In this document: positions 1-64,000 of the stretch, piece after piece
Position numbering within the stretch: the first letter of the stretch is position 1
Layout: each line of letters opens with the position of its first letter
DNA from: an uncultured Cohaesibacter sp.
GTDB taxonomy: Bacteria; Pseudomonadota; Alphaproteobacteria; Rhizobiales; Cohaesibacteraceae
Assembly: GCF_963676275.1 (NCBI RefSeq)
Contig: NZ_OY781091.1
Span: 594,775 to 658,774 of the forward strand
Length of the DNA stretch: 64,000 nt
Direction of reading: 5' to 3'
Program-made: the position numbers and the translations under genes
The notes under the pieces: model-generated
Database searches by the model: none
Seen by the model: the letters and a program-made list of their open reading frames with translations, nothing else
Told to the model about the DNA's origin: nothing

Positions 1-1228
1 TGTCAAAGCGCGTCCCGAAGGTCATCTCGAACCGGTCGGTGATCATCGCCTGATCTTCGGCAAAAATCGCCGCCTGCCAGACCGAGGATTGTGATCCGCC
101 GCTGCCTGTCAGAACGAATTCATCGTCGATTTCCTGATATTTATAAGCCGCGCCAACCGTCAGCTTGTGCGGCACGATCATTTCGACCTCGGTATTGACC
201 TTGCCGTCGGCGTTGAAATTATAGGCCGTGTTGGGCTGCATGGTGCCGGATGTGTTGCCATGGCCATAATCATTGTGGATCTGGTCGCCATAGACCTTGA
301 TCTCGGAGGAACCGAAATCATACTCGCCGCGATGGGTCACGCCGACTGACTTGCGCTCGAGTGTCGTCTGGTCTTCCTTGCGGCTGGAAAAGCCGAGATT
401 GAAATCCATCTCATGGCTGTCATTGACGAGCCAAGTTGCGGTGCCATCAATGAATTTGTCATCGCTTTCCAAGAAGCCCGGCAGGTTTGAGCCATTGCTC
501 TGAAGCCCCGGATTGATGTCATCATCATCGGCCGCCCGAACGTCATAGCTGCCGAAGGTTTTCAGGAACAGCTTGTCCTTGACAAGCGGGCCGGACAGCG
601 AGAAGGAGCCGCGACCATAATCGCCCGATTTCCGGTTTTCCTGCACGGTCACCTCGGTTGTCAGCGAGCCATGCCATTCATTCTGGGCCTTCTTGGTGAT
701 GATGTTGACCACGCCGCCAATCGCATCCGATCCATAGAGCGAGGACATGGCGCCGCGCACGACCTCGATCCGTTCGATCGCCTCGACGGGAACCCAGCCG
801 GAATCATAGTCATTGCCCCTGAAGACGTTGGGATCGGAATTGACCCGTTTGCCATCGATCAGAAACAGCGTATAGCGCTCGCTGAGGCCCCGGATCTGAA
901 CCTTTTTGAGGTTGCCCGAATAGTTGAAGGTGATGCCGGGGACGGCCTCGAGCAGTTCGCGGGCATCCTGTGCCGGCAGCTTTTCGATTTCCTCCGCCGT
1001 CACGACGCTGACCGTGGCGGGTGCATTGATCACATCGGTCTCGGACCCGGCGGCGGTTACCACGATGGCGCTGAGCATGTCATCTTCCGGCAATTCCTGC
1101 GCCTTGGCCAAAGCGGTACTGGCAAGCAGTGAGGCAAAGAGAATTCCCGGGCCGGTCAACCCGCTCAAGCTGCGAAAAGTCTTGTGGTCCCTGTTCTTGG
1201 TTATTCTACTGAACGCATAAGAAGTCAT
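1..1228 (-). CDS. TonB-dependent outer-membrane receptor, N-terminal part (cut by window edge)
   Basis: Reading leftwards from an ATG at 1228 the frame stays open to base 1, so about 409 N-terminal residues are present and the C-terminal part of the barrel is missing. A hydrophobic signal segment ending near ALAKAQ is followed by a TonB-box-like stretch (SAIVVTA) and a clear plug domain: VVTAEEIEKLPAQDARELLE, QIRGLSERYTLFLIDGKRV and SSLYGSDAIGGVVNIITKK. Proteins of this family import siderophores, vitamin B12 or glycans across the outer membrane using TonB energy. The divergent AraC-type gene at 1462 probably controls it, a pairing common for siderophore receptors. The substrate cannot be read from the sequence; the ALERYT/RGLSERY plug wording resembles colicin I/ferric-siderophore receptors, but I do not assign one. 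Confidence 0.9.
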   Translation of the reverse strand, partial: MTSYAFSRITKNRDHKTFRSLSGLTGPGILFASLLASTALAKAQELPEDDMLSAIVVTAAGSETDVINAPATVSVVTAEEIEKLPAQDARELLEAVPGITFNYSGNLKKVQIRGLSERYTLFLIDGKRVNSDPNVFRGNDYDSGWVPVEAIERIEVVRGAMSSLYGSDAIGGVVNIITKKAQNEWHGSLTTEVTVQENRKSGDYGRGSFSLSGPLVKDKLFLKTFGSYDVRAADDDDINPGLQSNGSNLPGFLESDDKFIDGTATWLVNDSHEMDFNLGFSSRKEDQTTLERKSVGVTHRGEYDFGSSEIKVYGDQIHNDYGHGNTSGTMQPNTAYNFNADGKVNTEVEMIVPHKLTVGAAYKYQEIDDEFVLTGSGGSQSSVWQAAIFAEDQAMITDRFEMTFGTRFD

Positions 1229-1302
1229 TGGAAAACAACGAGCCTTTGTGTCTGGAAAAGAGGGTGCCAAGCCTTCGGGTCATATTTCTGCCCGAAATAT
1301 AT

Positions 1303-1321
1303 CTTGACTTTCACAGTCAAG
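1303..1321. promoter_or_regulatory. Inverted repeat between receptor and AraC gene
   Basis: CTTGACT at 1303-1309 and AGTCAAG at 1315-1321 form a perfect 7-bp dyad with a 5-base spacer, in the 233-bp divergent gap. It could be an operator for the AraC protein, or contain a TTGACT -35 element. The function is inferred from position only. Confidence 0.35.
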
Positions 1322-1461
1322 TTAAAGGAAATATGCGCTTGATGTAAATTTCGAAGACTTGCGTCCATGCGCCAATTTTTTGCTCAAAGGCGTCAAATTC
1401 GGCGGGGTTTCCCGCTTGCTGCAGAGTGCATTTGGCTTTTGCATCTTGATCGGAGACGAGA

Positions 1462-2367
1462 ATGGCAGAAACACATATATTTCCAACCTTCGCCAGACTT
1501 GCATATCTGGATGGAAAGCCACGGCACCATACCGACACCCTGACCGAGATGCTCGCGCCCTGCTTCCAATTGCTGCTCTTTCTGGAAGGTGGCCAGAAAT
1601 TCTATCTTGATGATGTGCTGTTTGACATCCATGCCGGACATGGAGACAGGATCCAGCCGCAGATCGCGCTCATTCAGCGCGACCGGCCCTGCATGTTGCG
1701 CAGCCTTCCCAATTGTGGCGACAGCATATTGCGCAAGGTCAAGCTCTCATTACCCGCCAATTGGCTGCAAAGCATGGCTGAAGGCGAAGAGGGGCATGTC
1801 TTCAAGCAATTCCAGTCAGGGCATATCAGCAGCTATCTCTGGCAGGCCAATAGCGAAATGGTGAAGCTGGGTGAGGCGATCATCAATCCACCGAGCCATT
1901 ACAAAGAGGCGCAATTGTCGCAAGGCCTTGAGCTTTACCGGCTTGCCAAGGCGATGGAGCTTCTCTCGCTGGCTTGCATGGACATGTCAAACAGGCTCAA
2001 TCAGAAAGACAGCGTCGAAAAAATTCATACCTACAGTCAGGCCGAGCGGATCCGCAATTATGTGGTCGAGAATCTGCATGAGGATCTGACCATCGAAACC
2101 CTGTCGCGCGAAACCGGCACCAGCAAGCGCTCGATCCAGAGAAATTTCAAACATCACTTTGGCATCACGGTTTCCGATTTCATCCGCAAGCAACGTTTGG
2201 AGAAGGCACGGCAGGCCATTGAACGGCAAGGCATGACAATCGCTCAGGCCGCCTTTCTGGCCGGATATAACAGCCAGTCAAGCTTTACCAGCGCCTTCAA
2301 GCAGACCTATGGCTCAACGCCGAAAAACTGGCTCAGAAAAGCCCCCATGCAAAGAAGCCGCTTCTAG
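1462..2367 (+). CDS. AraC-family transcriptional regulator
   Basis: The 301-residue protein has an unassigned N-terminal sensor region and a C-terminal AraC double helix-turn-helix from about residue 195 (IRNYVVENLHEDLTIETLSR, then GTSKRSIQRNFKHHFGITVSDFIR and the second helix pair ending STPKNWLRK). The layout and the divergent TonB receptor resemble PchR-type siderophore regulators, in which the ligand-loaded regulator activates the receptor gene. That parallel is an inference. The start is the ATG at 1462 (MAETHIFPTF). The gene converges on the ABC ATPase gene at 2484, with a block of 12-bp repeats in the space between them. Confidence 0.88.
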   Translation: MAETHIFPTFARLAYLDGKPRHHTDTLTEMLAPCFQLLLFLEGGQKFYLDDVLFDIHAGHGDRIQPQIALIQRDRPCMLRSLPNCGDSILRKVKLSLPANWLQSMAEGEEGHVFKQFQSGHISSYLWQANSEMVKLGEAIINPPSHYKEAQLSQGLELYRLAKAMELLSLACMDMSNRLNQKDSVEKIHTYSQAERIRNYVVENLHEDLTIETLSRETGTSKRSIQRNFKHHFGITVSDFIRKQRLEKARQAIERQGMTIAQAAFLAGYNSQSSFTSAFKQTYGSTPKNWLRKAPMQRSRF

Positions 2368-2422
2368 TTTGCTCTCCTCATAGCCGCTTGAGACATGAGG
2401 GGATGAAAGCCCCACCGGCAGG

Positions 2423-2494
2423 CTCTTGTTCTGGCTCCGCTTCTGGCTCAGCTTCTGGCCCAGTTTGAGGCTCATGTTCTGGTTCAGGACCAGC
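2423..2494. repeat. 12-bp degenerate tandem repeat, about six units
   Basis: Six consecutive 12-base units with consensus near CTCAGCTTCTGG run from 2423: CTCTTGTTCTGG, CTCCGCTTCTGG, CTCAGCTTCTGG, CCCAGTTTGAGG, CTCATGTTCTGG and a diverged last unit that crosses the stop codon of the ATPase gene (2484-2486). Five of six lie in the convergent intergenic space, so they are not a protein repeat of either neighbour. Confidence 0.75.
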
Positions 2495-3572
2495 ATTTTC
2501 CCGTTTCTGCGTCAAAGATCGAGATCTTGTCTTTCGAAGCATGCAGGGTGACCTTGTCGCCGGGCTTGAAATTCTGCTCCGGTTTGAAGGTGGCGATCAC
2601 CCTTTGCCCGCGGACATCAAGCGATACGATCTTTTCCGGTCCGGTCAGTTCGACAATCTCCACCACGCAGTCGATGGATATGCCGCCTTTTATCGGCTCC
2701 AGCCCGAAGGCTTCGGGCCTGATACCCAAGATGAGCTTGGCGGGAATATCCTGTGTGCAGGCAGACATCACCGCTTCATCCAGCGCAATGGGCGTGTCGG
2801 CCAGCTCCAGCTCGATCAGCCTTGTTTCGGGCAGATGCTGCCCCTTGAACATGTTGATCGGGGGCGACCCCATGAAGTCGGCGACAAAGGTCGTCGCGGG
2901 CCTGTTATAGATTTCTTCCGGTGTGCCCAACTGCTCGATATGACCGTCGCGCATCACGGCAACGCGGGTTGCCAGCGTCATCGCCTCGATCTGGTCATGG
3001 GTGACATAGACGATGGTGACACCAAGCATCTGGTGCAGCCGCTTGAGTTCGCCGCGCATTTCCATGCGCAGTTTGGCATCGAGGTTGGAGAGGGGCTCGT
3101 CAAACAGGAACAGTTTGGGCTTGCGCACCAGTGCCCGACCGATTGCAACCCGCTGGCGCTGGCCACCCGACAGGTCTGACGGCTTGCGATCGAGCAGATG
3201 ATCGATCTGCAACACCTTGGCAGCATCCAGCACGGCCTTTTCCCGCTCTGCCTTGGGCACATTGCGCATCTCAAGCCCAAAGCCGATATTGCGCCCGACC
3301 GTCAGGTTGGGATAGAGCGCATAGGACTGGAAAACCATGGCAATGTCACGATCCTTGGGGTGAGTGCCATTCAGCCTGCGCCCTTCCAATGTGATGCTGC
3401 CCGAACTGGGATCAAGCAGTCCGGAAATGAGATTGAGCAAGGTGGACTTGCCGCAACCCGATGCGCCCAGCAGCACGAGAAATTCGCCGCTTTCCAGCGA
3501 AAGGTCGATGCCCTTGAGGGTCTCTTGCGTTCCGAATTTTTTCGTAACGTTGGAAAGTTCAAGCGAACTCAT
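2484..3572 (-). CDS. Sugar ABC transporter ATP-binding protein (MalK/UgpC type)
   Basis: This 362-residue ATPase powers the importer encoded by 5537-8708. Walker A is GASGCGKST at residues 36-44, the signature LSGGQ at 134-138, Walker B LFLFDEP at 154-160, followed by a C-terminal TOBE region of the MalK/UgpC class. I chose ATG 3572 (MSSLELSNVTKKFG) because family members begin there and a GGGGAGA ribosome site precedes it; the frame is open for another 52 codons upstream but that stretch overlaps the kinase gene and is low-complexity. The start overlaps the end of the kinase gene by 14 bases, so translation is likely coupled. It is the last gene of the operon. Confidence 0.95.
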   Translation of the reverse strand: MSSLELSNVTKKFGTQETLKGIDLSLESGEFLVLLGASGCGKSTLLNLISGLLDPSSGSITLEGRRLNGTHPKDRDIAMVFQSYALYPNLTVGRNIGFGLEMRNVPKAEREKAVLDAAKVLQIDHLLDRKPSDLSGGQRQRVAIGRALVRKPKLFLFDEPLSNLDAKLRMEMRGELKRLHQMLGVTIVYVTHDQIEAMTLATRVAVMRDGHIEQLGTPEEIYNRPATTFVADFMGSPPINMFKGQHLPETRLIELELADTPIALDEAVMSACTQDIPAKLILGIRPEAFGLEPIKGGISIDCVVEIVELTGPEKIVSLDVRGQRVIATFKPEQNFKPGDKVTLHASKDKISIFDAETGKCWS

Positions 3573-4524
3573 GGATCGTCTCCCCCTCGTTGGTTTCACG
3601 ATAGCGTCTGGGATGGGTTGAAATGGCAAGCGATGCGGTTGCCACGGCGGCCTGCATGGCTTCCTGCCATTGTGCGCCTTTGGTGCGCGCCGCGAAAAAG
3701 GCCGCATTGAACACATCGCCCGCACCAATGCTGTCGATCAGTTCCACCTTCGGTGCCGGGCAGGACAAGCTGCAATCTGTCCGCACCAGCAAGGCGCCCT
3801 TGCCCCCTCGCTTGATGATGACGGTGCCGCCCTCGGGCATATGGTCCAGCAGCCAGTGCGCAGCCTTCTGCGGATCGCTGATTCCGGAGAGGCTTGTCGC
3901 CTCGATTTCATTGAACAGCAGATATTGGCTATGAGAGAGCCAGCCAAGGGTTGCAGCCTTGACCTCTTCGGTCCAGCCATCCAGCGGCCAGCCGGTATCC
4001 AGCGCGATTGCCACATCATGGCGCTTTGCATGGGCAAACAGGCTGGCATAGTCAGCCGTCAGCCTGTCGGTCAGGAAACAGCCGCACAGCAGCAGCACGC
4101 CGCCTGAAAGTTTCTGCCAGTCAAGCATGGCTTCCACCTCGGGCCAGCAAAGAGCCAGCAGATGCCCTCTGGTCGTTAGAAAGGTGCGTTCCCCGTCCGG
4201 ATGGGTCACGCCGACCGAAACCGTGGTGCCGCCCTCGGCAATGGGCCAATTTGCGGCCGCCTTGCCAAAACGGCCGCGCAGCCATTCGCCGAAATGATCA
4301 GAGCCGATATTGGCCGCAATCTGATAGGGACAGCCCAGCGCCTGCCAGGCGAGCGCAACATTGCCGGCTGCACCGCCAACGCGCAATTCGTCATGTTCGA
4401 CGATACATTCCGTACCGCTCTCAAGGTTTGGCGCGACGGGCCCCATGATGAGATCGACATTGACATTGCCAACCGTCGCCAGCGCTAAGCATTCATTCTT
4501 CATTCTCAAGCGAGCCCCTGTCAT
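3559..4524 (-). CDS. PfkB-family carbohydrate kinase
   Basis: A ribokinase/PfkB-fold sugar kinase of 321 residues. Visible hallmarks are the N-terminal VGNVNVDLI strand, the glycine-rich RVGGAAGNVA substrate-site motif, and the C-terminal DSIGAGDVFNAAFF signature that carries the catalytic aspartate. The ATG at 4524 overlaps the stop of the SIS gene as ATGA, favouring translational coupling; ATG 4503 (MKNECLALA) is an equally typical family start. Next to a double-SIS protein it recalls the FrlD (kinase) and FrlB (deglycase) pair of fructosamine metabolism, so it may phosphorylate the imported sugar conjugate at C6. The exact substrate is not evident. Confidence 0.9.
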   Translation of the reverse strand: MTGARLRMKNECLALATVGNVNVDLIMGPVAPNLESGTECIVEHDELRVGGAAGNVALAWQALGCPYQIAANIGSDHFGEWLRGRFGKAAANWPIAEGGTTVSVGVTHPDGERTFLTTRGHLLALCWPEVEAMLDWQKLSGGVLLLCGCFLTDRLTADYASLFAHAKRHDVAIALDTGWPLDGWTEEVKAATLGWLSHSQYLLFNEIEATSLSGISDPQKAAHWLLDHMPEGGTVIIKRGGKGALLVRTDCSLSCPAPKVELIDSIGAGDVFNAAFFAARTKGAQWQEAMQAAVATASLAISTHPRRYRETNEGETIHEFA

Positions 4525-5534
4525 TCAACTCTGGTTACCTTGGTGCAACGCAAGGGGGTGCCGACATTGTCAACACGCGAGGCGGCAAAATCGACCATGA
4601 AACGCTGTGCAGCTGGCAACAGCGAGAAAATCGCCGCCAGCCCCTTGGCAGGGTGACAGGGCACCGAAATGGCGCCCTTGATCGGCTCCTTGCCTGACGC
4701 ATCAAAAACCACCAGCGGGGAAGGGGTTTCTGCGACAAACTCGGCCAGCCCTGTCACCAGATCGCATGTCTCATCGGCGGCCCGGAACAGAACCACTCCA
4801 ACAGTCTCACCCAGCATTTCCACCGGGCCATGGCGCAATTGCCCGCCTTCCAGACTGAAGCAGGGCAGCCGCGACAATTCGGTCAATCCGAGCGCAATCG
4901 CCTCGGCAACGCCCTGCAATTGTCTCGATGAGGTCACCACCGTATGCACCTTGGCCAGAGCGGCAACGGCTTCATCGATACGGGCAACGCCAGTGCCTTC
5001 CAGAATGGCAAACAGATCGCCCAGATCCTGCCCCAGTGCACCCAGAACGGCGGCATGCAGGGCCGCCGAGACCGTCAGGCTGCGGGTGGCCGCAAAGGGA
5101 ATCTCCGAGCCTCCCGCCCCCACAAGGCTTGGAGCAAGGCCAGCAAGTGAGGAATTGGGCTCCATGGTTAGCCCGAAGACATGATCTTTGGGGGCGCAAT
5201 CCCTGAACCAGCGCAGCACTTCGGCGCTTTCCCCCGATTGGGATGTGACGATAATGGTGCGCCCAGCAAGAGGCAGTGGCTGCCCGAGCTGTTCGGACAG
5301 CGGCAGGGCAATGGCATCAATGCCACTGGCCCGATAAAGCGGCTCCAGAGCCCGCCCCACAGCATGGGAACCGCCCATGCCCAACAGCAGCAGGCGTCCG
5401 GTCTGGCGCAAGGACGCGGCGATCTTTTCTGCCGCTTCCCCCGCCCCTTCGATAGAGGCCCGGCTGTCGTTCAATTGTCTGGCCATTTCGTCATAGATGG
5501 CCAATTGAGCCTCGGTTTCTGGTTTCTTGTTCAT
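4521..5534 (-). CDS. Double-SIS sugar-phosphate isomerase/deglycase-like protein
   Basis: The 337-residue protein carries two SIS domains, as in the isomerase half of GlmS, AgaS and FrlB. The first has LLLLGMGGSHAVGRALEPLY and the phosphosugar loop TSQSGESAEVLRW; the second has SSRQLQGVAEAIALGLTEL and EGGQLRHGPVEML, the HGP-E motif seen in GlmS/FrlB-type enzymes. It most likely deaminates or deglycates a 6-phosphorylated amino sugar or Amadori compound made by the neighbouring kinase. The start is ATG 5534 (MNKKPETEAQ), two bases after the permease stop codon. FrlB-like versus glucosamine-phosphate-type activity cannot be separated by eye. Confidence 0.85.
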   Translation of the reverse strand: MNKKPETEAQLAIYDEMARQLNDSRASIEGAGEAAEKIAASLRQTGRLLLLGMGGSHAVGRALEPLYRASGIDAIALPLSEQLGQPLPLAGRTIIVTSQSGESAEVLRWFRDCAPKDHVFGLTMEPNSSLAGLAPSLVGAGGSEIPFAATRSLTVSAALHAAVLGALGQDLGDLFAILEGTGVARIDEAVAALAKVHTVVTSSRQLQGVAEAIALGLTELSRLPCFSLEGGQLRHGPVEMLGETVGVVLFRAADETCDLVTGLAEFVAETPSPLVVFDASGKEPIKGAISVPCHPAKGLAAIFSLLPAAQRFMVDFAASRVDNVGTPLRCTKVTRVE

Positions 5535-5536
5535 TG

Positions 5537-6382
5537 TTACCCTTTCACGCCTCCATTTGTGAGGCCGGAAATAAGTGCTCTTTGCATCAGGACACCGACA
5601 AAAACCGGCGGCAGAGCGGCCAGAACCCCGGCAGTGGCGATGAGGCCATAATCGGACACCCGCCCGCCTGCGAGGTCGGCAATGGCGACGGTCAGTGTTT
5701 TGGCCTGTTGGTTCGAAGTGAAGAGAAGTGCGTAGAAAAACTCGTCCCACGCCAGCAGGAAGGCGAAAATCAGCGATGTCGCGATGACAGGCATGGCAAG
5801 GGGCAGAATGACGATCCTGAGGGTCTGGTCGAGGCGGGCACCATCAATGGCTGCCGCCATTTCCAGATCCCGCGGAATCGGATCGAAGCCGGCTTTCAGC
5901 AGCCATGTCGAGAAGGGTGCCAGAATGCTCAGATAAACAAGGGCAAGCCCCCATGTGGTATTCAGCATGCCCGCCTTGGCAAGGATCATGTAAAGCGGCA
6001 CGGACAGTGCCACCGGTGGCAGCATATAGGTCGCCACGACCGCGCCCAATGACCAGCCAACCCGAGGATTGCGCGAGGCAGCCCAGCCCGCTGGAATGCC
6101 AACGGCGAGCGCGATCAGCGTTGCCATCGATGAGACCTTGATGCTGTTGAACAGCGAGGCGAGAAATGCCGCACCGGTGGAATTGGCGTTGCGCGAGAGC
6201 AACTGCCCATAGCGGGAAAAATCAAACACCTCCGGCCAGAAATGCAGCGGCTTTGCAGAAAGGTCTGCATTGGAGGAGACACTCATGATGAAGAGCCAGA
6301 GGAGCGGCGCCAGAATGACCAGCGCCACCAGCAGCGCCATGGCATGAAGAAACAGGGAGAAGGCGCGGGATTGATGTTCCAT
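5537..6382 (-). CDS. Sugar ABC transporter permease (MalG type)
   Basis: An inner-membrane permease of 281 residues with about six hydrophobic segments and the binding-protein-dependent transport signature EMAAAIDGARLDQTLRIVILP (EAA loop) that docks on the ATPase. It pairs with the permease at 6382. ATG 6382 (MEHQSRAFSL) overlaps the preceding stop as TGATG; a longer frame upstream lies inside that gene. It is the second permease of the importer. Confidence 0.93.
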   Translation of the reverse strand: MEHQSRAFSLFLHAMALLVALVILAPLLWLFIMSVSSNADLSAKPLHFWPEVFDFSRYGQLLSRNANSTGAAFLASLFNSIKVSSMATLIALAVGIPAGWAASRNPRVGWSLGAVVATYMLPPVALSVPLYMILAKAGMLNTTWGLALVYLSILAPFSTWLLKAGFDPIPRDLEMAAAIDGARLDQTLRIVILPLAMPVIATSLIFAFLLAWDEFFYALLFTSNQQAKTLTVAIADLAGGRVSDYGLIATAGVLAALPPVFVGVLMQRALISGLTNGGVKG

Positions 6383-7266
6383 CAGTTGGACCCTCCTGCC
6401 CACTGGCGCATGATGCGAATATAGATGACCGCCAGAACGGTGATGGCGAGCGTGATGATCAGCGCAAGCGATGCGCCGGACCCGGCCCGCTGGAAGGCAA
6501 AGGCTTCCTGATAGACCAGAATCGACAATGTCCGGGTGGAGTTGGCCGGACCGCCGCGTGTCATGATCCAGATGATGTCGAACACCTTGAAGGCCTCAAT
6601 CGTGCGCAGAACGACCGCCACCATCAGCGGGCCAACCAGATAGGGCAGGATCACATAGCGGAAGCGGCGGAAGGCGTTGGCACCGTCTGAAATGGCCGCC
6701 GCCCGGATGTCGTTGGGCACGGACTGCAGGGCCGCAAGGGCAATCAGGGCGACAAGGGGGAAATTCTTCCAGAGGTCCGCCAGAATGAGTGCCGCCATCG
6801 CCGTCTGCGGCTGCCCGAGCCATGACTGATATTGATCGATGATGCCGAATTTGAGAAGAACCGCATTGAAGGCACCATATTCGGGATTATAGATCAGGCG
6901 CCAGAGCGTCGCGTTGACCACAGTCGGCAGCGCCCATGGCAGGATCAGCATGCCGCGCAGAATCGTGCGGCCGTAGAATTTCTGATTGAGCAGCAGGCCG
7001 ACAAGAACGCCGATGGCAATTTCAAGGCTGACCGAGATCAGTGTGAATTGCATCGTGGCGGAAAAGGCCTTCTGGAAATTCCGGCTCGAAAGCATCCGGG
7101 TGAAATTGTCCCAGCCGACAAACTCTCCTGCGGATCCGACAAGACGCGTGTTGGTAAAGGCGAGGCGGATCGTGTCGATCAACGGCCAGCCGATCACCGC
7201 GATCATGACGCAGAGCAGCGGAAGCATCAGAAGCCAGACATGAAGAGTCTTGCGGTCAGACAACAT
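6382..7266 (-). CDS. Sugar ABC transporter permease (MalF/UgpA type)
   Basis: A 294-residue six-segment permease, first of the pair, with EAA-loop wording PNDIRAAAISDGANAFRRFR. It starts at ATG 7266 and lies 200 bases downstream of the binding-protein gene, with a strong hairpin at 7425-7443 in between. Together with the genes at 5537, 2484 and 7467 it forms a complete CUT1-type sugar importer. Confidence 0.93.
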   Translation of the reverse strand: MLSDRKTLHVWLLMLPLLCVMIAVIGWPLIDTIRLAFTNTRLVGSAGEFVGWDNFTRMLSSRNFQKAFSATMQFTLISVSLEIAIGVLVGLLLNQKFYGRTILRGMLILPWALPTVVNATLWRLIYNPEYGAFNAVLLKFGIIDQYQSWLGQPQTAMAALILADLWKNFPLVALIALAALQSVPNDIRAAAISDGANAFRRFRYVILPYLVGPLMVAVVLRTIEAFKVFDIIWIMTRGGPANSTRTLSILVYQEAFAFQRAGSGASLALIITLAITVLAVIYIRIMRQWAGGSN

Positions 7267-7424
7267 GATATTGGACCTTCATCAAATGATTTGGACTGGA
7301 GCGGTTACCGGTTGCTTGGCTGGGATGCGGGTCGCACAGCCTGTGGTCTCAATAAGACCGTTTCAGGCCCCATGCCGACACCATGCCGATTGTCGGCGCG
7401 GTTTGCCTGCCAACCGGAAAGGAA

Positions 7425-7443
7425 CCGGGATCAATGATCCCGG
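7425..7443 (-). other. Perfect hairpin between binding-protein and permease genes
   Basis: CCGGGATC (7425-7432), loop AAT, GATCCCGG (7436-7443): an 8-bp perfect stem just after the solute-binding-protein gene and before the permeases. On the minus strand it is followed by TTCCTTTCC rather than a clean T run. Such hairpins commonly protect the binding-protein mRNA or attenuate downstream genes; that role is inferred. Confidence 0.6.
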
Positions 7444-7466
7444 CTCTCATTCACCAATATGGGCTC

Positions 7467-8708
7467 TTATTCAAGCCCGCTATTTTCAGCCGCAGCTTCA
7501 AGCGCATCCTTAGCCGGAGACATGCCCAGCAAGGCTTCCTGAATGCCCTGCTGCAGGGCAAGGGACATTTCCTGATAATGCGGGGTCAGAGGACGCGGAT
7601 ACATGGCAGCAAGGCCTTTTTCCGCAGCCGCAATCAGTTCTTCCTGACCCTTGGTGACGGCAGGGTCCGTATAGGAGCTGGCCCAGATCGGCAGGCTGAG
7701 ACGTGCATAGTCATTCTGCACCTTCTGCGAAGTCATGAAGACGATATAGTCCCATGCCTCATCAGGATGCTCGGATGTTGAGGTGATGCCAAGACCCATG
7801 GAGCCATTGACAGCGGATTCGGAACTGATGCCCTCAACGCCCGGAGCGGCAACCACGCCGACATTGCCCGCAACCTTGCTTTCCTTGGGATCATTGGCAA
7901 GGTTATACATATAGGTCCAGTTCAGCGCGAAGGCAGCATCGCCATTCTGGAAGACATTGCGGACATCTTCCTCAAGGAATTCCTTCGAATTGGGGTTGGT
8001 CAGACCGGACTTGTAGCTGTCGACCATATAGTTCAGAGCATCAAGCGCGCCACCCTCTGCGAAGGCCGGTTTGCCATCCTTGATGAAATCGCCGCCATAG
8101 GCGCTGACCAGTGTCGTGTAATCGCAGATCGCTGCCTCGGCCTGAGCCCAGCTCCAGGCGATCGGATAGTCTACAATCCCGGCATCCTTGATTTTCTGGG
8201 CATCTGCCTTCAGCTCGGCCCATGTGGCCGGAGCCTTGTCGATGCCTGCCTTCTTGAGCATTTCCTTGTTGTAGAAAAGATATTTGGTATCAAGAATCCA
8301 CGGCATGCCATAGCGCTTGCCATCATAGCTGACGGTCGTCCAGGCGCCGGGCAGAATGCCGGATTGCATTTCGTCGGTGATCTTGTCGGTGACATCGACC
8401 AGTACATTATTCTGCGCATATTCGGCAGGCCAGATCACGTCATAAAGGACAACATCATAACCGCCACCAGCGCCCTGCGAGAGCACGGTCTTGTCATGCA
8501 GACCTTCATAGGGGACGAATTCCAGATTGATCTTCACATCCGGATTGGCTTTTTCAAATTCAGTGGTCATGGCGCGAATGTCGTCTTCGCTATAGGCGGC
8601 CTGCGCCATGAACAGGGCATTGAGCTGGGTTTCGGCGAGGGCGGCACCTGACGCAATGAATGTCAGTGCTGTCGCTGCCAGAGAGACTGCTGTGATCTTT
8701 GAACGCAT
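7467..8708 (-). CDS. Sugar ABC transporter substrate-binding protein
   Basis: A 413-residue periplasmic binding protein of the CUT1 family, with a signal peptide MRSKITAVSLAATALTFIAS cleaved after ALAE, then TQLNALFMAQ and the family's long bilobed sequence (for example DVVLYDVIWPAEYAQ, GAWTTVSYDGKRYGMPW). ATG 8708 is preceded by GAGGAGAACACG, a good ribosome site. It is the promoter-proximal gene of the operon that ends at 2484 and faces the ROK regulator across a 189-bp gap. The ligand is unknown; the SIS/kinase context suggests an amino sugar or fructosyl amino acid. Confidence 0.94.
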   Translation of the reverse strand: MRSKITAVSLAATALTFIASGAALAETQLNALFMAQAAYSEDDIRAMTTEFEKANPDVKINLEFVPYEGLHDKTVLSQGAGGGYDVVLYDVIWPAEYAQNNVLVDVTDKITDEMQSGILPGAWTTVSYDGKRYGMPWILDTKYLFYNKEMLKKAGIDKAPATWAELKADAQKIKDAGIVDYPIAWSWAQAEAAICDYTTLVSAYGGDFIKDGKPAFAEGGALDALNYMVDSYKSGLTNPNSKEFLEEDVRNVFQNGDAAFALNWTYMYNLANDPKESKVAGNVGVVAAPGVEGISSESAVNGSMGLGITSTSEHPDEAWDYIVFMTSQKVQNDYARLSLPIWASSYTDPAVTKGQEELIAAAEKGLAAMYPRPLTPHYQEMSLALQQGIQEALLGMSPAKDALEAAAENSGLE

Positions 8709-8897
8709 CGTGTTCTCCTCAGTTTGAACTCGGCGCATCTGTGCCGAGGATTCTCGACGTCGTCAAAAAGCTTGTCCGACGTCACATAGGGTGATTTGGC
8801 CATGGTGGGAGGGGCCGATAGCTCTTGATTGGCTATTTAGTCAAGTAATTGGACTTAATGATTGCGTAAGTTACCCAAGCATGTCAATGTTCTTTTT

Positions 8898-10112
8898 ATG
8901 AAAAAGAAGAAAACGCCCATCCGTGCCGTGTTTGGCTCCAATGCAGGCAGCGCTGGCGCCCATAATCGCCGTGTGATCATCGATGCGATCCGCGTCAACA
9001 AGGCCTTGTCGCGGGCCGAGTTGGCCAGAGCGACCCGGCTGACCAAGCAGACCGTCTCCAATATCATCGACGAATTGGAGCAGGACGGACTGGTTACGGC
9101 CCAGAAGACTGTGAAGGAAGGGCGCGGAAAACCGGCGACACCCTACAGGCTGGCACCTGAGGGGGCCTTTGCCATCGGCTTGCAGATCGACCGCAATATT
9201 GCCCGACTGGTTGTCGTCAACCTGACCGGAGACATCATGATGCGATGCTCCGAGAAGCTCGATGCGGTCAATCCTGAAGAAGGCTTTGAAAGCATTGTCC
9301 GCCTGATCAGGAAGGCGCGGCGCGACCTTGAGGCAATCTGTCCGGGCGCAGGCGAGCGCACTGCCGGTCTTGGTGTTGCCATGCCCGGACCCTTTGGCAG
9401 GGCAGAGGCCCTGTCGCCAGAAGAGAGTGGCGATTCCTATTCCATGGCGATCTGGCAGCAATTCCCTCTCGTTGAGCGACTGAAGGACCGCACCGGGCTG
9501 GAGGTCAGTTTGCAGAATGACGCCGCCGCCGCCGCTATCGCCGAGAAGCTGATCGGCAACGCCCATGCCTTGCGCAATGTCGTCTGCCTCTATTTCGGCT
9601 ATGGTCTCGGGGCGGGCATTATCATCAATGGCGAGCTTTACACCGGAGCGGCAGACAATGCCGGTGAGATCGGGCTTATCAGGCCTCTGGGGAGCGCAAA
9701 TGAAGCGACCAGCCTTGAACATATCGCCTCGCTCGCCTCCCTTTGCCATGCGATGGGCTGGAACCCGGATGATGATGACCTGTTCGCGCTTATTACCGAA
9801 GCCTTGCAGCGGGAGACGCCGCAGATGATCGCCTGGCTCGATGGCGCTGCGGCTCATCTGCGCTGGGCGACACAAGCGGTCAATCTGCTGTTTGCACCCG
9901 AAGCGGTGATCCTCTGCGCCACCGCCCCCATGCCCTTGATTGCCCGTCTGGTTGCCATGATCAATGCTGAGCGGGGCAAGAAGGATAACCGCAGCGGCAA
10001 TCCGCCGCTGACCGTTGGCACTGCCGATCTCTGGACCGTTGCCATCGGGGCCGCTTCCGAGCCGATCAGCAACAGCTTCGCTCCGCGCCACTCTGCTCTT
10101 GTTAAAAGCTGA
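8898..10112 (+). CDS. ROK-family transcriptional regulator (NagC/XylR type)
   Basis: An N-terminal winged helix-turn-helix (RRVIIDAIRVNKALSRAELARATRLTKQTVSNIIDELEQDG) is fused to a ROK sugar-kinase-like domain (LQNDAAAAAIAEKL; YFGYGLGAGIIINGELYTG; NAGEIG). Members repress sugar operons and release DNA on binding the sugar or its phosphate. The gene diverges from the ABC operon at 8708 and probably represses it. ATG 8898 is used; an in-frame TTG at 8862 would add 12 residues, and neither has a convincing ribosome site. The usual ROK zinc-site cysteines (CxCGxxGC) are not visible, which is odd for the family and suggests a diverged ROK fold. Length is 404 residues from 8898. Confidence 0.9.
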   Translation: MKKKKTPIRAVFGSNAGSAGAHNRRVIIDAIRVNKALSRAELARATRLTKQTVSNIIDELEQDGLVTAQKTVKEGRGKPATPYRLAPEGAFAIGLQIDRNIARLVVVNLTGDIMMRCSEKLDAVNPEEGFESIVRLIRKARRDLEAICPGAGERTAGLGVAMPGPFGRAEALSPEESGDSYSMAIWQQFPLVERLKDRTGLEVSLQNDAAAAAIAEKLIGNAHALRNVVCLYFGYGLGAGIIINGELYTGAADNAGEIGLIRPLGSANEATSLEHIASLASLCHAMGWNPDDDDLFALITEALQRETPQMIAWLDGAAAHLRWATQAVNLLFAPEAVILCATAPMPLIARLVAMINAERGKKDNRSGNPPLTVGTADLWTVAIGAASEPISNSFAPRHSALVKS

Positions 10113-10492
10113 CAGCACATCCTGATCGTGAAGAGAGGGGAGCCGTGCCAGCCTGTTTGGCTGACGCTGCGATGATCTGCGTCTTGCGCTCTGATGCGCC
10201 GGTTTATCTATGAAATTTCAGACAATCAAAAATTGTTCATTCTGAATATTCGCTACCAGTGCCAGTGGTGAATTGATTGTCGAACTGCGACACATCTTAT
10301 GGTTTATGATGGGTATTCCAAACCCGAATTTCAAGGGTAACTCATTGAATTATGTATCGTTTCGGCATCACTTTTTTTTGAACAGATATGTAGCAAATGG
10401 ACAGTTGAAGGGGAGGGGAGCAGTTTCTATTTATGCTGTGTCGCAGCGAGAAAATGTGTCGCATCGATAAAAAAATTAAGAGGAATAAATCG
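10113..10492. other. 380-bp gene-free region upstream of the small secreted protein
   Basis: No credible gene. The second half is clearly more A+T-rich than its surroundings. An imperfect dyad runs from TTCAGA (10217) to TCTGAA (10246), with an inner CAAT/ATTG pair. The promoter of the gene at 10493 should lie here; I cannot point to a convincing -35/-10 pair. Confidence 0.5.
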
Positions 10493-10795
10493 ATGAAAAA
10501 ATCAGCAACCGTTCTTTCCGCACTCGCTATTGCCACCGTTGCATTGAGCGCACCCGCATTCGCAGCAGGCCAGGTAGACAGTCATAACCTGACTGGCACG
10601 CAGGTAAAACAGATGGTTCAGGACCAGGGTAGTGTACTCATCTCAACTGGTCCGGATCAGTTCGACCGTTATGTTGCAAACGATTCCTATTGTTTCCTTG
10701 GTGATGCCGCCAAGGCTGCATTCATCCCGACAGCTGATTCCAGTGCTTCGCTGATCGGTTACACCTGTGTTCCTGCACAGAACAACAACAGCTAA
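10493..10795 (+). CDS. Small secreted protein of unknown function
   Basis: A 100-residue protein that I do not recognise. It has a textbook signal peptide (MKKSATVLSALAIATVALSA, cleavage near AFAAG), leaving about 76 mature residues with only two cysteines (in YCFLGD and YTCVP), which could form one disulfide. The mature part is polar and ends in an asparagine-rich tail. ATG 10493 is preceded by AAGAGGAATAAATCG, a good ribosome site; the frame continues upstream but with no better start. It stands alone between the ROK gene and the kduI operon, preceded by a long A+T-rich leader, so it is probably its own transcription unit. Confidence 0.8.
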   Translation: MKKSATVLSALAIATVALSAPAFAAGQVDSHNLTGTQVKQMVQDQGSVLISTGPDQFDRYVANDSYCFLGDAAKAAFIPTADSSASLIGYTCVPAQNNNS

Positions 10796-10798
10796 GAC

Positions 10799-10830
10799 TG
10801 ACTGAAGGGCTACATTTTTGCTTCAGGTCA
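10799..10830 (+). terminator. Weak hairpin after the small secreted protein gene
   Basis: CTGAAG and CTTCAG pair around a 13-base loop that contains a run of five T bases, just downstream of the stop at 10795. It is a weak terminator candidate, because the T run is inside the loop rather than after the stem. Confidence 0.3.
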
Positions 10831-10967
10831 TTCTAGTGCCTTAGTATTCTGCCACGTCGATGTATGCCCGTATGCATCTGGCGTGGCAGTTTTGTTTCGG
10901 GCGGTTCCCGACCAATAACCTGTCCAGACCGATGGTCTGTCAGGTGCTGGCAACGGCTCAGGCAACA

Positions 10968-11002
10968 AAAAGGGCTGTTTTCGGCAAGAAAACAGCCCTT
11001 TT
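10968..11002 (-). terminator. Strong intrinsic terminator after kduI
   Basis: AAAAGGGCTGTTTTC (10968-10982), loop GGCAA, GAAAACAGCCCTTTT (10988-11002): a perfect 15-bp stem whose outer A/T pairs give a T tail in both directions. It sits 21 bases beyond the kduI stop and would end the minus-strand uronate operon, and could also stop transcription coming from 10493. Confidence 0.9.
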
Positions 11003-11022
11003 GCAAATCTTGGATTGACCGG

Positions 11023-11865
11023 TCAGCGCAGTTCGTTGATCGGAATGACGTCCATGTCGTTGAAGGTCTGGTTCTCGCCACCCATCGCCCAGATGAAGGT
11101 ATAGGCTGAGGTGCCGCAACCGGCATGGATGCTCCAGGAAGGGCTGATGACCGCATCGCCATCATGCATCATGATATGGCGGGTCTGATCGCCTTCACCC
11201 ATCATATGAAACACCGCCTGATCTTCGGGCAGGTTGAAATAGGTGTAGATTTCCATGCGGCGCTCATGAGTGTGAGCGGGCATGGTGTTCCAGACATTGC
11301 CCGGCTCAAGCTGCGTCAGGCCCATGGACAGCTGGCAGGTTTCCAGCACGTCCGGATGGATAAACTGGTTGATGACGCGTTTGTTGCAGTTTGCCTGATC
11401 GCCCAGAGGCACCTTCTTGGCATCGGCCATTTTCAGGAAGGTGGTCTTGCAGCTCTTGTGCGCCGGAGCGCTGACCATATAGAATTTGGCAGGCTTGCTG
11501 GCGTCAGCGCTCTGGAAGGTCACTTCCTTCGTGCCGCGCGTGATATAGAGGCAATCCTGAAAGCCCAGCTCATAGCTCTCGCCATCGGCGATGATCGTGC
11601 CGGTCTCTCCCAGATTGAAGATGCCGATTTCGCGACGCTCCAGAATATAGTCGGTACCGAAGGTCTTCATGCATTCGATGCCCTTGTCCAGCGGAACGGT
11701 TTCGCTGACAGGCATGCAGCCGAAGGTCACCATGCGATCCACATGGCTGTAAACCGCCTGAATGGTATCGGCAACATAAAGATTGGTGATCTTGAATTCC
11801 TCGGCGACCTCTTCGGTGGTCATCCGTTTGAAATGTTTCTGATTGACGGAATAACGGATATCCAT
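11023..11865 (-). CDS. kduI: 5-dehydro-4-deoxy-D-glucuronate isomerase (KduI)
   Basis: KduI converts 5-keto-4-deoxyuronate, released from unsaturated oligogalacturonides, to 3-deoxy-D-glycero-2,5-hexodiulosonate in the cytoplasm. The 280-residue protein matches the family's length and keeps the cupin metal ligands H198, H200, E205 (AHTHERRME) and H247 (SIHAGCG), each shifted by two from the E. coli numbering I recall. ATG 11865 (MDIRYSVNQKHF) is preceded by AAAGGAGATGCCGC; a longer frame upstream is not family-like. It is the last gene of the TRAP/uronate operon, and its product is the substrate of the KduD-like enzyme at 13474. Confidence 0.97.
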   Translation of the reverse strand: MDIRYSVNQKHFKRMTTEEVAEEFKITNLYVADTIQAVYSHVDRMVTFGCMPVSETVPLDKGIECMKTFGTDYILERREIGIFNLGETGTIIADGESYELGFQDCLYITRGTKEVTFQSADASKPAKFYMVSAPAHKSCKTTFLKMADAKKVPLGDQANCNKRVINQFIHPDVLETCQLSMGLTQLEPGNVWNTMPAHTHERRMEIYTYFNLPEDQAVFHMMGEGDQTRHIMMHDGDAVISPSWSIHAGCGTSAYTFIWAMGGENQTFNDMDVIPINELR

Positions 11866-11917
11866 GCGGCATCTCCTTTGGGGGTTTCTACTGTCTGAGA
11901 GGACATTTCTGCCGGGG

Positions 11918-12388
11918 TCAGGAGGAGGCAATCTCGATCTTGACGACGACTTTTCTTACATGGGATGGCTTTGCGGAACGGCATCCCGGGCGATGTATAT
12001 CCCACGGGTAGAAGACTGCATAGCTTCCCTGAGACAGAAACAGCATGCTTTCTTGCGCCGGTTTGTCAAAGAAGCAGACATCCTTGTCCTCAAGGAGATC
12101 TTCAACCATCTCTGCCCCCTTGCTGAGGGGAGCAATGCCGATCAGCTCTTCGCCCTTGACCACATATTGAATGTCAATATAGCGTTTGTGGGCTTCGGGT
12201 TTTACGTCTTCGGCGGGTTTGGGATCATAATCCTGCACCATGGCAAAAAGGCGATCCCCATCAATATCTGTGCGCCCTGTCGGCAGCGCCATCAGATCGG
12301 TCTTTTCGAGGAAGTGAAGTCCTTCAAGGATATTTTCCGGCAGTGTATTTGATGCTTCGGACAGATTTTCAAGGCAACCATAAATCAT
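11918..12388 (-). CDS. YhcH/YjgK/YiaL family protein
   Basis: A 156-residue single-domain cupin-like protein of the YhcH/YjgK/YiaL family (DUF386), recognised by AHKRYIDIQYVVKGEELIG, AVFYPWDIHRPG and the overall layout. Characterised relatives occur in sialic-acid, xylulose and uronate operons and are suspected sugar anomerases or isomerases. Here it lies 52 bases before kduI in the same operon, which suggests a role in handling the unsaturated uronate or its cyclic form. No catalytic role is proven. Confidence 0.88.
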   Translation of the reverse strand: MIYGCLENLSEASNTLPENILEGLHFLEKTDLMALPTGRTDIDGDRLFAMVQDYDPKPAEDVKPEAHKRYIDIQYVVKGEELIGIAPLSKGAEMVEDLLEDKDVCFFDKPAQESMLFLSQGSYAVFYPWDIHRPGCRSAKPSHVRKVVVKIEIASS

Positions 12389-12409
12389 GACAAGCTTCCT
12401 TTTCGTTTG

Positions 12410-12436
12410 ACGGCCCGACCAATCAGGCCGGGCCGT
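12410..12436 (-). other. GC-rich hairpin between 2-hydroxyacid dehydrogenase and YhcH genes
   Basis: ACGGCCCG (12410-12417) pairs perfectly with CGGGCCGT (12429-12436) across an 11-base loop. No T run follows on either strand, so it is more likely an mRNA-stability or attenuation element than a full terminator. Confidence 0.45.
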
Positions 12437-12486
12437 GCAGGGTGAATCGATCTCCGTCCGGTCAGAGGGAGGAGTGATCGCTCTTC

Positions 12487-13440
12487 TCAGAGCTGATTGA
12501 CCGGATAATGGACAGGTTCACCCTTGGCAAACCGCGCAGCTTCCTCCGCGACCTTGCGTTTGAGCTCGGCCGATGATTCTTCGGAATAGTAAGCCATGTG
12601 CGGAGTAATGAAGACATTGTCCATATCGAGCAATGGCGACTGCTTGTCGATTGGCTCGGTGGAAATGCAGTCAAGGGCAGCACCGCCAAGGGCGCCGGAT
12701 TTGAGCTGCTCGGCCAGAGCCGCCTCATCAATGATGCCGCCACGAGCGGTATTGATGATGATGGCTCCTGCCTTCATGCTCTTTAGTCTGTCTGCATCAA
12801 TCAGGTTGCGGGTTTCCTCATTGAGCGGACAATGCACGGAAACAACGTCGCTGCTGTTCAGAAGCACTTCCAGACTGACCTGCTTGACACCCGGAATTCT
12901 GTTCTCGAGATCTTTACGGTTGAGGTCACAGACCAGCACTTCCTTGCAAAGCGGCAACACCTTTTTGGCAAACAGCCCGCCGATGCGGCCAACGCCCAAA
13001 ACGCCGATCGTCATCTCGGAAATGCGACGGATGGGAGCCATCTTGCGGAAATCCCAGTCCCTGTTGCGGGTGTGGCTTACCGTTGCCGGGATCTTCCTGA
13101 TAAGGGCCATCATCAGCGCGAGGGCATGGTCGGACACTTCATGCATGCCATAATCCGGCACGTTGCAGACCTGAACGCCGTGGCGGGTTGCCGCTTCCAG
13201 ATCGACATTGTCGACGCCGACGCCATAGCGGACAATCTGCTTGACTTCGGGCAGGGCGGTGAAAACGCGATCATCGAACTTGCCATACTGGTTGAGAATG
13301 ATGTTGCCACCCTTGCATTGGGCGATCACTTCATCCTCTGTGCGCGCGGCCATATGGGTGAAATCCAGACCGGCCTTGGCGAGCACGTCTTTTTCGATCT
13401 GCATCGACTCGTGGTCGCAATCAGAAACGATGACTTTCAT
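12487..13440 (-). CDS. D-isomer-specific 2-hydroxyacid dehydrogenase
   Basis: A 317-residue NAD(P)-dependent 2-hydroxyacid dehydrogenase, close in wording to the CtBP-like C-terminal-binding-protein group. The Rossmann motif is GVLGVGRIGGLFAKKV, the catalytic arginine is in NTARGGIIDE, the glutamate in ISTEPID and the histidine in ITPHMAYYSEES. Such enzymes interconvert 2-keto acids and D-2-hydroxy acids. In this operon it may act on a keto-sugar acid or a pyruvate-like product; the substrate is not evident. ATG 13440 is chosen over an in-frame codon 7 residues upstream. Confidence 0.9.
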   Translation of the reverse strand: MKVIVSDCDHESMQIEKDVLAKAGLDFTHMAARTEDEVIAQCKGGNIILNQYGKFDDRVFTALPEVKQIVRYGVGVDNVDLEAATRHGVQVCNVPDYGMHEVSDHALALMMALIRKIPATVSHTRNRDWDFRKMAPIRRISEMTIGVLGVGRIGGLFAKKVLPLCKEVLVCDLNRKDLENRIPGVKQVSLEVLLNSSDVVSVHCPLNEETRNLIDADRLKSMKAGAIIINTARGGIIDEAALAEQLKSGALGGAALDCISTEPIDKQSPLLDMDNVFITPHMAYYSEESSAELKRKVAEEAARFAKGEPVHYPVNQL

Positions 13441-13473
13441 GAGATTATCTTTCACTTTCAATTTAGGACGCCA

Positions 13474-14232
13474 CTATCGGCCCAGATATCCGCCGTCGAC
13501 CGGAATGATGGTGCCATTGACATAGTCCGAAGCGCCCGATGCGAGAAACAGCAGCGGCCCCTTCATGTCTTCCGGCGTACCCCAGCGATGGGTCGGGATG
13601 CGGGCAGAGATTTCCGCATTGCGTCCCTCGTCGGCCAGCAGCGCGGTGTTCATGTCGGTTGCCATATAGCCCGGAGCCAATGCATTGATGCAGAGGCCCT
13701 GACCGGCCCATTCATTGGCCAGTGCCTTGGTCAACTGGGCGATGCCGCCCTTGCTGGCTGCATAGGCCGGAACGGTGAAGCCGCCAAAGAAGCTCAGCAG
13801 CGAGGCGATATTGACGATCTTGCCGCGGCCCTTGGGCAACATCACGCGCGCGGCGCGCTGGCACAGATCGAACACGGCGGTCAGGTTGACCTCCAGAACC
13901 GCATTCCAGTCATCAAGCGGGAATTCCTCGCTCTTGTGACGCTTCTGCACGCCTGCTGCGGTAACCAGAATATCAAGGTCGCCCCCCAGCAGATCGAGAG
14001 CCTTGGCAAAGCCTTCTTCGCGCGCCTTGGCGCTTGCCAGATCGACGATCACGCCATGGCAGGCAAAACCGCGATCACAGAATTCCTTGGCAACGTCATT
14101 GACGCTGGCGCCAGAGCCGAAAATGACAACCTCAACGCCAGCTTCGAGCAACACTTCCGCCATGCCCTTGCCAAGGCCGCGGGTGCCGCCGGTTACAATG
14201 GCCTTCTGGCCTTTTACATCATATGGATTCAT
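13474..14232 (-). CDS. kduD: KduD-like short-chain dehydrogenase
   Basis: A 252-residue SDR with TGGTRGLG at residues 14-21, NAD-site wording, and the catalytic serine 144, tyrosine 157 and lysine 161 (PAYAASKGG). It resembles 2-dehydro-3-deoxy-D-gluconate 5-dehydrogenase (KduD), which reduces the KduI product to 2-keto-3-deoxygluconate. With kduI in the same operon this assignment is plausible, although SDRs of the gluconate 5-dehydrogenase group look alike. ATG 14232 is used. Confidence 0.8.
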   Translation of the reverse strand: MNPYDVKGQKAIVTGGTRGLGKGMAEVLLEAGVEVVIFGSGASVNDVAKEFCDRGFACHGVIVDLASAKAREEGFAKALDLLGGDLDILVTAAGVQKRHKSEEFPLDDWNAVLEVNLTAVFDLCQRAARVMLPKGRGKIVNIASLLSFFGGFTVPAYAASKGGIAQLTKALANEWAGQGLCINALAPGYMATDMNTALLADEGRNAEISARIPTHRWGTPEDMKGPLLFLASGASDYVNGTIIPVDGGYLGR

Positions 14233-14254
14233 CGTTTCGATCTCTCTTGAATTC

Positions 14255-15277
14255 TTATGCCTGACAATCCACCAGAACCTTGACCGTGTTGACGGCCGGA
14301 TCTGCGATCATGTCAAAAATGCCTTCCGACTGGGTCAGCGGCACGATCTGGGTCACCACTTTTTCAAGATCTTCAGCAATGGTCTGCGCATAGGCGACGG
14401 AAATTTCGAACTCGTTCTTGGTATAGACGCGGGAGCCGATCAGGATCTGTTCCTTGAAATTCATGTCGCGCAAATCGACCGGACGCTGTTCCTTGTGAAT
14501 GCCGGTCATGCAGATGGTGCCGCCGATGCGGGCCAGCTTGGTCATTTCGACAGCCGAGCTTGGAGCGCCGGAGCATTCAAAGACGATGTCGACGCCCTCG
14601 CCATTGGTGCTGTCATTGATATAATCCACCAGGTTGGTGTCCTTGACATTGACCGTTTCCAGACCGAGTTCCTTGCAGACATCGAGGCGAGCCTGATCGA
14701 CATCGGAGATGACGATGCGGGAGGCGCCCGAATGCTTGAGCACGATCGCGGTCAACACGCCGATCGGACCGGCACCGGTAACAACGGTTGAATCCAGAAG
14801 ATTGAATTTGGCCTGATGCAGCGAGCGGACGACAACCGCAAGAGGCTCTACAAGAGCGGCGATCTTGTCGCTCATGCTGTCGGGTACCTTGAACAATACA
14901 TCTTCATCGATCCAGGCATGGTCGGCGATGCCGCCATCCATATCAATGCCGATCAGCTTGAGGGTCTTGCAGACATGAGGATGGCCGGTGCGGCAGGCAA
15001 GGCATCCGCCGCATGAAATGAGCGGATAGGCAACAACCCTGTCGCCGGGGGCAAGACGCCCTGATCCACCCTGAATTTCTTCGATGGTTCCCACAAATTC
15101 ATGTCCAAGCACCAGCGGTGCGGTTGCACGCGGATGCTTGCCGGCAAAAATGCCGATATCGGAGCCGCAGATGCCGCAATAATGCATCTTGACCTTGGCG
15201 GCGCCGGGGCGTCCCTTTGGCTCTGGAACATCTTGAACTTCAACCTTGTGCGGGGCTGTGTAGACTAGCGCTTTCAT
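14255..15277 (-). CDS. Zinc-dependent medium-chain alcohol dehydrogenase
   Basis: A 340-residue MDR enzyme. Catalytic zinc ligands are C34 (or C37, in YCGICGSD) and the H59-E60 pair; four structural-zinc cysteines lie at 89, 92, 95 and 103. The Rossmann loop is VTGAGPIGVLTAIVLKH. The group includes sorbitol, L-threonine and galactitol dehydrogenases and oxidises a secondary hydroxyl of a polyol or sugar acid. In this operon a sugar-acid substrate such as a mannonate/altronate relative is likely, but I cannot name it. The ATG at 15277 follows a ribosome site (AAGGAGAAAAA). Confidence 0.92.
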   Translation of the reverse strand: MKALVYTAPHKVEVQDVPEPKGRPGAAKVKMHYCGICGSDIGIFAGKHPRATAPLVLGHEFVGTIEEIQGGSGRLAPGDRVVAYPLISCGGCLACRTGHPHVCKTLKLIGIDMDGGIADHAWIDEDVLFKVPDSMSDKIAALVEPLAVVVRSLHQAKFNLLDSTVVTGAGPIGVLTAIVLKHSGASRIVISDVDQARLDVCKELGLETVNVKDTNLVDYINDSTNGEGVDIVFECSGAPSSAVEMTKLARIGGTICMTGIHKEQRPVDLRDMNFKEQILIGSRVYTKNEFEISVAYAQTIAEDLEKVVTQIVPLTQSEGIFDMIADPAVNTVKVLVDCQA

Positions 15278-15381
15278 TTTTTTCTCCTTGATGAGGCGGC
15301 ATTCTTCGGGCCATCTGCACCTGTCGAATGCGCCTGCTTGACCGTTGTGCTTGCGCGCGTGGTAAAGCCAAAGTTCTGTTT

Positions 15382-15405
15382 CTGCCGGGCTGCAATGTCC
15401 GGCAG
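15382..15405 (-). other. Hairpin between TRAP large permease and dehydrogenase genes
   Basis: CTGCCGG (15382-15388) and CCGGCAG (15399-15405) form a perfect 7-bp stem with a 10-base loop in the 168-bp gap between the dctM-like gene and the alcohol dehydrogenase gene. It is a candidate attenuator or processing site. Confidence 0.4.
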
Positions 15406-15445
15406 TCTTGTTTGAAAATGCCCCCGATGATGGCTTGGTACGGGA

Positions 15446-16753
15446 CTAGTTCATCAGGCCTGCAAGCCTTGGCAGCGCGAGCGAGAGGTCGGGCACGAAT
15501 GTCACCACCATCAACAGGGCTGTCAGGATCAGGAAGTAGGGGAGCAGAGGTTTGACAACCTGCTCGATCTTCAAATTCGCTATTCGGCATCCCACAAACA
15601 GGATCGGACCCACCGGTGGCGTTATGGTGCCGATGCAGAGGTTGAAGACCATCAGCACGCCGAAATGCACCACGTCAAATCCCAGAGACAGGGCAATCGG
15701 CAGGAAGATCGGCGCGAAAATCAGGATCGCCGGGGTCGGATCCATCACGCAACCCAGCAGCAGCATGACAAAGTTCATGATGATCATGATCAGGATCGGG
15801 CTGTCGGTGACGCTGAGCAGCGAGCTTGCGATGATGTTCGGGATCTTGGCAAAGGCCATGATCCAGCCCATGATGGCGGAAACACCGATCATGAAGATGA
15901 TCATCGCGGTGGTCTTGACGGTCGCCAGCAGGAAGCCCGGAATCATGTCCACCGTGATGGTGCGATAGATGAAGGACAGGATCGTGACATAGACAACGGC
16001 AATGCAGCTGGCTTCCGTTGGCGTGAAGATGCCCGAGATGATGCCGCCAACCACTACGACAATCAGCAGCAGCGATGGCACCGCCTCAATGGTGATGTTC
16101 AGATTCTGCTTGAAGCTGCCGAGCTTTTCCGACTTGTAACCAGCCTTGCGGGCAAAGAACATGGCCGGAACCATGCAGCCCAGACCCCACAGGATACCGG
16201 GGCCGTAACCGGCAACGAACAGGGCCGCGACCGATGCGCCGCCACTGGCCAGCGAATAGATGATAAAGGTGTTGCTGGGCGGGATCAGCATGCCCGCCGG
16301 AGCCGAGGCGATGTTGGCGGCGGCGGCAATGTTGGGATCATAGCCGTCATTCTTCTGCTGCGGGCCAATGGCCCCGCCAATGGCTGCCGCTGCGGCAACA
16401 CCGGAACCACTGATCGCACCAAACAGCATGTTTGCCACGATATTGGTCTGGATGAGGGCGCCCGGTATGAACCATATCACCGCCTTGGCGAAATTGATCA
16501 GCCTTTGCGCTATGCCGCCGTTGGTCATGATGATACCGGCAAGAACAAAGAAGGGGATCGCTAGCAGGGAGAAAGAGTTGATGCCGGCAAAAATCCGCTG
16601 TGCTGCGGTGATTGCCATGCGGTCGAAACCGAAGATGGTGGTCATGGCTGCGACGGAGCCAATGCCCATGGCGATACTGATCGGCACACCAATTGCTAAC
16701 AGAATTGGTATGGAGATGAGCATGATAAGGCCGATATCTGCTGCGTTTGCCAC
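15446..16753 (-). CDS. TRAP transporter large permease (DctM type)
   Basis: A 435-residue integral membrane protein with about twelve hydrophobic segments and the DctM-family wording (ILLAIGVPISIAMGIGSVAA, PPSNTFIIYSLASGGASVAA, NLCIGTITPPVGPILFVGC). It is the ion-coupled translocation subunit of a tripartite ATP-independent transporter for an acidic sugar. It starts at ATG 16753, four bases after the small-permease stop codon. Confidence 0.96.
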   Translation of the reverse strand: MANAADIGLIMLISIPILLAIGVPISIAMGIGSVAAMTTIFGFDRMAITAAQRIFAGINSFSLLAIPFFVLAGIIMTNGGIAQRLINFAKAVIWFIPGALIQTNIVANMLFGAISGSGVAAAAAIGGAIGPQQKNDGYDPNIAAAANIASAPAGMLIPPSNTFIIYSLASGGASVAALFVAGYGPGILWGLGCMVPAMFFARKAGYKSEKLGSFKQNLNITIEAVPSLLLIVVVVGGIISGIFTPTEASCIAVVYVTILSFIYRTITVDMIPGFLLATVKTTAMIIFMIGVSAIMGWIMAFAKIPNIIASSLLSVTDSPILIMIIMNFVMLLLGCVMDPTPAILIFAPIFLPIALSLGFDVVHFGVLMVFNLCIGTITPPVGPILFVGCRIANLKIEQVVKPLLPYFLILTALLMVVTFVPDLSLALPRLAGLMN

Positions 16754-16757
16754 TGGA

Positions 16758-17267
16758 TCAGCCCTCCATCTTGCTGGTTTGGCCCTGACCCGTGCCGGTC
16801 AGGGATTTGAAATCGATCCAAATATTATAGAAGCAGTAGAACACCGAGAATGCCCCGCTCAGCGGCAATGCCAGATAGATCTGCCCCGTCTTGATGAACG
16901 GGATCGCTGCGTTTGTCTGGCGCATGGTCCGGTCAACGGCATCGATACCGCCAATAAGCAGGATGCTCGTGACAAAACCGAGTATCAAAAGGCTGATGAT
17001 GATCTGAAAGATTGTCTGGTTCCTGGCCGACATCATGTCGAGGCCGAGCTCAATGGCCATATGGCCCTTCTCGCCGAACAGCAGGGCTGCGCCCAACAGA
17101 ACGGCCCATACAAACATGATCTTGGCGAGCTCTTCAGACACAGCGCCCGAGGCGTTGAAGAAGAAACGTCCTATAACCTGCCAGGTTACGGCGATCACCA
17201 GAAGTCCACACAGGACAATACAGGTTGTCGCCAAAATTCGATCTGCCCAGCGCTTGATCGCGTGCAT
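16758..17267 (-). CDS. TRAP transporter small permease (DctQ type)
   Basis: A 169-residue protein with four predicted membrane segments and typical DctQ sequence (TWQVIGRFFFNASGAVSEELAK; MFVWAVLLGAALLFGEKGHM). It bridges the periplasmic receptor and the large permease. ATG 17267 (MHAIKRWADRIL) follows a GGGAGGTAGTTTCG ribosome site; the open frame extends 15 codons upstream without one. Confidence 0.94.
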   Translation of the reverse strand: MHAIKRWADRILATTCIVLCGLLVIAVTWQVIGRFFFNASGAVSEELAKIMFVWAVLLGAALLFGEKGHMAIELGLDMMSARNQTIFQIIISLLILGFVTSILLIGGIDAVDRTMRQTNAAIPFIKTGQIYLALPLSGAFSVFYCFYNIWIDFKSLTGTGQGQTSKMEG

Positions 17268-17293
17268 CGAAACTACCTCCCTCGCGCCAGAAT

Positions 17294-17322
17294 GAGGCCC
17301 GGATGCAAGCACCCGGCGCCTC
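17294..17322 (-). other. Hairpin after the TRAP receptor gene
   Basis: GAGGCCCGG (17294-17302) pairs with CCGGCGCCTC (17313-17322) with one bulged base and a 10-base loop, between the solute-receptor gene and the small permease. It resembles the hairpins after the other binding-protein genes in the window. Confidence 0.5.
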
Positions 17323-17341
17323 TTGGCTTTGGTTTTGCGGA

Positions 17342-18334
17342 TTATTCGCCGTGGATCTGTTTGTAGATGGTCTTGGTGACCTCACTGGCAAGCTTCTTCT
17401 CAGTGAGAGGTTTCACCGCATCACGGAAAGCTTTCAGATCAACCTGGTTGAATTTGGCACCAGCTTTCTCTGCATCGGCTTTTGCAACAGCTACAGCTTC
17501 AGCGAAGGACTCATATTCATAGTCGACAGCCTTTGGCAGCTCTTCAGCGAAGATCTGTTTCACATCATCGGGCAGATCATTATAGATGTCGGCGCTCATG
17601 ATGAGATAGTCAGGCATCATCAGATGCTGGGTGTAGGAATAGTAAGGTGCGATTTCGCTGTGCTTGAGGGAGGAGTAGACGATTTCGTTATTCTCGCCAC
17701 CGTCAAGAACGCCGGTCTGGATCGCGGTGTAAACTTCGCCCTGACCCATTGCGATGCCGTTGCCGCCCATCAGATTCATCATTTCGATGTTGGTGTCAGA
17801 CTGCATCACGCGGATTTTGTCGCCGCCCATATCGGCAGGTTTCTCAACCGGACCGGACTTGCGATAGACGTTGCGAACACCGCCGTGGAAAGCGGCCAGA
17901 ACGACAATGCCCTGATCTTCAACGGAATGATAAAGATCGCCCACGATTGCAGGATCATTGACGACCTGACGCTGCTGGTCAACGCTGTCGAACATGTAAG
18001 GCAGGTTGAAGATAACGAAATCCGGGTTCCAGCTTTCCAGAAGGCTGGCGGCAGCCAGAGACATGGCAATGGTACCGGTCTGGGTCATCTCGATGGCTTC
18101 TTTCTGGGCACCGAGCAACTCGTTGGGATAAACCTCGACCTTGTATTCGCCATTGGTGCGAGCGGCCAGAGCTTCACCGAATTTCTGCATTGCCTTGAAC
18201 TGCGGATGAGTTTCCGGCTGGTTGAAAGCAACCTGAAATACAGTTTCAGCCATCACAGGGGTAGCGCTGTATACTGCAGAAAGAGCCAGAGCTCCGACAC
18301 CTGCAAATGCAGCCATTGCACTAAAATGTTTCAT
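17342..18334 (-). CDS. TRAP transporter solute receptor (DctP/UehA type)
   Basis: A 330-residue periplasmic receptor with a signal peptide ending near VMAETVFQ and the family's ligand-site arginine region (GGDKIRVMQSDTNIEMMNLM) and NEIVYSS segment. The operon context (KduI, KduD-like, YhcH) suggests a uronate, unsaturated oligogalacturonide or related sugar acid. It is the first transporter gene after the GntR regulator, 61 bases downstream of it. Confidence 0.95.
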   Translation of the reverse strand: MKHFSAMAAFAGVGALALSAVYSATPVMAETVFQVAFNQPETHPQFKAMQKFGEALAARTNGEYKVEVYPNELLGAQKEAIEMTQTGTIAMSLAAASLLESWNPDFVIFNLPYMFDSVDQQRQVVNDPAIVGDLYHSVEDQGIVVLAAFHGGVRNVYRKSGPVEKPADMGGDKIRVMQSDTNIEMMNLMGGNGIAMGQGEVYTAIQTGVLDGGENNEIVYSSLKHSEIAPYYSYTQHLMMPDYLIMSADIYNDLPDDVKQIFAEELPKAVDYEYESFAEAVAVAKADAEKAGAKFNQVDLKAFRDAVKPLTEKKLASEVTKTIYKQIHGE

Positions 18335-18395
18335 TAATTCCTCCGTATGTAGAACTAAAACAGCAGCACCCCTTCGCTCTTGAAGATGATGGCTG

Positions 18396-19163
18396 CTAAC
18401 TCAGAGAAGAGATGTCTCTTCCCCATCTATCGAGGACCTGATCCAGGTCTCCGACAAAATAGCTTGGGTTGTGATCCCGAATGACGCGGAGATCCTCTGC
18501 ACTCAGACCATCCAAGTGCAACCGCATCGCCTCTGCAGCGCGGTCTTCATCATGCTCTGCAATGGCATCAACGATATCGGCATGTTCCTTCAGCACACGC
18601 TCCATGCGCCGTGGATGCTGCAAGGTCAGAAGCCGGTAGCGGTTAACCTGCAACTTGATCCGGTCGATGATCGTCCAGATGCCCGGATATCCTCCGGCAA
18701 GGGCGATCGCCTGATGCAGGTCTTCGTCGGCCTCATAGAATTTCTCATAATTGAGTGCGTCTTTATGCTCCTGCTGTGCGATCAGCAGGGCGCGCATATT
18801 GGCAACATCGCTGCCTCTTGCGCGCTTGACGGCGGCTTTGGTCGTCACCTGCTCAAGAGCAGCGCGTGCCACCTGTGATTCCAGAACATCGGCGATGGGA
18901 ATCTTGGCAACCGATGTGCCGGACTTGGGAACAATGTCCACCAGACGCTCTTCGGAAAGACGGAGAAGGGCTTCCCGGATCGGTGTTCTGCTGACACCGC
19001 ATTCCTGCGCGATCTCTTTCTCGCTGATCGCTTCGCCGGGAAGTCGTTGCATGGAAATGATTTCCGTGCGGAGTCGAAGATGCACAATCTGGGTCGTGGT
19101 CAACGCCCGCTGATTGTCTCCTCCCGACTTCTCATTTCTGCCAACAGAAAGACTGCTGATCAT
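18396..19163 (-). CDS. GntR-family regulator, FCD subfamily
   Basis: A 255-residue regulator with an N-terminal winged helix (LRTEIISMQRLPGEAISEKE; GVSRTPIREALLRLSEERLV) and a C-terminal FCD ligand-binding domain with the metal-site residues of the group (DEDLHQAIALAGG; HADIVDAIAEHDEDRAAEAM; HLDGL). UxuR/ExuR-type and KdgR-like relatives sense uronates. It leads the minus-strand operon down to kduI and probably represses it in the absence of substrate. ATG 19163 is preceded by GAGGAGAACATC. Confidence 0.93.
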   Translation of the reverse strand: MISSLSVGRNEKSGGDNQRALTTTQIVHLRLRTEIISMQRLPGEAISEKEIAQECGVSRTPIREALLRLSEERLVDIVPKSGTSVAKIPIADVLESQVARAALEQVTTKAAVKRARGSDVANMRALLIAQQEHKDALNYEKFYEADEDLHQAIALAGGYPGIWTIIDRIKLQVNRYRLLTLQHPRRMERVLKEHADIVDAIAEHDEDRAAEAMRLHLDGLSAEDLRVIRDHNPSYFVGDLDQVLDRWGRDISSLS

Positions 19164-19431
19164 GATGTTCTCCTCTTAGGTATATCTAATATATCTTGTA
19201 TATAAGTTTGTAAAGCTCGAACTTTGCTCGTCCCAAATATCCTTAACGCCCGTTGGATCAGGGGCTCGCAAGTTCGAATGACGTCAGGTGCCCGAGCAGC
19301 ATCATGCGAGGGTGATTGCCCGCATGTTTCCGCGCAGAAACCTTCCGTTTGCTGCAATTGACGAGCAAACGGAGATGAAACTTCCGTAGCAAAGCTTTAC
19401 GGGTAAAACTAGGAATTTTTGACAGGCCGGT
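19164..19431. promoter_or_regulatory. Promoter region of the GntR/uronate operon
   Basis: No gene. Close to the GntR start, 19177-19206 is an A+T-rich stretch of repeated TATATCT/ATATATC-like units with loose dyad symmetry (CTTA at one end, TAAG at the other when read on the minus strand). It is a plausible autoregulatory operator and promoter, but weak as a dyad. The rest of the stretch shows nothing clear. Confidence 0.35.
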
Positions 19432-19496
19432 GCTCTGGCCCAATGCTCAGGCCCTGTGCTCAGGCCCAGTGTTCATGATCGGTGCTCTGGCCCTGT
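19432..19496. repeat. 13-bp tandem repeat, five units
   Basis: Five adjoining 13-base units: GCTCTGGCCCAAT, GCTCAGGCCCTGT, GCTCAGGCCCAGT, a diverged GTTCATGATCGGT, and GCTCTGGCCCTGT. A 13-base period cannot encode a simple peptide repeat and no gene covers it. The remainder of the gap to 19680 (upstream of the pdxY stop) holds nothing I recognise. Confidence 0.8.
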
Positions 19497-19680
19497 TGAA
19501 ATGATTTTTCAGCCTTGATGCATGATGCGACGATGCGCAAGGGGCGGGACAGAATCGATGTGTCGACAGGGGAGGGCCGGTTGCCGGAGGATTGGGCAAA
19601 TGACCCGCCGACCATCACGAGACGGAGCGGCGGGCCTTTCATAGTATCCCGTTTTTGCGGGAGGAGGGGCTTGAAGCGGC

Positions 19681-20535
19681 CTAGAGCTGCTTTAGAGCAA
19701 ACTGATTGGTGGGCGCTTCGAAATGCTTCTGCCCGGCGATGAGCTGCAATTCCCATTCGCCGGAGGCTTTGGTTTCTTCAAGGATGCCGAAGACGGCATT
19801 GTTGCAATGGGCAAAGGCGTCTGCGGCAGATGTGCCATTGACGAGGCCGGCCAGAAAGGTTGCCGAAATCATGTCACCGACACCGACCGGCTCGCGCTCG
19901 AAAGAAAGATGCGGGCGCTGGGCCAGATAGCAGGCCTCTTCTGCGGCCAGCAGCATCGAGAAATTCTCGCTTTTGATGCCGTGCAGATGCTTGGCCAAAA
20001 CCAGCTTCGGGCCCAGTTCCTGCGCCTTCTTGCAGGCGGCAATGGCGTCTTCCATGCTATGGATTTCCTGCCCGGTGAAGCGGCTGAGCTCAAACTGGTT
20101 GGGAGCCAGAATGTCTGCCATCGGCATCAGGGTGCCGACAAGGCTTTCGGCAACCCCGTCGCTGACGATGCAGCCTTTCTCCGGATTGCCCATGACCGGA
20201 TCGCACAGATAAAGGCAGTCCGGATTGGCTTTCTTTGTTGCCTTAATGATGCGGGCAATCGCGTCGCAATGGGAGGCATCGCCCAGATATCCGGTTACGA
20301 TGGCGGCAATCCTGCCGCTCACGCCGATTTTCTCCATGCCCGCAAAAACGGTTTCAATCGCCTCGCTGGAGACGGTTTCACCGGTCCAGCCCTGTCCATA
20401 TTGGGTATGGTTGGAAAAATGCACCGTATGGATCGGCCACACTTCCAGCCCCATGCGCTGCATGGGAAAGACCGCGGCGCTGTTGCCTGCATGGCCATAG
20501 GTGACATGGGACTGGATGGAAAGAATGCCTTTCAT
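19681..20535 (-). CDS. pdxY: Pyridoxal kinase PdxY
   Basis: A 284-residue ribokinase-fold enzyme that phosphorylates pyridoxal to the cofactor pyridoxal 5-phosphate. Recognisable parts are ILSIQSHVTYGHAGNSAAVF, the MQRMGLEVWPIHTVHFSNHT segment, CDPVMGN, and the C-terminal VGVGDMISATFLAG anion-hole/catalytic motif. ATG 20535 (MKGILSIQSH) follows AGGAACGCTCTC; a longer open frame upstream is not family-like. It appears to be a stand-alone gene between the uronate and AI-2 regions. Confidence 0.93.
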   Translation of the reverse strand: MKGILSIQSHVTYGHAGNSAAVFPMQRMGLEVWPIHTVHFSNHTQYGQGWTGETVSSEAIETVFAGMEKIGVSGRIAAIVTGYLGDASHCDAIARIIKATKKANPDCLYLCDPVMGNPEKGCIVSDGVAESLVGTLMPMADILAPNQFELSRFTGQEIHSMEDAIAACKKAQELGPKLVLAKHLHGIKSENFSMLLAAEEACYLAQRPHLSFEREPVGVGDMISATFLAGLVNGTSAADAFAHCNNAVFGILEETKASGEWELQLIAGQKHFEAPTNQFALKQL

Positions 20536-20798
20536 GAGAGCGTTCCTTTCATAGGATAGGCAAGAGCGGGGCGCTGCAAGCGCGCGCATGCATCTTGCTC
20601 GAAGGGGGCAGGCTTTTGGGGATAGGCACTGTCCATGGGGGAAGAGGGAATGAGAATAGCGCTCATCGCTTTTTGAAGGCGAAGAGCGCTACGCTCATTC
20701 AGGGAGGATTGCGGTATCAAAATATCGAAAGAAAGAAATATCAAGCTGAAAATGACCTGTGGCTCTGCGTCTCTTTCAAGGCAGGGCTGTCCGTCCGG

Positions 20799-21176
20799 TC
20801 AGGCTGTCTTGAAAATTTCGGGATCGTCGCCCGGCTCCCATTCGATCGGAGTGCCGTCCTTGGGGTTGAAGGGGGCCTTGATGAAAACGGCCTTCCATGG
20901 GATTTCGCCCTTGTTGATCACATAATGGGCCTCGCCCGGATCGCAGCGCAGGAAATCGCCAACCCCAAGCTTATGCAGCTGTCCATCCACATACATATGC
21001 ACCTCGCCCTCGATGGTCAGGAAATTTTCCTCGATCACGCAATGTTTGTGCGTGGCGAAATGCTGGCCGGGTTGCAAGGTGACAACGCCGATATCGGATC
21101 TCGGCCCGCGTTGCAGATATTTCGGGCCATGGTCGGTGAAACGATAGGAATGATCGCCTTCTTTAGTCTTGAACAT
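20799..21176 (-). CDS. Single-domain cupin protein
   Basis: A 125-residue beta-barrel protein with both cupin motifs: HKHCVIEENFLTIEGEVHMY (two histidines and a glutamate as metal ligands) and GDFLRCDPGEAHYV (final histidine). Small cupins of this kind bind metal and act as isomerases, dioxygenases or sugar-binding proteins. It lies 213 bases downstream of lsrK on the same strand, so it might belong to the AI-2 unit, but no such partner is established. The function is unknown. Confidence 0.85.
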   Translation of the reverse strand: MFKTKEGDHSYRFTDHGPKYLQRGPRSDIGVVTLQPGQHFATHKHCVIEENFLTIEGEVHMYVDGQLHKLGVGDFLRCDPGEAHYVINKGEIPWKAVFIKAPFNPKDGTPIEWEPGDDPEIFKTA

Positions 21177-21389
21177 AGTGCCGCCTACGCCATCTCGGAT
21201 GGAACGTAGCCTCTTCTTGTGTTGGTTCTGAAAATGGATGCTCGATTTCCAGACAATGTCTTTTATGTTTGTTGGCCGAAATGGGCGGCCGATTGGGAAA
21301 GCATGGCGGCAAAGTCCAAAGCGCTGTCATGCATTTAAAATGCGAAATGCCGGTCCGGTGTCTCTGGACGCCAGACCGCATCGGGTCGA

Positions 21390-22961
21390 TCACAATCCGG
21401 GAGCCTTCCACATGGATTGGGTGACGTTGCGGCCAACCAGTGCGCGCTGTGGGGCATAGGCTTCCCGCCAGCGATCGGTAAGCTCGTTATAAAGAGTATG
21501 CTTGTGCAGGTCCGGCTCAATCCGGCGGCTCCAGCGCACGGTGGCGTCGGCCGCTTCCGGCAGTGAGGCATAGGTGCCCAGCCCCACCCATGCCGCCAGC
21601 CCGGCAGCAAAGGCCGTTGCTTCCGTCACTTCCGGCACCTTGACGGGAAGTCCGACGGCGTCGGCCAGTATCTGCCCCCACAGCTTGCCCTTGGAAGCGC
21701 CGCCGGCAAAGACCAGTTCATCAAGGCTGACACCGGCCAGATTGGCGGCCAGATTGAGATTCTCTGCGGCCACAATGGCGGCATTTTCCTGAATGGCATG
21801 GAATATCTGCGGCTTGCCACATTGGCTCGCATCCAGCGACAGATTGAGCAGGGATGGGGCTGCATGATACCAGGAGCCCAAATTCATCACGTCGCTGAAA
21901 ATGGGAATGATGCCGTTGGCGCCGACCGGAACCTTGGCCGATTCCTCTTCCAGTAGAGCATAGGCATCAATGCCGCGTTCCTTGGCAATGCGCATTTCTT
22001 CCTGACAGAAGGCATCGCGGAACCAGCGGGTGGTCATGCCCACCATGAAGGCGATGCCTTCTGCCTGACTGACACCGGGCACCACATGGGGATTGATCCG
22101 GATGCGCATGTCCGGATCGGTGATCGGCTCGGGGATATTGACCACTTCCTGCCAGAAGGTGCCGCCCAGAACCGCCGCATGACCCGGGCGCGAAACCCCG
22201 AGGCCCAGAGCGCCCATCTGGACATCGCCGCCGCCCATGACCACCATGGTGCCTGCTGCAAGGCCCGTCTCTTCGGCGGCTTGCGGGCTGACTGTACCAA
22301 TCGGCGTACCGGTTTCCACAACAGGCGGGAAAATGTCGCCGCGAATGCCCGCCCGGCGGGCAATCTCCAGATCCCAATCGCGGGTCTGAAGCGAAAAGAT
22401 GCCCGTCGTGCCTGCATTTGAGGGATCTGATGAAATGACGCCGGAAAGGCGCGCCAGAATCCAGTCGGACAACATCGACATGGTGGCCATGCTGGCATAG
22501 GTCTCCGGCAGATGCTTCTCCAGCCATTTCAGGCGCGGGATGGCGCCCAGCGCAAAGCTCTGGCCGCTGATCGCATAGGCATAGCGTTCCAGCTCGGGGC
22601 TCTTGGCCTGCAATTCATGCACTTCCTCCGAGGCGCGTGAATCCACATTGGCGCAGGCCCATAGCTCTTTGCCGCCCTTGTCGTAGATGACGATGCCTTC
22701 GCGCATGCTGGTGGCGCTGATGGCGCGAATGTCCGCCCCTGCAAGGCCCGCTGTCTGCAGGGCCTCGCGCACGCATCGGCTCAATAATTTCCAGTTGGAC
22801 TGGCAGTCAAACTCCATTGAGCCGGGATATCTGGGATCGCTGAGATGGTTCCATTCCTCCTGTCCAACCGCGATCTGATGACCGGCACAGTCGAATATGA
22901 CCGCTCGGCCGCTTCCTGTTCCGGCGTCAATCGCCAGAACGTATCCCTCTTTCCTTTTCAT
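21390..22961 (-). CDS. lsrK: Autoinducer-2 kinase LsrK
   Basis: A 523-residue FGGY-family kinase that phosphorylates imported AI-2 (open-chain DPD), trapping it and creating the LsrR inducer. Family features are the N-terminal phosphate loop YVLAIDAGTGSGRAVIFD, SATSMREGIVIYD, the DWILARLSGV region, and the C-terminal VFAGGASKGKLWGQILAD. Its identity is supported by lsrR directly upstream and the divergent lsrFACDBGE operon. ATG 22961 (MKRKEGYVLA) overlaps the end of lsrR by 35 bases, and a ribosome-like AGAGAGAGTC precedes it. Confidence 0.93.
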   Translation of the reverse strand: MKRKEGYVLAIDAGTGSGRAVIFDCAGHQIAVGQEEWNHLSDPRYPGSMEFDCQSNWKLLSRCVREALQTAGLAGADIRAISATSMREGIVIYDKGGKELWACANVDSRASEEVHELQAKSPELERYAYAISGQSFALGAIPRLKWLEKHLPETYASMATMSMLSDWILARLSGVISSDPSNAGTTGIFSLQTRDWDLEIARRAGIRGDIFPPVVETGTPIGTVSPQAAEETGLAAGTMVVMGGGDVQMGALGLGVSRPGHAAVLGGTFWQEVVNIPEPITDPDMRIRINPHVVPGVSQAEGIAFMVGMTTRWFRDAFCQEEMRIAKERGIDAYALLEEESAKVPVGANGIIPIFSDVMNLGSWYHAAPSLLNLSLDASQCGKPQIFHAIQENAAIVAAENLNLAANLAGVSLDELVFAGGASKGKLWGQILADAVGLPVKVPEVTEATAFAAGLAAWVGLGTYASLPEAADATVRWSRRIEPDLHKHTLYNELTDRWREAYAPQRALVGRNVTQSMWKAPGL

Positions 22962-23898
22962 GACTCTCTCCCTCAATTATGGCGAGAGCTGTCGGCTCAT
23001 CGGTGATCAGCACATTGAAGTGCTTGCCGCGTGCAGCAGCTCGAATGGCCTCGACCTTGGCCTGCCCGCAGGCTGCCGCGACAACATTGGGAATTTCCCG
23101 CAAGGCCTGAAGATCCAGACCGATCAGATTGTCGTGAAAAGGCAAATCGAGAACATTGCCATCTTTGTCATAGAAAATTGCGATAATATCTCCGACAGCG
23201 CCCTGGCGTCGGAAGGCTTCAAACTGCGATCCGGTAGCATAGCCGGATGTGATCAGGGTGGCCTGATTGGCGACGGATCCGACGCCGACAAGCGCATAAT
23301 TGGCGGTTCTGGCCATGTCCATCACATCGACGACATGGCGCTCGATCTTGAGGCTATGGGCCAGTTCCGGGCTTGATACCATCAGCGGTGCCGGGATCAG
23401 ATGGACATTCTGCGCGGTGCGACCGGTGGCCACGCCTTCGATATAGGCGGCAACCCCGCCCGTCAGGCTGACCAGTGAAATATCCCTGTGTGACAGGGTC
23501 TGCGCCAACCGTTGCAGGGCCCCCATGACAGTCGCGCCCCAGCCAACGGCCAGCAGGTCGGCCTTGTCCAGCTTGCCCATCAGATACTGACTGGCAGCCT
23601 CGGCGATGCGTTCTGTCGAATTCTGCCCGTCATCGGCGGGAATGACCCGGGCTTCGCGCAATCCGAACAATTGCTGCAGCCGTCCCTCCAGCTCGAAGCA
23701 GCCCCCATAGCTGGAGTTAATATGAATATGGATCAGTCCCATCTTGCGACCCTTTTCCAGCATTCTGGAAATCTTGATGCGCGACAGGTTCAGGATTGTC
23801 CCGATCTCACTTTGCGTCATGCCATCATGGTAATAATACCATGCCACCCGACTTAATAGCTCGGCATCATCATGTTCAAATCTACTGTCGTCGCTCAT
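22927..23898 (-). CDS. lsrR: LsrR, SorC-family repressor of the AI-2 operon
   Basis: A 323-residue regulator with an N-terminal helix-turn-helix (RVAWYYYHDGMTQSEIGTILNLSRIKISRMLEKGRKMG) and a C-terminal sugar-phosphate-binding domain (GWGATVMGALQRLAQ; SLTGGVAAYIEG; YALVGVGS; GDIIAIFYDKDG). LsrR represses lsr genes until it binds phospho-AI-2. ATG 23898 (MSDDSRFEHD) is used; an in-frame GTG at 23907 is possible. It is co-transcribed with lsrK and diverges from lsrF across 356 bp. Confidence 0.92.
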   Translation of the reverse strand: MSDDSRFEHDDAELLSRVAWYYYHDGMTQSEIGTILNLSRIKISRMLEKGRKMGLIHIHINSSYGGCFELEGRLQQLFGLREARVIPADDGQNSTERIAEAASQYLMGKLDKADLLAVGWGATVMGALQRLAQTLSHRDISLVSLTGGVAAYIEGVATGRTAQNVHLIPAPLMVSSPELAHSLKIERHVVDVMDMARTANYALVGVGSVANQATLITSGYATGSQFEAFRRQGAVGDIIAIFYDKDGNVLDLPFHDNLIGLDLQALREIPNVVAAACGQAKVEAIRAAARGKHFNVLITDEPTALAIIEGESHEKERGIRSGD

Positions 23899-24254
23899 TT
23901 TGATCACAAGTCATAACATTGGTTCAAGGTTCGTTCATATGATCATATAACTTCTATGTGATCAACCCTTTCGTCAAGCATTAAATCTCTTCCCAGATTG
24001 GAATGCTTCAGCGCTGAAGGGAATTGCAATTAAAAACAAAATGATAACGAAAGTAGTAGATATAAAGTGTTAGGTTGAAACTTGATCATATGTCCACTGA
24101 AGCAACATTTGACGCTGTATTTGGGTTGACAATGTCCAATTTTTGCGCGTAGCCTCTATGAGAATTTGATGGCGTTCTGTTCATGTGAACGCCTCTAGAC
24201 AGGTTGGGAGGATGCTGAGGGCATCATCCTGTCGAAGATAAATGGAGGAAATGC
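23899..24254. promoter_or_regulatory. Divergent lsrR/lsrF control region with four TGATCA sites
   Basis: This A+T-rich gap carries TGATCA at 23901, 23940, 23959 and 24083. The first and third are extended as the reverse-complement pair TTGATCACA (23900-23908) and TGTGATCAA (23957-23965), and the second sits in the perfect palindrome ATATGATCATAT (23937-23948). They are good candidates for LsrR operators. A possible lsrF promoter is TTGACA at 24126 with TAGCCT 18 bases on. No gene is present. Confidence 0.6.
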
Positions 24255-25136
24255 ATGGCTGATATCGATGACATTAAAGAAGGCAAGGACTTCGGCATTG
24301 ATGTACCAGTTGAAACCCACCCCTTCCCGGTAAGAGGCTCCAATGCACTTGACTGGGGAATGCAGGACCGTCTGGCCCGCATCTTCCAGAAGAAGAGCAA
24401 CAATACGGTCATGCTGGCTTTTGATCATGGCTATTTCCAGGGACCGGCGACAGGTCTTGAGCGGCTTGATCTGACAATCCGCCCGCTGGCGCAATATACC
24501 GACGTGCTGATGTGTACCCGTGGCGGCCTGCGCGCCACCATGCCAGCCGACATCCGCACGCCTGTCGTGCTGCGCTGCTCCGGCGGCATGAGCGTCTTGA
24601 CGGAATTGTCCAACGAGTTGGTCGCCGTCGATATCGAGGACGCCATTCGTCTCAATGCGTCCGCGATCACCACCAATGTTTATGTCGGTGCCGAATATGA
24701 GCATCAGTCGCTGGCCAATCTGATCAAACTGATCGATACCGGCAATCGCTACGGTATTCCGACCATGGCTGTTACCGGCGTTGGCAAGGACATGGCCCGC
24801 GACCAGCGCTATTTCTCTCTGGCGACCCGCATTTGCGCCGAACTCGGCGCACATATCGTCAAATCCTATTTCATCGAGGAAGGCTTTGAGAAGGTCGTCG
24901 CCGGATGCCCGGTTCCCATCGTCATCGCCGGAGGCAAGAAATTGCCCGAAATGGAAGCTCTGACCATGGCTTACAAGGCCATTGATCAGGGTGCCCATGG
25001 CGTCGATATGGGCCGCAACATCTTCCAGTCCGACAGTCCCGTGGGCATGATCAAGGCCATCCGTTCCATTGTTCATGATGGCGAGACGCCAGAAAAGGCT
25101 TTCCAACTCTATGAGGCGGAAAAGGCTTCGGCCTGA
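24255..25136 (+). CDS. lsrF: 3-hydroxy-5-phosphonooxypentane-2,4-dione thiolase LsrF
   Basis: A 293-residue class I aldolase-fold enzyme for the last step of phospho-AI-2 breakdown, moving an acetyl group to CoA and releasing dihydroxyacetone phosphate. The lysine at residue 203 (HIVKSYF) matches the Schiff-base lysine position I recall for E. coli Lsr[17 protein letters not shown] and [17 protein letters not shown] are family wording. ATG 24255 follows a GGAGG site. Here lsrF is the first gene of the operon, whereas in enteric bacteria it follows lsrB. Confidence 0.96.
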
Positions 25137-25246
25137 TCTGCCAAGCTGCACAGCACTTGACTCTGCGACCTTCTTTGCCAAGGCCGCAGAGGGGAGGAAG
25201 CGGCACGAAGCCGCAAATGATAGAGTGATTGAGGAGCGCTTTCGCA

Positions 25247-26764
25247 ATGACGGACCCAAAGCCGTCTGGCCAACGCAAACAACTCATAAAGGCAGACAGC
25301 ATCTGGAAATTCTTCGGGAATGTGACCGTTCTCAAAGGTGTTGATCTGGTTCTTGAGTCCGGCCAAATCCATGCCCTTCTGGGAGGAAACGGGGCGGGAA
25401 AATCCACCCTCATGCGCATCATCGCCGGCCTGCATTCGGTGGATCAGGGCGATCTTTATATCAATGGTGAGCATGCCAACAAACTGACCCCTGTCATGGC
25501 CCGCCAGATGGGCATTCACATGGTGCCGCAGGAGCCTTTGCTCTTTCCCAATCTCAGCATCGAAGAAAATGTTCTCATGAACATGAAAGGCAATCGCGTC
25601 GCCCTGCATGCGCGCCTTGCGAAGCTGGCTCGGGAAATCGGCTCCAACATTGATTTGCAGTCCCCCGCAGGCCAGCTTGAAGTGGCCGACCAGCAGATGG
25701 TCGAAATCCTCCGCGGCCTGATCCGCGAAGCCCGGATTCTCATTCTCGATGAGCCGACCTCGGCCCTGACACCCCGCGAGGTAAAGCTGCTGTTTGATCG
25801 CATGCGCGCCCTTGCAGCTCAGGGTGTCGGCATTTTCTTCATCAGCCACAAGCTCAATGAAATCCGCGAGATTGCCGACATTGTCAGCATCCTGCGCGAT
25901 GGACGCGTGGTTATGGCCGGTCCGCCAAATGACTATACCGACGCCGAAATTGTCCGCGCGATGACCCATGTCGAAGGCGGAGCGGAAAATGTTCTGGGTG
26001 AACGCAGTCACACCGCAAGCCACGGCAAAATCGTGCTCGAAGTGGACAATCTGTGCGGCGAGGGTTTCGCCAATCTCAGCTTCTCTCTGCGCGAGGGCGA
26101 AATTCTCGGATTGGCCGGCGTCGTCGGTTCCGGGCGTACCGAGATGGCCGAGACCATCTATGGTATTCGCAAGGCAGCTCGCGGCAGGGTGCTGGTTGAA
26201 GGGCAGGACGCAACCCATACCGATCCGCAAAACAGCCTTGATCTGGGGCTGGTCTATCTGCCCGAAGACCGCCAGTCGAGTGGTCTGTTTGTCGATGCAC
26301 CTCTGAGCTGGAATGCCTCATCCCTCGTGCTTTATAGGGAAACGTCCTGGCTGCAATTGCAGCAGGAAGAAGAGCGCTTTCAGCATTATGTCAAAGAGCT
26401 GGGCATTGTCTGCGCCACATCCACGCAAGCGGTGCGCACCTTGTCTGGCGGAAACCAGCAAAAGATCCTTCTGGCCAAATGTCTGGCCGCCAAGCCGCGT
26501 GTTCTCATTCTGGATGAACCGACCCGCGGTGTGGATGTGGCCGTGCGCGCCGACATCTATCGCATCATTGACGATCTGGCCAACAGTGGCGTCGCCATTC
26601 TCCTGATCTCTTCGGATCATGATGAAATCCAGCGCCTGAGTCATCGGGTGATGGCCATGGCCCACGGCTACCCGACGGGCTTCCTTGAGGGTGAACAGAT
26701 CACGGTCGACGCGATTGCGCAAATGTCCTTTGGCCTGAATGCAGGGGAGGCGAAAGCATCCTGA
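25247..26764 (+). CDS. lsrA: AI-2 importer ATPase LsrA
   Basis: A 505-residue protein with two fused ABC ATPase domains, as in RbsA-type importers. The first has Walker A GGNGAGKST, a signature LEVADQQMVEI region and LILDEPTSAL; the second has GVVGSGRTE, LSGGNQQKILLAKCL and LILDEPTRGVDV. I use ATG 25247 (MTDPKPSGQR), since an upstream TTG at 25229 overlaps the likely ribosome site GAGGAGC. It ends in TGATG, overlapping the lsrC start by one base. Confidence 0.94.
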   Translation: MTDPKPSGQRKQLIKADSIWKFFGNVTVLKGVDLVLESGQIHALLGGNGAGKSTLMRIIAGLHSVDQGDLYINGEHANKLTPVMARQMGIHMVPQEPLLFPNLSIEENVLMNMKGNRVALHARLAKLAREIGSNIDLQSPAGQLEVADQQMVEILRGLIREARILILDEPTSALTPREVKLLFDRMRALAAQGVGIFFISHKLNEIREIADIVSILRDGRVVMAGPPNDYTDAEIVRAMTHVEGGAENVLGERSHTASHGKIVLEVDNLCGEGFANLSFSLREGEILGLAGVVGSGRTEMAETIYGIRKAARGRVLVEGQDATHTDPQNSLDLGLVYLPEDRQSSGLFVDAPLSWNASSLVLYRETSWLQLQQEEERFQHYVKELGIVCATSTQAVRTLSGGNQQKILLAKCLAAKPRVLILDEPTRGVDVAVRADIYRIIDDLANSGVAILLISSDHDEIQRLSHRVMAMAHGYPTGFLEGEQITVDAIAQMSFGLNAGEAKAS

Positions 26765-27864
26765 TGATACGTTTTCTGCAAAATAACCGCGAGGCATCGG
26801 TCGCCATCATCATCGTGCTGCTGCTGGCCATCCTTGCCATTTCAGATCCGTCCTATCTCAGATTCGAGACGCTGCTCTCGATCTATTCCAACTCGCTGAC
26901 CCTGTTCGTTCTGGCCATCGGCGCAACCATGGTGATGGCGACGCGGGGACTGGATGTCTCCGTCGGTTCGATCATGGGCCTGTCAGCGGCAATTGCCGGG
27001 GTCTGCATGAATGACGGTCTGGGCATGATGGCTTCCATCGGTATTGCCCTGTTTGTCGGCCTGTGCTGTGGCCTGTTCAATGGTTTCATGGTGGCCATTC
27101 TGCGCGTGCCTGCCATCGTGGCAACTCTTGGTACTCTCGGCTTTTTCCGTGGCTGTGTTCATCTGACCACCGGAGGCAGCTGGATCGAGGGATTGCCGGA
27201 AGGCTTCAAGGATCTCTCTCATGCCTGGCTGCTGGGGCTTTCCCCCTTCGCCTGGCTGGTGCTGCTGCTGCTGGCAGCCGCCCATATTTTCCTGCGCTAC
27301 ACCGCCTTCGGCCATGCAATTTTCGCCGTGGGGGATAATCGCGAAGGCGCCCGCCTGCTGGGTATCCGCGTCAACAGGGTTCAGCTCACTGCCTATGCCA
27401 TCAACGGCATTCTCTCGGCTCTGGCAGGCATCATCTTTGCCGCACAGATCGGCTTCATTCCCAATACCGCGGGCAATGGCATGGAAATGCGGGCGATTGC
27501 GTCGGGTGTTCTGGGCGGCGTCAGCCTGCTGGGCGGTACGGGGACCGTGATTGGCGCGGCGCTTGGCGCCTTCTTCATGACCTCCATCGACTCGGTTTTG
27601 GTCATGCTGCGCTTTGATGCCTATTGGAACGACATGATCGCAGGGGCAATCCTGCTGATCGTACTCATCGGCGATGGCCGCATTCGCGAGGCCATGGCGC
27701 AATCCCTGCGCTATCAGAAATATCGTAAATTTCTGGAGCCTGAAGAAGCGGCCCTTACAGGCTCTTCTCCTGCCGCAAGACAGGCAGAGCCGGTGTCCGG
27801 CGCTCGGATGGCCAATGCCGAAGAACCTGCCGTTGCAGCCCATTCCAAGGAGGCAAGACCATGA
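26764..27864 (+). CDS. lsrC: AI-2 importer permease LsrC
   Basis: A 366-residue RbsC-type permease with about ten membrane segments (TLFVLAIGATMVMATRGLDV, VGDNREGARLLGIRVNRVQL, AIASGVLGGVSLLGGTGTVI). Its tail from about residue 330 is alanine- and proline-rich and hydrophilic, longer than in most relatives. It overlaps lsrD by four bases (ATGA). With LsrD it forms the membrane channel for AI-2. Confidence 0.93.
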   Translation: MIRFLQNNREASVAIIIVLLLAILAISDPSYLRFETLLSIYSNSLTLFVLAIGATMVMATRGLDVSVGSIMGLSAAIAGVCMNDGLGMMASIGIALFVGLCCGLFNGFMVAILRVPAIVATLGTLGFFRGCVHLTTGGSWIEGLPEGFKDLSHAWLLGLSPFAWLVLLLLAAAHIFLRYTAFGHAIFAVGDNREGARLLGIRVNRVQLTAYAINGILSALAGIIFAAQIGFIPNTAGNGMEMRAIASGVLGGVSLLGGTGTVIGAALGAFFMTSIDSVLVMLRFDAYWNDMIAGAILLIVLIGDGRIREAMAQSLRYQKYRKFLEPEEAALTGSSPAARQAEPVSGARMANAEEPAVAAHSKEARP

Positions 27865-28868
27865 AATCCCTAGACATCCTGAAACGCTGGGAAGCTGTTC
27901 TGGCGCTGCTGCTGGTCGTTGAAATCCTGTTCTTCGGTGCCATCAATCCCGCTTTCCTGAATATCAGCACCTTGCTCTATTCAACCAGCGACTTCATTCA
28001 TGTCGGTATTGTCGCTCTGGCCTTGACGCTGGTGATCATCACCGGTGGCATCGATCTGTCAATCGGCTCGGTGATGGGGCTTTCTGCCATCACGCTGGGT
28101 CTGCTCTGGGTGGCCGGTGTCAATATCTGGGTCGCCTGCTTCTGCGCCCTCGGGGCCGGTGCGATAACCGGTATTGTTAACTCGGTTGCCATCCAGATCG
28201 CGCAGGTCAACCCGCTGGTCATCACGCTGGGCTCCAGCTTCCTTTATTCCGGTGCGGCGCTTGTGCTGTCCGGTCTGGGCGGTGCCTCCGGATATGAGGG
28301 GATTTCCGGCTTTGATGACAGTTTCGTCGAGCTGGCCAATCTCGAAGTCATGGGCATGCCATTCCCACTGGTGATCTTTCTGGTGGCGACCGTGATCTTC
28401 ATGCTGTTGCTCCATCGCACCCGCTTTGGCCGCTATATCTATTTGATCGGCCAAAATGCGCGGGCGACGCGCTATGCCGGCATTCCGCAATTCCGCACCC
28501 TGACCATTGCCTATGCCATGACCGGGGTCATGGCAGCCCTGTCGGGGCTGGTTCTTGCATCCTATTTCGGTTCAGCCCGTTCGGACTTCGGTTCGGATGC
28601 TCTGATGCCTGCCATCACCGCCGTTGTTCTGGGAGGAACGAGTATCTATGGCGGTTCTGGCACCATCCTGGGTACGGCACTTGCAGTGCTCGTAGTCGGG
28701 TATTTTCAAACAGGCCTGCAAATCATCGGGGTTTCCAGCCACATAGCGAGCGCTCTTTCCGGAGCCCTGCTGGTGGTGGTTGTCGCGCTGCGCAGCCTGA
28801 GTGAAATCGGACGCGCCTATTTTCTTCTCTGGCGTGTTCTCAACAGCGCTGGCAAGCAAAAAGCCTGA
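27861..28868 (+). CDS. lsrD: AI-2 importer permease LsrD
   Basis: A 335-residue RbsC-type permease, second of the pair ([60 protein letters not shown]). Its ATG overlaps the lsrC stop codon, so the two are probably translated together in stoichiometric amounts. About 80 bases separate it from lsrB. Confidence 0.93.
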
Positions 28869-28950
28869 ACCAGCGCATTTCCGGGAGGTCGCCCGCGGGG
28901 TCGCCCAGCTTCTCCGCAGGTATTATGAGGAATATTTTGGGAGTAGAAAT

Positions 28951-29979
28951 ATGAAACATCTTGGCAAAATCTCCGCAGCAATGGCCTTTGGCGTTGCCTC
29001 GATCTGCATGATGACGCCGTCCATGGCTGCCGATGCCAAAATCGCCTTCATTCCGAAGATGGTCGGCGTGGGCTTCTTCAATTCCGGCGGGCAGGGTGCC
29101 GTCGCTGCGGGCAAGGAACTCGGTGTCACCGTGACCTATGACGGCCCGACCGAACCATCCGTTTCCGGTCAGGTGCAATATATCAATACCTTCGTCAATC
29201 AGGGCTATGATGCCATCGCAATCGGCGCCACCTCTCCGGACGGTCTCTGCCCGGCCCTGAAACGCGCCATGAAGCGCGGCGTGAAGGTTCTGACCTGGGA
29301 TTCGGACACCAATCCGGAATGCCGTTCCATCTATATCAATCAGGGTACGCCGGATCAACTGGGCGAAATGCTCGTCAAAATGGCTGCCGATCAGGTCACC
29401 AAGGAAAAAGCCAAGGTTGCCTTCTTCTATTCCAGCCCGACCGTCACCGACCAGAATGCATGGGTAAAGCGTGCCAAGGAAGTGTTGGCTGAGAAATATC
29501 CGGGATGGGAAATCGTCACCACCCAATATGGCTATAATGATGCGCAGAAATCCCTGCAGACCGCAGAAGGCATCCTGCAGGCCTATCCTGATCTGGATGT
29601 CATGCTCTGCCCGGATGCCAACGCGCTTCCGGCTGCCGCTCAGGCTGCTGAAAACCTGAAGCGGGCCGGTGAAGTCACCATTGTCGGCTTCTCCACCCCG
29701 AATGTGATGCGCCCCTATGTCAAGCGTGACACGGTCAAGCAGTTCGGCCTCTGGGACGTCACCAAACAGGGTGCTCTGACCATCTATGCAGCCAACAAGC
29801 TGGTAGCCGATGGTCCGATGAATGTTGGCGACAAGCTCGATGTTCCCGGCATGGGCACGGTTGAAGTCAGCCCCAACAGCGTTCAGGGCTATGATTATGA
29901 AGCAGACGGCAACGGCATCATCATCCTGCCGGAACGTCAGGTCTTCACCAAGGAAAATATCGACAATTTCGACTTCTGA
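28951..29979 (+). CDS. lsrB: AI-2 periplasmic binding protein LsrB
   Basis: A 342-residue binding protein with a signal peptide ending near [10 protein letters not shown], then the LsrB-type sequence [56 protein letters not shown] and [18 protein letters not shown]. The DSDT, PDA and binding-site lysine surroundings agree with what is known of AI-2-binding LsrB. ATG 28951 is used since it gives the signal peptide; the frame extends 50 codons upstream without a ribosome site. Confidence 0.95.
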
Positions 29980-30013
29980 TCGCTGCACCGATCGCAAAAG
30001 TCGAAATCAACAG

Positions 30014-30039
30014 GACCAGAGGGGCAAGCCCCTTTGGTC
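30014..30039 (+). other. Hairpin between lsrB and lsrG
   Basis: GACCAGAGGGGC (30014-30025), loop AA, GCCCCTTTGGTC (30028-30039): a 12-bp stem with a single G-T pair, followed by TCCTTTTC. It likely protects lsrB mRNA or attenuates transcription into lsrG. Confidence 0.65.
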
Positions 30040-30084
30040 TCCTTTTCCCGCTTATCCGCATTGAAAGCCTGCGAGGACAGATCC

Positions 30085-30381
30085 ATGCATGTAACGCTCG
30101 TTGAAATTCAGGTCAAACCGGATCGCGTTGAGGATTTTCTGCGCGTCTTCCACCCCAATCATCTGGGCTCGATCAAGGAGCCGGGCTGCATCCGCTTTGA
30201 TGTTCTGCGCGATCCCGAAGACGAGACCAGATTCACCATCTATGAGGCCTATGAGAATGAAGAGGCGGTCAAGGCGCACAAGCAGACCCCGCATTATCTC
30301 AAGGTGAAGGCCGAACTGGAAGACATCATGACCGGTCCGCGCACCCACAAGGTGCTGAGCGGTGTCTGGTTGCCGCGATAG
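30085..30381 (+). CDS. lsrG: Phospho-AI-2 isomerase LsrG
   Basis: A 98-residue antibiotic-biosynthesis-monooxygenase-fold protein. LsrG isomerises phospho-AI-2 (P-DPD) to the LsrF substrate, ending the signal. The sequence [51 protein letters not shown] and [13 protein letters not shown] is typical of the family. ATG 30085 is preceded by GAGGACAGATCC. Confidence 0.93.
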
Positions 30382-30432
30382 ATGCGGGCCTGATCCGTTT
30401 GTGATCGGAAAATTCTTGCAAAGGAAAGACAG

Positions 30433-31170
30433 ATGCCAGATCTCACAGAACAGGATCTCGCCTCACGCGAAAGCCTGACCCGTTGGCTGCGCAAGACAGG
30501 CCTCCATATCAGCGTCGGTCTGCTGGCGGCCAATGCCATGGCCTATGGTGCCGCGATCACCGAGCTGGAGGAGGCGGGTGTTTCTCTTCTCCATTTTGAT
30601 ATCATGGATGGCGTCTTCTGTCCGCAGATGACCGCCGGCCCCGGTCTGGTCAAGGCCAGCATGACGGGGATGCTCAAGGATGTGCATCTGATGGTGGCCG
30701 ATCCGCTGGGCCAGATACCGGCTCATCTGGCAGCAGGCGCCGATATTGTCCATATTCACGTCGAGGGCATGACCCATCTGCACCGCGCTCTGGTGGCGCT
30801 GGATGTGCCGGTTGCCGGATGTCAAAGCGGGCGCAAGGTGATCCGCTCTCTCGCGCTCAATCCGGGAACGGCGGTCTCGCTCATCAAGCCTCTGCTCCGT
30901 TCGCTGGAAATGGTCACCTTCATCGCGGTTGATCCCGGCTGGCCGGGCGGCGCACCCGATGCGGTGATCGCGGACAAGATTGCCGAACTGAAACAGATGG
31001 GCAGAGAGCAGGGCGTTGATCCGCTGATCGCCATTGATGGCGGCATCACAGATGCCACCTATCCACTCGCCTGCCAAATGGGGGCTGACATCATTGTTTC
31101 AGGCAGTGCCATCTTCAAGGCAGGCGCCACAATTGCACAGAATCTGAACGCCATGCGTGCGGAGCGATGA
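30433..31170 (+). CDS. lsrE: LsrE-like ribulose-phosphate 3-epimerase family protein
   Basis: A 245-residue TIM-barrel protein of the D-ribulose-phosphate 3-epimerase family, with LLHFDIMDGVFCPQMTAGP (metal-site aspartate and nearby residues), KDVHLMVADP, HIHVEGMTHLHRAL, VDPGWPGGAPD and IAIDGGITDATY. It carries an extra N-terminal stretch of about 25 residues. In Salmonella the homologous lsrE ends the lsr operon; its role in AI-2 processing is not settled. Here it is the last gene before a terminator at 31242. Confidence 0.88.
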   Translation: MPDLTEQDLASRESLTRWLRKTGLHISVGLLAANAMAYGAAITELEEAGVSLLHFDIMDGVFCPQMTAGPGLVKASMTGMLKDVHLMVADPLGQIPAHLAAGADIVHIHVEGMTHLHRALVALDVPVAGCQSGRKVIRSLALNPGTAVSLIKPLLRSLEMVTFIAVDPGWPGGAPDAVIADKIAELKQMGREQGVDPLIAIDGGITDATYPLACQMGADIIVSGSAIFKAGATIAQNLNAMRAER

Positions 31171-31241
31171 TTTGCAGCTCTGGTGGGGCGTTAATTCCGC
31201 CTCCGTTCGGTTTAAGTCTGTGACATTGAAGGAAAAAAGGG

Positions 31242-31266
31242 AAAGCGGCAATAGCCGCTTTTTTTG
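31242..31266 (+). terminator. Intrinsic terminator of the lsr operon
   Basis: AAAGCGGC (31242-31249), loop AATA, GCCGCTTT (31254-31261), running on into T bases to 31265. It is a classic short stem followed by T, 71 bases after lsrE. Confidence 0.85.
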
Positions 31267-31691
31267 TTGCTTGTCGCAGGAAAACAACCATTGAGAGAAG
31301 GTGTGATATGTAGCCTCACGACAGAAGCTGAGCCACTTTGCGGCAATTTTTTGTCCTTGCGGAACCAGAATGGTTAACAAATTCCTACATGGGCGAAATG
31401 AGTCACAGCATTTTTTGCAATTCTTGAAGGAAATCTTGACGAAGCCTCAGTTTTAGATCATGACATCCGGCTGAAATTGCAACACTTTTTCCCAATCCTG
31501 ATAAAAGTGTTGGCCGATTGGCAAAAACAACAAGACAAGCAGATGGAATATCGCCTCAATTATGTCTGATAGTGAAGGAATCTTGAGCTAGAAATTGTCC
31601 GAGGTCTCGCCTGAGGAAACCGAGCTGAAGCGGTCAGGGCAATTTTGAATTTGAGAATATTCCTTTTTCTCGAGTAACCCATCGAAGTTGG
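31267..31691. other. Gene-free region upstream of opgG
   Basis: 425 bp with no credible gene, A+T-richer than the coding DNA nearby. The opg promoter must lie here; I saw no certain -35/-10 pair or strong dyad. Confidence 0.45.
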
Positions 31692-33296
31692 ATGAGTAAT
31701 TTACTGATGCATTTATCACGTCGTTCCTTTCTGGCTGCTAGCGCGGCAACAACACTGGTCTCTCTATGCAGCTCCGCATTCGCCGATGAAGCAAATGTGG
31801 CTGCACCCCAGTCTGCCACCGCAGGAGTAGACTTCAGCTATGATATCCTCAGCGCCCAGATGCAGCAGCTGGCCACTCAGGATTATAGAGCTCCTCAGGA
31901 GGTGAACGAAGCCTATCTGAAGGATTTGACCTATGATGCCTATCGCCTGATCCGCTTCAATCCGGAGAAGGCTCGACTGGCAGATATCGATCAATCCGCC
32001 TTCCGTCTGCATGCCTTTCACATGGGCTGGCTGTTCAAGACCCCGGTTGCCCTTTATGACGTTGCCGACGGCAAGGCGATGCCAGTCAGCTTCAGTACCG
32101 ATGATTTCATCTATGAGCGGCAGGCCAGAGAGCTGGTGCCCGAGCATGTGACCCTGCCTGGCATCGCAGGCTTCCGTCTGCATCATCCGCTCAATCGTCC
32201 CGATATTTTCGATGAACTGATCGCCTTTCAGGGGGCTTCCTATTTCCGCGCCCTTGGCAAGGGGTCGGTCTATGGCCTTTCCGCTCGCGGGCTGGCCATC
32301 AATACGGGCAGCTCCGAGCCTGAGGAATTCCCGGTCTTTACCCGTTTCTATGTCGAGCGCCCGAAATCTGCCGAACAGCAAATCACGGTTTTTGCCGCCC
32401 TTGAGAGCAAGTCTGTCACCGGAGCCTATCGCTTTGTCATCCAGCCGGGTGAAAATACGGTGATTGAAACCACGGCGCGTCTTTTCCTGCGCGACGACAT
32501 CCCTCAGCTTGGCATCGCTCCGCTGACATCCATGTTCCTGTTTGCCGAACGCAATCGCGACAAGTTCGACGATTATCGCCCCAATGTCCATGACAGTGAT
32601 GGGCTCGAGATCGTCAAGCAGAATGGCGAGCGGGTCTGGCGTCCGCTGTCCAACCCGCCTCAGCTGGCTTCGAGCTATTTTGCCGAGCAGGCACCCAAGA
32701 GCTTTGCGCTGCTGCAGCGCGACCGTGACTTCGATCATTTTCAGGATGTCTCCGCCCTCTATGAGCGGCGGCCGTCATTGCGCATCGAGCCGATGGGCGA
32801 CTGGGGCAAGGGCGCTGTGCGACTGGTGGAAATTCCTTCCGATCTGGAAGTGAATGACAATATCGTTGCCTTCTGGGTTCCAAAAGAAGGCGGCAAGGCC
32901 GGGCAAAGCTATGAATATGCCTATCGCATGCATTGGGGCGATCTGCCGGCCTGCGCCGAAGAAGGCCTTGCCTATGTTCTGGAAAGCCGGTCCGGCGCGG
33001 GCGGCGTGTCCGGGGTGGAAAATGCCGATGGTTCGCGCAAATTCGTGATCGATTTCAAGGACGGGCTTCTGGCCAATGTGCCCGCCGGTGAGGTCGAGAA
33101 GCTGACGATCAACAGCAATATTATGAATGGTGAAATCAAGACACAGACCCTGACGCCAATTGCTGGCGAGAAGGTCTGGCGACTCGTTATGGATGTCTCC
33201 GCTCCCAAGGGTAGCATCGTGGAGATGACTGCGCATCTGTCCGGTTTTGGCCGTCGTCTGACGGAAACCTGGGCTTATCAATGGATCAATCAGTAA
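31692..33296 (+). CDS. opgG: Periplasmic glucan biosynthesis protein OpgG/OpgD
   Basis: A 534-residue periplasmic protein needed to build osmoregulated periplasmic glucans. It has a twin-arginine signal (SRRSFLAASAATTLVSLCSS, cleavage near AFADE), as in OpgD, then FSYDILSAQMQQLA, FHMGWLFKTPVALYDVADG, GSSEPEEFPVFTRFYVERP and a C-terminal Ig-like region. It is thought to act on the nascent beta-glucan in the periplasm. ATG 31692 is used; ATG 31707 would also keep the signal. The gene is followed at once by the opgI-like frame and opgH. Confidence 0.95.
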   Translation: MSNLLMHLSRRSFLAASAATTLVSLCSSAFADEANVAAPQSATAGVDFSYDILSAQMQQLATQDYRAPQEVNEAYLKDLTYDAYRLIRFNPEKARLADIDQSAFRLHAFHMGWLFKTPVALYDVADGKAMPVSFSTDDFIYERQARELVPEHVTLPGIAGFRLHHPLNRPDIFDELIAFQGASYFRALGKGSVYGLSARGLAINTGSSEPEEFPVFTRFYVERPKSAEQQITVFAALESKSVTGAYRFVIQPGENTVIETTARLFLRDDIPQLGIAPLTSMFLFAERNRDKFDDYRPNVHDSDGLEIVKQNGERVWRPLSNPPQLASSYFAEQAPKSFALLQRDRDFDHFQDVSALYERRPSLRIEPMGDWGKGAVRLVEIPSDLEVNDNIVAFWVPKEGGKAGQSYEYAYRMHWGDLPACAEEGLAYVLESRSGAGGVSGVENADGSRKFVIDFKDGLLANVPAGEVEKLTINSNIMNGEIKTQTLTPIAGEKVWRLVMDVSAPKGSIVEMTAHLSGFGRRLTETWAYQWINQ

Positions 33297-33337
33297 GTCT
33301 CTTTAATAATGAGTTTTTGCGAGCACATATCAAGGTG

Positions 33338-33502
33338 ATGACGATGACATTTGACGAATTGACTTCTGGCCCATGCGCTTTGCCGCAGGCCCCCATGGCC
33401 ATGCCTACTCAGATTCTGGAACGGCCAAGACGCCGCCGCTATCGGTTGATGGCGAGCCTGCGCGTGTTGCTGCGCACCACAGCCAGACTGTCTCGCGCGT
33501 GA
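33338..33502 (+). CDS. opgI: Small OpgI-like frame between opgG and opgH
   Basis: A 54-residue frame (73 if read from ATG 33281, which overlaps opgG) with PCALPQAPMAMPTQILERP followed by an arginine-rich stretch. LPxAPxAMPxQ resembles the N-terminal part of full-length OpgH proteins as I recall it from Xanthomonas (LPPEAPLAMPEQSL). In Rhodobacter sphaeroides the operon is opgGIH, and opgI was reported to be needed for glucan backbone synthesis. It ends in TGA at 33500, eleven bases before the opgH ATG, and is in a different frame. It is thus either a separate opgI or the N-terminus of OpgH split off by a frameshift. Confidence 0.6.
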   Translation: MTMTFDELTSGPCALPQAPMAMPTQILERPRRRRYRLMASLRVLLRTTARLSRA

Positions 33503-33512
33503 GACTTTGGCA

Positions 33513-35336
33513 ATGAAATGGCTCGGGCTTTATTTGCTGCGGAGCGCGACGATTCTGGCAAGCCTCGTGGTGGGGGCCGTCGCCTTTTTGACCTTTTTGC
33601 AGGTGGTCGCGGTCAATGGCATCAATCTGATCGATATCACCCTCTCGCTCCTCATTCTGGTCTCCACGATCTGGCTGGCCTGGGGCGGGATGCAGGGGAT
33701 TATTGGCCTGACCAGTTCTGCCTTACGTGTAAAAAGAAAAAGGGTTCAGCAGATCAAGGGGCGGACAGTCATTCTCATGCCTGTCTATAATGAAGATCCG
33801 CTGATGTCCTTTACCCGCCTTGCGGCAATGGATCTGTCTCTCAAATATGCAGATCCTGACGCCAATATTCACTTTGCGATCCTCTCGGACACCCGCAAGG
33901 ATGAGATTGCGCGGCAGGAAGAGCAGATGTTTGTGCGTCTGGTAGAGGAATGCAACGGTCAGGGCCGTTTCTTCTATCGCCGCAGAGCGCAGAATGTCGG
34001 CAAGAAAGCTGGCAATGTCGAAGATTTCTTCGTTCATTCCGGCGGTGTCTATGACTATGCCCTCATTCTTGATGCTGACAGTCTGATGGAAGGGGAAACC
34101 ATTCTGGAAATGATCCGCCGCATGGAGGCGGAGCCACGGCTGGGATTGTTGCAAACCCTGCCCAAGATCATCCGCGCCAAAACCCGGTTTGGTCGCGCCA
34201 TGCAGTTTGCCGCCTCATTCTATTCTCCCGTCTTCTGTCGCGGGCTTGCCATGTTGCAGGGAGAGATCGGACCATTCTGGGGGCATAATGCCATCGTCCG
34301 CGTCAGGGCTTTCGTCCAGTCCTGCGGGCTGCCCATGTTGCGCGGCATGCCCCCCTTCGGCGGACATGTGATGAGCCATGATTATGTCGAAGCGGCGCTT
34401 CTGGCGCGCGCTGGCTGGATTGTGCGCGTCGATGATGATCTGGAAGGATCCTATGAGGAAGGCCCGGAGAATGTCGTCGATCACGCCAAGCGGGACCGAC
34501 GCTGGTGTCAGGGCAATTTGCAGCATTCGCGCATCATCGGGGCACCGGGCCTGAAGGCCTGGTCCCGTTTTGTCTTTGCTCAGGGCATCATGGCCTATAT
34601 CGCCCCTTTGTTCTGGCTGGTCTTTCTGGTCATATCGATTCTTGCCCCCAATTTTGATCCCCAGCCTGACTATTTCCCCGAACCCAACTGGCCCATTCCC
34701 TATATTCCGCCTTCCATGACATTCGAGGCGATCAGCCTGCTGGTCGGGATTTTCGGCCTGCTGCTGTTGCCCAAGCTGATGGTCGCCATCAAGGCTTCCG
34801 TGACCGGTGATGCCGCTCGTTTCGGTGGCGCTGGCAAGATATTTGCCTCAACGCTGCTGGAGGTGCTGCTCTCCTCGCTGATCGCTCCCATCGTCATGCT
34901 CTATACCACCCGGTCCGTCTATCAGGTGATGATGGGCAAGGATGGCGGCTGGCCAACCAACAATCGTGGTGATGGTCAACTGAGCCTGAATGAAAGCATC
35001 CGGGCATCAGCCTGGATTTCGCTTATCGGGCTTGTTGGACTGATCGCGGCCAGACTGTTGGCCCCGGCTATTTTCTATTGGCTGCTGCCTGTCGCTCTGC
35101 CCATCACCTTCGCACCGCTCATCCTGTGGTGGAGTTCGCGCCAAGGGCCTGAAGCATTCTTCATGGTGCCCGGTGATATCTGGAAACCCGCCGTCGTCGG
35201 GTTGCATGATGAACTGATCGAAAAATGGACAAGCCTCGGAGCTGACGCCAGCTTGGAGCACCATTCTGCTCTGTTGGCTGGTGATCGTCACGGCAAAAGG
35301 ACGCAAGGTGCCGAGCGTGTCGAGCCCGCGCAATAG
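33513..35336 (+). CDS. opgH: Glucans biosynthesis glucosyltransferase OpgH
   Basis: A 607-residue inner-membrane GT2 enzyme that polymerises UDP-glucose into periplasmic glucan. Visible parts are two N-terminal membrane segments, TVILMPVYNEDPLMS, the metal-site aspartates in ALILDADSLMEGE (residues 187-189), FWGHNAIVRV, SHDYVEAALLARAGW, DRRWCQGNLQH (the Q/RxxRW motif) and several C-terminal membrane segments. ATG 33513 is used (MKWLGLYLLR), with a TTG two codons earlier. The frame is open upstream only to a stop at 33447. The usual N-terminal segment appears in the neighbouring frame at 33338-33502. Confidence 0.95.
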   Translation: MKWLGLYLLRSATILASLVVGAVAFLTFLQVVAVNGINLIDITLSLLILVSTIWLAWGGMQGIIGLTSSALRVKRKRVQQIKGRTVILMPVYNEDPLMSFTRLAAMDLSLKYADPDANIHFAILSDTRKDEIARQEEQMFVRLVEECNGQGRFFYRRRAQNVGKKAGNVEDFFVHSGGVYDYALILDADSLMEGETILEMIRRMEAEPRLGLLQTLPKIIRAKTRFGRAMQFAASFYSPVFCRGLAMLQGEIGPFWGHNAIVRVRAFVQSCGLPMLRGMPPFGGHVMSHDYVEAALLARAGWIVRVDDDLEGSYEEGPENVVDHAKRDRRWCQGNLQHSRIIGAPGLKAWSRFVFAQGIMAYIAPLFWLVFLVISILAPNFDPQPDYFPEPNWPIPYIPPSMTFEAISLLVGIFGLLLLPKLMVAIKASVTGDAARFGGAGKIFASTLLEVLLSSLIAPIVMLYTTRSVYQVMMGKDGGWPTNNRGDGQLSLNESIRASAWISLIGLVGLIAARLLAPAIFYWLLPVALPITFAPLILWWSSRQGPEAFFMVPGDIWKPAVVGLHDELIEKWTSLGADASLEHHSALLAGDRHGKRTQGAERVEPAQ

Positions 35337-35443
35337 GCTCCTGTCCTTTTATGGCAGCCTGAAACAGACATGGGTCTGATCCTCCGGGCGCGGCTGCTAC
35401 CTGCGCCTTACAGGGCATTGATATCAATCACTCCATGAGTCTG

Positions 35444-35470
35444 AATGGCCGTCACTGAACGGCCATTTTT
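35444..35470 (+). terminator. Intrinsic terminator after opgH
   Basis: AATGGCCGT (35444-35452), loop CACTGA, ACGGCCATT (35459-35467), followed by TTT: a perfect 9-bp stem and T run, 107 bases beyond the opgH stop. Confidence 0.85.
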
Positions 35471-35774
35471 ACAATGCCCGCATCGGCACACCCTGTTGGC
35501 TTCCCTGCTGTCCCTCCTGTCGGGGCACTATTTCTGCCCCCTGCGGCTCTGCGCAAAATGGGGCCTCTTGCCAAGGGCCAGTAATGGCTATTCCTGAGGC
35601 CAGCGGGATCATTCTCCCTCACAATCGACCATCTGCGATCATGTATTTTTTTGTCAAACTACATGTCAAATTTTGTCATTTTGCTTCTCTCTCAAGGCCA
35701 GGCCTTGGTGGAGTTGTCCTGAGTAAAGAAAAAAACATCAATAAAAATGTATAGATAGCAACTGCAATTCCACC

Positions 35775-35792
35775 AGTTCAATATGTTGAACT
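35775..35792. promoter_or_regulatory. AGTTCA/TGAACT dyad upstream of the aldolase gene (IclR operator candidate)
   Basis: AGTTCA (35775-35780), six bases, TGAACT (35787-35792): perfect 6-bp arms, extending to AGTTCAA/TTGAACT. The same half-sites occur before the second IclR-linked operon at 49823-49838. It is 74 bases upstream of the aldolase start and likely bound by the IclR protein of 36816. Confidence 0.55.
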
Positions 35793-35865
35793 ATGATCTC
35801 GTATATTGACTATTTTGGACACCGGCATATTCTATCCGCACAAACAACTTGAAATGGAAGATCAA

Positions 35866-36795
35866 ATGTTTCGACCAAAAGGCGTAATTGCGGCAATGTT
35901 GACGCCGTTCGGTGCAGATCGGCGGGTCAATGAAAAAGAGACGCGAAGGCTTGTTGAATTCGGTATCAAGGCCGGCCTAGACGGAATTTTTCCGGTAAGC
36001 TCGGTGGGTGAAGCCCTTCACATGAATTTTGAAGAAAAATGCCGTTGCATGGAAATTGTTGCGGATCAGGCCGCTGGTCGTATTCCCATTCTGCCGGGCG
36101 TGGCTGCTCCCAATCCATATGAAGCTGCGGATCTGGCCAAATTTGCCAGCAGCATTGGATGTCCGGCCGTCGTGGCTTCGCCACCCTACTATTTCAAGCC
36201 CGATGACTCGATGGTGCAGCGCTTTTTTGAAACCATCGCGGAAAAAAGTGGTGTTCCCGTTATCCTGTATAATATTCCGCTTTTCTCGCAGCCGATTGCC
36301 TATGAGACAATCCGCAAGCTTTGCCGCAACAAACTGGTTGCAGGCATCAAGGATTCAAGTGGCAGCATGGTAGATTTTCTGCATTTCCTCGACATCATCC
36401 GCGAGGAAGACAGCGATATTTCCGTACTGACCGGACGAGAGGAAAGCCTTGTACCATCCTTGCTGATGGGGGGCGCCGGTTGTGTCACTGCGTCTGCTTG
36501 CATTTTTCCTGAAGTAATGGTCTCTGCCTATAAGGCATGGCAAAACAAGGAGATAGAAAAAGCGGTCGCCTTGCAAAAGGCAATTTTGCCGCTGGTTCGC
36601 AAAGCCATGTTCGGAGCGCCTTTTCCCGTTGCCTTCAAGGCTGCGCTGGAAATCCGGGGCTTTGAGATGGGTGAGCCATTGTTGCCCTTGTCCGACAAGG
36701 GAGCCAGAGACCTTGCAGGCCTGACAACGGAGCTTTCGCCCATGATGGAAACGGCCCTTTCTCCCTGGGATGGAGCCGTCGTTAACGCGCGTTGA
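35866..36795 (+). CDS. DapA/NanA-family aldolase (2-keto-3-deoxy sugar-acid aldolase candidate)
   Basis: A 309-residue class I TIM-barrel lyase. MLTPF, the substrate-carboxylate loop VSSVGEA (in place of GTTGE), VILYNIPLF with the catalytic tyrosine, and the Schiff-base lysine in AGIKDSSG are all present. The family includes dihydrodipicolinate synthase, N-acetylneuraminate lyase and 2-keto-3-deoxy acid aldolases. With a rhamnose symporter, mutarotase, lactonase and FucO in the same cluster, cleavage of a 2-keto-3-deoxy-6-deoxyhexonate to pyruvate and lactaldehyde is the likely role; this is inference. ATG 35866 has GGAAGA six bases upstream; earlier in-frame starts at 35806 and 35854 lack a ribosome site. 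Confidence 0.85.
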   Translation: MFRPKGVIAAMLTPFGADRRVNEKETRRLVEFGIKAGLDGIFPVSSVGEALHMNFEEKCRCMEIVADQAAGRIPILPGVAAPNPYEAADLAKFASSIGCPAVVASPPYYFKPDDSMVQRFFETIAEKSGVPVILYNIPLFSQPIAYETIRKLCRNKLVAGIKDSSGSMVDFLHFLDIIREEDSDISVLTGREESLVPSLLMGGAGCVTASACIFPEVMVSAYKAWQNKEIEKAVALQKAILPLVRKAMFGAPFPVAFKAALEIRGFEMGEPLLPLSDKGARDLAGLTTELSPMMETALSPWDGAVVNAR

Positions 36796-36815
36796 TTTCA
36801 GGAGCAAGAGTTCGG

Positions 36816-37616
36816 ATGGCGGAAAAGAAATATCAGGTACCGGCACTCATGAGAGCGAAGAAAATCCTCGATCTTCTCAGCAAGGATGAAGCAGACTTGC
36901 AGGAGTTGGTCAATAAAACGGGATTTCCCAAGAGCTCTACCTACAATCTTCTACAGACAATGGAAGATATCGGCTTTGTCCGGCGCCTGAATAATGGCAG
37001 CAAATTCGCGCTGGGTTTCCGCCTCTATGAGCTGGGCAATCTGGCCGTTGCCAAGGTTTCCATCCGCGATCAGGCCATTGTTCATCTTCGGGCACTCTCG
37101 GAGAGCGAAAAGATTACCTGCCACATGGGCACGCTCGACGGGCTGGAAGCGGTCTATCTGCACAAGGTGGACCCGCAAGACAGCATTCTGATCAATTCGT
37201 GGGAAGGGCGTCGCCTGTCCCTGAACCGGTCTGCCATGGGCAAGGTGCTTCTTGCATGGCTGACCGAGGAACAACGGACCACAATCATCGATGCGCTCTC
37301 CTTTGAAGAAGAGCGCACGCCCTACACGATCACTGACAAGGGAAGCTTTCTGGAGGAGGTGCGCAAGGTGCGCAAGCGTTTCTGGGCAATGGATGATCAG
37401 GAAGATGTTCTGGGCATTCGCTGTCTTGCCGCGCCCATATTTTCGCCCAACGGTGCGGTGAAATATTCACTGAGTGTTTCATCCATGGTGCAGAATATGC
37501 CGCAAGAGCGGATTGGTCCCCTTTGTCAGCGTCTCTTGAAAACGGCTGGAGAAATCTCCAGCGCCCTTGGAACACCGCGCAAGATCTGGTCGCAAATGTT
37601 GGAGGAACATGAATGA
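36816..37616 (+). CDS. IclR-family transcriptional regulator
   Basis: A 266-residue regulator with the N-terminal winged helix (AKKILDLLSKDEADLQELVN; FPKSSTYNLLQTMEDIGFVR) and the C-terminal IclR effector domain (MGTLDGLEAVYLHKVDPQD; LNRSAMGKVLLAWL; GIRCLAAPIFSPNGAV). ATG 36816 is used, after CAGGAGCAAGAG. It sits second in the cluster and would sense a sugar acid; the dyad at 35775 is its likely operator. Confidence 0.93.
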   Translation: MAEKKYQVPALMRAKKILDLLSKDEADLQELVNKTGFPKSSTYNLLQTMEDIGFVRRLNNGSKFALGFRLYELGNLAVAKVSIRDQAIVHLRALSESEKITCHMGTLDGLEAVYLHKVDPQDSILINSWEGRRLSLNRSAMGKVLLAWLTEEQRTTIIDALSFEEERTPYTITDKGSFLEEVRKVRKRFWAMDDQEDVLGIRCLAAPIFSPNGAVKYSLSVSSMVQNMPQERIGPLCQRLLKTAGEISSALGTPRKIWSQMLEEHE

Positions 37617-37649
37617 AACCAGCACCTCAGCCAGGCTAGAGGCCTGATG

Positions 37650-37675
37650 ACGGCTCTCCTGTTCTGGAGAGCCGT
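37650..37675. terminator. Hairpin between IclR and rhaT genes
   Basis: ACGGCTCTCC (37650-37659), loop TGTTCT, GGAGAGCCGT (37666-37675): a perfect 10-bp stem. No T run follows, so it is a doubtful terminator; it may separate the aldolase-iclR unit from the rhaT-fucO unit. Confidence 0.55.
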
Positions 37676-37837
37676 ATTCTAAGCGCTTTCAAAGCTCTCC
37701 ATTCGCGTCATTCGGTTTGATCACCTCGCCGTCGCAAGCTTGTCTCTGCGATGAACGGGAGAGCTTTGCCCAAATTGCAGAAAGTTCGAATTTTGAAAGC
37801 ATTCGTCTTCACTGAGCACAAACTCCGGGAGGTATAA

Positions 37838-38848
37838 ATGGCCAGTGGATTTCTAGTCCTACTCATAGCAAGTTTGTTCCAGGGCAGCTTCGGCCTTGGA
37901 ATGAAGAATTACAAACCATTTTCATGGGAAGCCTTCTGGGTGGTTTTCTCGATCATCGGGATATTGATCTTCCCAATTCTCTGGACCTCGATCGAGGTTC
38001 CGGGTTTCTCGAAATATATCTGGGCGACCCCGATGGGGACGCTGATCCTCGCCGCCGGTTGCGGTTTTCTCTGGGGCGTTAGCGCCATCTGGTATGGCAA
38101 GGCCATCGACAATATCGGCCTCTCCCTGACCGTTGGCATCAACACCGGTGTGGGCACCTCGCTTGGTTCTCTTATCCCCTTGTTTATTCTCGACAAGGTT
38201 CCACCCGCAGGGCCTTTTGCCGTGCTGCTCGCCGGTATGGCAATCATGCTGGTCGGCGTGGGCGTTATCACCAAGGCCGGTCTGATGAAAGATGCCCAGA
38301 GCAAGACCGATGATGAAGTCTCCGTCAATGACAAATTCATGGTCGGCCTGACCATGGCGCTGCTTTCCGGCTTCGGCACGGCGGCGATGAATATCGGCTA
38401 CACCTTCGCCCATCAGGCATCCGTTCTGGCGGTCGCGGACGGCGTCGACCCGGTCAAGGCCAGCCTGATTGCCTATGTCATCGTCTTTGCCGGTGGTGCC
38501 TTCATCGCCAATCTCGGTTACGCCCTCTATGTGATGAAACAAAATGCAACCTGGGGCGATTACCTGAAGAAAGGTGCATCTTTTGCGTATTTCAAGGCCA
38601 TTCTGACCAGTGCATTATGGTTTGGTGCCCTTGGTCTCTACGCCAAGTCCACGGCACTTCTCGGCGACCTTGGTCCGGTCGTCGGCTGGATCGGCTTCAT
38701 GTCTCTTGCACTCATCATCGCCAACCTCTGGGGGATCAAGACAGGGGAGTGGAAAGGCTTCAAGCGCCCACTCAGCATGATGAATCTCGGCAATATTATC
38801 CTGATCATATCGGTGATTGCCGTTGGCTATGCAAACAGCCTGAGCTGA
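37838..38848 (+). CDS. rhaT: RhaT-family L-rhamnose/proton symporter
   Basis: A 336-residue inner-membrane carrier with about ten hydrophobic segments, matching the E. coli RhaT family (LIASLFQGSFGLGMKNYKPF; FLWGVSAIWYGKAIDNIGLS; GINTGVGTSLGSLIPLFIL; ANLWGIKTGEWKGFKRP). It imports L-rhamnose or a related 6-deoxyhexose with a proton. ATG 37838 follows CGGGAGGTATAA. It starts the catabolic half of this cluster. It is a second entry route besides the ABC importer at 57858-62475. Confidence 0.93.
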   Translation: MASGFLVLLIASLFQGSFGLGMKNYKPFSWEAFWVVFSIIGILIFPILWTSIEVPGFSKYIWATPMGTLILAAGCGFLWGVSAIWYGKAIDNIGLSLTVGINTGVGTSLGSLIPLFILDKVPPAGPFAVLLAGMAIMLVGVGVITKAGLMKDAQSKTDDEVSVNDKFMVGLTMALLSGFGTAAMNIGYTFAHQASVLAVADGVDPVKASLIAYVIVFAGGAFIANLGYALYVMKQNATWGDYLKKGASFAYFKAILTSALWFGALGLYAKSTALLGDLGPVVGWIGFMSLALIIANLWGIKTGEWKGFKRPLSMMNLGNIILIISVIAVGYANSLS

Positions 38849-38872
38849 TCTTTGAATTTGGAGGAATAAAAC

Positions 38873-39961
38873 ATGACCAATACAGAACTCTCCAGCATCG
38901 TGAATACCGATCCTGAAAAACCTGCAAATCCCCGCCCGATCGTCAGCATTGGTACCGGTGGCATCGTCACGGACGCCCATTTGCCCGCCTACAGGATGGC
39001 CGGTTACACGGTTGCCGGTTGCTTCGATCTCAATGGCGAGAAGGCGGCCCAGGTCGCAAAGGACTGGGGAATAGAGCGCAGTTTCGACAAGCTTGATGAG
39101 CTGATCGCCTTTGGCGAAGAGCAGGGCGCCATTTTCGATGTGGCGGTACCGGCCTCGGAAATTGCCGGGATCATCAAACAGCTGCCAGAAAAATCCGGCG
39201 TACTTATTCAGAAGCCGATGGGGGAAAGCATCGGGGAGGCCCAGACCATTCTGAAGACCTGCCGCGACAAGAAACTGACGGCGGGTATCAATTTCCAGCT
39301 GCGTCGCGCTCCCTTCATGGTCGCCGCCAAACAGATGATCGATGCCGGTCTGCTTGGGGATATTCATGATGTCGAAATGCGCGTTGTCTGCCAGACACCA
39401 TGGAATCTCTGGAGCTTCCTGTTCGAGAAGGAGCGCATGGAGGTCAACTATCACTCCATCCATTATATCGATGCCGTTCGCTTCTTCCTTGGGGATCCTG
39501 AGGCGGTCTATGCCAAGACCATGAAGCATCCGAAAATGATGGAACTGGCTCAGACGCGGTCTGCCATCATCATGGATTATGGTGATGTGGTCCGCGCCAA
39601 CATCTCCACCAACCATGGCCATGATTACGCACCCGATGAACAGGAATGCTTCTTCAAGATCGAGGGAACGAAGGGGGCCATCAAAATCCAGATCGGCGTC
39701 ATCCTCAACTATCCCAAGGGGTCGGTAGACAAGTTCAGATATGTGCTGGACGACGGCAAGGGCTGGCAGGAGCTGGATATCAGCGGCAGTTGGTTCCCTG
39801 AAGCCTTCATGGGGCCAATGGGCGGACTTCAGAAGAAAATGGAAGATCCGGACTATGCCTTCGCCAACAGCATAGAAGATGCCTACAAGACCATGTGTGT
39901 GGTGGAAGCATGCTACGGCTCGTCCGCCAATGGTGCCACCAAGGTGGAATACGGCTTCTAG
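38873..39961 (+). CDS. Gfo/Idh/MocA-family sugar dehydrogenase
   Basis: A 362-residue NAD(P)-dependent oxidoreductase with an N-terminal Rossmann fold (VSIGTGGIVTDAHLPAYRMA), the IQKPMGES segment (the EKP catalytic-lysine motif, here QKP), INFQLRRAP and NYHSIHYIDAVRFFLGD with the catalytic histidine region. Members oxidise sugars at C1 to lactones or act at inositol or N-acetylhexosamine positions. With the lactonase next door, oxidation of a 6-deoxyaldose to its lactone is plausible. Replacement of the EKP glutamate by glutamine is a little unusual. Confidence 0.88.
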   Translation: MTNTELSSIVNTDPEKPANPRPIVSIGTGGIVTDAHLPAYRMAGYTVAGCFDLNGEKAAQVAKDWGIERSFDKLDELIAFGEEQGAIFDVAVPASEIAGIIKQLPEKSGVLIQKPMGESIGEAQTILKTCRDKKLTAGINFQLRRAPFMVAAKQMIDAGLLGDIHDVEMRVVCQTPWNLWSFLFEKERMEVNYHSIHYIDAVRFFLGDPEAVYAKTMKHPKMMELAQTRSAIIMDYGDVVRANISTNHGHDYAPDEQECFFKIEGTKGAIKIQIGVILNYPKGSVDKFRYVLDDGKGWQELDISGSWFPEAFMGPMGGLQKKMEDPDYAFANSIEDAYKTMCVVEACYGSSANGATKVEYGF

Positions 39962-40022
39962 TCAGCTCTTGAGCAGGACCGGAGCCAATCCTCCGGCCCT
40001 GCCTTTGCGAAAGGAAAGGGTC

Positions 40023-40913
40023 ATGCAGCATATCGTCGATACTCACCTTCACATATGGGACTTGGAGAAATTCTCACTGCCTTGGCTGGATGGGGTTCCC
40101 GCGCTGGCGCATACCGTGACCGAGGCCGATTATCTCGCTGAATGCGGCGAGGGACCGGGCTGGAAACTGGATGCCGCCATCTATGTTGAAGTGGATGTCG
40201 CTGCCGATCAGAAGCTAGCAGAGGTCGCTTATGTCTCGGCCAGATGCGCCCTCAGGGAAAGCCCAATTCTGGCGGCCATCGCATCGCTGGATCTGGGAGA
40301 TCGGGAAAGTGCAGCCATGCTGGCGGAAATGGCGGCCAATCCGGCCATTCGGGGCATCCGCCATGTTCTGCATGTGCCGGAGAGCCCGAAAGGAGCCTGT
40401 CTGGCGCCTGCCTTTGTGGCCAATGTACAGCGTATGGGGGAGTTGGGGCTTCTTTTCGAGGCCTGCCTGCGCTGTGAGGAACTGGAAGATCTGGTTGAGT
40501 TGGCAAAACTCTGTCCCGACACCACGATCATTCTCGACCATATGGGCATCGTCGATGCGCCGGTGATCGCCAAAGCCGATCCGGATCAGAAGGAAAGGCT
40601 CTATCGGGACCGGTGGCTGGCCAACATCGCCGCATTGGGGCATTTGCCCAATGTCGCTTGCAAGATCTCCGGCATTGATGCGCCCAGTGAGGGGGCGATG
40701 GCAAGCCTTCGTCCTGCTTTGGAGGCATGCTTCTCCGCTTTCGGCGAAGACAGGATTCTTTTCGCAACCAACTATCCGGTTTCTCAGCTTGGCCTCGGTG
40801 CAAGGGAGTGGATCGCGATCCTTCTCGGCATCGTGACCGGAAAAAGCGAGACATTCCGCAACAAGCTCTTTTGCGAGAATGCGCTCAAATATTACCGAAT
40901 TTCAAACCATTGA
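40023..40913 (+). CDS. Amidohydrolase-family lactonase (rhamnono/fucono-lactonase type)
   Basis: A 296-residue COG3618-type metal-dependent hydrolase: VDTHLHIWD at the N-terminus with two metal-site histidines, IRGIRHVLHVPES, IILDHMGIVD, ACKISGID and FATNYPVSQLGL. Relatives open L-rhamnono- or L-fucono-lactones. It probably hydrolyses the lactone made by the dehydrogenase at 38873. ATG 40023 is used, after AAAGGAAAGGGTC. Confidence 0.88.
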   Translation: MQHIVDTHLHIWDLEKFSLPWLDGVPALAHTVTEADYLAECGEGPGWKLDAAIYVEVDVAADQKLAEVAYVSARCALRESPILAAIASLDLGDRESAAMLAEMAANPAIRGIRHVLHVPESPKGACLAPAFVANVQRMGELGLLFEACLRCEELEDLVELAKLCPDTTIILDHMGIVDAPVIAKADPDQKERLYRDRWLANIAALGHLPNVACKISGIDAPSEGAMASLRPALEACFSAFGEDRILFATNYPVSQLGLGAREWIAILLGIVTGKSETFRNKLFCENALKYYRISNH

Positions 40914-40934
40914 TGTCCCGGGAGGACGAGAAGA

Positions 40935-41270
40935 ATGACAGATGTCAAACGCGTCAGTGGCGTAATCAGGACCAAACCTGAAAAGGCCGACCGTTACAAG
41001 GAACTTCATGCCAACGCATGGCCGGAAATCAACGCCATGATCAAGGCATGCAACATCCGCAATTATTCCATCTATTTCAAGGACGGCTATCTCTTCTCCT
41101 ATTTCGAATATGTGGGAGAAGATTTCGACGCCGACATGGCCAAGATGGCGGCTGATCCGAAAACCCAGGAATGGTGGGATGAGTGTATCCCATGCCTTGA
41201 ACCGCTCGAAACCAGAGCGCCGCACGAAGATGTTTGGGCGGAGATGGAAGAAGTTTACCACCTAGACTGA
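40935..41270 (+). CDS. rhaM: L-rhamnose mutarotase family protein, copy 1
   Basis: A 111-residue dimeric alpha-beta barrel enzyme of the RhaM/YiiL family, which interconverts alpha- and beta-L-rhamnose. Candidate catalytic residues are H25, Y44 and the W80-W81 pair, in the family order. It is more diverged from E. coli RhaM than the second copy at 57444. ATG 40935 follows CGGGAGGACGAGAAG. Its presence supports a 6-deoxyhexose as the cluster's substrate. Confidence 0.9.
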   Translation: MTDVKRVSGVIRTKPEKADRYKELHANAWPEINAMIKACNIRNYSIYFKDGYLFSYFEYVGEDFDADMAKMAADPKTQEWWDECIPCLEPLETRAPHEDVWAEMEEVYHLD

Positions 41271-41348
41271 CCAAGCAGGCGGTGGGCGGCCATGTCGGCC
41301 ACCGCCATTCCCTGACCTACCAATTCTCGCCCAATTCTGGAGAAAACA

Positions 41349-42509
41349 ATGTCCACAGGTCCGCTGGAAGGCGTTACCGTTCTCGATTTCAGCCAGTTTC
41401 TTGCCGGCCCGTCGGCAGCCATGCGGCTCGCCGATCTGGGAGCAAATGTCATCAAGATCGAAAGACCGGGAACTGGTGATTTAAGCCGCCAGCTCTATTT
41501 GGCTGCCGATATGAAATATGACGGTGACAGCCTGCTTTATCACACCATCAATCGCCACAAGAAGGGCTATGCCGCAAATCTCAAGGATCCCGCAGACCTT
41601 GAGCGGATCAAGAAGCTGATTGCCAGCGCCGATGTGATGATCGAAAATTTCCGCCCCGGCGTCATGACGCGGTTGGGACTTGATTATGAAACCGTCAAAC
41701 AGTTTAATCCCGGCATCGTCTATGGCACCATCACCGGCTATGGAACCGATGGCCCCTGGAAGACATTGCCCGGGCAGGATCTTCTGGCGCAGAGCCGCTC
41801 GGGGCTGACATGGCTCTCCGGCGACGAAAGTCAGGGGCCGGTGCCGATTGGCCTCTCCATCTCGGACCTGATTACCGGGGCTCATCTGGTGCAGGGCATT
41901 CTGGCCTGTCTGGTGCGCAAGGGCGTGTCCGGCAAGGGCGGCCATGTTGAAGTGAGCCTTGTGGAATCCTCTCTCGATCTGCAGTTTGAATTTCTCACGA
42001 ACTTCCTCAATGACGGCAACAAGCTGCCCAAGCGGGCCAATATTCGCAGCGCCAGCGCCTATCTTGGCGCTCCCTATGGCATCTACCCCACAGCGGACGG
42101 TTATCTGGCCCTCGCCATGGGAGACATTCCCCACCTTGGCACCTTGCTGGAATGCTCTGCGCTGATTGCCTTCCCCGATCCCGACGAATGGTTCTCCAAG
42201 CGCGACAGCATCAAGGCGATCCTCGTTGAGCATCTCAAGAAGAGAAAGACGCAGGACTGGCTCGATGTCCTCGAACCCGCCGACTATTGGTGCGCGCCTG
42301 TTCTGACCTGGGAGGATCTGCTTGAGCAGAAGGGCTTCGAGGCTCTGCAGATGACCCAATATGTCGGGCGCAATCAAGAGGAGGGATTCACCACCCTGCG
42401 CTGTCCGATCCGGGTGGATGGCGAGCGCTTCTATAGCCAGCAACCCGCACCACGCGTCGGCGAGCATAATGACGAAATTGAACAGAGCCTGAACGAGATT
42501 TCAGAATAA
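41349..42509 (+). CDS. CaiB/BaiF-family (class III) CoA-transferase
   Basis: A 386-residue family III CoA-transferase with [35 protein letters not shown], the [20 protein letters not shown] core and [11 protein letters not shown]. The nucleophilic aspartate is expected in the SGLTWLSGD region. These enzymes move CoA between organic acids such as carnitine, oxalate, itaconate and bile acids. Next to a MaoC hydratase it implies an acyl-CoA branch within a sugar cluster, which is unusual. The acid it activates is unknown. Confidence 0.9.
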
Positions 42510-42525
42510 CCAGTTGGAGAATAAC

Positions 42526-42981
42526 GTGTTTTTCGAGAAATTTTTTGAAGAATTCGAAATAGGGGAAAGCCGCGAGAGTCAGGGCCGCACCATCACCGAA
42601 ACAGATATCGTGATCCATGCCGGCCAGACTGGCGATTTCTATCCCCATCACATGGATGCCGAATGGTGCAAGACCCAGCCTCAGGGGCAGCGTATTGCCC
42701 ATGGTACCCTGACCTTTGCCATAGCGGCTGGGTTGGGGGCAGGGGCCATCAATTCAAAGGCCATGACCTATGGCTACGAGAAGCTGCGCTTTCCCAAGCC
42801 GGTTTTCATTGGCGATACGGTGCGCGTGACTTTCACCATCACCGACAAGCAACCTCATCCGCGCAAGCCCGGTTTCGGTCTGGTGACCGAACATACCGTA
42901 ATGACCAACCAGCGCGGCGAAACCGTCATGGTTTGTGACCATGTCCATTTTGTTGAATGCAAGACCGGGCCGGACGCCTGA
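42526..42981 (+). CDS. MaoC-like hot-dog hydratase
   Basis: A 151-residue single hot-dog-domain protein of the MaoC/R-hydratase group. The active-site motif is [13 protein letters not shown] (aspartate and histidine), followed by [18 protein letters not shown] and the [17 protein letters not shown] strand. Such proteins add water to, or remove it from, an enoyl/hydroxyacyl-CoA. The start is GTG 42526, with a GGAG site six bases upstream; an in-frame TTG at 42514 overlaps that site. With the preceding CoA-transferase gene it forms a CoA-dependent dehydration pair. Confidence 0.88.
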
Positions 42982-43002
42982 AAGGCGACGCGGGAGAATA
43001 TT

Positions 43003-44151
43003 ATGATACATCTCAAAGGAATGACATGGGATCATCCGCGCGGATATGCGCCCCTTGAGAAGGCCGCCGAATGCTTCAGGGCGATCCATCCCGATGTCAC
43101 CATCAGCTGGGAGCGGCGCTCCCTGCAAGCCTTCGCCGACAGGCCGCTGGCCATGATGGCAAAGGAATATGATTTCATCGTTATAGATCATCCCCATGTT
43201 GGTGAGGCCGAGCGGGACAAGTCTCTCATTCCCCTTGATGGAACCGGCCATGATGAAGAACTGGCGGAATTTGCCGCAAGAAGCGTCGGCCCTTCTTATG
43301 CAAGCTATGTCTATCACGATCATGTCTGGGCCTTGCCTACGGACGCCGCCGCGCAGGTTGCCTGCTTCCGGCCCGACCTGATCGAACAGCCCCCGACCCG
43401 GTGGGAAGAGGTGATCGCGCTGGCAGAGAAGGGCAGGGTCACCATGCCCCTCAAACCGATTGATGCGGCGGCCAGCTTCTGCACCCTGTCGGCCAATCTT
43501 GGCCATCCGGTGGCTGCCAGAGAGGGCGAGCTGTTTGATCGCGCAACCGCGCGCGAAGTGCTTGCAGCCCTCTTGGCGGTGGCCCGAAATCTCGATCCGG
43601 TCTGCCTTTCCAATAACCCGATTGAGGTGCTCGAGCGCATGTCACAGCAGGATGATTTCTGCTACTGCCCGCTGCTTTATGGCTACAATTCCTACAGCCG
43701 CAAAGAGCGTTCCAAACCGATAGCTTTTAACGATATTCCCGCATTGGGGAATGATGGCCCCTGTGGTTCCATGATCGGGGGGGCGGGCATTGCGGTCACA
43801 TCCGGCTGTCAACATCGGGAAATCGCTCTGGAATTTGCGTTCTGGATCATGAGCCGCGAGGTGCAAAGTGGATTTTACTTCGATGCCATGGGGCAACCGG
43901 GACACCGCGATGCGTGGCTGGATGAACGCACCAACGCCCAAAGCCTCGACTTCTTCAAAAATACGCTCGAAACACTGGACAGAAGCTGGCTGCGACCGCG
44001 CTATGACGGCTTCCTCGGCTTCATCGATGCTGCCGGACGGCTTATCAACCGCTATCTGGGGGCGCCGCAGAATGTCGAAACCGTACTGGACGACATGGAA
44101 CAAGCCTACGAAATCAGCCAGAAGCAGCGGCTGGACCGCACATTTGAATGA
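43003..44151 (+). CDS. Solute-binding-protein-like protein without export signal
   Basis: A 382-residue protein whose layout resembles CUT1-type extracellular solute-binding proteins (DFIVIDHPHVGEAERD; VYHDHVWALPTDAAAQVACF; AFWIMSREVQSGFYFDAMGQ). It starts straight into the first lobe (MIHLKGMTWDHPRG) with no signal peptide. An in-frame TGA at 42979, the MaoC stop itself, rules out an upstream extension. It should therefore stay in the cytoplasm, as no permease or ATPase gene is nearby. It may be a metabolite-binding or sensor protein, or an enzyme on a borrowed fold. Its function is unknown. Confidence 0.85.
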   Translation: MIHLKGMTWDHPRGYAPLEKAAECFRAIHPDVTISWERRSLQAFADRPLAMMAKEYDFIVIDHPHVGEAERDKSLIPLDGTGHDEELAEFAARSVGPSYASYVYHDHVWALPTDAAAQVACFRPDLIEQPPTRWEEVIALAEKGRVTMPLKPIDAAASFCTLSANLGHPVAAREGELFDRATAREVLAALLAVARNLDPVCLSNNPIEVLERMSQQDDFCYCPLLYGYNSYSRKERSKPIAFNDIPALGNDGPCGSMIGGAGIAVTSGCQHREIALEFAFWIMSREVQSGFYFDAMGQPGHRDAWLDERTNAQSLDFFKNTLETLDRSWLRPRYDGFLGFIDAAGRLINRYLGAPQNVETVLDDMEQAYEISQKQRLDRTFE

Positions 44152-44218
44152 AGCAAGACCAACGCTCCCTGTCTGCCTGTTCGGGGGCAAGGGTCCAACT
44201 CTCTTATGGAGGAAGCAA

Positions 44219-45367
44219 ATGAACAGAATGATATTGAATGAAACATCCTATTTCGGGGCGGGCTGTCGTTCCGAGCTGGTTACGGAAGTGAAGAATCGTG
44301 GTTTTGACAAGGCCCTGATCGTTACCGATGCGGTGCTTGTCAAAAGCGGGGTGGTCGAAAAGGTGACCGCGCTGCTCGATAAGGCGGGCCTTGCCTATGA
44401 GATCTTCGACAAGGTGATGCCGAACCCGACCATCGCGGTGGTCAAGGAAGGCATCGAGACCTTCAAGAAAGCCGGTGCCGACTATCTGATCGCCATTGGG
44501 GGCGGTTCGCCTCAGGATACCTCAAAGGCCATCGGCATCGTCATCAACAATCCCGAATTTGATGACATTCGCAGCCTTGAGGGCGTCGCGCCGACCAAAA
44601 AGCCCTGCGTGCCGATCATCGCACTGGCCACCACGGCGGGAACGGCTGCCGAGGTGACCATCAACTATGTCATCACCGATACCGAGAAACGCCGCAAGTT
44701 CGTCTGCGTCGACCCGCATGACATTCCCATTGTCGCGATCATTGACAGTGAACTGATGGCTTCGATGCCAACCTCGCTCAAGGCTGCAACGGGCATGGAT
44801 GCCCTGACCCATGCCATCGAGGGCTATATCACGCTTGGCGCATGGGAGCTGACCGACGCGCTGCATCTGAAGGCCATCGAGATCATCGCCAGGTCGCTGC
44901 GCGATTCCTGCGCAGGCAAGCCCGAAGGTGTCGAAGGCATGGCGCTTGGCCAATATGTCGCTGGCATGGGCTTCTCCAATGTCGGGCTTGGACTGGTGCA
45001 TGGCATGGCCCATCCGCTGGGAGCTTTCTATGACACGCCGCACGGGGTGGCCAATGCCATTCTGCTGCCGAGCCTGATGGCCTATAATGCCGAATTTACC
45101 GGTGAGAAATATCGCGATATCGCGGTTGCGATGGGTGTCAAGGGCGTTGAGGCCATGGCGCTGGAAGAGGCCCGCAAGGCGGCGGTTGATGCTGTCCAGC
45201 AGCTCTCGATCGATGTCAAGATCCCGACCAAGCTGACGGAAGTGGGCGCAAGGGCCGAGGATATCGACGCGCTGGCAGAAGCTGCCATGGCCGATGTCTG
45301 CACTGGCGGCAACCCACGCCCGGCCAAGCTCGAAGACGTCAAGGACCTCTACCGCGCCCTGATGTAA
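44219..45367 (+). CDS. fucO: Lactaldehyde reductase FucO, copy 1
   Basis: A 382-residue iron-dependent alcohol dehydrogenase that reduces L-lactaldehyde to 1,2-propanediol, using NADH. The metal ligands D194, H198, H261 and H275 match the E. coli FucO positions shifted by two, and AIGGGSPQDTSKAIGI is the NAD-binding loop. The whole chain reads like E. coli FucO. It closes the deoxyhexose cluster. ATG 44219 follows ATGGAGGAAGCAA. It is nearly identical to the inverted copy at 56105-57253, differing at residues 2 and 225 only. Confidence 0.96.
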   Translation: MNRMILNETSYFGAGCRSELVTEVKNRGFDKALIVTDAVLVKSGVVEKVTALLDKAGLAYEIFDKVMPNPTIAVVKEGIETFKKAGADYLIAIGGGSPQDTSKAIGIVINNPEFDDIRSLEGVAPTKKPCVPIIALATTAGTAAEVTINYVITDTEKRRKFVCVDPHDIPIVAIIDSELMASMPTSLKAATGMDALTHAIEGYITLGAWELTDALHLKAIEIIARSLRDSCAGKPEGVEGMALGQYVAGMGFSNVGLGLVHGMAHPLGAFYDTPHGVANAILLPSLMAYNAEFTGEKYRDIAVAMGVKGVEAMALEEARKAAVDAVQQLSIDVKIPTKLTEVGARAEDIDALAEAAMADVCTGGNPRPAKLEDVKDLYRALM

Positions 45368-45388
45368 GCCGCCATCTTAAATCGGAAG

Positions 45389-45425
45389 AAAACCGCTGCC
45401 CTGATCGTCAGAGTGGCGGTTTTTG
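45389..45425. terminator. Bidirectional terminator between fucO and the LysR gene
   Basis: AAAACCGC (45389-45396) pairs with GCGGTTTT (45416-45423), continuing into T; the loop contains a small inner CTGA/TCAG stem. It serves the convergent fucO (+) and LysR (-) genes. Confidence 0.75.
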
Positions 45426-45476
45426 CTTTTCGGGCGGGGAAGGCGCGCTTTGGCTGCATTCTCTCAGAGAGAAGTC

Positions 45477-46388
45477 TCAGGAATGGTCTCCGGAAGGCCG
45501 GAATGACTCATAGATTGTCTGGCGCAACCATGTGTGCGCCGGAGACTTGTCAAAGGACTGATGCCAGAGCAGCATGATCGGCACCTCTTTCATCTCAACC
45601 GGAGGAACAGCGGTTTCCAAGCCGTAGATTTTGGCAAAACGGGTGGCAAGGCTCGCCGGAAGGGTTGCCACCAGCGGCGCATCCTTGAGCAGCATCGGAA
45701 ACAGCATGATCCGCGAAGAGGTGGCCACGACATTGCATTTCTGACCATTGCGCCCCAGCGCCAGCCGCAAGGGGTCCGGCTCGCCGCTGCTTTCGGTGAC
45801 CACGATATGCGGCAAGGCCTGCCAGCTTTCCAGATTGTCCATCTCGGACCGATCAATCCGTTCGGGATTGTAAAGGCTCAAAAAGCGCTCATGAAACAGG
45901 AGCTTGCGCTTGTGGTGAACGCGCCCTTCGAGATAGGCCCCGATTGCCACATGGATGGAGCCATCATCGAGGGCATCCAGTATCCTGAGCGTGCCGATGG
46001 GTATGAAGTTCAGTTTCACATTGGGCGCTTCCTGCCGCACCTTGTGCAAAAGGAGTGGGGCGAAATCCGCCTCACCGACATCAGGCAAGGCAATGCTGAA
46101 TGCTTCGCGGCACTCAGCCAGTTCGAAGGGCATGTCGCGCCGAAACAGCCTGTCGACATCGCCCAGAATATGCGCGAGCGGCTCTTCCAGTGTCTGCGCA
46201 TAGGGCGTCTTGACCATATGGCTGCCTTGCCGCGTGAGGATTTCATCGCCCAGCAGATTGCGCAGACGCGCCAGATTATAGCTCATCGCTGATTGACTGA
46301 GGCCGAGCGTTTCGGCCGCCTGCGTCACATTGCTGCTTTGAAGCAGGGCCTGAAGGCTGCGCAGAAGATTGAGATCTGTCTTTTCCAT
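45477..46388 (-). CDS. LysR-family transcriptional regulator
   Basis: A 303-residue LysR protein with an N-terminal helix-turn-helix (LRSLQALLQSSNVTQAAETL; LSQSAMSYNLARLRNLLGDE) and a C-terminal effector-binding domain. It diverges from the membrane protein, PhlG-like hydrolase and NAD(P)-binding genes, and probably regulates them with a substrate-like aromatic or diketone as the effector. It resembles NodD/LeuO-like or PcpR-type members with the MEKTDLNLLRSLQAL start. ATG 46388. Confidence 0.92.
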   Translation of the reverse strand: MEKTDLNLLRSLQALLQSSNVTQAAETLGLSQSAMSYNLARLRNLLGDEILTRQGSHMVKTPYAQTLEEPLAHILGDVDRLFRRDMPFELAECREAFSIALPDVGEADFAPLLLHKVRQEAPNVKLNFIPIGTLRILDALDDGSIHVAIGAYLEGRVHHKRKLLFHERFLSLYNPERIDRSEMDNLESWQALPHIVVTESSGEPDPLRLALGRNGQKCNVVATSSRIMLFPMLLKDAPLVATLPASLATRFAKIYGLETAVPPVEMKEVPIMLLWHQSFDKSPAHTWLRQTIYESFRPSGDHS

Positions 46389-46572
46389 CAGTCTCGCCGA
46401 TGTCCGTTATGACTGGCACTTGTTGGACCTTCCATAAGGCTATGGCTACAGTCAAAGGGCAGAAAAGGGAAGCTTTGAAAGGAAATCTATCCTTTTGGAT
46501 AGGCCCCGAAACGAGGCATCCCGACTGCATTCCATACTCTGGGGGGAGACCGGACAGATCGGGGAGGGTCAC

Positions 46573-47067
46573 ATGGATATACGGTTATTCTATCTCAGGG
46601 ATACGATTGCGCCGACACTCGTCAATATCGCCATCGCCTTTGGCATCGCCTATGGCCAAACCGCAGCAGCGGGCCTCCGTGCGCCCTTTGCGACCACCCC
46701 GAGTGCCATCATCGAATTCATTCCCGGCACTTTCATGCCCGCCTTTCTGATTGCACTTGTGGGCACCTATCTCACGCGCCGCGCCATTCGGACGGGCACC
46801 ATTGCCGCCATATCGGGGCGGTTTTCGCTATCCAGACAAAGCTGTCTGGTTAGGGGCTTGCTCATCGGCGCAATCACGACCCTGATCTTTGCTCCCCTGT
46901 CCGGGCTGCTGGCCCATCAATTTTATGCAGACATGACGGCCCGAGGCAGCATCATTTTTCTGATGTGCGTGAATGCAGCCATTCTCGGACTGATCGTGGC
47001 CCCCCTTGCCATCACGGCGGAAAGAACAACCAGCCAGACTGTGGGCGTGGCCGCTCAAACCTCTTAG
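46573..47067 (+). CDS. Small integral membrane protein of unknown function
   Basis: A 164-residue protein with about four hydrophobic segments (TLVNIAIAFGIAYGQTAAAG; FMPAFLIALVGTYLTRRAIR; GLLIGAITTLIFAPLSGLLA; IIFLMCVNAAILGLIVAPLA). I do not recognise a family; the start ATG 46573 follows GGGGAGGGTCAC. It leads the three-gene unit divergent from LysR, so it may help move or sense the compound hydrolysed by the next gene. Confidence 0.75.
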   Translation: MDIRLFYLRDTIAPTLVNIAIAFGIAYGQTAAAGLRAPFATTPSAIIEFIPGTFMPAFLIALVGTYLTRRAIRTGTIAAISGRFSLSRQSCLVRGLLIGAITTLIFAPLSGLLAHQFYADMTARGSIIFLMCVNAAILGLIVAPLAITAERTTSQTVGVAAQTS

Positions 47068-47118
47068 CGCCATCCCCGTCCGCAATGACATCTGTAATGA
47101 CAAAAGAAGGAAAGAAAA

Positions 47119-48012
47119 ATGATTCAAGGCTCAGAACCAGAAGAGGATTTCGATCTGGAAGCCTATCTGGCCACCACGCAGCAAAAGGCATTGTTGCCCG
47201 CGCTCACCGGGCAAGAGGAAGCCGGTCCGTTGGCGAAATATTTTCACGAGCCTATACCGAGCGCCGATCCCGCCCATCTGGCCATGATGGCCAGCCCGTG
47301 CGATCCGGAGGCGGCAATCGGTCCGGAACGGCTCAATGATCTGCTGGAGCCGGGCTATCTGCAAACCGAGATCGGCTGGTGCAATCTGTCAAATGGTGCC
47401 GGCTTCATCGCCAACAGGATGTTCTATCCCGATGCCACGGCACAAATGTTCGACTGGTGGTTCGCGTGGCATCCGCTGGAAGATCTGCGCTACCGGATCT
47501 GGTATCCGGACTGTCATGCCGGAACGCAACTCTCGCCACGGGATCGGGCCCGCCTGACAGACCAGACCTTGCCGCTGGCCGAGCGCAATCAGGGATGCGT
47601 GCATCATGTGACGGAAAATACCGGCTGCGGTATGGAAAATATCGCGATCCATTTCCTCTCTCCCGAGGATATGGGCTTTGATATGGCACGTTTCAAACGG
47701 CCCAATATCGCGTCCTTTGCTGGCGGTTTCGGGCTCAGCGCACCGGTTGTTCGCGAAGGAAACATGCCCCCCGCTCCGGCGATCATGTGCCACACCTTCA
47801 GGGAGAAGGATGGCGGGGTGGAACATCGCACCCGCTTCTGGCTTGGCTATCTCATCAGGGACGGAAAGCCGGAGCTGATGCTGCCGCCGGGTGTCGTCAT
47901 TCCCCCCTTTGCCATCAAGGGACTTGCCGAGCATTGCGTGTGTGAATTCACCAGACTGGGCGAAATGCTGCCCCGCATCTTCGCCGAATTCGGGGCCGAC
48001 CCGATCCGCTAA
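47119..48012 (+). CDS. PhlG-like (2,4-diacetylphloroglucinol hydrolase family) C-C hydrolase
   Basis: A 297-residue protein matching the DAPG hydrolase (PhlG) family: GAGFIANRMFYPDATAQMFD, WWFAWHPLEDLRYRIWYPD, NTGCGMENIAIHFLSPEDM, HRTRFWLGYLI and CVCEFTRLGEM. PhlG cleaves a C-C bond of the antibiotic 2,4-diacetylphloroglucinol using zinc bound by His/Glu residues; likely ligands here lie in WWFAWHPLEDL, GMENI and EHRTRF. Substrate specificity is not evident: phlG homologues outside pseudomonads may act on other acylated phenols or diketones. ATG 47119 follows AAAGGAAAGAAAA. Confidence 0.8.
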   Translation: MIQGSEPEEDFDLEAYLATTQQKALLPALTGQEEAGPLAKYFHEPIPSADPAHLAMMASPCDPEAAIGPERLNDLLEPGYLQTEIGWCNLSNGAGFIANRMFYPDATAQMFDWWFAWHPLEDLRYRIWYPDCHAGTQLSPRDRARLTDQTLPLAERNQGCVHHVTENTGCGMENIAIHFLSPEDMGFDMARFKRPNIASFAGGFGLSAPVVREGNMPPAPAIMCHTFREKDGGVEHRTRFWLGYLIRDGKPELMLPPGVVIPPFAIKGLAEHCVCEFTRLGEMLPRIFAEFGADPIR

Positions 48013-48045
48013 TATTTTGAAACAGGAAAGTTTCTGGAGGAAATC

Positions 48046-48855
48046 ATGAAAGTTGCTGTCATTGGTCATACTGGGATGGGCGGATCCGCGCTCACCCAAC
48101 AGCTTCTCGCGCGCGGTCATGAAGTGACCGGCCTGGCGCTGGATGCCGAGAAGGTGCCTTCCGGCAATGGTCTTGCGAGCGTCAAGGCCGACATTTTCGA
48201 TGTGCCGGATCTGACCGAAAAGCTCAAGGGCCACGATGTGGTGGTCTCTATCTTTTCGGGCGGCCATGAGGTCGACCTGAAAGTCTATTATCGTCAGGCC
48301 GAGGGCACCCGCCGCATCATCAAGGCCTTTCGCGATGCCAAAGGCAAATATCTGATGTATGTTGGCGGAGCGGCGAGCCTTTTCGTCAAGCCCGGCCTGC
48401 AAATGTTCGACGATCCGCGTTTCCCGCGCTGGTATTTCGGTGTGCAGCCTGCGGTGCATCTGCGCTGGCTTGGCGATATCACTGGCGAGGGCTTTTTCTA
48501 TGATGCCGCAGCCCGCAAGGAGAGCGGAGAAATCCAGCCCGGACAATCTGACAGCGTGCTGGAAGAATGCGTCAAGAACTGGAAGCAGGTGCCGCTGCTG
48601 GAGGGCTGCCGCATCGCTCTGGATCTGTTCGAAGGGCGCAATGATTTCAGCTGGAGCTTTCTCTCACCGCCATGGCTCTATCGTCCGGGAACGGGAAGCG
48701 GCCGCTATGAATTGAGCGTTGACTATATGGTCTTTGAAAAGGGTGTCCCCACCGGCATCGCCGTGCCGGATCTGGCCTTGGCGCTGGCCGACGAGGTTGA
48801 AAATCAGGCCCTCATTCACAAACACTGGACGCTTTATGGCGAACAGGTGGATTGA
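48046..48855 (+). CDS. NAD(P)-binding NmrA/SDR-like protein
   Basis: A 269-residue atypical SDR with an N-terminal nucleotide loop (MKVAVIGHTGMGGSALTQQL, GxxGxxG type), KADIFDVPDLTEKLKGHDVV, and no obvious catalytic YxxxK after KYLMYVGGAASLF. The segment FFYDAAARKESGEIQPGQ is long and acidic. It could be a flavin- or quinone-type reductase or a redox-sensing NmrA-like protein. It completes the unit of the membrane protein and the PhlG-like hydrolase. Confidence 0.75.
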   Translation: MKVAVIGHTGMGGSALTQQLLARGHEVTGLALDAEKVPSGNGLASVKADIFDVPDLTEKLKGHDVVVSIFSGGHEVDLKVYYRQAEGTRRIIKAFRDAKGKYLMYVGGAASLFVKPGLQMFDDPRFPRWYFGVQPAVHLRWLGDITGEGFFYDAAARKESGEIQPGQSDSVLEECVKNWKQVPLLEGCRIALDLFEGRNDFSWSFLSPPWLYRPGTGSGRYELSVDYMVFEKGVPTGIAVPDLALALADEVENQALIHKHWTLYGEQVD

Positions 48856-48989
48856 CCGGCGAAATGCTGCCGTAAAAATCGCCAAAGCATCTATGTGCGA
48901 TCACTATGAGATGTCCATGATGCTTTTCGCTTGATAATGGCAAATAAAATCAGAATCTTAGATCCTCATTGGACCACGGCCCAATGAGG

Positions 48990-49772
48990 TCATGGTCTGA
49001 ATGAATATTGCTCTATGGATTTGCTCAAGGCGTTGGCTCCATTCACTGCCGCTTCCCTCAGGCTCTCGCGCAATGCATCATCAGCCCCTTTCATGAAGGG
49101 GATGGAGAGGGCGGCGATCACTTCGCCTGTTTGGCGAAAGATGGGGGCGGCGAAAGAGCAGACGCTCAGGCTATATTCGCCCCTGTCTTCTGCCCAGCCC
49201 TGCTTCCGGATCAATTCAAGCTCTTTTGCCAACAGATTCTTGTCAGTTATGGTCTTGTCGGTCAGCGCACCCAGATTGCGCGAGAGCAATCTGTCCCGCT
49301 CGGCCTCAGGCAAATAGGCCATCAGCACCTTGCTGGCGCCACCGGCGTGAATGGGCAGATATTCGCCTATTGTGTAGCTCAGGGCATGGGGGGCCTTGGG
49401 TGTTGCGCCGGCAATCACCATGATTGCTTCCGATTCCATAATTGAAATCTTGCAGGTCTGATCGATCTTGAAGGCCAGGAATTCCAGCTCTGGCTGAAGG
49501 AATTGCGCCAGTCGGAAGAAATCACTGTTGTGGGTCACGCTGTTTGCCAGCTCCAGCACCCTGTTGCCCAGCACAAATGTGCCGGTGGAAAGCTCCCGTA
49601 TCATCCGATGCTCTTCAAGCGAGTTCAGGATCCGGTACACGCTCGATCGTGCAAGGCCGGTTTTCTCCACCAGTTCGGTTCTGCTCAAGCCGTGCGGGGA
49701 CCGTTCAAGCTCACGCAATATCTGCATCAGCCTCTCGACCGTCGGGTTTCCGTTCTGCGTCATTTTGGACAT
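48990..49772 (-). CDS. IclR-family transcriptional regulator
   Basis: A 260-residue IclR protein with winged helix (VERLMQILRELERSPHGLSR; GLARSSVYRILNSLEEHRMI) and effector domain (ISIMESEAIMVIAGATPKAP; LPIHAGGASKVLMAYL; YSLSVCSFAAPIFRQTGEVI). ATG 49772 (MSKMTQNGNPT) is used, though in-frame codons continue upstream to 49829. It diverges from the UxuA-family/ABC operon at 49882, with AGTTCA dyads between, and probably represses that operon and itself. Confidence 0.92.
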   Translation of the reverse strand: MSKMTQNGNPTVERLMQILRELERSPHGLSRTELVEKTGLARSSVYRILNSLEEHRMIRELSTGTFVLGNRVLELANSVTHNSDFFRLAQFLQPELEFLAFKIDQTCKISIMESEAIMVIAGATPKAPHALSYTIGEYLPIHAGGASKVLMAYLPEAERDRLLSRNLGALTDKTITDKNLLAKELELIRKQGWAEDRGEYSLSVCSFAAPIFRQTGEVIAALSIPFMKGADDALRESLREAAVNGANALSKSIEQYSFRP

Positions 49773-49801
49773 TGCTTGACCAAACCTCCCAAGTGGCGTA
49801 T

Positions 49802-49838
49802 AGTTCAAATCAGAACATATGCAGTTCAAATATGAACT
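49802..49838. promoter_or_regulatory. AGTTCA/TGAACT operator pair at the IclR-uxuA divergent promoter
   Basis: A perfect dyad AGTTCA (49823-49828), AATA, TGAACT (49833-49838) lies next to a second AGTTC/GAAC pair (49802-49816). The same hexamer arms occur at 35775-35792 before the other IclR-linked operon. They probably bind the two IclR proteins. The site overlaps the expected promoter of the gene at 49882. Confidence 0.6.
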
Positions 49839-49881
49839 ATAATATAGTCAAAACAACATTGCAAGGTTCTTGGAGGAATAA

Positions 49882-50856
49882 ATGAGAACAGCTTTGTGTC
49901 TCGAGCCTGAAATCAACTCCAAATGGTATTACGCAAGAGAAATGTGCGTGAACGACATTGTCACCATCCGGGACGCCACCGCGGAGATTCCTGTCTGGGA
50001 CCTGATGACCCTCGCGCGCATCAAGAAGTCATATGAAGATTTCGGCTTTCGGGTTCCCGTGCTCGAAGGCTGGATTCCGATGGACAATATCAAGCTGGGA
50101 AATCCGGAAGGCGAGCTTGAGCTGGAGCGTGTTCTCGCGATGATCGAGAATATGGGCGCTCTGGGCATCGAGGTCTTCTGCTACAGCTGGATGGCGATAA
50201 ATGGCTGGTTGCGTACATCCATGACCACCCGACTGCCGGGCGGGGCAAGAACCACAAGCTACGACCATGCCATTGTCGAAAAGGACCCCCGCTCAAGCGG
50301 CAAGATTCTCGTAAGCGAAGAGCAGCTCTGGCAGACGCTGGAAGCCTTTCTGGAACGGGCGATACCGGTTGCCGAGAAGGCCGGAGTCAAGCTGGCCATG
50401 CATCCCGATGATCCCCCCATTTCGCCGTTGCTCGGGGTCGGTCGCATCATGAGCAGCGTTGAGAATTTCGAGCGCCTTCTTTCTCTCTCCGACAGTCCGG
50501 CCAATGGCATCACTTTCTGTCAGGCCAATTTTGCCCTGATGCAGGATGACTTGCCCGCAACGATCCGACAGCTCGGGCGCGACGGGCGTATTCATTTTGT
50601 CCATTTCCGCGACATGGAAGGCGACGTCTACCGGATGCACGAGACTTTTCACGGTATGGGGCAAATCGACATGTATGAATGCATCAAGGCCTATATGGAT
50701 ATCGGTTTTGACGGCGTCATGCGGCCCGATCATGCCCCGGTCATGTGGGGAGAGCCGAACAAGCATCCCGGCTATGAAGGGCTCGGCCGGATCTATGCCA
50801 TTGGCTATATGCGCGGTCTGATCGAAGCCGCTCAGGCTGAGCGGAAGGCAGGCTGA
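49882..50856 (+). CDS. UxuA-family (mannonate dehydratase-like) sugar-acid dehydratase
   Basis: A 324-residue TIM-barrel metalloenzyme of the UxuA family, with family metal/active-site wording VKLAMHPDDPPISP, TFCQANF, HFVHFRDMEGD and GVMRPDHAPVMWGE. UxuA removes water from D-mannonate to give 2-keto-3-deoxygluconate; this copy is about 70 residues shorter than E. coli UxuA. Next to an RraA-family aldolase and a sugar ABC importer, it probably dehydrates another aldonate. ATG 49882 follows TTGGAGGAATAA. Confidence 0.88.
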   Translation: MRTALCLEPEINSKWYYAREMCVNDIVTIRDATAEIPVWDLMTLARIKKSYEDFGFRVPVLEGWIPMDNIKLGNPEGELELERVLAMIENMGALGIEVFCYSWMAINGWLRTSMTTRLPGGARTTSYDHAIVEKDPRSSGKILVSEEQLWQTLEAFLERAIPVAEKAGVKLAMHPDDPPISPLLGVGRIMSSVENFERLLSLSDSPANGITFCQANFALMQDDLPATIRQLGRDGRIHFVHFRDMEGDVYRMHETFHGMGQIDMYECIKAYMDIGFDGVMRPDHAPVMWGEPNKHPGYEGLGRIYAIGYMRGLIEAAQAERKAG

Positions 50857-50860
50857 GATT

Positions 50861-51793
50861 ATGGCGACCAATGCTCTCCCGCAAGGTTTTTCCAGTCCGA
50901 TCGTTCCGCGCAAACGCAAAAGACACCGGCCAGACTGGATCATGGCCTATATCTTTCTGGCTCCGGCGGCCGCGATTTTTGCCGCCTTCATCGCCTATCC
51001 GCTGATCGATGGCATTTCCACCGGCTTCACCGATCGCATGATCGCTCGCGGGGGGCATTTCAGCGGACTGGAGAATTTCATCACCCTGTTTTCGGATGCG
51101 ACCTTCCGCGGCGCGGCGCTCAATTCGCTCTATCTCACCGTGGGAACCGTTGCGCTCAAGCTGGTTTTGGGGCTGGCGATGGCGGTGCTGCTATCCCAGC
51201 CGATGCCAGCGCGTGGGCTGATCCGGGCTCTGGCCTTCCTGCCCTGGGCCGTGCCGGGCATGATTGCCAGCCTTTCCTGGAAATGGATCTTTGATGAGCA
51301 GAGCGGTGTTCTGGAATATCTCGTCATGCAACTGGGGCTGAGCGACCGCCCGGTCTACTGGTTGTCGGACCCGTCCATCGCGCTGTTTGTCGTGGCCATT
51401 GCCATGGTCTGGCAGGGGTTGCCCTTCTTCACCATGATGTTCGTTGCCGCTCTGGCCTCCATTCCGCCGGATCTGAACGAGGCGGCGGCCATTGACGGTG
51501 CGGGCACCGTGCGTCGCTTCTTCCGGATCACCCTGCCGCAGATGCGCGGTGTTATCGCGGTTACTGTCATGCTCTCCACCATCTGGACCTTCAATTCCTT
51601 CGAGATGGTCTATGTGCTGACGGGTGGAGGACCGGCTGGCCGTACCCATATCCTGCCGACGCTGGCCTATGAATATGCCATTACGCAAAGCCAGTTGGGG
51701 CTGGGGTCTGCCGTGATCGTTTCGGTCATACCGGTCTTTCTCATTCTCATTGTTCTTCTGACCCAGCGCATGCTGCGCGACCAGAATGCATAA
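50861..51793 (+). CDS. Sugar ABC transporter permease (UgpA/MalF type)
   Basis: A 310-residue six-segment permease with the EAA loop DLNEAAAIDGAGTVRRFFRI. It begins at ATG 50861, four bases after the dehydratase stop codon. It pairs with the permease at 51805. Confidence 0.93.
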   Translation: MATNALPQGFSSPIVPRKRKRHRPDWIMAYIFLAPAAAIFAAFIAYPLIDGISTGFTDRMIARGGHFSGLENFITLFSDATFRGAALNSLYLTVGTVALKLVLGLAMAVLLSQPMPARGLIRALAFLPWAVPGMIASLSWKWIFDEQSGVLEYLVMQLGLSDRPVYWLSDPSIALFVVAIAMVWQGLPFFTMMFVAALASIPPDLNEAAAIDGAGTVRRFFRITLPQMRGVIAVTVMLSTIWTFNSFEMVYVLTGGGPAGRTHILPTLAYEYAITQSQLGLGSAVIVSVIPVFLILIVLLTQRMLRDQNA

Positions 51794-51804
51794 GGAGAGC
51801 TGTC

Positions 51805-52647
51805 ATGGTTGAACGCAAGCGAACCAAAATCATCCGCCGACTGATAACGGCGATCGGCGTCCTGATTGCCCTTGGCTGGTCTCTGGCTCCGGTTTACTGG
51901 GTTCTGGTTACCTCTCTCAAGGTCTCGCGGGAGATCTACGCGATCCCGCCGACGCTCTGGCCAAGCCATATAACCTTTGCCAATTATCGCAACGCGCTGT
52001 TTGACTCGCCATTCCTGCAATATGTGCTGAACAGCTTCGCGGTTGCCATCGGCGTTACGATCATATCCGCTGTCATCGGTGCGCTGACCGCCTATCCGGT
52101 GGCACGGATGAAATTCAAGGGGCGCAATCTGTCCGCACGCCTGATCGTGACGGCCTATCTGCTGCCGCCTTCCCTGCTCTTCATCCCGTTATTTCTGGTG
52201 CTCCAGAATATGGGCCTCGTGGATACCAAGATGGGCCTCATCGTTGCCTATCTGACTTTCACCGTGCCTTTCTGCACCTGGATGATGATCAGCTATTTCG
52301 CAACAATCCCCGCAGAACTGGACGAAGCAGCCCTGATGGATGGAGCAACGCGCACGCAGATTCTGCGCCGCGTGGTGCTCCCCATCGCCCGCCCGGGCAT
52401 CGCTGTTGTCGCCCTGTTCGCCTTCACCCATGCATGGAATGAATTTCTCTATGCTCTGGTCTATGCCTATTCCGACACATCCAAGACATTCACTGCCGGC
52501 CTGTCAGGCTTGATCATGGGCGATACCTACATTTGGGGTCAGCTGATGGCCAGTTCCGTTATCGCCATCATTCCGATCCTTATCATCTATATCGCGGCTC
52601 AGCGATACATCGTCGAGGGCCTTGCTGCGGGTAGCGTCAAGGGCTGA
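51805..52647 (+). CDS. Sugar ABC transporter permease (UgpE/MalG type)
   Basis: A 280-residue permease with LDEAALMDGATRTQILRRVV as the EAA loop and a typical short C-terminal tail. ATG 51805 follows AAGGAGAGCTGTC. Its substrate is set by the binding protein at 52674. Confidence 0.93.
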   Translation: MVERKRTKIIRRLITAIGVLIALGWSLAPVYWVLVTSLKVSREIYAIPPTLWPSHITFANYRNALFDSPFLQYVLNSFAVAIGVTIISAVIGALTAYPVARMKFKGRNLSARLIVTAYLLPPSLLFIPLFLVLQNMGLVDTKMGLIVAYLTFTVPFCTWMMISYFATIPAELDEAALMDGATRTQILRRVVLPIARPGIAVVALFAFTHAWNEFLYALVYAYSDTSKTFTAGLSGLIMGDTYIWGQLMASSVIAIIPILIIYIAAQRYIVEGLAAGSVKG

Positions 52648-52673
52648 TGACACCAAAATGACTGGAGGAAAAT

Positions 52674-53951
52674 ATGAAACTCATGAAAACCGTCCTGCTT
52701 GCCTCGGCTGCATTGCTTGCAGCAACTGCGGCTCAGGCAACAGAGCTGAATATCTGGGGGTTGCAGGCTTTCAACAAGCAGGCAGATGCTCTGATCAAGG
52801 AAATGGCCGAGAAATTCGGTGAGGAAAACGGCGTCGACGTCAATTATGTCATCGTACCGGCCAACGTGCTTACCCAGCGTCTGGCATCGGCCTTCGAAGG
52901 CAAATCCTCTCCCGATGTCTTCATGCAACTGGGGCAGAATTCCCAATATTATGCCGCCAATGGCATGACGATGCCGATCGATGATGTTCTGGCCTCCATG
53001 CGCGAAAAAGAGGGCGGCATCTATGAAAGCATGGTACCTCAGGCCATCTATCAGAATGAAGCGCATTCCGTGCCGATCGAAATCGATCTGGTGCCGATGT
53101 TTGCCCGCAAGGATTTGCTCAAGGAAGCGGGTGTGGAGGTACCGGCGACCTGGCAGGATCTGCGCAAGGCAAGTCAGGCAATCATCAAGGCGCATCCGCA
53201 ATATATGGGGCTGGGCATTACCCTCAGCAGCTCCAACGATGCGGAATCGGCCCTGCGTATGCTGATCTGGTCATTTGGCGGCGCCATGTTTGGTCAGGAC
53301 AGCAGCACCATCACCTGGAATTCGCCCGAAACGGTCAGTGCCTACCAGTATGTCAAGGATATGTTTGATGAAGGCACGATCCCGCGTTCTGCGCTGACAT
53401 GGGATGATGGCGGCAACAACACCGCCTATCAGACCGGCCGGGCTGCCTTCATCATGAATCCACCCAGCGTATATTCCTGGATGGTCGAGAATGACAAGGA
53501 ACTGCTGGAAGACACCGATCTGATCAATATTCCGGCAGGTCAGGCTGACGGCGAGAGCGGGGCAACCCTGCTTGGTTCCTTCTCCTGGATGGTCTCCAGC
53601 CAGACAGAAGAGGCGGATCTTGCCAAGAAATGGATCAACTATTTCTTCAATCCCGAAGCCTATCAGAAGCTGATCGAGGTCACCGGTGGTCGCTGGTATC
53701 CGATCTTCCCGCAGATGGCCAAATCCATGCCACTCTTCACCGAAAATCCGTCCTTTGCCAATTTTGACGCTTTGGCGACCAACGGCAAAACCATTGGCTA
53801 TTCCGGCGCTCCAACGCCGCTTGCTTCCAAGGTTTATGCTTCCAAGACGATTTCCACCTCAATCCAGAAAATGCTGGTGGATGGCATGAGCCCGCAGGAG
53901 GCTGTCGTCTGGGCTGCCGACGAAATCGCAAAACTGGCGCAGGAAAAATAG
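52674..53951 (+). CDS. Sugar ABC transporter substrate-binding protein
   Basis: A 425-residue periplasmic binding protein with a signal peptide (MKLMKTVLLASAALLAATAA, cleavage near AQATELN), then LNIWGLQAFNKQADALIKEM, DVNYVIVPANVLTQRLASAF and SSPDVFMQLGQNSQYYA. ATG 52674 follows ACTGGAGGAAAAT. It is the third ABC gene and is followed by a hairpin at 53969. The ligand is probably a sugar acid or a glycoside of one. Confidence 0.94.
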   Translation: MKLMKTVLLASAALLAATAAQATELNIWGLQAFNKQADALIKEMAEKFGEENGVDVNYVIVPANVLTQRLASAFEGKSSPDVFMQLGQNSQYYAANGMTMPIDDVLASMREKEGGIYESMVPQAIYQNEAHSVPIEIDLVPMFARKDLLKEAGVEVPATWQDLRKASQAIIKAHPQYMGLGITLSSSNDAESALRMLIWSFGGAMFGQDSSTITWNSPETVSAYQYVKDMFDEGTIPRSALTWDDGGNNTAYQTGRAAFIMNPPSVYSWMVENDKELLEDTDLINIPAGQADGESGATLLGSFSWMVSSQTEEADLAKKWINYFFNPEAYQKLIEVTGGRWYPIFPQMAKSMPLFTENPSFANFDALATNGKTIGYSGAPTPLASKVYASKTISTSIQKMLVDGMSPQEAVVWAADEIAKLAQEK

Positions 53952-53968
53952 TTTCACTCCCGCCAAAC

Positions 53969-53991
53969 GGAGCGACGCCAGACGCCGCTCC
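53969..53991 (+). other. Hairpin after the binding-protein gene
   Basis: GGAGCGACG (53969-53977), loop CCAGA, CGCCGCTCC (53983-53991): nine pairs with one A-C mismatch, just after the stop at 53951 and before the aldolase gene. It matches the post-binding-protein hairpins at 7425, 17294, 30014 and 61428. Confidence 0.5.
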
Positions 53992-54056
53992 TTCAATCAT
54001 CACAACATGAGTGCAAGATCAGGAACCATGCTGAATGCTCCTGAACGGAGTCTTAT

Positions 54057-54824
54057 GTGCAGGATCAGATTAGTTCAATGAAAATACCAACAATTACACG
54101 CCCTTCAAAAGAGCTTATCAAGGCGCTTGCCGAAGTGGGAACCGCAACAATCAGCGGTGAAATGAGCAAGCTGGGCATTACCGATCCATATATCTGCGGC
54201 CCGGTTCCGATGACAGGCGGCAAGGAGGTAAAGACCATCGCAGGTCCGGCCCTCACCCTGCAATTCCTGCCGAAACGCAAGGACGTCTATGACATCGACG
54301 AATATGATGATCCGGAAGCCCAGATGCATCGGCAGGTGCTCTATCAGGTGGAAGAAGGCGATGTCGTGGTCGTCGATGCCCGCGGAGACATGCGCAGCGG
54401 TATCTTCGGCGAGATGATGGTGACCTATATGGCCGGGCGCGGTGGTGCGGGTCTCATTGTTGACGGGTGCATTCGCGATTCCAGAAAGGCCATCGCAACA
54501 GGGCTGCCGATGTGGGTGCGCGGAACCACCCCGAATTTTCACACCCAGACCAGCATGTTCCCCCATGCCGTCAATGTGCCCATCTCCTGTGGTGGGGTGC
54601 TTGTGATGCCCGGTGACATCATCGTCGCCGATGCCGATGGTGCCATTACCGTTCCGGTTTCTTTCGCCGAGCAGGCGCTTGATGTCGCGAGCAAGCATGC
54701 CGAATGGGAAGATTTCTCACGCTTCAAGCTCGCTCAGGGCGGGGATCTGCGGAAATATTATCCGCTGCATGAAACAGCCCGCGAGGAATATCAGGCTTGG
54801 TGCAACGAGAACGCCCACAAGTAA
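54057..54824 (+). CDS. RraA/HMG-aldolase-family protein
   Basis: A 255-residue RraA-fold protein (4-hydroxy-4-methyl-2-oxoglutarate aldolase family). The metal/active-site region is FGEMMVTYMAGRGGAGLIVD then GCIRDSRKA, with the family arginine and aspartate. These are divalent-metal class II aldolases or decarboxylases, or RNase-E inhibitors. Together with the UxuA-like dehydratase it may cleave a 2-keto-3-deoxy acid. The start is GTG 54057 with GGAG six bases upstream; ATG 54078 would remove seven residues. Confidence 0.86.
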   Translation: MQDQISSMKIPTITRPSKELIKALAEVGTATISGEMSKLGITDPYICGPVPMTGGKEVKTIAGPALTLQFLPKRKDVYDIDEYDDPEAQMHRQVLYQVEEGDVVVVDARGDMRSGIFGEMMVTYMAGRGGAGLIVDGCIRDSRKAIATGLPMWVRGTTPNFHTQTSMFPHAVNVPISCGGVLVMPGDIIVADADGAITVPVSFAEQALDVASKHAEWEDFSRFKLAQGGDLRKYYPLHETAREEYQAWCNENAHK

Positions 54825-54920
54825 TTCCAACAAAGGGGACTCGATAGCGAGCAGCCCCCGAAATGCTGTGATCCAGTCCTCCCGATGGATCACAGCAAAT
54901 CCCTTATGGAGGAAACGGCA

Positions 54921-56012
54921 ATGGCGAGTGTTTCACTATCCAGCATTCGAAAGTCTTTTGGTACGGTTGAAGTGCTGCATGGCATTGATCTGGAAATAGA
55001 AAAAGGCGAGTTCGTGGTTTTCGTCGGGCCTTCCGGATGCGGCAAATCAACCATGCTTCGGTTGATTGCCGGACTGGAAGAAATCACCAGCGGAACACTT
55101 CAGATTGATGGAGAGAAAGCCAACGACATTCCACCCGGCGAGCGGGGAATAGCGATGGTGTTCCAGTCCTACGCTCTCTATCCGCACATGACCGTGTTCC
55201 AGAATATGGCATTCGGTCTTGAAATGGCTGGAATGGCCAAGGACGAAATCGACCGGCGCGTTCGCAAATCGGCCCATATGCTGCAATTGACGGACTATCT
55301 GGAGCGCTATCCGCGCAATCTTTCGGGCGGCCAGCGCCAGCGCGTAGCAATCGGACGGGCGGTAACACGCGACCCGAAAGTCTTCCTGTTTGACGAACCC
55401 CTTTCAAACCTTGATGCAGCCTTGCGCGTGGCCACGCGTATCGAAATCGCCAATCTGAAAGAGCAGATGCCCGATTCCACCATGATCTATGTGACCCATG
55501 ATCAGGTCGAGGCGATGACATTGGCCGACCGTATCGTTGTCTTCAATAGCGGCCATATCGAACAGGTCGGCACGCCGCTGGAGCTGTATGATCGGCCCAG
55601 AAATCTCTTTGTGGCGAAATTCATCGGCTCGCCCGAAATGAATATCCTGCAAGGCGCCCTGAAGATGGAGGGAGCGGACCCCTTCTTGAAAATGGATGAT
55701 GCCGCGCTGCAACTGCCGCAAGGGGCAATCCTGAAGCCGTCAATGGCAGGCAAGCCCCTGATGGTCGGCATCAGGCCCGAGCATGTGCGGCTTTCAGACC
55801 CGGCCTCGGCCCGATTGTCCGGAAAGGTGCTGTTTTCCGAGAAGCTCGGCGAGTCGACCAATCTTCACCTTGAGATCGACAAGGGGGCCGAGGCGGCCTT
55901 CATCGCCAAATTGCCCGACCTGGTTGATGTGCGCCGCGGCGAGCAGGTGCATCTGAGCTTCAATGACGACAAACTGCATTATTTCGATGCGGATGGACTG
56001 GCTCTTTCCTGA
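54921..56012 (+). CDS. Sugar ABC transporter ATP-binding protein (MalK/UgpC type)
   Basis: A 363-residue ATPase: Walker A GPSGCGKST at residues 36-44, LSGGQRQRV, FLFDEPLSNLD and a C-terminal TOBE region. ATG 54921 (MASVSLSSIR) follows TGGAGGAAACGGCA. It completes the importer encoded by 50861-53951, although the aldolase gene separates it from its partners. It converges on the fucO copy at 56105, across a shared terminator. Confidence 0.94.
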   Translation: MASVSLSSIRKSFGTVEVLHGIDLEIEKGEFVVFVGPSGCGKSTMLRLIAGLEEITSGTLQIDGEKANDIPPGERGIAMVFQSYALYPHMTVFQNMAFGLEMAGMAKDEIDRRVRKSAHMLQLTDYLERYPRNLSGGQRQRVAIGRAVTRDPKVFLFDEPLSNLDAALRVATRIEIANLKEQMPDSTMIYVTHDQVEAMTLADRIVVFNSGHIEQVGTPLELYDRPRNLFVAKFIGSPEMNILQGALKMEGADPFLKMDDAALQLPQGAILKPSMAGKPLMVGIRPEHVRLSDPASARLSGKVLFSEKLGESTNLHLEIDKGAEAAFIAKLPDLVDVRRGEQVHLSFNDDKLHYFDADGLALS

Positions 56013-56033
56013 GCGGCAATCAAGCATGAAAGC

Positions 56034-56080
56034 AAAAAGGCATCCCGGATGTTCCTGTTGGAGGAATGATCCGGGATGCC
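56034..56080 (-). terminator. Terminator between ABC ATPase and fucO copy 2
   Basis: GGCATCCCGGAT (56039-56050) and ATCCGGGATGCC (56069-56080) form a perfect 12-bp stem. Read on the minus strand, TTTTT follows (complement of 56034-56038), so it is a good terminator for fucO copy 2 at 56105; the inner TTCC/GGAA lengthens the stem. Confidence 0.85.
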
Positions 56081-56104
56081 GAAATGAACCAGCCTGCCAA
56101 CGGC

Positions 56105-57253
56105 TCACATCAGGGCGCGGTAGAGGTCCTTGACGTCTTCGAGCTTGGCCGGGCGTGGGTTGCCGCCAGTGCAGACATCGGCCATGGCAGCTTCTGCCAG
56201 CGCGTCGATATCCTCGGCCCTTGCCCCCACTTCCGTCAGCTTGGTCGGGATCTTGACATCGATCGAAAGCTGCTGGACAGCATCAACCGCAGCCTTGCGG
56301 GCCTCTTCCAGCGCCATGGCCTCAACGCCCTTGACACCCATCGCAACCGCGATATCGCGATATTTCTCACCGGTAAATTCGGCATTATAGGCCATCAGGC
56401 TCGGCAGCAGAATGGCATTGGCCACCCCGTGCGGCGTGTCATAGAAGGCACCCAGCGGATGGGCCATGCCATGCACCAGTCCAAGCCCGACATTGGAGAA
56501 GCCCATGCCAGCGACATATTGGCCAAGCGCCATGCCTTCGACACCTTCGGGCTTGCCTGCGCAGGAATCGCGCAGCGACTTGGCGATGATCTCGATGGCC
56601 TTCAGATGCAGCGCGTCGGTCAGCTCCCATGCGCCGAGCGTGATATAGCCCTCGATGGCATGGGTCAGGGCATCCATGCCCGTTGCAGCCTTGAGCGAGG
56701 TTGGCATCGAAGCCATCAGTTCACTGTCAATGATCGCGACAATGGGAATGTCATGCGGGTCGACGCAGACGAATTTGCGGCGTTTCTCGGTATCGGTGAT
56801 GACATAGTTGATGGTCACCTCGGCGGCTGTCCCCGCAGTAGTGGCCAGCGCGATGATCGGCACGCAGGGCTTTTTGGTCGGCGCGACGCCCTCAAGGCTG
56901 CGAATGTCATCAAATTCGGGATTGTTGATGACGATGCCGATGGCCTTTGAGGTATCCTGAGGCGAACCGCCCCCAATGGCGATCAGATAGTCGGCCCCGG
57001 CTTTCTTGAAGGTCTCGATGCCTTCCTTGACCACCGCGATGGTCGGGTTCGGCATCACCTTGTCAAAGATCTCATAGGCAAGGCCCGCCTTATCGAGTAG
57101 CGCGGTCACCTTTTCGACCACCCCGCTTTTGACAAGAACCGCATCGGTAACGATCAAGGCCTTGTCAAAACCGCGATTCTTCACTTCCGTAACCAGTTCG
57201 GAACGACAGCCCGCCCCGAAATAGGATGTTTCATTCAGTATCATGCGTGGCAT
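56105..57253 (-). CDS. fucO: Lactaldehyde reductase FucO, copy 2
   Basis: The second FucO, 382 residues, with the same metal ligands (D194, H198, H261, H275). It differs from copy 1 at residues 2 (Pro for Asn) and 225 (Lys for Arg) only, but the DNA shows several clustered silent changes, for example in the TTAGTAAEVT region. ATG 57253 is preceded by GGAAGGAGAAGCTGAA. It is the last gene of the rhamnose operon and disposes of the lactaldehyde from RhaD. The promoter-side and downstream sequences do not match copy 1, so the repeat is confined to the gene. Confidence 0.96.
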   Translation of the reverse strand: MPRMILNETSYFGAGCRSELVTEVKNRGFDKALIVTDAVLVKSGVVEKVTALLDKAGLAYEIFDKVMPNPTIAVVKEGIETFKKAGADYLIAIGGGSPQDTSKAIGIVINNPEFDDIRSLEGVAPTKKPCVPIIALATTAGTAAEVTINYVITDTEKRRKFVCVDPHDIPIVAIIDSELMASMPTSLKAATGMDALTHAIEGYITLGAWELTDALHLKAIEIIAKSLRDSCAGKPEGVEGMALGQYVAGMGFSNVGLGLVHGMAHPLGAFYDTPHGVANAILLPSLMAYNAEFTGEKYRDIAVAMGVKGVEAMALEEARKAAVDAVQQLSIDVKIPTKLTEVGARAEDIDALAEAAMADVCTGGNPRPAKLEDVKDLYRALM

Positions 57254-57443
57254 TTCAGCTTCTCCTTCCATGTTGGACGAGCTGTGCGTCCTGGCGGGCT
57301 GACCATCGCGCCTTTCCTGCTCACGAGCGCAAAGACGAGGCCAACGCCCGATCTGGCCGGTTCCTCCTCCGGTGACATTCCGGCCAGAATTGAAAAATGA
57401 ATTTACCCTGCACCAGCCTTCCCGTCGGGCAGGGCTGGCCAAA

Positions 57444-57758
57444 TCAGGCCATATAGAACATTTCCTTGAGTGCAATTGAGACAGGTTCGTTATCCGGTTT
57501 CACATCCATGAGCGGTGCATTCCATTGCCACCACTTCCGGACCACTTCCAACTTTGGCAAATCATCCATCCGGTGCCCTTCTTCCCGATTAAGGAAGGCA
57601 AACAGATCGCCGCTTTCCTCATCCAGAAAGATCGAATATTGGGATATCCCGGCCTCCTTGAGCACACGGACCATTTCGGGCCAGATCTCGTCATGGCGCT
57701 TTTTATATTCCGCCTCGAAGCCCGGTTTTAATTTCATTCTGAAGGCATAACGTTCCAC
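57444..57758 (-). CDS. rhaM: L-rhamnose mutarotase RhaM, copy 2
   Basis: A 104-residue protein very like E. coli RhaM. H22, Y41 and the W76-W77 pair lie at the positions I recall for its catalytic residues. It equilibrates the alpha and beta anomers so that rhamnose isomerase can use them. It stands between rhaQ and fucO in the rhamnose operon, matching rhaU/rhaM of the rhizobial rha locus. Confidence 0.95.
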   Translation of the reverse strand: MERYAFRMKLKPGFEAEYKKRHDEIWPEMVRVLKEAGISQYSIFLDEESGDLFAFLNREEGHRMDDLPKLEVVRKWWQWNAPLMDVKPDNEPVSIALKEMFYMA

Positions 57759-57857
57759 GTTTCAGCGCTCCCCTATCAGGAATGCCGCCGGTCAGGACGG
57801 CATCCTCCTTTTGAAATTTTCATTCTCTTCGCTTTGCAAGAATGTCTTATGGTCCAT

Positions 57858-58883
57858 TCATTCATTCTTCTGTTTGCGCAGCCTTGGCAGATATTTCCGG
57901 CCGATGATCGGCAGCGCGACAGACAGGATCAACAGCGTGCCTGTGAAGACGATGAGAATATTGCCAGGAACATTGTTGAGCGTGATCGCCAGACGCAGGA
58001 AACCGATGACAAGGGCCGCCAGAAAGACCCCCGAGATGGTGCCCCTGCCGCCATCAAGCGAGACGCCGCCGAGCACGACGATGGTAATTACCTCCATTTC
58101 CAGACCATTGGCGATGTCGGGGCGGGTGCTGCCCAGTCGCGAGGTCAGGAAAACCGCAGCCAGCCCTGCCATCAGTCCATTGAGCGTGAAGAGCAGGAAG
58201 CGAAGCCGGTCGGTCCTGATGCCCGAGAAGCGGGCCCCTTCGGGATTGTTGCCAAGGGCAAAGATGGATCGCCCGATCGTTGTGTAATGCACAAAGACGA
58301 TGAACAGGCCCGAAAGCAGCACGAAGGTGATGAAGGAATAGGGCACCATATCGAGAAAATAGGACTGCCCGATGGCGGTGAAATTATCGGGATAATCCGA
58401 TATCTTGCCATTGCCCAGAATGGCGGCCGCGATACCCCGGAACAGGGACATGGTGCCGATGGTGACCACGATGGCGGGCATTTTGAGCCGGGTGACCAGA
58501 AAGCCGTTGAACAGGCCGCACAAAGCGCCGGTCAAAAGGCCGATGGCACAGATCGGCAGCGCGCCGAGGCCGAAATACTGGCTGGCCAGCCCCATCATCA
58601 GCGAGGAGAGGGCCATCACCGAGGCCATTGAAATATCAATGTCGCGACAGATGATCACCAGCGCCGTGGAGAGGGCCATCATCGCTATCTCGGAAAAGAT
58701 CGCGGTTGAATCCAGAAGGTTATAAATGTCGAAGAACCACGGGCTTGAGGCGTCGCCGCCAATGAAGACCATGATCAGCAAGCCGATCAGGACGATTTCC
58801 CGCGACTTGAGGACGGAACCGACCGACAGGGAGGTTGGTGCCTCAAGGCCATTTTGATCTTTGGAGGTGGCAATCATGGTCAT
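57858..58883 (-). CDS. rhaQ: Rhamnose ABC importer permease RhaQ
   Basis: A 341-residue RbsC-type permease (STALVIICRDIDISMASVMA; ALGNNPEGARFSGIRTDRLR; TIVVLGGVSLDGGRGTISGV). It overlaps the end of rhaP by four bases (ATGA at 58880-58883). The rhaS-ATPase-rhaP-rhaQ-rhaM order matches the rhamnose ABC operon known from Rhizobium leguminosarum, so the substrate assignment is firm by context. Confidence 0.9.
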   Translation of the reverse strand: MTMIATSKDQNGLEAPTSLSVGSVLKSREIVLIGLLIMVFIGGDASSPWFFDIYNLLDSTAIFSEIAMMALSTALVIICRDIDISMASVMALSSLMMGLASQYFGLGALPICAIGLLTGALCGLFNGFLVTRLKMPAIVVTIGTMSLFRGIAAAILGNGKISDYPDNFTAIGQSYFLDMVPYSFITFVLLSGLFIVFVHYTTIGRSIFALGNNPEGARFSGIRTDRLRFLLFTLNGLMAGLAAVFLTSRLGSTRPDIANGLEMEVITIVVLGGVSLDGGRGTISGVFLAALVIGFLRLAITLNNVPGNILIVFTGTLLILSVALPIIGRKYLPRLRKQKNE

Positions 58884-59869
58884 TCTTCCGCTCCTTCGGC
58901 TGCAGCCATGGGAAGTATCCGCCGAACGGGCGGCTTGCGGCTGATCATGTTGAAATAGACGGCAATCAGGATGATGGCGCCCGAAAGAGCCTGCTGCCAG
59001 AACTGGCTCACCCCGATAACGGGCAGAATGTTATAGAGCGTGCCAAGGAACAGGGCTCCGAATACTGCGCCGATGACCGTTCCGGCGCCACCGGAAATGG
59101 CCACTCCACCAATCACGCAGGCGGCAACCGTTTGCAACTCAAAGCCTAGCGCCACGTCGGTGTTGGCCATGGCATAGCGGGATGTCCAGAGCCAGCCGCA
59201 AAGGCCCGACAGAGCCCCCGTCAAGGTATAGACCCAGAATTCATGATGCTTGACCCGGACGCCGGCATATTCGGCGGCCTTGGGATTGCCGCCCATGCCA
59301 TAAAGCTCGCGACCGAAACGGGTCTGCGTCGTCATCAGCCACATGCAGAATGTGACCAGCAGTCCGATCCAGAAAAACAGCGTCAGCCCGAATATGGGCG
59401 TGCGCGGCACCGCCAGATAGCCTTCTGGAAACTGGTGCTGAACGACCCATGCACCACCAGAGACAACGAAAATCATGCCGCGCCAAACGCTCATGGTGCC
59501 CAGTGTCACCACAATGGGGGGGATTTTCAGCTCCGAGATCAGAAGCCCGTTGAGCATGCCGACAAAGGTGCCGATGATGATACAGAGGAGGGGCCACACG
59601 ATGGTTGGCAGACCGGGATTGGCAACCGCCAGAAGCGCCACCATCATGCCGGTGAAGGCCAGATTGGCGGCAACCGACAAGTCGATGCCCCGGATCAGAA
59701 TGACGATCATCTGCGCCAGAGCGAGCACCATCAGGATGGATAAATCCGTAAGCAGGTCGCGCAGGGCCGGAATGGTAACGAAATTGGGCGTGATGATGCC
59801 GGCAATGGCAATCAGCGCCAGCCAGCTGGTTGCGAGGAGCGCCTCGCGACTTTTCATGATCTTCAACAT
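58880..59869 (-). CDS. rhaP: Rhamnose ABC importer permease RhaP
   Basis: A 329-residue RbsC-type permease (VLALAQMIVILIRGIDLSVA; YGMGGNPKAAEYAGVRVKHH; ACVIGGVAISGGAGTVIGAV). Its ATG at 59869 overlaps the stop of the ATPase gene by one base (TAATG), so the genes are translationally coupled. Confidence 0.9.
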   Translation of the reverse strand: MLKIMKSREALLATSWLALIAIAGIITPNFVTIPALRDLLTDLSILMVLALAQMIVILIRGIDLSVAANLAFTGMMVALLAVANPGLPTIVWPLLCIIIGTFVGMLNGLLISELKIPPIVVTLGTMSVWRGMIFVVSGGAWVVQHQFPEGYLAVPRTPIFGLTLFFWIGLLVTFCMWLMTTQTRFGRELYGMGGNPKAAEYAGVRVKHHEFWVYTLTGALSGLCGWLWTSRYAMANTDVALGFELQTVAACVIGGVAISGGAGTVIGAVFGALFLGTLYNILPVIGVSQFWQQALSGAIILIAVYFNMISRKPPVRRILPMAAAEGAEE

Positions 59870-61410
59870 TATGCCACCTTTTCGTTGGAACGAAGTTGCG
59901 GTGCCTTTGCGCCCGTTGCATAGGCGGCGATGACCTCGGCATCGAAATCCTTGCGGTCGATTTCGGCAACGATTTCTCCCAGCCGCATCACGATGATGCG
60001 ATCCGCCATGCCCATCAGTTCGGGCAGCTCGGAGGAAACCAGCAGCACGGACAGATCCTGCTCGACCATCGAGCCAAGGGCGTCATGCACCGCCGATTTG
60101 GCCCCGACATCAATGCCCCGGGTCGGTTCATCGACAATCACCACATTGGGTTCTGTCGCCAGCCAGCGCGACAGAACCACCTTTTGCTGGTTGCCGCCGG
60201 AAAGATCTTCGACAGGCTGCTCGATATTGGCCGCCCGGATGGCAAAGATCCGGCCATAATCCTGTGCCAGCTTCTGCTCGGCCTTCTTGTCGGGCCAAAT
60301 GCCGTTGGCCAGCCTTTTCAGCGATGGCAATGCGATATTGTCGCGAATGGAGAGGGGCAGAATGGCTCCCTGATTGCGCCTGTCCTCGGGCACATAGACG
60401 ACACCGGCATCAATCGCTTCGGAGCAGTCGCGCCAGTTGATCGCCTTGCCATCCAGCGTGATCGAGCCCTCAAACGGATAGGGGCTCAAGGCCATGACCG
60501 AGCGCATCACCTCGGAGCGACCGGCGCCGACCAGACCATAGAAGCCCAGAATTTCGCGCTTGTGCAAGGTGAAGGAAATATCCTTGAATTCGATGCCGTT
60601 GCCGAGATTTTCAACCACCATCAGCGGGGCACCGACTTCGACTTCCCTTTTGGGAAAAACGGTTTCGACCTCGCGCCCGACCATCATCTTGACCAGATCA
60701 TGCTCCTGAACATCGGCGATGTTGCCCTCGCCAACAAAGCTGCCGTCTCGGAAAACCACATAGCGGTCTGCAATATGGAAGATCTCGTCGAATTTATGGG
60801 AGATGAAAAGGATGCCCTTTCCCATCTTTCTCAGGCGCTCGATGATCACATAGAGCTTTTCAATTTCATTGGAAGACAGCGAGGAGGTCGGCTCATCCAT
60901 GATGACCACATCGGCCTCTTCAGCCAGAGCGCGGGCGATTGCCACCATATGCTGCTGCCCGAGGCTGAGCTGCTTGAGCATGATGGAGGGATCAACATGC
61001 AGATCCACCTCTGTCAGCAGGTCTCTTGCCTTGTCATGCATGCTCTTCCAGTCGAGCAGACCATTGCTCTTGAGGCAGGGATGGCCCATGAAGATATTCT
61101 CGACGACCGAGAGTTCCTCAAACAGCGTCGTTTCCTGGTGAATGGCGGTGATGCCCATGACCGCAGCGGCCTTGGCTGTCGCCAGCTTGACGGCAATGCC
61201 CTTGATCCTGATGGTTCCGCTATCGGGGTGATAAAGCCCCGTCATCGATTTGACGAGCGTTGATTTGCCGGCTCCATTTTCGCCAATCAGCGCGACAACT
61301 TCACCGGGATAGATCCGGCATTCGGCGTTTTTGAGAGCATGAATGCCACCAAATGTCTTGGTGATCCCCTTGAGCTCGACAAGGGGAGTGATGTTCGCAT
61401 GATCAGCCAT
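59869..61410 (-). CDS. Rhamnose ABC importer dual ATPase
   Basis: A 513-residue protein with two ABC domains: the first has GENGAGKST at about residue 43, VVIMDEPTSSL; the second has GLVGAGRSE, LSGGNQQKVVLSRWL and VVIVDEPTRGIDVG. It is the RbsA-type energy subunit, called RhaT in rhizobia; I leave the symbol blank because rhaT also names the unrelated symporter at 37838. ATG 61410 is used. Confidence 0.93.
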   Translation of the reverse strand: MADHANITPLVELKGITKTFGGIHALKNAECRIYPGEVVALIGENGAGKSTLVKSMTGLYHPDSGTIRIKGIAVKLATAKAAAVMGITAIHQETTLFEELSVVENIFMGHPCLKSNGLLDWKSMHDKARDLLTEVDLHVDPSIMLKQLSLGQQHMVAIARALAEEADVVIMDEPTSSLSSNEIEKLYVIIERLRKMGKGILFISHKFDEIFHIADRYVVFRDGSFVGEGNIADVQEHDLVKMMVGREVETVFPKREVEVGAPLMVVENLGNGIEFKDISFTLHKREILGFYGLVGAGRSEVMRSVMALSPYPFEGSITLDGKAINWRDCSEAIDAGVVYVPEDRRNQGAILPLSIRDNIALPSLKRLANGIWPDKKAEQKLAQDYGRIFAIRAANIEQPVEDLSGGNQQKVVLSRWLATEPNVVIVDEPTRGIDVGAKSAVHDALGSMVEQDLSVLLVSSELPELMGMADRIIVMRLGEIVAEIDRKDFDAEVIAAYATGAKAPQLRSNEKVA

Positions 61411-61427
61411 GATTTCCTCCGCTTGTT

Positions 61428-61453
61428 GGGCAGGCCGGAAGTCCGACCCGCCC
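61428..61453 (-). other. Hairpin between rhaS and the ATPase gene
   Basis: A 26-base stem-loop from GGGC (61428) to GCCC (61453), with inner CGGA/TCCG, two mismatches and an AG loop, directly downstream of the rhaS stop. It is the rhamnose version of the hairpins following the other binding-protein genes. Confidence 0.5.
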
Positions 61454-61482
61454 GAATGTTCCTTTCACTTCCAGCTCAAGGC

Positions 61483-62475
61483 TCAGAAGATCTTGGAATA
61501 TTTGTCGACGTTGCTTGCGTCATAGACAAATGGCTGAGGAAGAGAGGTTTCCAGCTTGTCGTCGAGCGTGAATTTCCCCATGCGACCGGCATCCATTTCA
61601 TCACCGGCCTTGACGTCATCCTGCTTGATGAGATCATAGGCGAGATAGGTTGCCGCATAGCCCAGATCGATCGGGTTCCAGATCGCGAAGGACTTGATCG
61701 AACCGGTATGAACATAGCCCGCCAGTTCGGAGGGAAGCCCCAGACCGGTGACATAGACCTTGCCGACCATGTCCTGATCTTCCACCGCCTTTGCCGCAGC
61801 CGAAATGGCAACGGTTGACGGGGCGATAATGGCCTTGAGATCAGGATAGCGGCGCAGCAGGGCGATGGTTTCACGATAGGACTTATCCGACTGCCCCATA
61901 CCGTAGGCAACATCGACCAGTTTCAGTTTCGAGAAGGCGTCGCTTGGAAGCAGCTTCTTCATCTCTTCAATCCACTCATTCTGGTTGGTGGATTGAGGGG
62001 TTTCGGACAGGATGGCGATTTCGCCTTCCGGACCGATGGCGTCAACTGCCATTTCCAGCTGGGCCTTGGCAGCACCGGCAGCGGTTGCCGGATGCAGATG
62101 CAACTGACGGCCTTCAGCCGCAATCGCGGAATCGAAGGAAAGCACCTTGATGCCGCGTTTCATGGCCTTCTTGGCGACCGGAACCAGAGCGTCCGGATCG
62201 TTGGAAGAAATCGCGATAGCATCAACGCGCTGAGCGATCAGCGCATTGATCACTTCGATCTGACCTTCTGCGGTCACCACAGCCGGTGCGTTGAAGATCA
62301 GTTCAACACCGCCCAATTGTTCAGCTGCTTCCATTCCTCCGTCACGAGCAGCTTCAAAAAAGGCGTTGCCAAGGCTCTTTGGAACCATGGCGATGCGTAA
62401 GTCAGCAGCCGTCGCCATGGCGGATGTCGCCAGAAGACCTGCAATTGCCAACGGTAGTAGCTTCTTCATTTTCAT
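61483..62475 (-). CDS. rhaS: Rhamnose ABC importer binding protein RhaS
   Basis: A 330-residue periplasmic binding protein of the RhaS/LsrB type, with a signal peptide (MKMKKLLPLAIAGLLATSAM, cleavage near ATAADLR) and RIAMVPKSLGNAFFEAARDG, AIAISSNDPDALVPVAKKAM and GEIAILSETPQSTNQNEWIE. The rhamnose assignment rests on the flanking rhaD, rhaA and rhaM genes. It lies 36 bases downstream of rhaD. Confidence 0.93.
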   Translation of the reverse strand: MKMKKLLPLAIAGLLATSAMATAADLRIAMVPKSLGNAFFEAARDGGMEAAEQLGGVELIFNAPAVVTAEGQIEVINALIAQRVDAIAISSNDPDALVPVAKKAMKRGIKVLSFDSAIAAEGRQLHLHPATAAGAAKAQLEMAVDAIGPEGEIAILSETPQSTNQNEWIEEMKKLLPSDAFSKLKLVDVAYGMGQSDKSYRETIALLRRYPDLKAIIAPSTVAISAAAKAVEDQDMVGKVYVTGLGLPSELAGYVHTGSIKSFAIWNPIDLGYAATYLAYDLIKQDDVKAGDEMDAGRMGKFTLDDKLETSLPQPFVYDASNVDKYSKIF

Positions 62476-62511
62476 AGTCTCACTCCCTTACTATGTATAA
62501 AAATCAGAATC

Positions 62512-63363
62512 TTATTCTTGCTTCACCTCAGGAATCTCTGGTTTGCAAACCAGCATTGAAGAGAAATAGTCAGCCAGTTCGGCCAGAAGTTCATTCGAGA
62601 TGGTCTGTTTCTGACCCCCGGCGGAAAGCACCTTGCGATGGATGCCTGCGGCCTTCTCGATTGTCTCCACCAGCCCGAAGACAGAATCCGGTGTGGCTTC
62701 GGAGGCGAAGATGCCGTGATGCGACCAGGAAATGATGCGCCCCTTCTCCATCTCCCTGACCGACGCATCGGCGATGCTGGTGGTTCCGGGCAGCATGGGC
62801 GGAACGATGCGCACGCCATCGGGGAAGATCACGATGCATTCTGGCATCTTGGTCCAGAGCGCCATGGTCAGTTCCTGACTGTCGAGCGGCAGAATATAGC
62901 TCAGCGCGATGAATTCGGGGGCATGACAATGCAGGATGATCCTCTCGCGCCCTTCCGAAACCCGCTTGCGCACCGCATGACCGGCAAGATGGGTGGCAAA
63001 TTCGCTGGTAGGCCGCCCGCCATTGCTGAAGCCCCAGACCGTCTGATAGGCCGCGCCATTTTCAACGATCCGCACGATACCGAAAACCTGATCGGGAAAT
63101 TCGGTGGCATGGCGGAAATATTGTCCGGTGCCGGTGACGATGAAATAGTCTCCGTCAAGGGTCGGCTGCGGCTGTGGCAGTTTGACTGGCTGGCCCGGAG
63201 CCACATTCGGATAGCGCCGCGCCAGCACGCTTTCCACTTCCTCGGTTGGCAGGCGCCATGAAATATTGCCGCCATTGGCTTCATTCCAGCCCATCTCCCA
63301 GCACAGGCGCGCAAGGGAAGCAATTTGCTGAACAAAGGGGATTGGATGGGAAAATTGTGTCAT
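62512..63363 (-). CDS. rhaD: Rhamnulose-1-phosphate aldolase RhaD
   Basis: A 283-residue zinc class II aldolase: NEANGGNISWRLP, the zinc ligands in ILHCHAPEF and SWSHHGIFA, and the acidic catalytic region near TSEFATHLAGHA. It splits L-rhamnulose 1-phosphate into dihydroxyacetone phosphate and L-lactaldehyde, the FucO substrate. ATG 63363, 12 bases after rhaA. The rhamnulokinase gene, rhaB, must lie beyond the window. Confidence 0.96.
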   Translation of the reverse strand: MTQFSHPIPFVQQIASLARLCWEMGWNEANGGNISWRLPTEEVESVLARRYPNVAPGQPVKLPQPQPTLDGDYFIVTGTGQYFRHATEFPDQVFGIVRIVENGAAYQTVWGFSNGGRPTSEFATHLAGHAVRKRVSEGRERIILHCHAPEFIALSYILPLDSQELTMALWTKMPECIVIFPDGVRIVPPMLPGTTSIADASVREMEKGRIISWSHHGIFASEATPDSVFGLVETIEKAAGIHRKVLSAGGQKQTISNELLAELADYFSSMLVCKPEIPEVKQE

Positions 63364-63375
63364 TATGCGAAGTCC

Positions 63376-64000
63376 TTATCCGCGAGAGACTACACTGGCC
63401 TGATAGGCCGTGAGATCGGCAATGAGCGCCTTGCCCGTTGGAACATTGTTGCGAGAGCAGAATTCATCCCAGATGACGCCATAGGGAAGATCTTTCAATT
63501 GCTCGGTAATCATGAAGCGTTGTGTGAAATCCAGCTCATGTTCGGCTGTCTTCAGCATCTCCTGCGGCATCAGCAGAGCGCGCAGCAGGGCTTTCTGCAT
63601 ATTGCGCGTACCGATCACCCATGCTGCCGTGCGGGAAATGGTGGCATCGAAGAAATCAAGGCCGATATGTGTGCGGCCAAGCAGGTCGCTAAAGACCAGT
63701 TCCTGCGCCATTGCCAGAATGTCGTCATTGAGCAGGATCACGTGATCGCTGTCCCAGCGCATCGGGCGGCTGACATGCAGCAGGATTTCCTTGACCGACA
63801 TCGAGACGGAAGAAAGCTTGTCGGCGATATTCTCGGTGGGATGGAAATGTCCCATATCCAGACACAGCAGGGTGCCCTTGCGGATGGCATAGCCCAGATA
63901 GAATTCATGACTGCCAACCGTGCAGGCCTCGATGCCGATGCCAAACAGCTTGGATTCGACCGCATCGAGCATGTACGCCGGATCATAGGAAGTGGCAAGC
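63376..64000 (-). CDS. rhaA: L-rhamnose isomerase RhaA, C-terminal part (cut by window edge)
   Basis: About 208 C-terminal residues of an E. coli-type L-rhamnose isomerase: ESKLFGIGIEACTVGSHEFY, LCLDMGHFHPTENIADKLSS, LLHVSRPMRWDSDHVILLND, HIGLDFFDATISRTAAWVIG and TRNMQKALLRALL. The metal-site aspartates and histidines (GHFHP, WDSDH, LDFFDA) are present. The frame stays open off the right edge, so the N-terminal half is missing. It turns L-rhamnose into L-rhamnulose and heads the operon segment seen here. Confidence 0.95.
   Translation of the reverse strand, partial: LATSYDPAYMLDAVESKLFGIGIEACTVGSHEFYLGYAIRKGTLLCLDMGHFHPTENIADKLSSVSMSVKEILLHVSRPMRWDSDHVILLNDDILAMAQELVFSDLLGRTHIGLDFFDATISRTAAWVIGTRNMQKALLRALLMPQEMLKTAEHELDFTQRFMITEQLKDLPYGVIWDEFCSRNNVPTGKALIADLTAYQASVVSRG

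Follow-up and report, generated by a model that had tools for sequence, protein, structure and literature searches.

A sugar-oxidation cluster that lacks a recognizable dehydratase

We asked how a cluster of sugar-oxidation genes with no recognizable aldonate dehydratase might carry out the central step of its pathway. The cluster lies in a stretch of 64,000 nt from an uncultured Cohaesibacter sp. (GCF_963676275.1, NZ_OY781091.1:594,775–658,774, forward strand), the whole of which is referred to here as the window. ORF reading and Pfam identified ten plus-strand genes with open frames between positions 35866 and 45367 (Table 1), separated by gaps of 4–78 bp with the exception of 221 bp between the IclR and RhaT genes. 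The initial annotation had named RhaT, mutarotase, Gfo/Idh/MocA, COG3618, DapA-family, CaiB, MaoC and FucO genes; all were recovered with Pfam scores above cut-off, but its list had passed over SBPc, which sits beside CaiB and MaoC.

Table 1. Genes of the cluster and a candidate regulatory site, with positions in the window
Feature	Position	Strand	Evidence or remark
Palindrome GTTCAATATGTTGAAC, candidate IclR operator	35776..35791		74 bp upstream of first gene
DapA-family class I aldolase, candidate 2-keto-3-deoxy-aldonate aldolase	35866..36795	+	Pfam DHDPS 203 bits
IclR-family regulator, second gene	36816..37616	+	Pfam IclR_C 145 bits
RhaT-family sugar/H+ symporter	37838..38848	+	Pfam RhaT 88.8 bits
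Gfo/Idh/MocA dehydrogenase, candidate 6-deoxyhexose 1-dehydrogenase	38873..39961	+	Three Pfam domains, 39–48 bits
COG3618 amidohydrolase-type lactonase (start at ATG 40023)	40023..40913	+	Pfam Amidohydro_2 122 bits
L-rhamnose/L-fucose mutarotase family (RhaM type)	40935..41270	+	Pfam rhaM 103.6 bits
CaiB/BaiF class III CoA-transferase	41349..42509	+	Pfam CoA_transf_3 318 bits, cut-off 23.3
MaoC-type (hot-dog fold) hydratase/dehydratase	42514..42981	+	Pfam MaoC 81.7 bits, cut-off 27
SBPc, cytosolic solute-binding-protein-like	43003..44151	+	Pfam SBP_bac_1/8 ~34 bits, without hydrophobic leader
FucO lactaldehyde reductase (start at ATG 44219, after GGAGG)	44219..45367	+	NCBIfam 684 bits

Non-phosphorylative L-fucose and L-rhamnose pathways consist of a dehydrogenase, a lactonase, an aldonate dehydratase and a KDF/KDR aldolase; an outline of the L-rhamnose pathway is given in PMC3870299. 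The window shares with the non-phosphorylative L-fucose and L-rhamnose pathways a mutarotase, a dehydrogenase, a COG3618 lactonase, a DapA-type aldolase and a lactaldehyde reductase; it differs in its likely sugar dehydrogenase, a Gfo/Idh protein, and in having CaiB, MaoC and SBPc where an enolase, IlvD or UxaA dehydratase would be expected. The absence of the usual dehydratase, already remarked in the initial annotation, was borne out by Pfam and family HMMs, which found no enolase, IlvD or UxaA gene among the ten genes at 35866–45367. Families were assigned with small HMMs that we made from fetched sequences (the crotonase, or ECH, model includes L028 and L054); the dehydratase models cover enolase, IlvD, UxaA and UxuA. 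A UxuA-family gene 4.5 kb downstream (49882–50856) was rejected as the missing dehydratase since it sits in the next cluster, with an IclR gene and ABC permeases; UxuA is known for D-mannonate.

FucO exceeded the NCBIfam lactaldehyde reductase cut-offs (684 vs. 537 and 632 vs. 523). The DapA-family protein fell under the dapA cut-off (TIGR00674, 183.7 vs. 206.15) and that of the nanA equivalog, and is by these scores a member of the wider aldolase family other than DapA proper. The lactonase, with 79.9 bits against the cut-off of 400 of NCBIfam FuconLaconase, belongs to the wider Amidohydro_2 family. The mutarotase and RhaT matched their Pfam models and stayed below the NCBIfam equivalogs (TIGR02625, 45.8 vs. 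99.6; L-rhamnose symporter, 296.5 vs. 369), and the best NCBIfam model for the IclR regulator was KdgR (150 bits, below the cut-off of 275). The Gfo/Idh/MocA protein is a candidate 6-deoxyhexose 1-dehydrogenase, a role assigned by elimination in a Sinorhizobium meliloti cluster. This L-fucose-type locus on pSymB shares Gfo, MaoC, mutarotase and COG3618 with the window and has a CaiB–SBPc pair ~17 kb away, but it also encodes an annotated L-fuconate dehydratase, an SDR, an FAH protein and an ABC transporter.

The palindrome upstream of the first gene is a candidate operator of the IclR regulator. Its pattern, GTTCAANNNNTTGAAC, has its sole perfect match in the 5.03-Mb genome at this site and occurs with one mismatch at 14 other places, against three genome places in all for the reversed pattern used as a control; the chance of encountering GTTCAANNNNTTGAAC in the window with at most one mismatch is 0.13.

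Conserved catalytic residues and a solute-binding-like partner

We compared CaiB and MaoC across 91 loci. The window CaiB is classed as a class III (CaiB/BaiF) CoA-transferase on the basis of Pfam and of Asp173, presumably the nucleophile, whose column holds Asp in all 120 CaiB proteins. The seven NCBIfam models that it matched all fell under cut-off, and the L-carnitine CoA-transferase equivalog reached 83.3 bits (cut-off 413). MaoC has the features of a MaoC-type acyl-CoA hydratase, namely the MaoC domain together with Asp41 and His46, which we take to be the catalytic pair and which are conserved in 91 of 91 MaoC proteins.

In SBPc, 30 columns are invariant across 53 sequences, and W9, H11, R13, D57, D62, D114, Y228 and Q298 are among them. 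The protein weakly resembles solute-binding proteins (Pfam ~34 bits, and a profile match to trehalose/maltose-binding proteins) and departs from those of ABC transporters, as its N-terminus is not hydrophobic and the ten genes include no ABC permease. A first contig search with single SBPc peptides as queries returned no relatives. We know of no CoA-transferase mechanism that explains a conserved partner of this fold, which counts against the relay proposed below.

The gene set recurs without a known dehydratase

A search for co-occurrence had been suggested in the initial annotation. The same gene set was found in four Enterobacterales loci (with FucO in three), and no known dehydratase was present within ~20 kb. 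Each of these loci carries two CaiB genes (52%–57% identity) that fall outside the group of the window CaiB (some nodes weakly supported), and their RhaT, Gfo and DapA proteins are 68%–70%, 70%–72% and 28%–29% identical to those of the window. We argue from the two differently grouping CaiB proteins and the distant DapA that the Enterobacterales set may represent an independent assembly. An Opitutales locus (L102) has the lactonase, mutarotase and DapA-type aldolase and likewise lacks a modeled dehydratase. In the Enterobacterales loci and L102, the CaiB, MaoC and SBPc genes (hereafter the module) are thus the only in-cluster candidate for the central step.

A genome scan with a MaoC alignment drawn from such clusters returned at least 582 relatives. 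Linkage was counted in the best 80 of these, and owing to this choice and to the origin of the query the percentages describe that subfamily: SBPc was present in 74/80 loci, CaiB in 71/80 and Gfo in 62/80. SBPc and CaiB lay on the same strand within 60 bp of each other in 60 of the 69 loci that had both. Models of the known dehydratase families (enolase, IlvD, UxaA and UxuA) found a match in 14 of the best 80 loci; the corresponding counts were 10/52 for loci longer than 20 kb, 4/39 for loci with COG3618 and 1/7 for loci with a DapA-type aldolase. The Gfo–MaoC–CaiB–SBPc linkage holds across about seven phyla, a count that assumes our assignment of the loci to phyla.

MaoC and SBPc were also associated at the level of genomes. 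In a class-wide sample of 385 genomes, four had MaoC (E ≤ 1e-50), six had SBPc and three had both (Fisher p = 8e-6), with up to five candidates per genome scored in one scan and up to 10 in the other. The six SBPc matches were clear-cut (E of 7e-104 or better, the next being 7e-12), and one genome (G087) had MaoC and was not among them. Within the order, 39 genomes had MaoC at E ≤ 1e-30; the SBPc search covered the 23 at E ≤ 1e-69 besides G000 and found SBPc in 23 of 23.

Parallel clusters pair CaiB with a crotonase instead of MaoC

SBPc relatives (E < 1e-60) in 61 related genomes occupied nine loci, of which four had MaoC, four had CaiB with a crotonase, and one, a 6.8-kb contig, had neither. 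Four plasmid loci (L207–L210) encode CaiB, SBPc and crotonase consecutively, with no modeled dehydratase within 20 kb and with an adjoining SDR gene in three of them. In Martelella, CaiB is directly beside the crotonase gene with no SBPc between them, and enolase genes are found in neighboring clusters.

The CaiB–crotonase clusters of Martelella, Pseudosulfitobacter and Pararhizobium encode FAH proteins of one family. The Martelella protein matches the Sulfolobus 2-keto-3-deoxy-D-arabinonate dehydratase 2Q18 (E = 4e-17), and those of L207 and L210 are 66%–68% identical to it. Weimberg-type pentose oxidation uses an FAH-fold 2-keto-3-deoxypentonate dehydratase, and the presence of FAH proteins is what the CaiB–crotonase clusters have in common with it; L207 and L210 differ from it in encoding CaiB and crotonase, with the xylonate/arabinonate dehydratase model unmatched. 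If the FAH proteins act on a 2-keto-3-deoxy acid, the preceding step should produce such an acid. The strongest evidence for the proposed dehydration of an aldonate as its CoA thioester is that acyl-CoA hydratases of two unrelated folds fill the same slot, that of the dehydratase, in sugar clusters.

A candidate CoA-thioester route to the 2-keto-3-deoxy acid

The chances seem to us evenly balanced that the cluster encodes a non-phosphorylative 6-deoxyhexose pathway in which a CoA-thioester relay replaces the aldonate dehydratase, and we would neither favor nor disfavor the more specific proposal that this relay is CaiB/CaiD-like and has a 6-deoxyaldonate as its substrate, with L-fuconate or L-rhamnonate the probable choice. 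In L-carnitine dehydration by Escherichia coli, CaiB swaps CoA between the substrate and the dehydrated product, and CaiD, an acyl-CoA hydratase, catalyzes the elimination. The window has in common with this system a class III CoA-transferase and an acyl-CoA hydratase, and differs in its sugar-acid setting, its hot-dog MaoC instead of a crotonase, and its SBP-like partner.

Gene content, conservation, linkage and the intact catalytic residues are observed here; the reactions, substrate, CoA cycle and SBPc role that we infer would run as follows. RhaT would import L-fucose or L-rhamnose, the mutarotase would provide the correct anomer, Gfo/Idh would oxidize C1 to form the lactone, and COG3618 would open it to the aldonate, to which CaiB would transfer CoA. 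Since the C2 proton would be acidic in an aldonate held as a thioester, Asp41 and His46 of MaoC could remove it and expel the hydroxyl at C3, and 2-keto-3-deoxyaldonyl-CoA would form as its enol. CaiB would swap CoA from 2-keto-3-deoxyaldonyl-CoA to the next aldonate, as in the carnitine system, so that no ATP and no net CoA would be used. In the cytosol, SBPc may bind the sugar acid, free or as a CoA ester, and either present this ligand or shield the labile 2-oxoacyl-CoA. The DapA-type aldolase would release pyruvate and lactaldehyde, and FucO would reduce the latter. A role in the conversion of lactoyl-CoA to acryloyl-CoA was rejected, as removal of an alpha-hydroxyl is not known for MaoC proteins.

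A broader proposal, to which we give a little less than even weight, is that CaiB, SBPc and a hydratase constitute a class of CoA-dependent aldonate dehydratase not described before. It would occur in about seven phyla, would have arisen with two unrelated hydratase folds (hot-dog MaoC and crotonase) and would serve both 6-deoxyhexose and pentose-type oxidation; SBPc would then be an SBP-fold subunit within a CoA-transferase system, of which we know no earlier example. CoA-dependent sugar-acid dehydration was not described in the open-access titles and abstract openings listed. In known sugar-acid dehydratases the enolate is stabilized by a metal ion (enolase), an iron–sulfur cluster (IlvD) or a metal-dependent site (UxaA-type); the thioester route, if true, would add another chemical solution, one assembled from enzymes whose families serve fatty-acid and carnitine metabolism. 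Many loci (at least 582 MaoC relatives in one genome scan) in fucose-type and pentose-type clusters, whose genes bear the labels "CoA transferase," "MaoC" and "extracellular solute-binding protein," would then gain a function that can be tested, as would the solved structure 4FFU, labeled just "oxidase," and SBPc would no longer be read as part of a transporter.

Dehydratases elsewhere in the genome and alternative readings

The pathway reading and the CoA branch put forward in the initial annotation gained from the recurrence of the cluster without a dehydratase and from the pairing of either MaoC or crotonase with CaiB–SBPc; against the CoA branch stand FucD-like enolases elsewhere in the genome and the presence of both systems in relatives. 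The window genome has eight MR_MLE_C genes above cut-off, two of them FucD-like, together with three UxaA-type genes and one IlvD gene. The last, a single copy adjoining an apparent tryptophan synthase beta gene, was taken as biosynthetic and set aside. The two FucD-like enolases, which share 54% and 56% identity with S. meliloti FucD, lie at ~337 kb and ~579 kb in the genome. Both are in other clusters that contain apparent TRAP transporter genes (named by eye), one of them together with a KDPGal-type aldolase gene.

Loci of Sinorhizobium, Nitratireductor, Roseibium, Roseateles sp. XES5 and Ponticoccus contain FucD or UxaA alongside Gfo–MaoC and CaiB–SBPc, so replacement of the dehydratase by the module need not be general, and in such loci the relay would be redundant, parallel, or devoted to another function. 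This pairing, seen in several rhizobial and Rhodobacterales clusters, suits an alternative that we consider unlikely yet worth serious attention: CaiB, SBPc and MaoC would handle another dietary acid, such as a uronate or an epimeric or substituted (e.g., O-methylated) sugar acid unsuited to enolase-type dehydratases, while FucD or UxaA dehydrates the main aldonate, in the cluster or in trans. The FucD-like and UxaA-type genes of the window genome fit this alternative, as do the varying glycosidase neighbors of the module: among the matches listed for 39 large flanking ORFs, GH95 appeared in four, GH78 in two and GH29 in one, and a 915-aa flanking family occurred in 12 loci, one member of which, scanned singly, had a GH67N domain (Pfam scans of 39 and 79 chosen ORFs; top 25 families). 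The Enterobacterales loci and L102, with the module as sole in-cluster candidate, argue against it; even this alternative leaves room for CoA chemistry with a sugar acid as substrate.

A decidedly improbable alternative is that the cluster serves an ordinary fuconate or rhamnonate pathway with a FucD-like enolase in trans, and that CaiB, MaoC and SBPc are mere passengers whose work has nothing to do with it. Besides the two FucD relatives of the window genome, the four Enterobacterales genomes with the cluster contain other enolases (31%–39% identical over parts of FucD), and among 18 module-holding genomes queried with FucD only two had no enolase-family match; most therefore hold some enolase, of unassigned specificity. 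A full-length FucD match of at least 38% identity, however, was found in only two of the 18, one of them with two in-frame stops, and a third genome had a two-piece match (30%–37%). The initial annotation had held that a dehydratase elsewhere under the same regulator would tell against a CoA route. FucD-like enolases do exist, but no copy of GTTCAANNNNTTGAAC, allowing one mismatch, was found near either, and an operator common to the cluster and these genes was rejected, the operator itself being only a candidate. Moreover, Gfo, MaoC, CaiB and SBPc stay linked over about seven phyla, which is not expected of passengers.

We find it very hard to credit that CaiB is a CoA-ester epimerase or racemase, or SBPc the catalyst, with MaoC as a regulatory binder of CoA esters; alpha-methylacyl-CoA racemase is among the relatives of the CaiB fold and SBPc has its 30 invariant columns, but the catalytic pair of MaoC is intact throughout and crotonase substitutes for it in parallel clusters. 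An itaconate- or citramalate-like branch (CaiB CoA-transferase, MaoC hydratase and CitE-type lyase), hinted at by matches far under cut-off to the NCBIfam mesaconate CoA-transferase and RipB/Ich hydratase models, can be practically dismissed, as none of the 91 loci has a CitE (HpcH/HpaI) relative at E < 1e-8 to two CitE references and the neighbors are sugar transport and lactonase genes.

Variation in the layout of the module

An operon with two CaiB genes, COG3618 and RhaT and without the mutarotase was found in 21 loci, with a modeled aldolase gene inside the locus in L061 only; this counts against the proposed relay, as does the distance of SBPc from MaoC in Rhizobium-like genomes. The L023 sequence, being out of frame, was left out of alignment A2. 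SBPc is 5–6 kb from CaiB in L024 and L027, and in Rhizobium-like genomes it lies ~9–14 kb from MaoC or, in G671, on another contig.

Gene content of the cluster

ORF listing, translation and Pfam/NCBIfam scans bore out the gene content that the initial annotation had assigned to the ten-gene cluster (see table). Intergenic gaps are 4–78 bp, except for 221 bp between IclR and RhaT. The class III CoA-transferase (CaiB) is followed by the hot-dog hydratase (MaoC) and then by SBPc, a solute-binding-protein-like gene previously left unnamed. A perfect palindrome lies 74 bp upstream of the first gene and is the single perfect copy in the genome; its class, GTTCAANNNNTTGAAC, occurs at 15 places (one perfect and 14 with one mismatch) versus three for the reversed control pattern. 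Just downstream is a separate cluster, in which a UxuA-family (mannonate-dehydratase-like) gene is accompanied by a divergently oriented IclR gene and by two genes for sugar ABC permeases. We also noted a DAPG-hydrolase gene (PhlG-type, PF18089, 230 bits) and, after it, an NAD-dependent epimerase-like gene, which are unexpected company for sugar clusters.

SBPc matches Pfam SBP_bac_1/8 weakly, has no hydrophobic leader and begins at the mature domain. The alignment of 53 members has 30 invariant columns (including W9, H11, R13, W36, D57, D62, D114, Y228 and Q298), and among the PDB matches of its profile were trehalose/maltose-binding proteins. The simplest reading is that SBPc is a putative cytosolic sugar-acid-binding partner of CaiB. 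A second SBP-like type lacking an evident leader (SBPB) adjoins Gfo, the Gfo/Idh/MocA dehydrogenase, in several clusters.

Coordinates of the features described, in the window or in the locus named
Feature	Sequence	Coordinates	Strand	Remarks
Ten genes, in order: DapA-family aldolase, IclR, RhaT, Gfo/Idh/MocA, COG3618 amidohydrolase, RhaM-type mutarotase, CaiB, MaoC, SBPc, FucO	window	35866–45367	+	
COG3618 start	window	40023	+	shifted slightly
SBPc	window	43003–44151	+	
FucO start	window	44219	+	shifted slightly
DAPG-hydrolase gene	window	47119–48012		
UxuA-family gene group	window	48990–52647		
UxuA-family gene	window	49882–50856		
MaoC2	L017	19319–19885		
MaoC2	L021	8713–9342		
SBPB	L018	14739–15866		
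SBPB	L019	17453–18685		
SBPB	L015	18779–19966		
915-aa protein	L083	17043–19790		
CaiB + crotonase clusters, Rhodobacterales/Hyphomicrobiales plasmids	L205	1660–3691		FAH
	L207	6887–11103		SBPc, FAH
	L208–L210			SBPc in each; FAH in L210

The gene set in distant bacteria

The initial annotation had proposed searching for co-occurrence of these genes. A MaoC profile scan of 84,980 species, each represented by a single genome, gave at least 582 relatives, of which we kept the best 80 loci; from their record titles, we take these to span Pseudomonadota, Bacteroidota, Bacillota, Verrucomicrobiota, Acidobacteriota, Chloroflexota and Planctomycetota. The set recurs in the four closest of these best 80 (Citrobacter amalonaticus, Klebsiella spallanzanii, an Enterobacterales MAG and Biostraticola tofi), each with two CaiB, SBPc, RhaT, Gfo, COG3618, a DapA-type aldolase, mutarotase and MaoC, and three of the four with FucO. 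Identity to the window is 66%–72% for RhaT, Gfo, mutarotase and FucO, 67%–71% for MaoC, 52%–57% for CaiB, 41%–43% for COG3618, 39%–41% for SBPc and 28%–29% for DapA, and the window CaiB groups apart from theirs in a quickly built tree, some of whose nodes are weak. Judged by sequence, the five loci seem to have put one functional set together from different parts; this argues for its functioning as one pathway.

Among the best 80 of at least 582 MaoC loci, SBPc was present in 74, CaiB in 71, Gfo in 62, COG3618 in 39, RhaT in 32, mutarotase in 15 and a DapA-type gene in seven; 54 had MaoC, SBPc, CaiB and Gfo together. SBPc and CaiB lay on the same strand within 60 bp in 60 of the 69 with both, and a known dehydratase family occurred in 14 of the 80 (10/52 among loci >20 kb). 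When the window and ten earlier loci were added (91 loci), the catalytic Asp column was Asp in all 120 CaiB, and MaoC retained Asp41 and His46 in 91/91. The family of the window MaoC includes a solved structure, 4FFU, deposited as an "oxidase" (284 bits to the MaoC profile). A paralogue, MaoC2 (in L017, L021 and others), often adjoins CaiB–SBPc; its residue at the His46 position is Val, a His stands two residues past the Asp (both 20/20), and it is possibly a non-catalytic partner.

Among 61 genomes (the window's own and 60 relatives), SBPc was found at E < 1e-60 in nine places in eight genomes. The cluster looks acquired in this genus, because among 17 congeners SBPc had no match in 14 and matched only at E 5e-5 to 5e-4 in three. 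MaoC of order members is 57%–88% identical to that of Sinorhizobium meliloti, with similar gene company, which points to Hyphomicrobiales as the probable order. In an order sample, 39 of 297 genomes had MaoC at E ≤ 1e-30. Apart from genome G000, 23 of these had MaoC at E ≤ 1e-69 and 15 a weaker hit; the SBPc search covered the 23 and found SBPc in 23/23, among them Rhizobium-like genomes with SBPc 9–14 kb from MaoC. A class sample of 385 genomes had MaoC in four and SBPc in six, with three common to both; one, G087, has MaoC yet is missing from the SBPc hits.

Dehydratase genes elsewhere in the genome DEHYDRATASES

For the initial annotation, an aldonate dehydratase encoded elsewhere but sharing the regulator would refute its proposal. 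Half of this applies: the genome encodes a plausible dehydratase, but none of the findings links it to the cluster. Of the enolase-superfamily genes, eight score above the MR_MLE_C cut-off (enolase proper, named by eye, falls below it); the genome also has a single IlvD gene and three of the UxaA type. Two of the eight, at ∼337 kb and ∼579 kb, resemble L-fuconate dehydratase (FucD), sharing 54% and 56% identity with the S. meliloti enzyme. Both lie in other clusters, beside TRAP-transporter-looking genes, and one of these clusters holds a KDPGal-type (DgoA-like) aldolase gene and a DgoK-like gene (assignments made partly by eye). None of the 14 one-mismatch palindrome copies in the genome lies near them.

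A query with FucD alone against 18 module-holding genomes picked from the best 80 of at least 582 gave full-length matches of ≥38% identity in two, one carrying two in-frame stops, a two-piece match (30%–37%) in G700, partial or weaker enolase matches in 13 and no enolase match in two. Counter-evidence comes from Sinorhizobium, Nitratireductor, Roseibium, Roseateles sp. XES5 and Ponticoccus, where FucD or UxaA shares a cluster with Gfo–MaoC, with CaiB–SBPc nearby; there, the module has a redundant, parallel or different role. Further counter-evidence lies in the 21 of 91 loci, mostly Bacteroidota, whose operons have two CaiB, COG3618 and RhaT without mutarotase: a modelled aldolase gene is present in one (L061).

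A second hydratase fold

Tracing CaiB through plasmid records led to Martelella mediterranea, in which an operon adjoining a MaoC-type cluster encodes, besides an annotated aldose 1-epimerase and an SDR, both CaiB and an enoyl-CoA hydratase of the crotonase type, along with an ABC sugar transporter and an FAH-fold protein (FAH) of 381 aa; no SBPc is annotated between CaiB and crotonase. The FAH shows similarity to 2-keto-3-deoxy-D-arabinonate dehydratase 2Q18 (E 4e-17) and to the FAH-family entry 9KKT (E 3e-122); neighboring clusters contain enolase genes. The crotonase has relatives in 44 plasmid records. Four further records were opened (Pseudosulfitobacter, Rhizobium sp. Q54, Sinorhizobium medicae and Pararhizobium): all have the order CaiB, SBPc, crotonase, three have an SDR, two have FAH after crotonase (66%–68% identical to that of Martelella), and none has a modelled dehydratase within 20 kb. 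These plasmid clusters may represent a CoA-dependent Weimberg-type pathway.

The 61-genome search also gave five divergent SBPc loci without MaoC. CaiB and crotonase are present in four, in two of these 5–6 kb from SBPc; the fifth, a 6.8-kb contig, has neither. KDG-kinase-like genes scoring below the curated cut-off occur in loci L024 and L025, and L024 additionally holds a muconate-cycloisomerase-like enolase. The presence of either acyl-CoA hydratase fold with CaiB and SBPc in a slot expected to produce a 2-keto-3-deoxy acid is hard to explain other than by CoA-thioester dehydration.

Proposed mechanism and substrate

In carnitine metabolism (CaiB/CaiD), a class III CoA-transferase hands CoA from the dehydrated product to fresh substrate. 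By analogy, such CoA exchange would be the closest logic for the module; the proposed chemistry is alike, but substrate class and the SBP partner differ. Elimination from an aldonyl-CoA by MaoC or crotonase would yield 2-hydroxy-2-enoyl-CoA, the enol of 2-keto-3-deoxyaldonyl-CoA, because the C2 proton would be alpha and the C3 hydroxyl beta to the thioester. We found no description of such a CoA-dependent pathway in the open-access literature, among the matches listed.

L-Fucose is the favored candidate substrate because of the S. meliloti gene company and the GH29/GH95 alpha-L-fucosidase neighbors in some loci. L-Rhamnose is a possible alternative, given RhaT and GH78 in two of 39 flanking ORFs.

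Finally, a 915-aa protein family lies beside MaoC–SBPc–CaiB–CaiB operons in L083 and 11 other loci; in the one member scanned, a GH67 N-terminal domain alone was recognised, and this is possibly an unknown glycosidase family.
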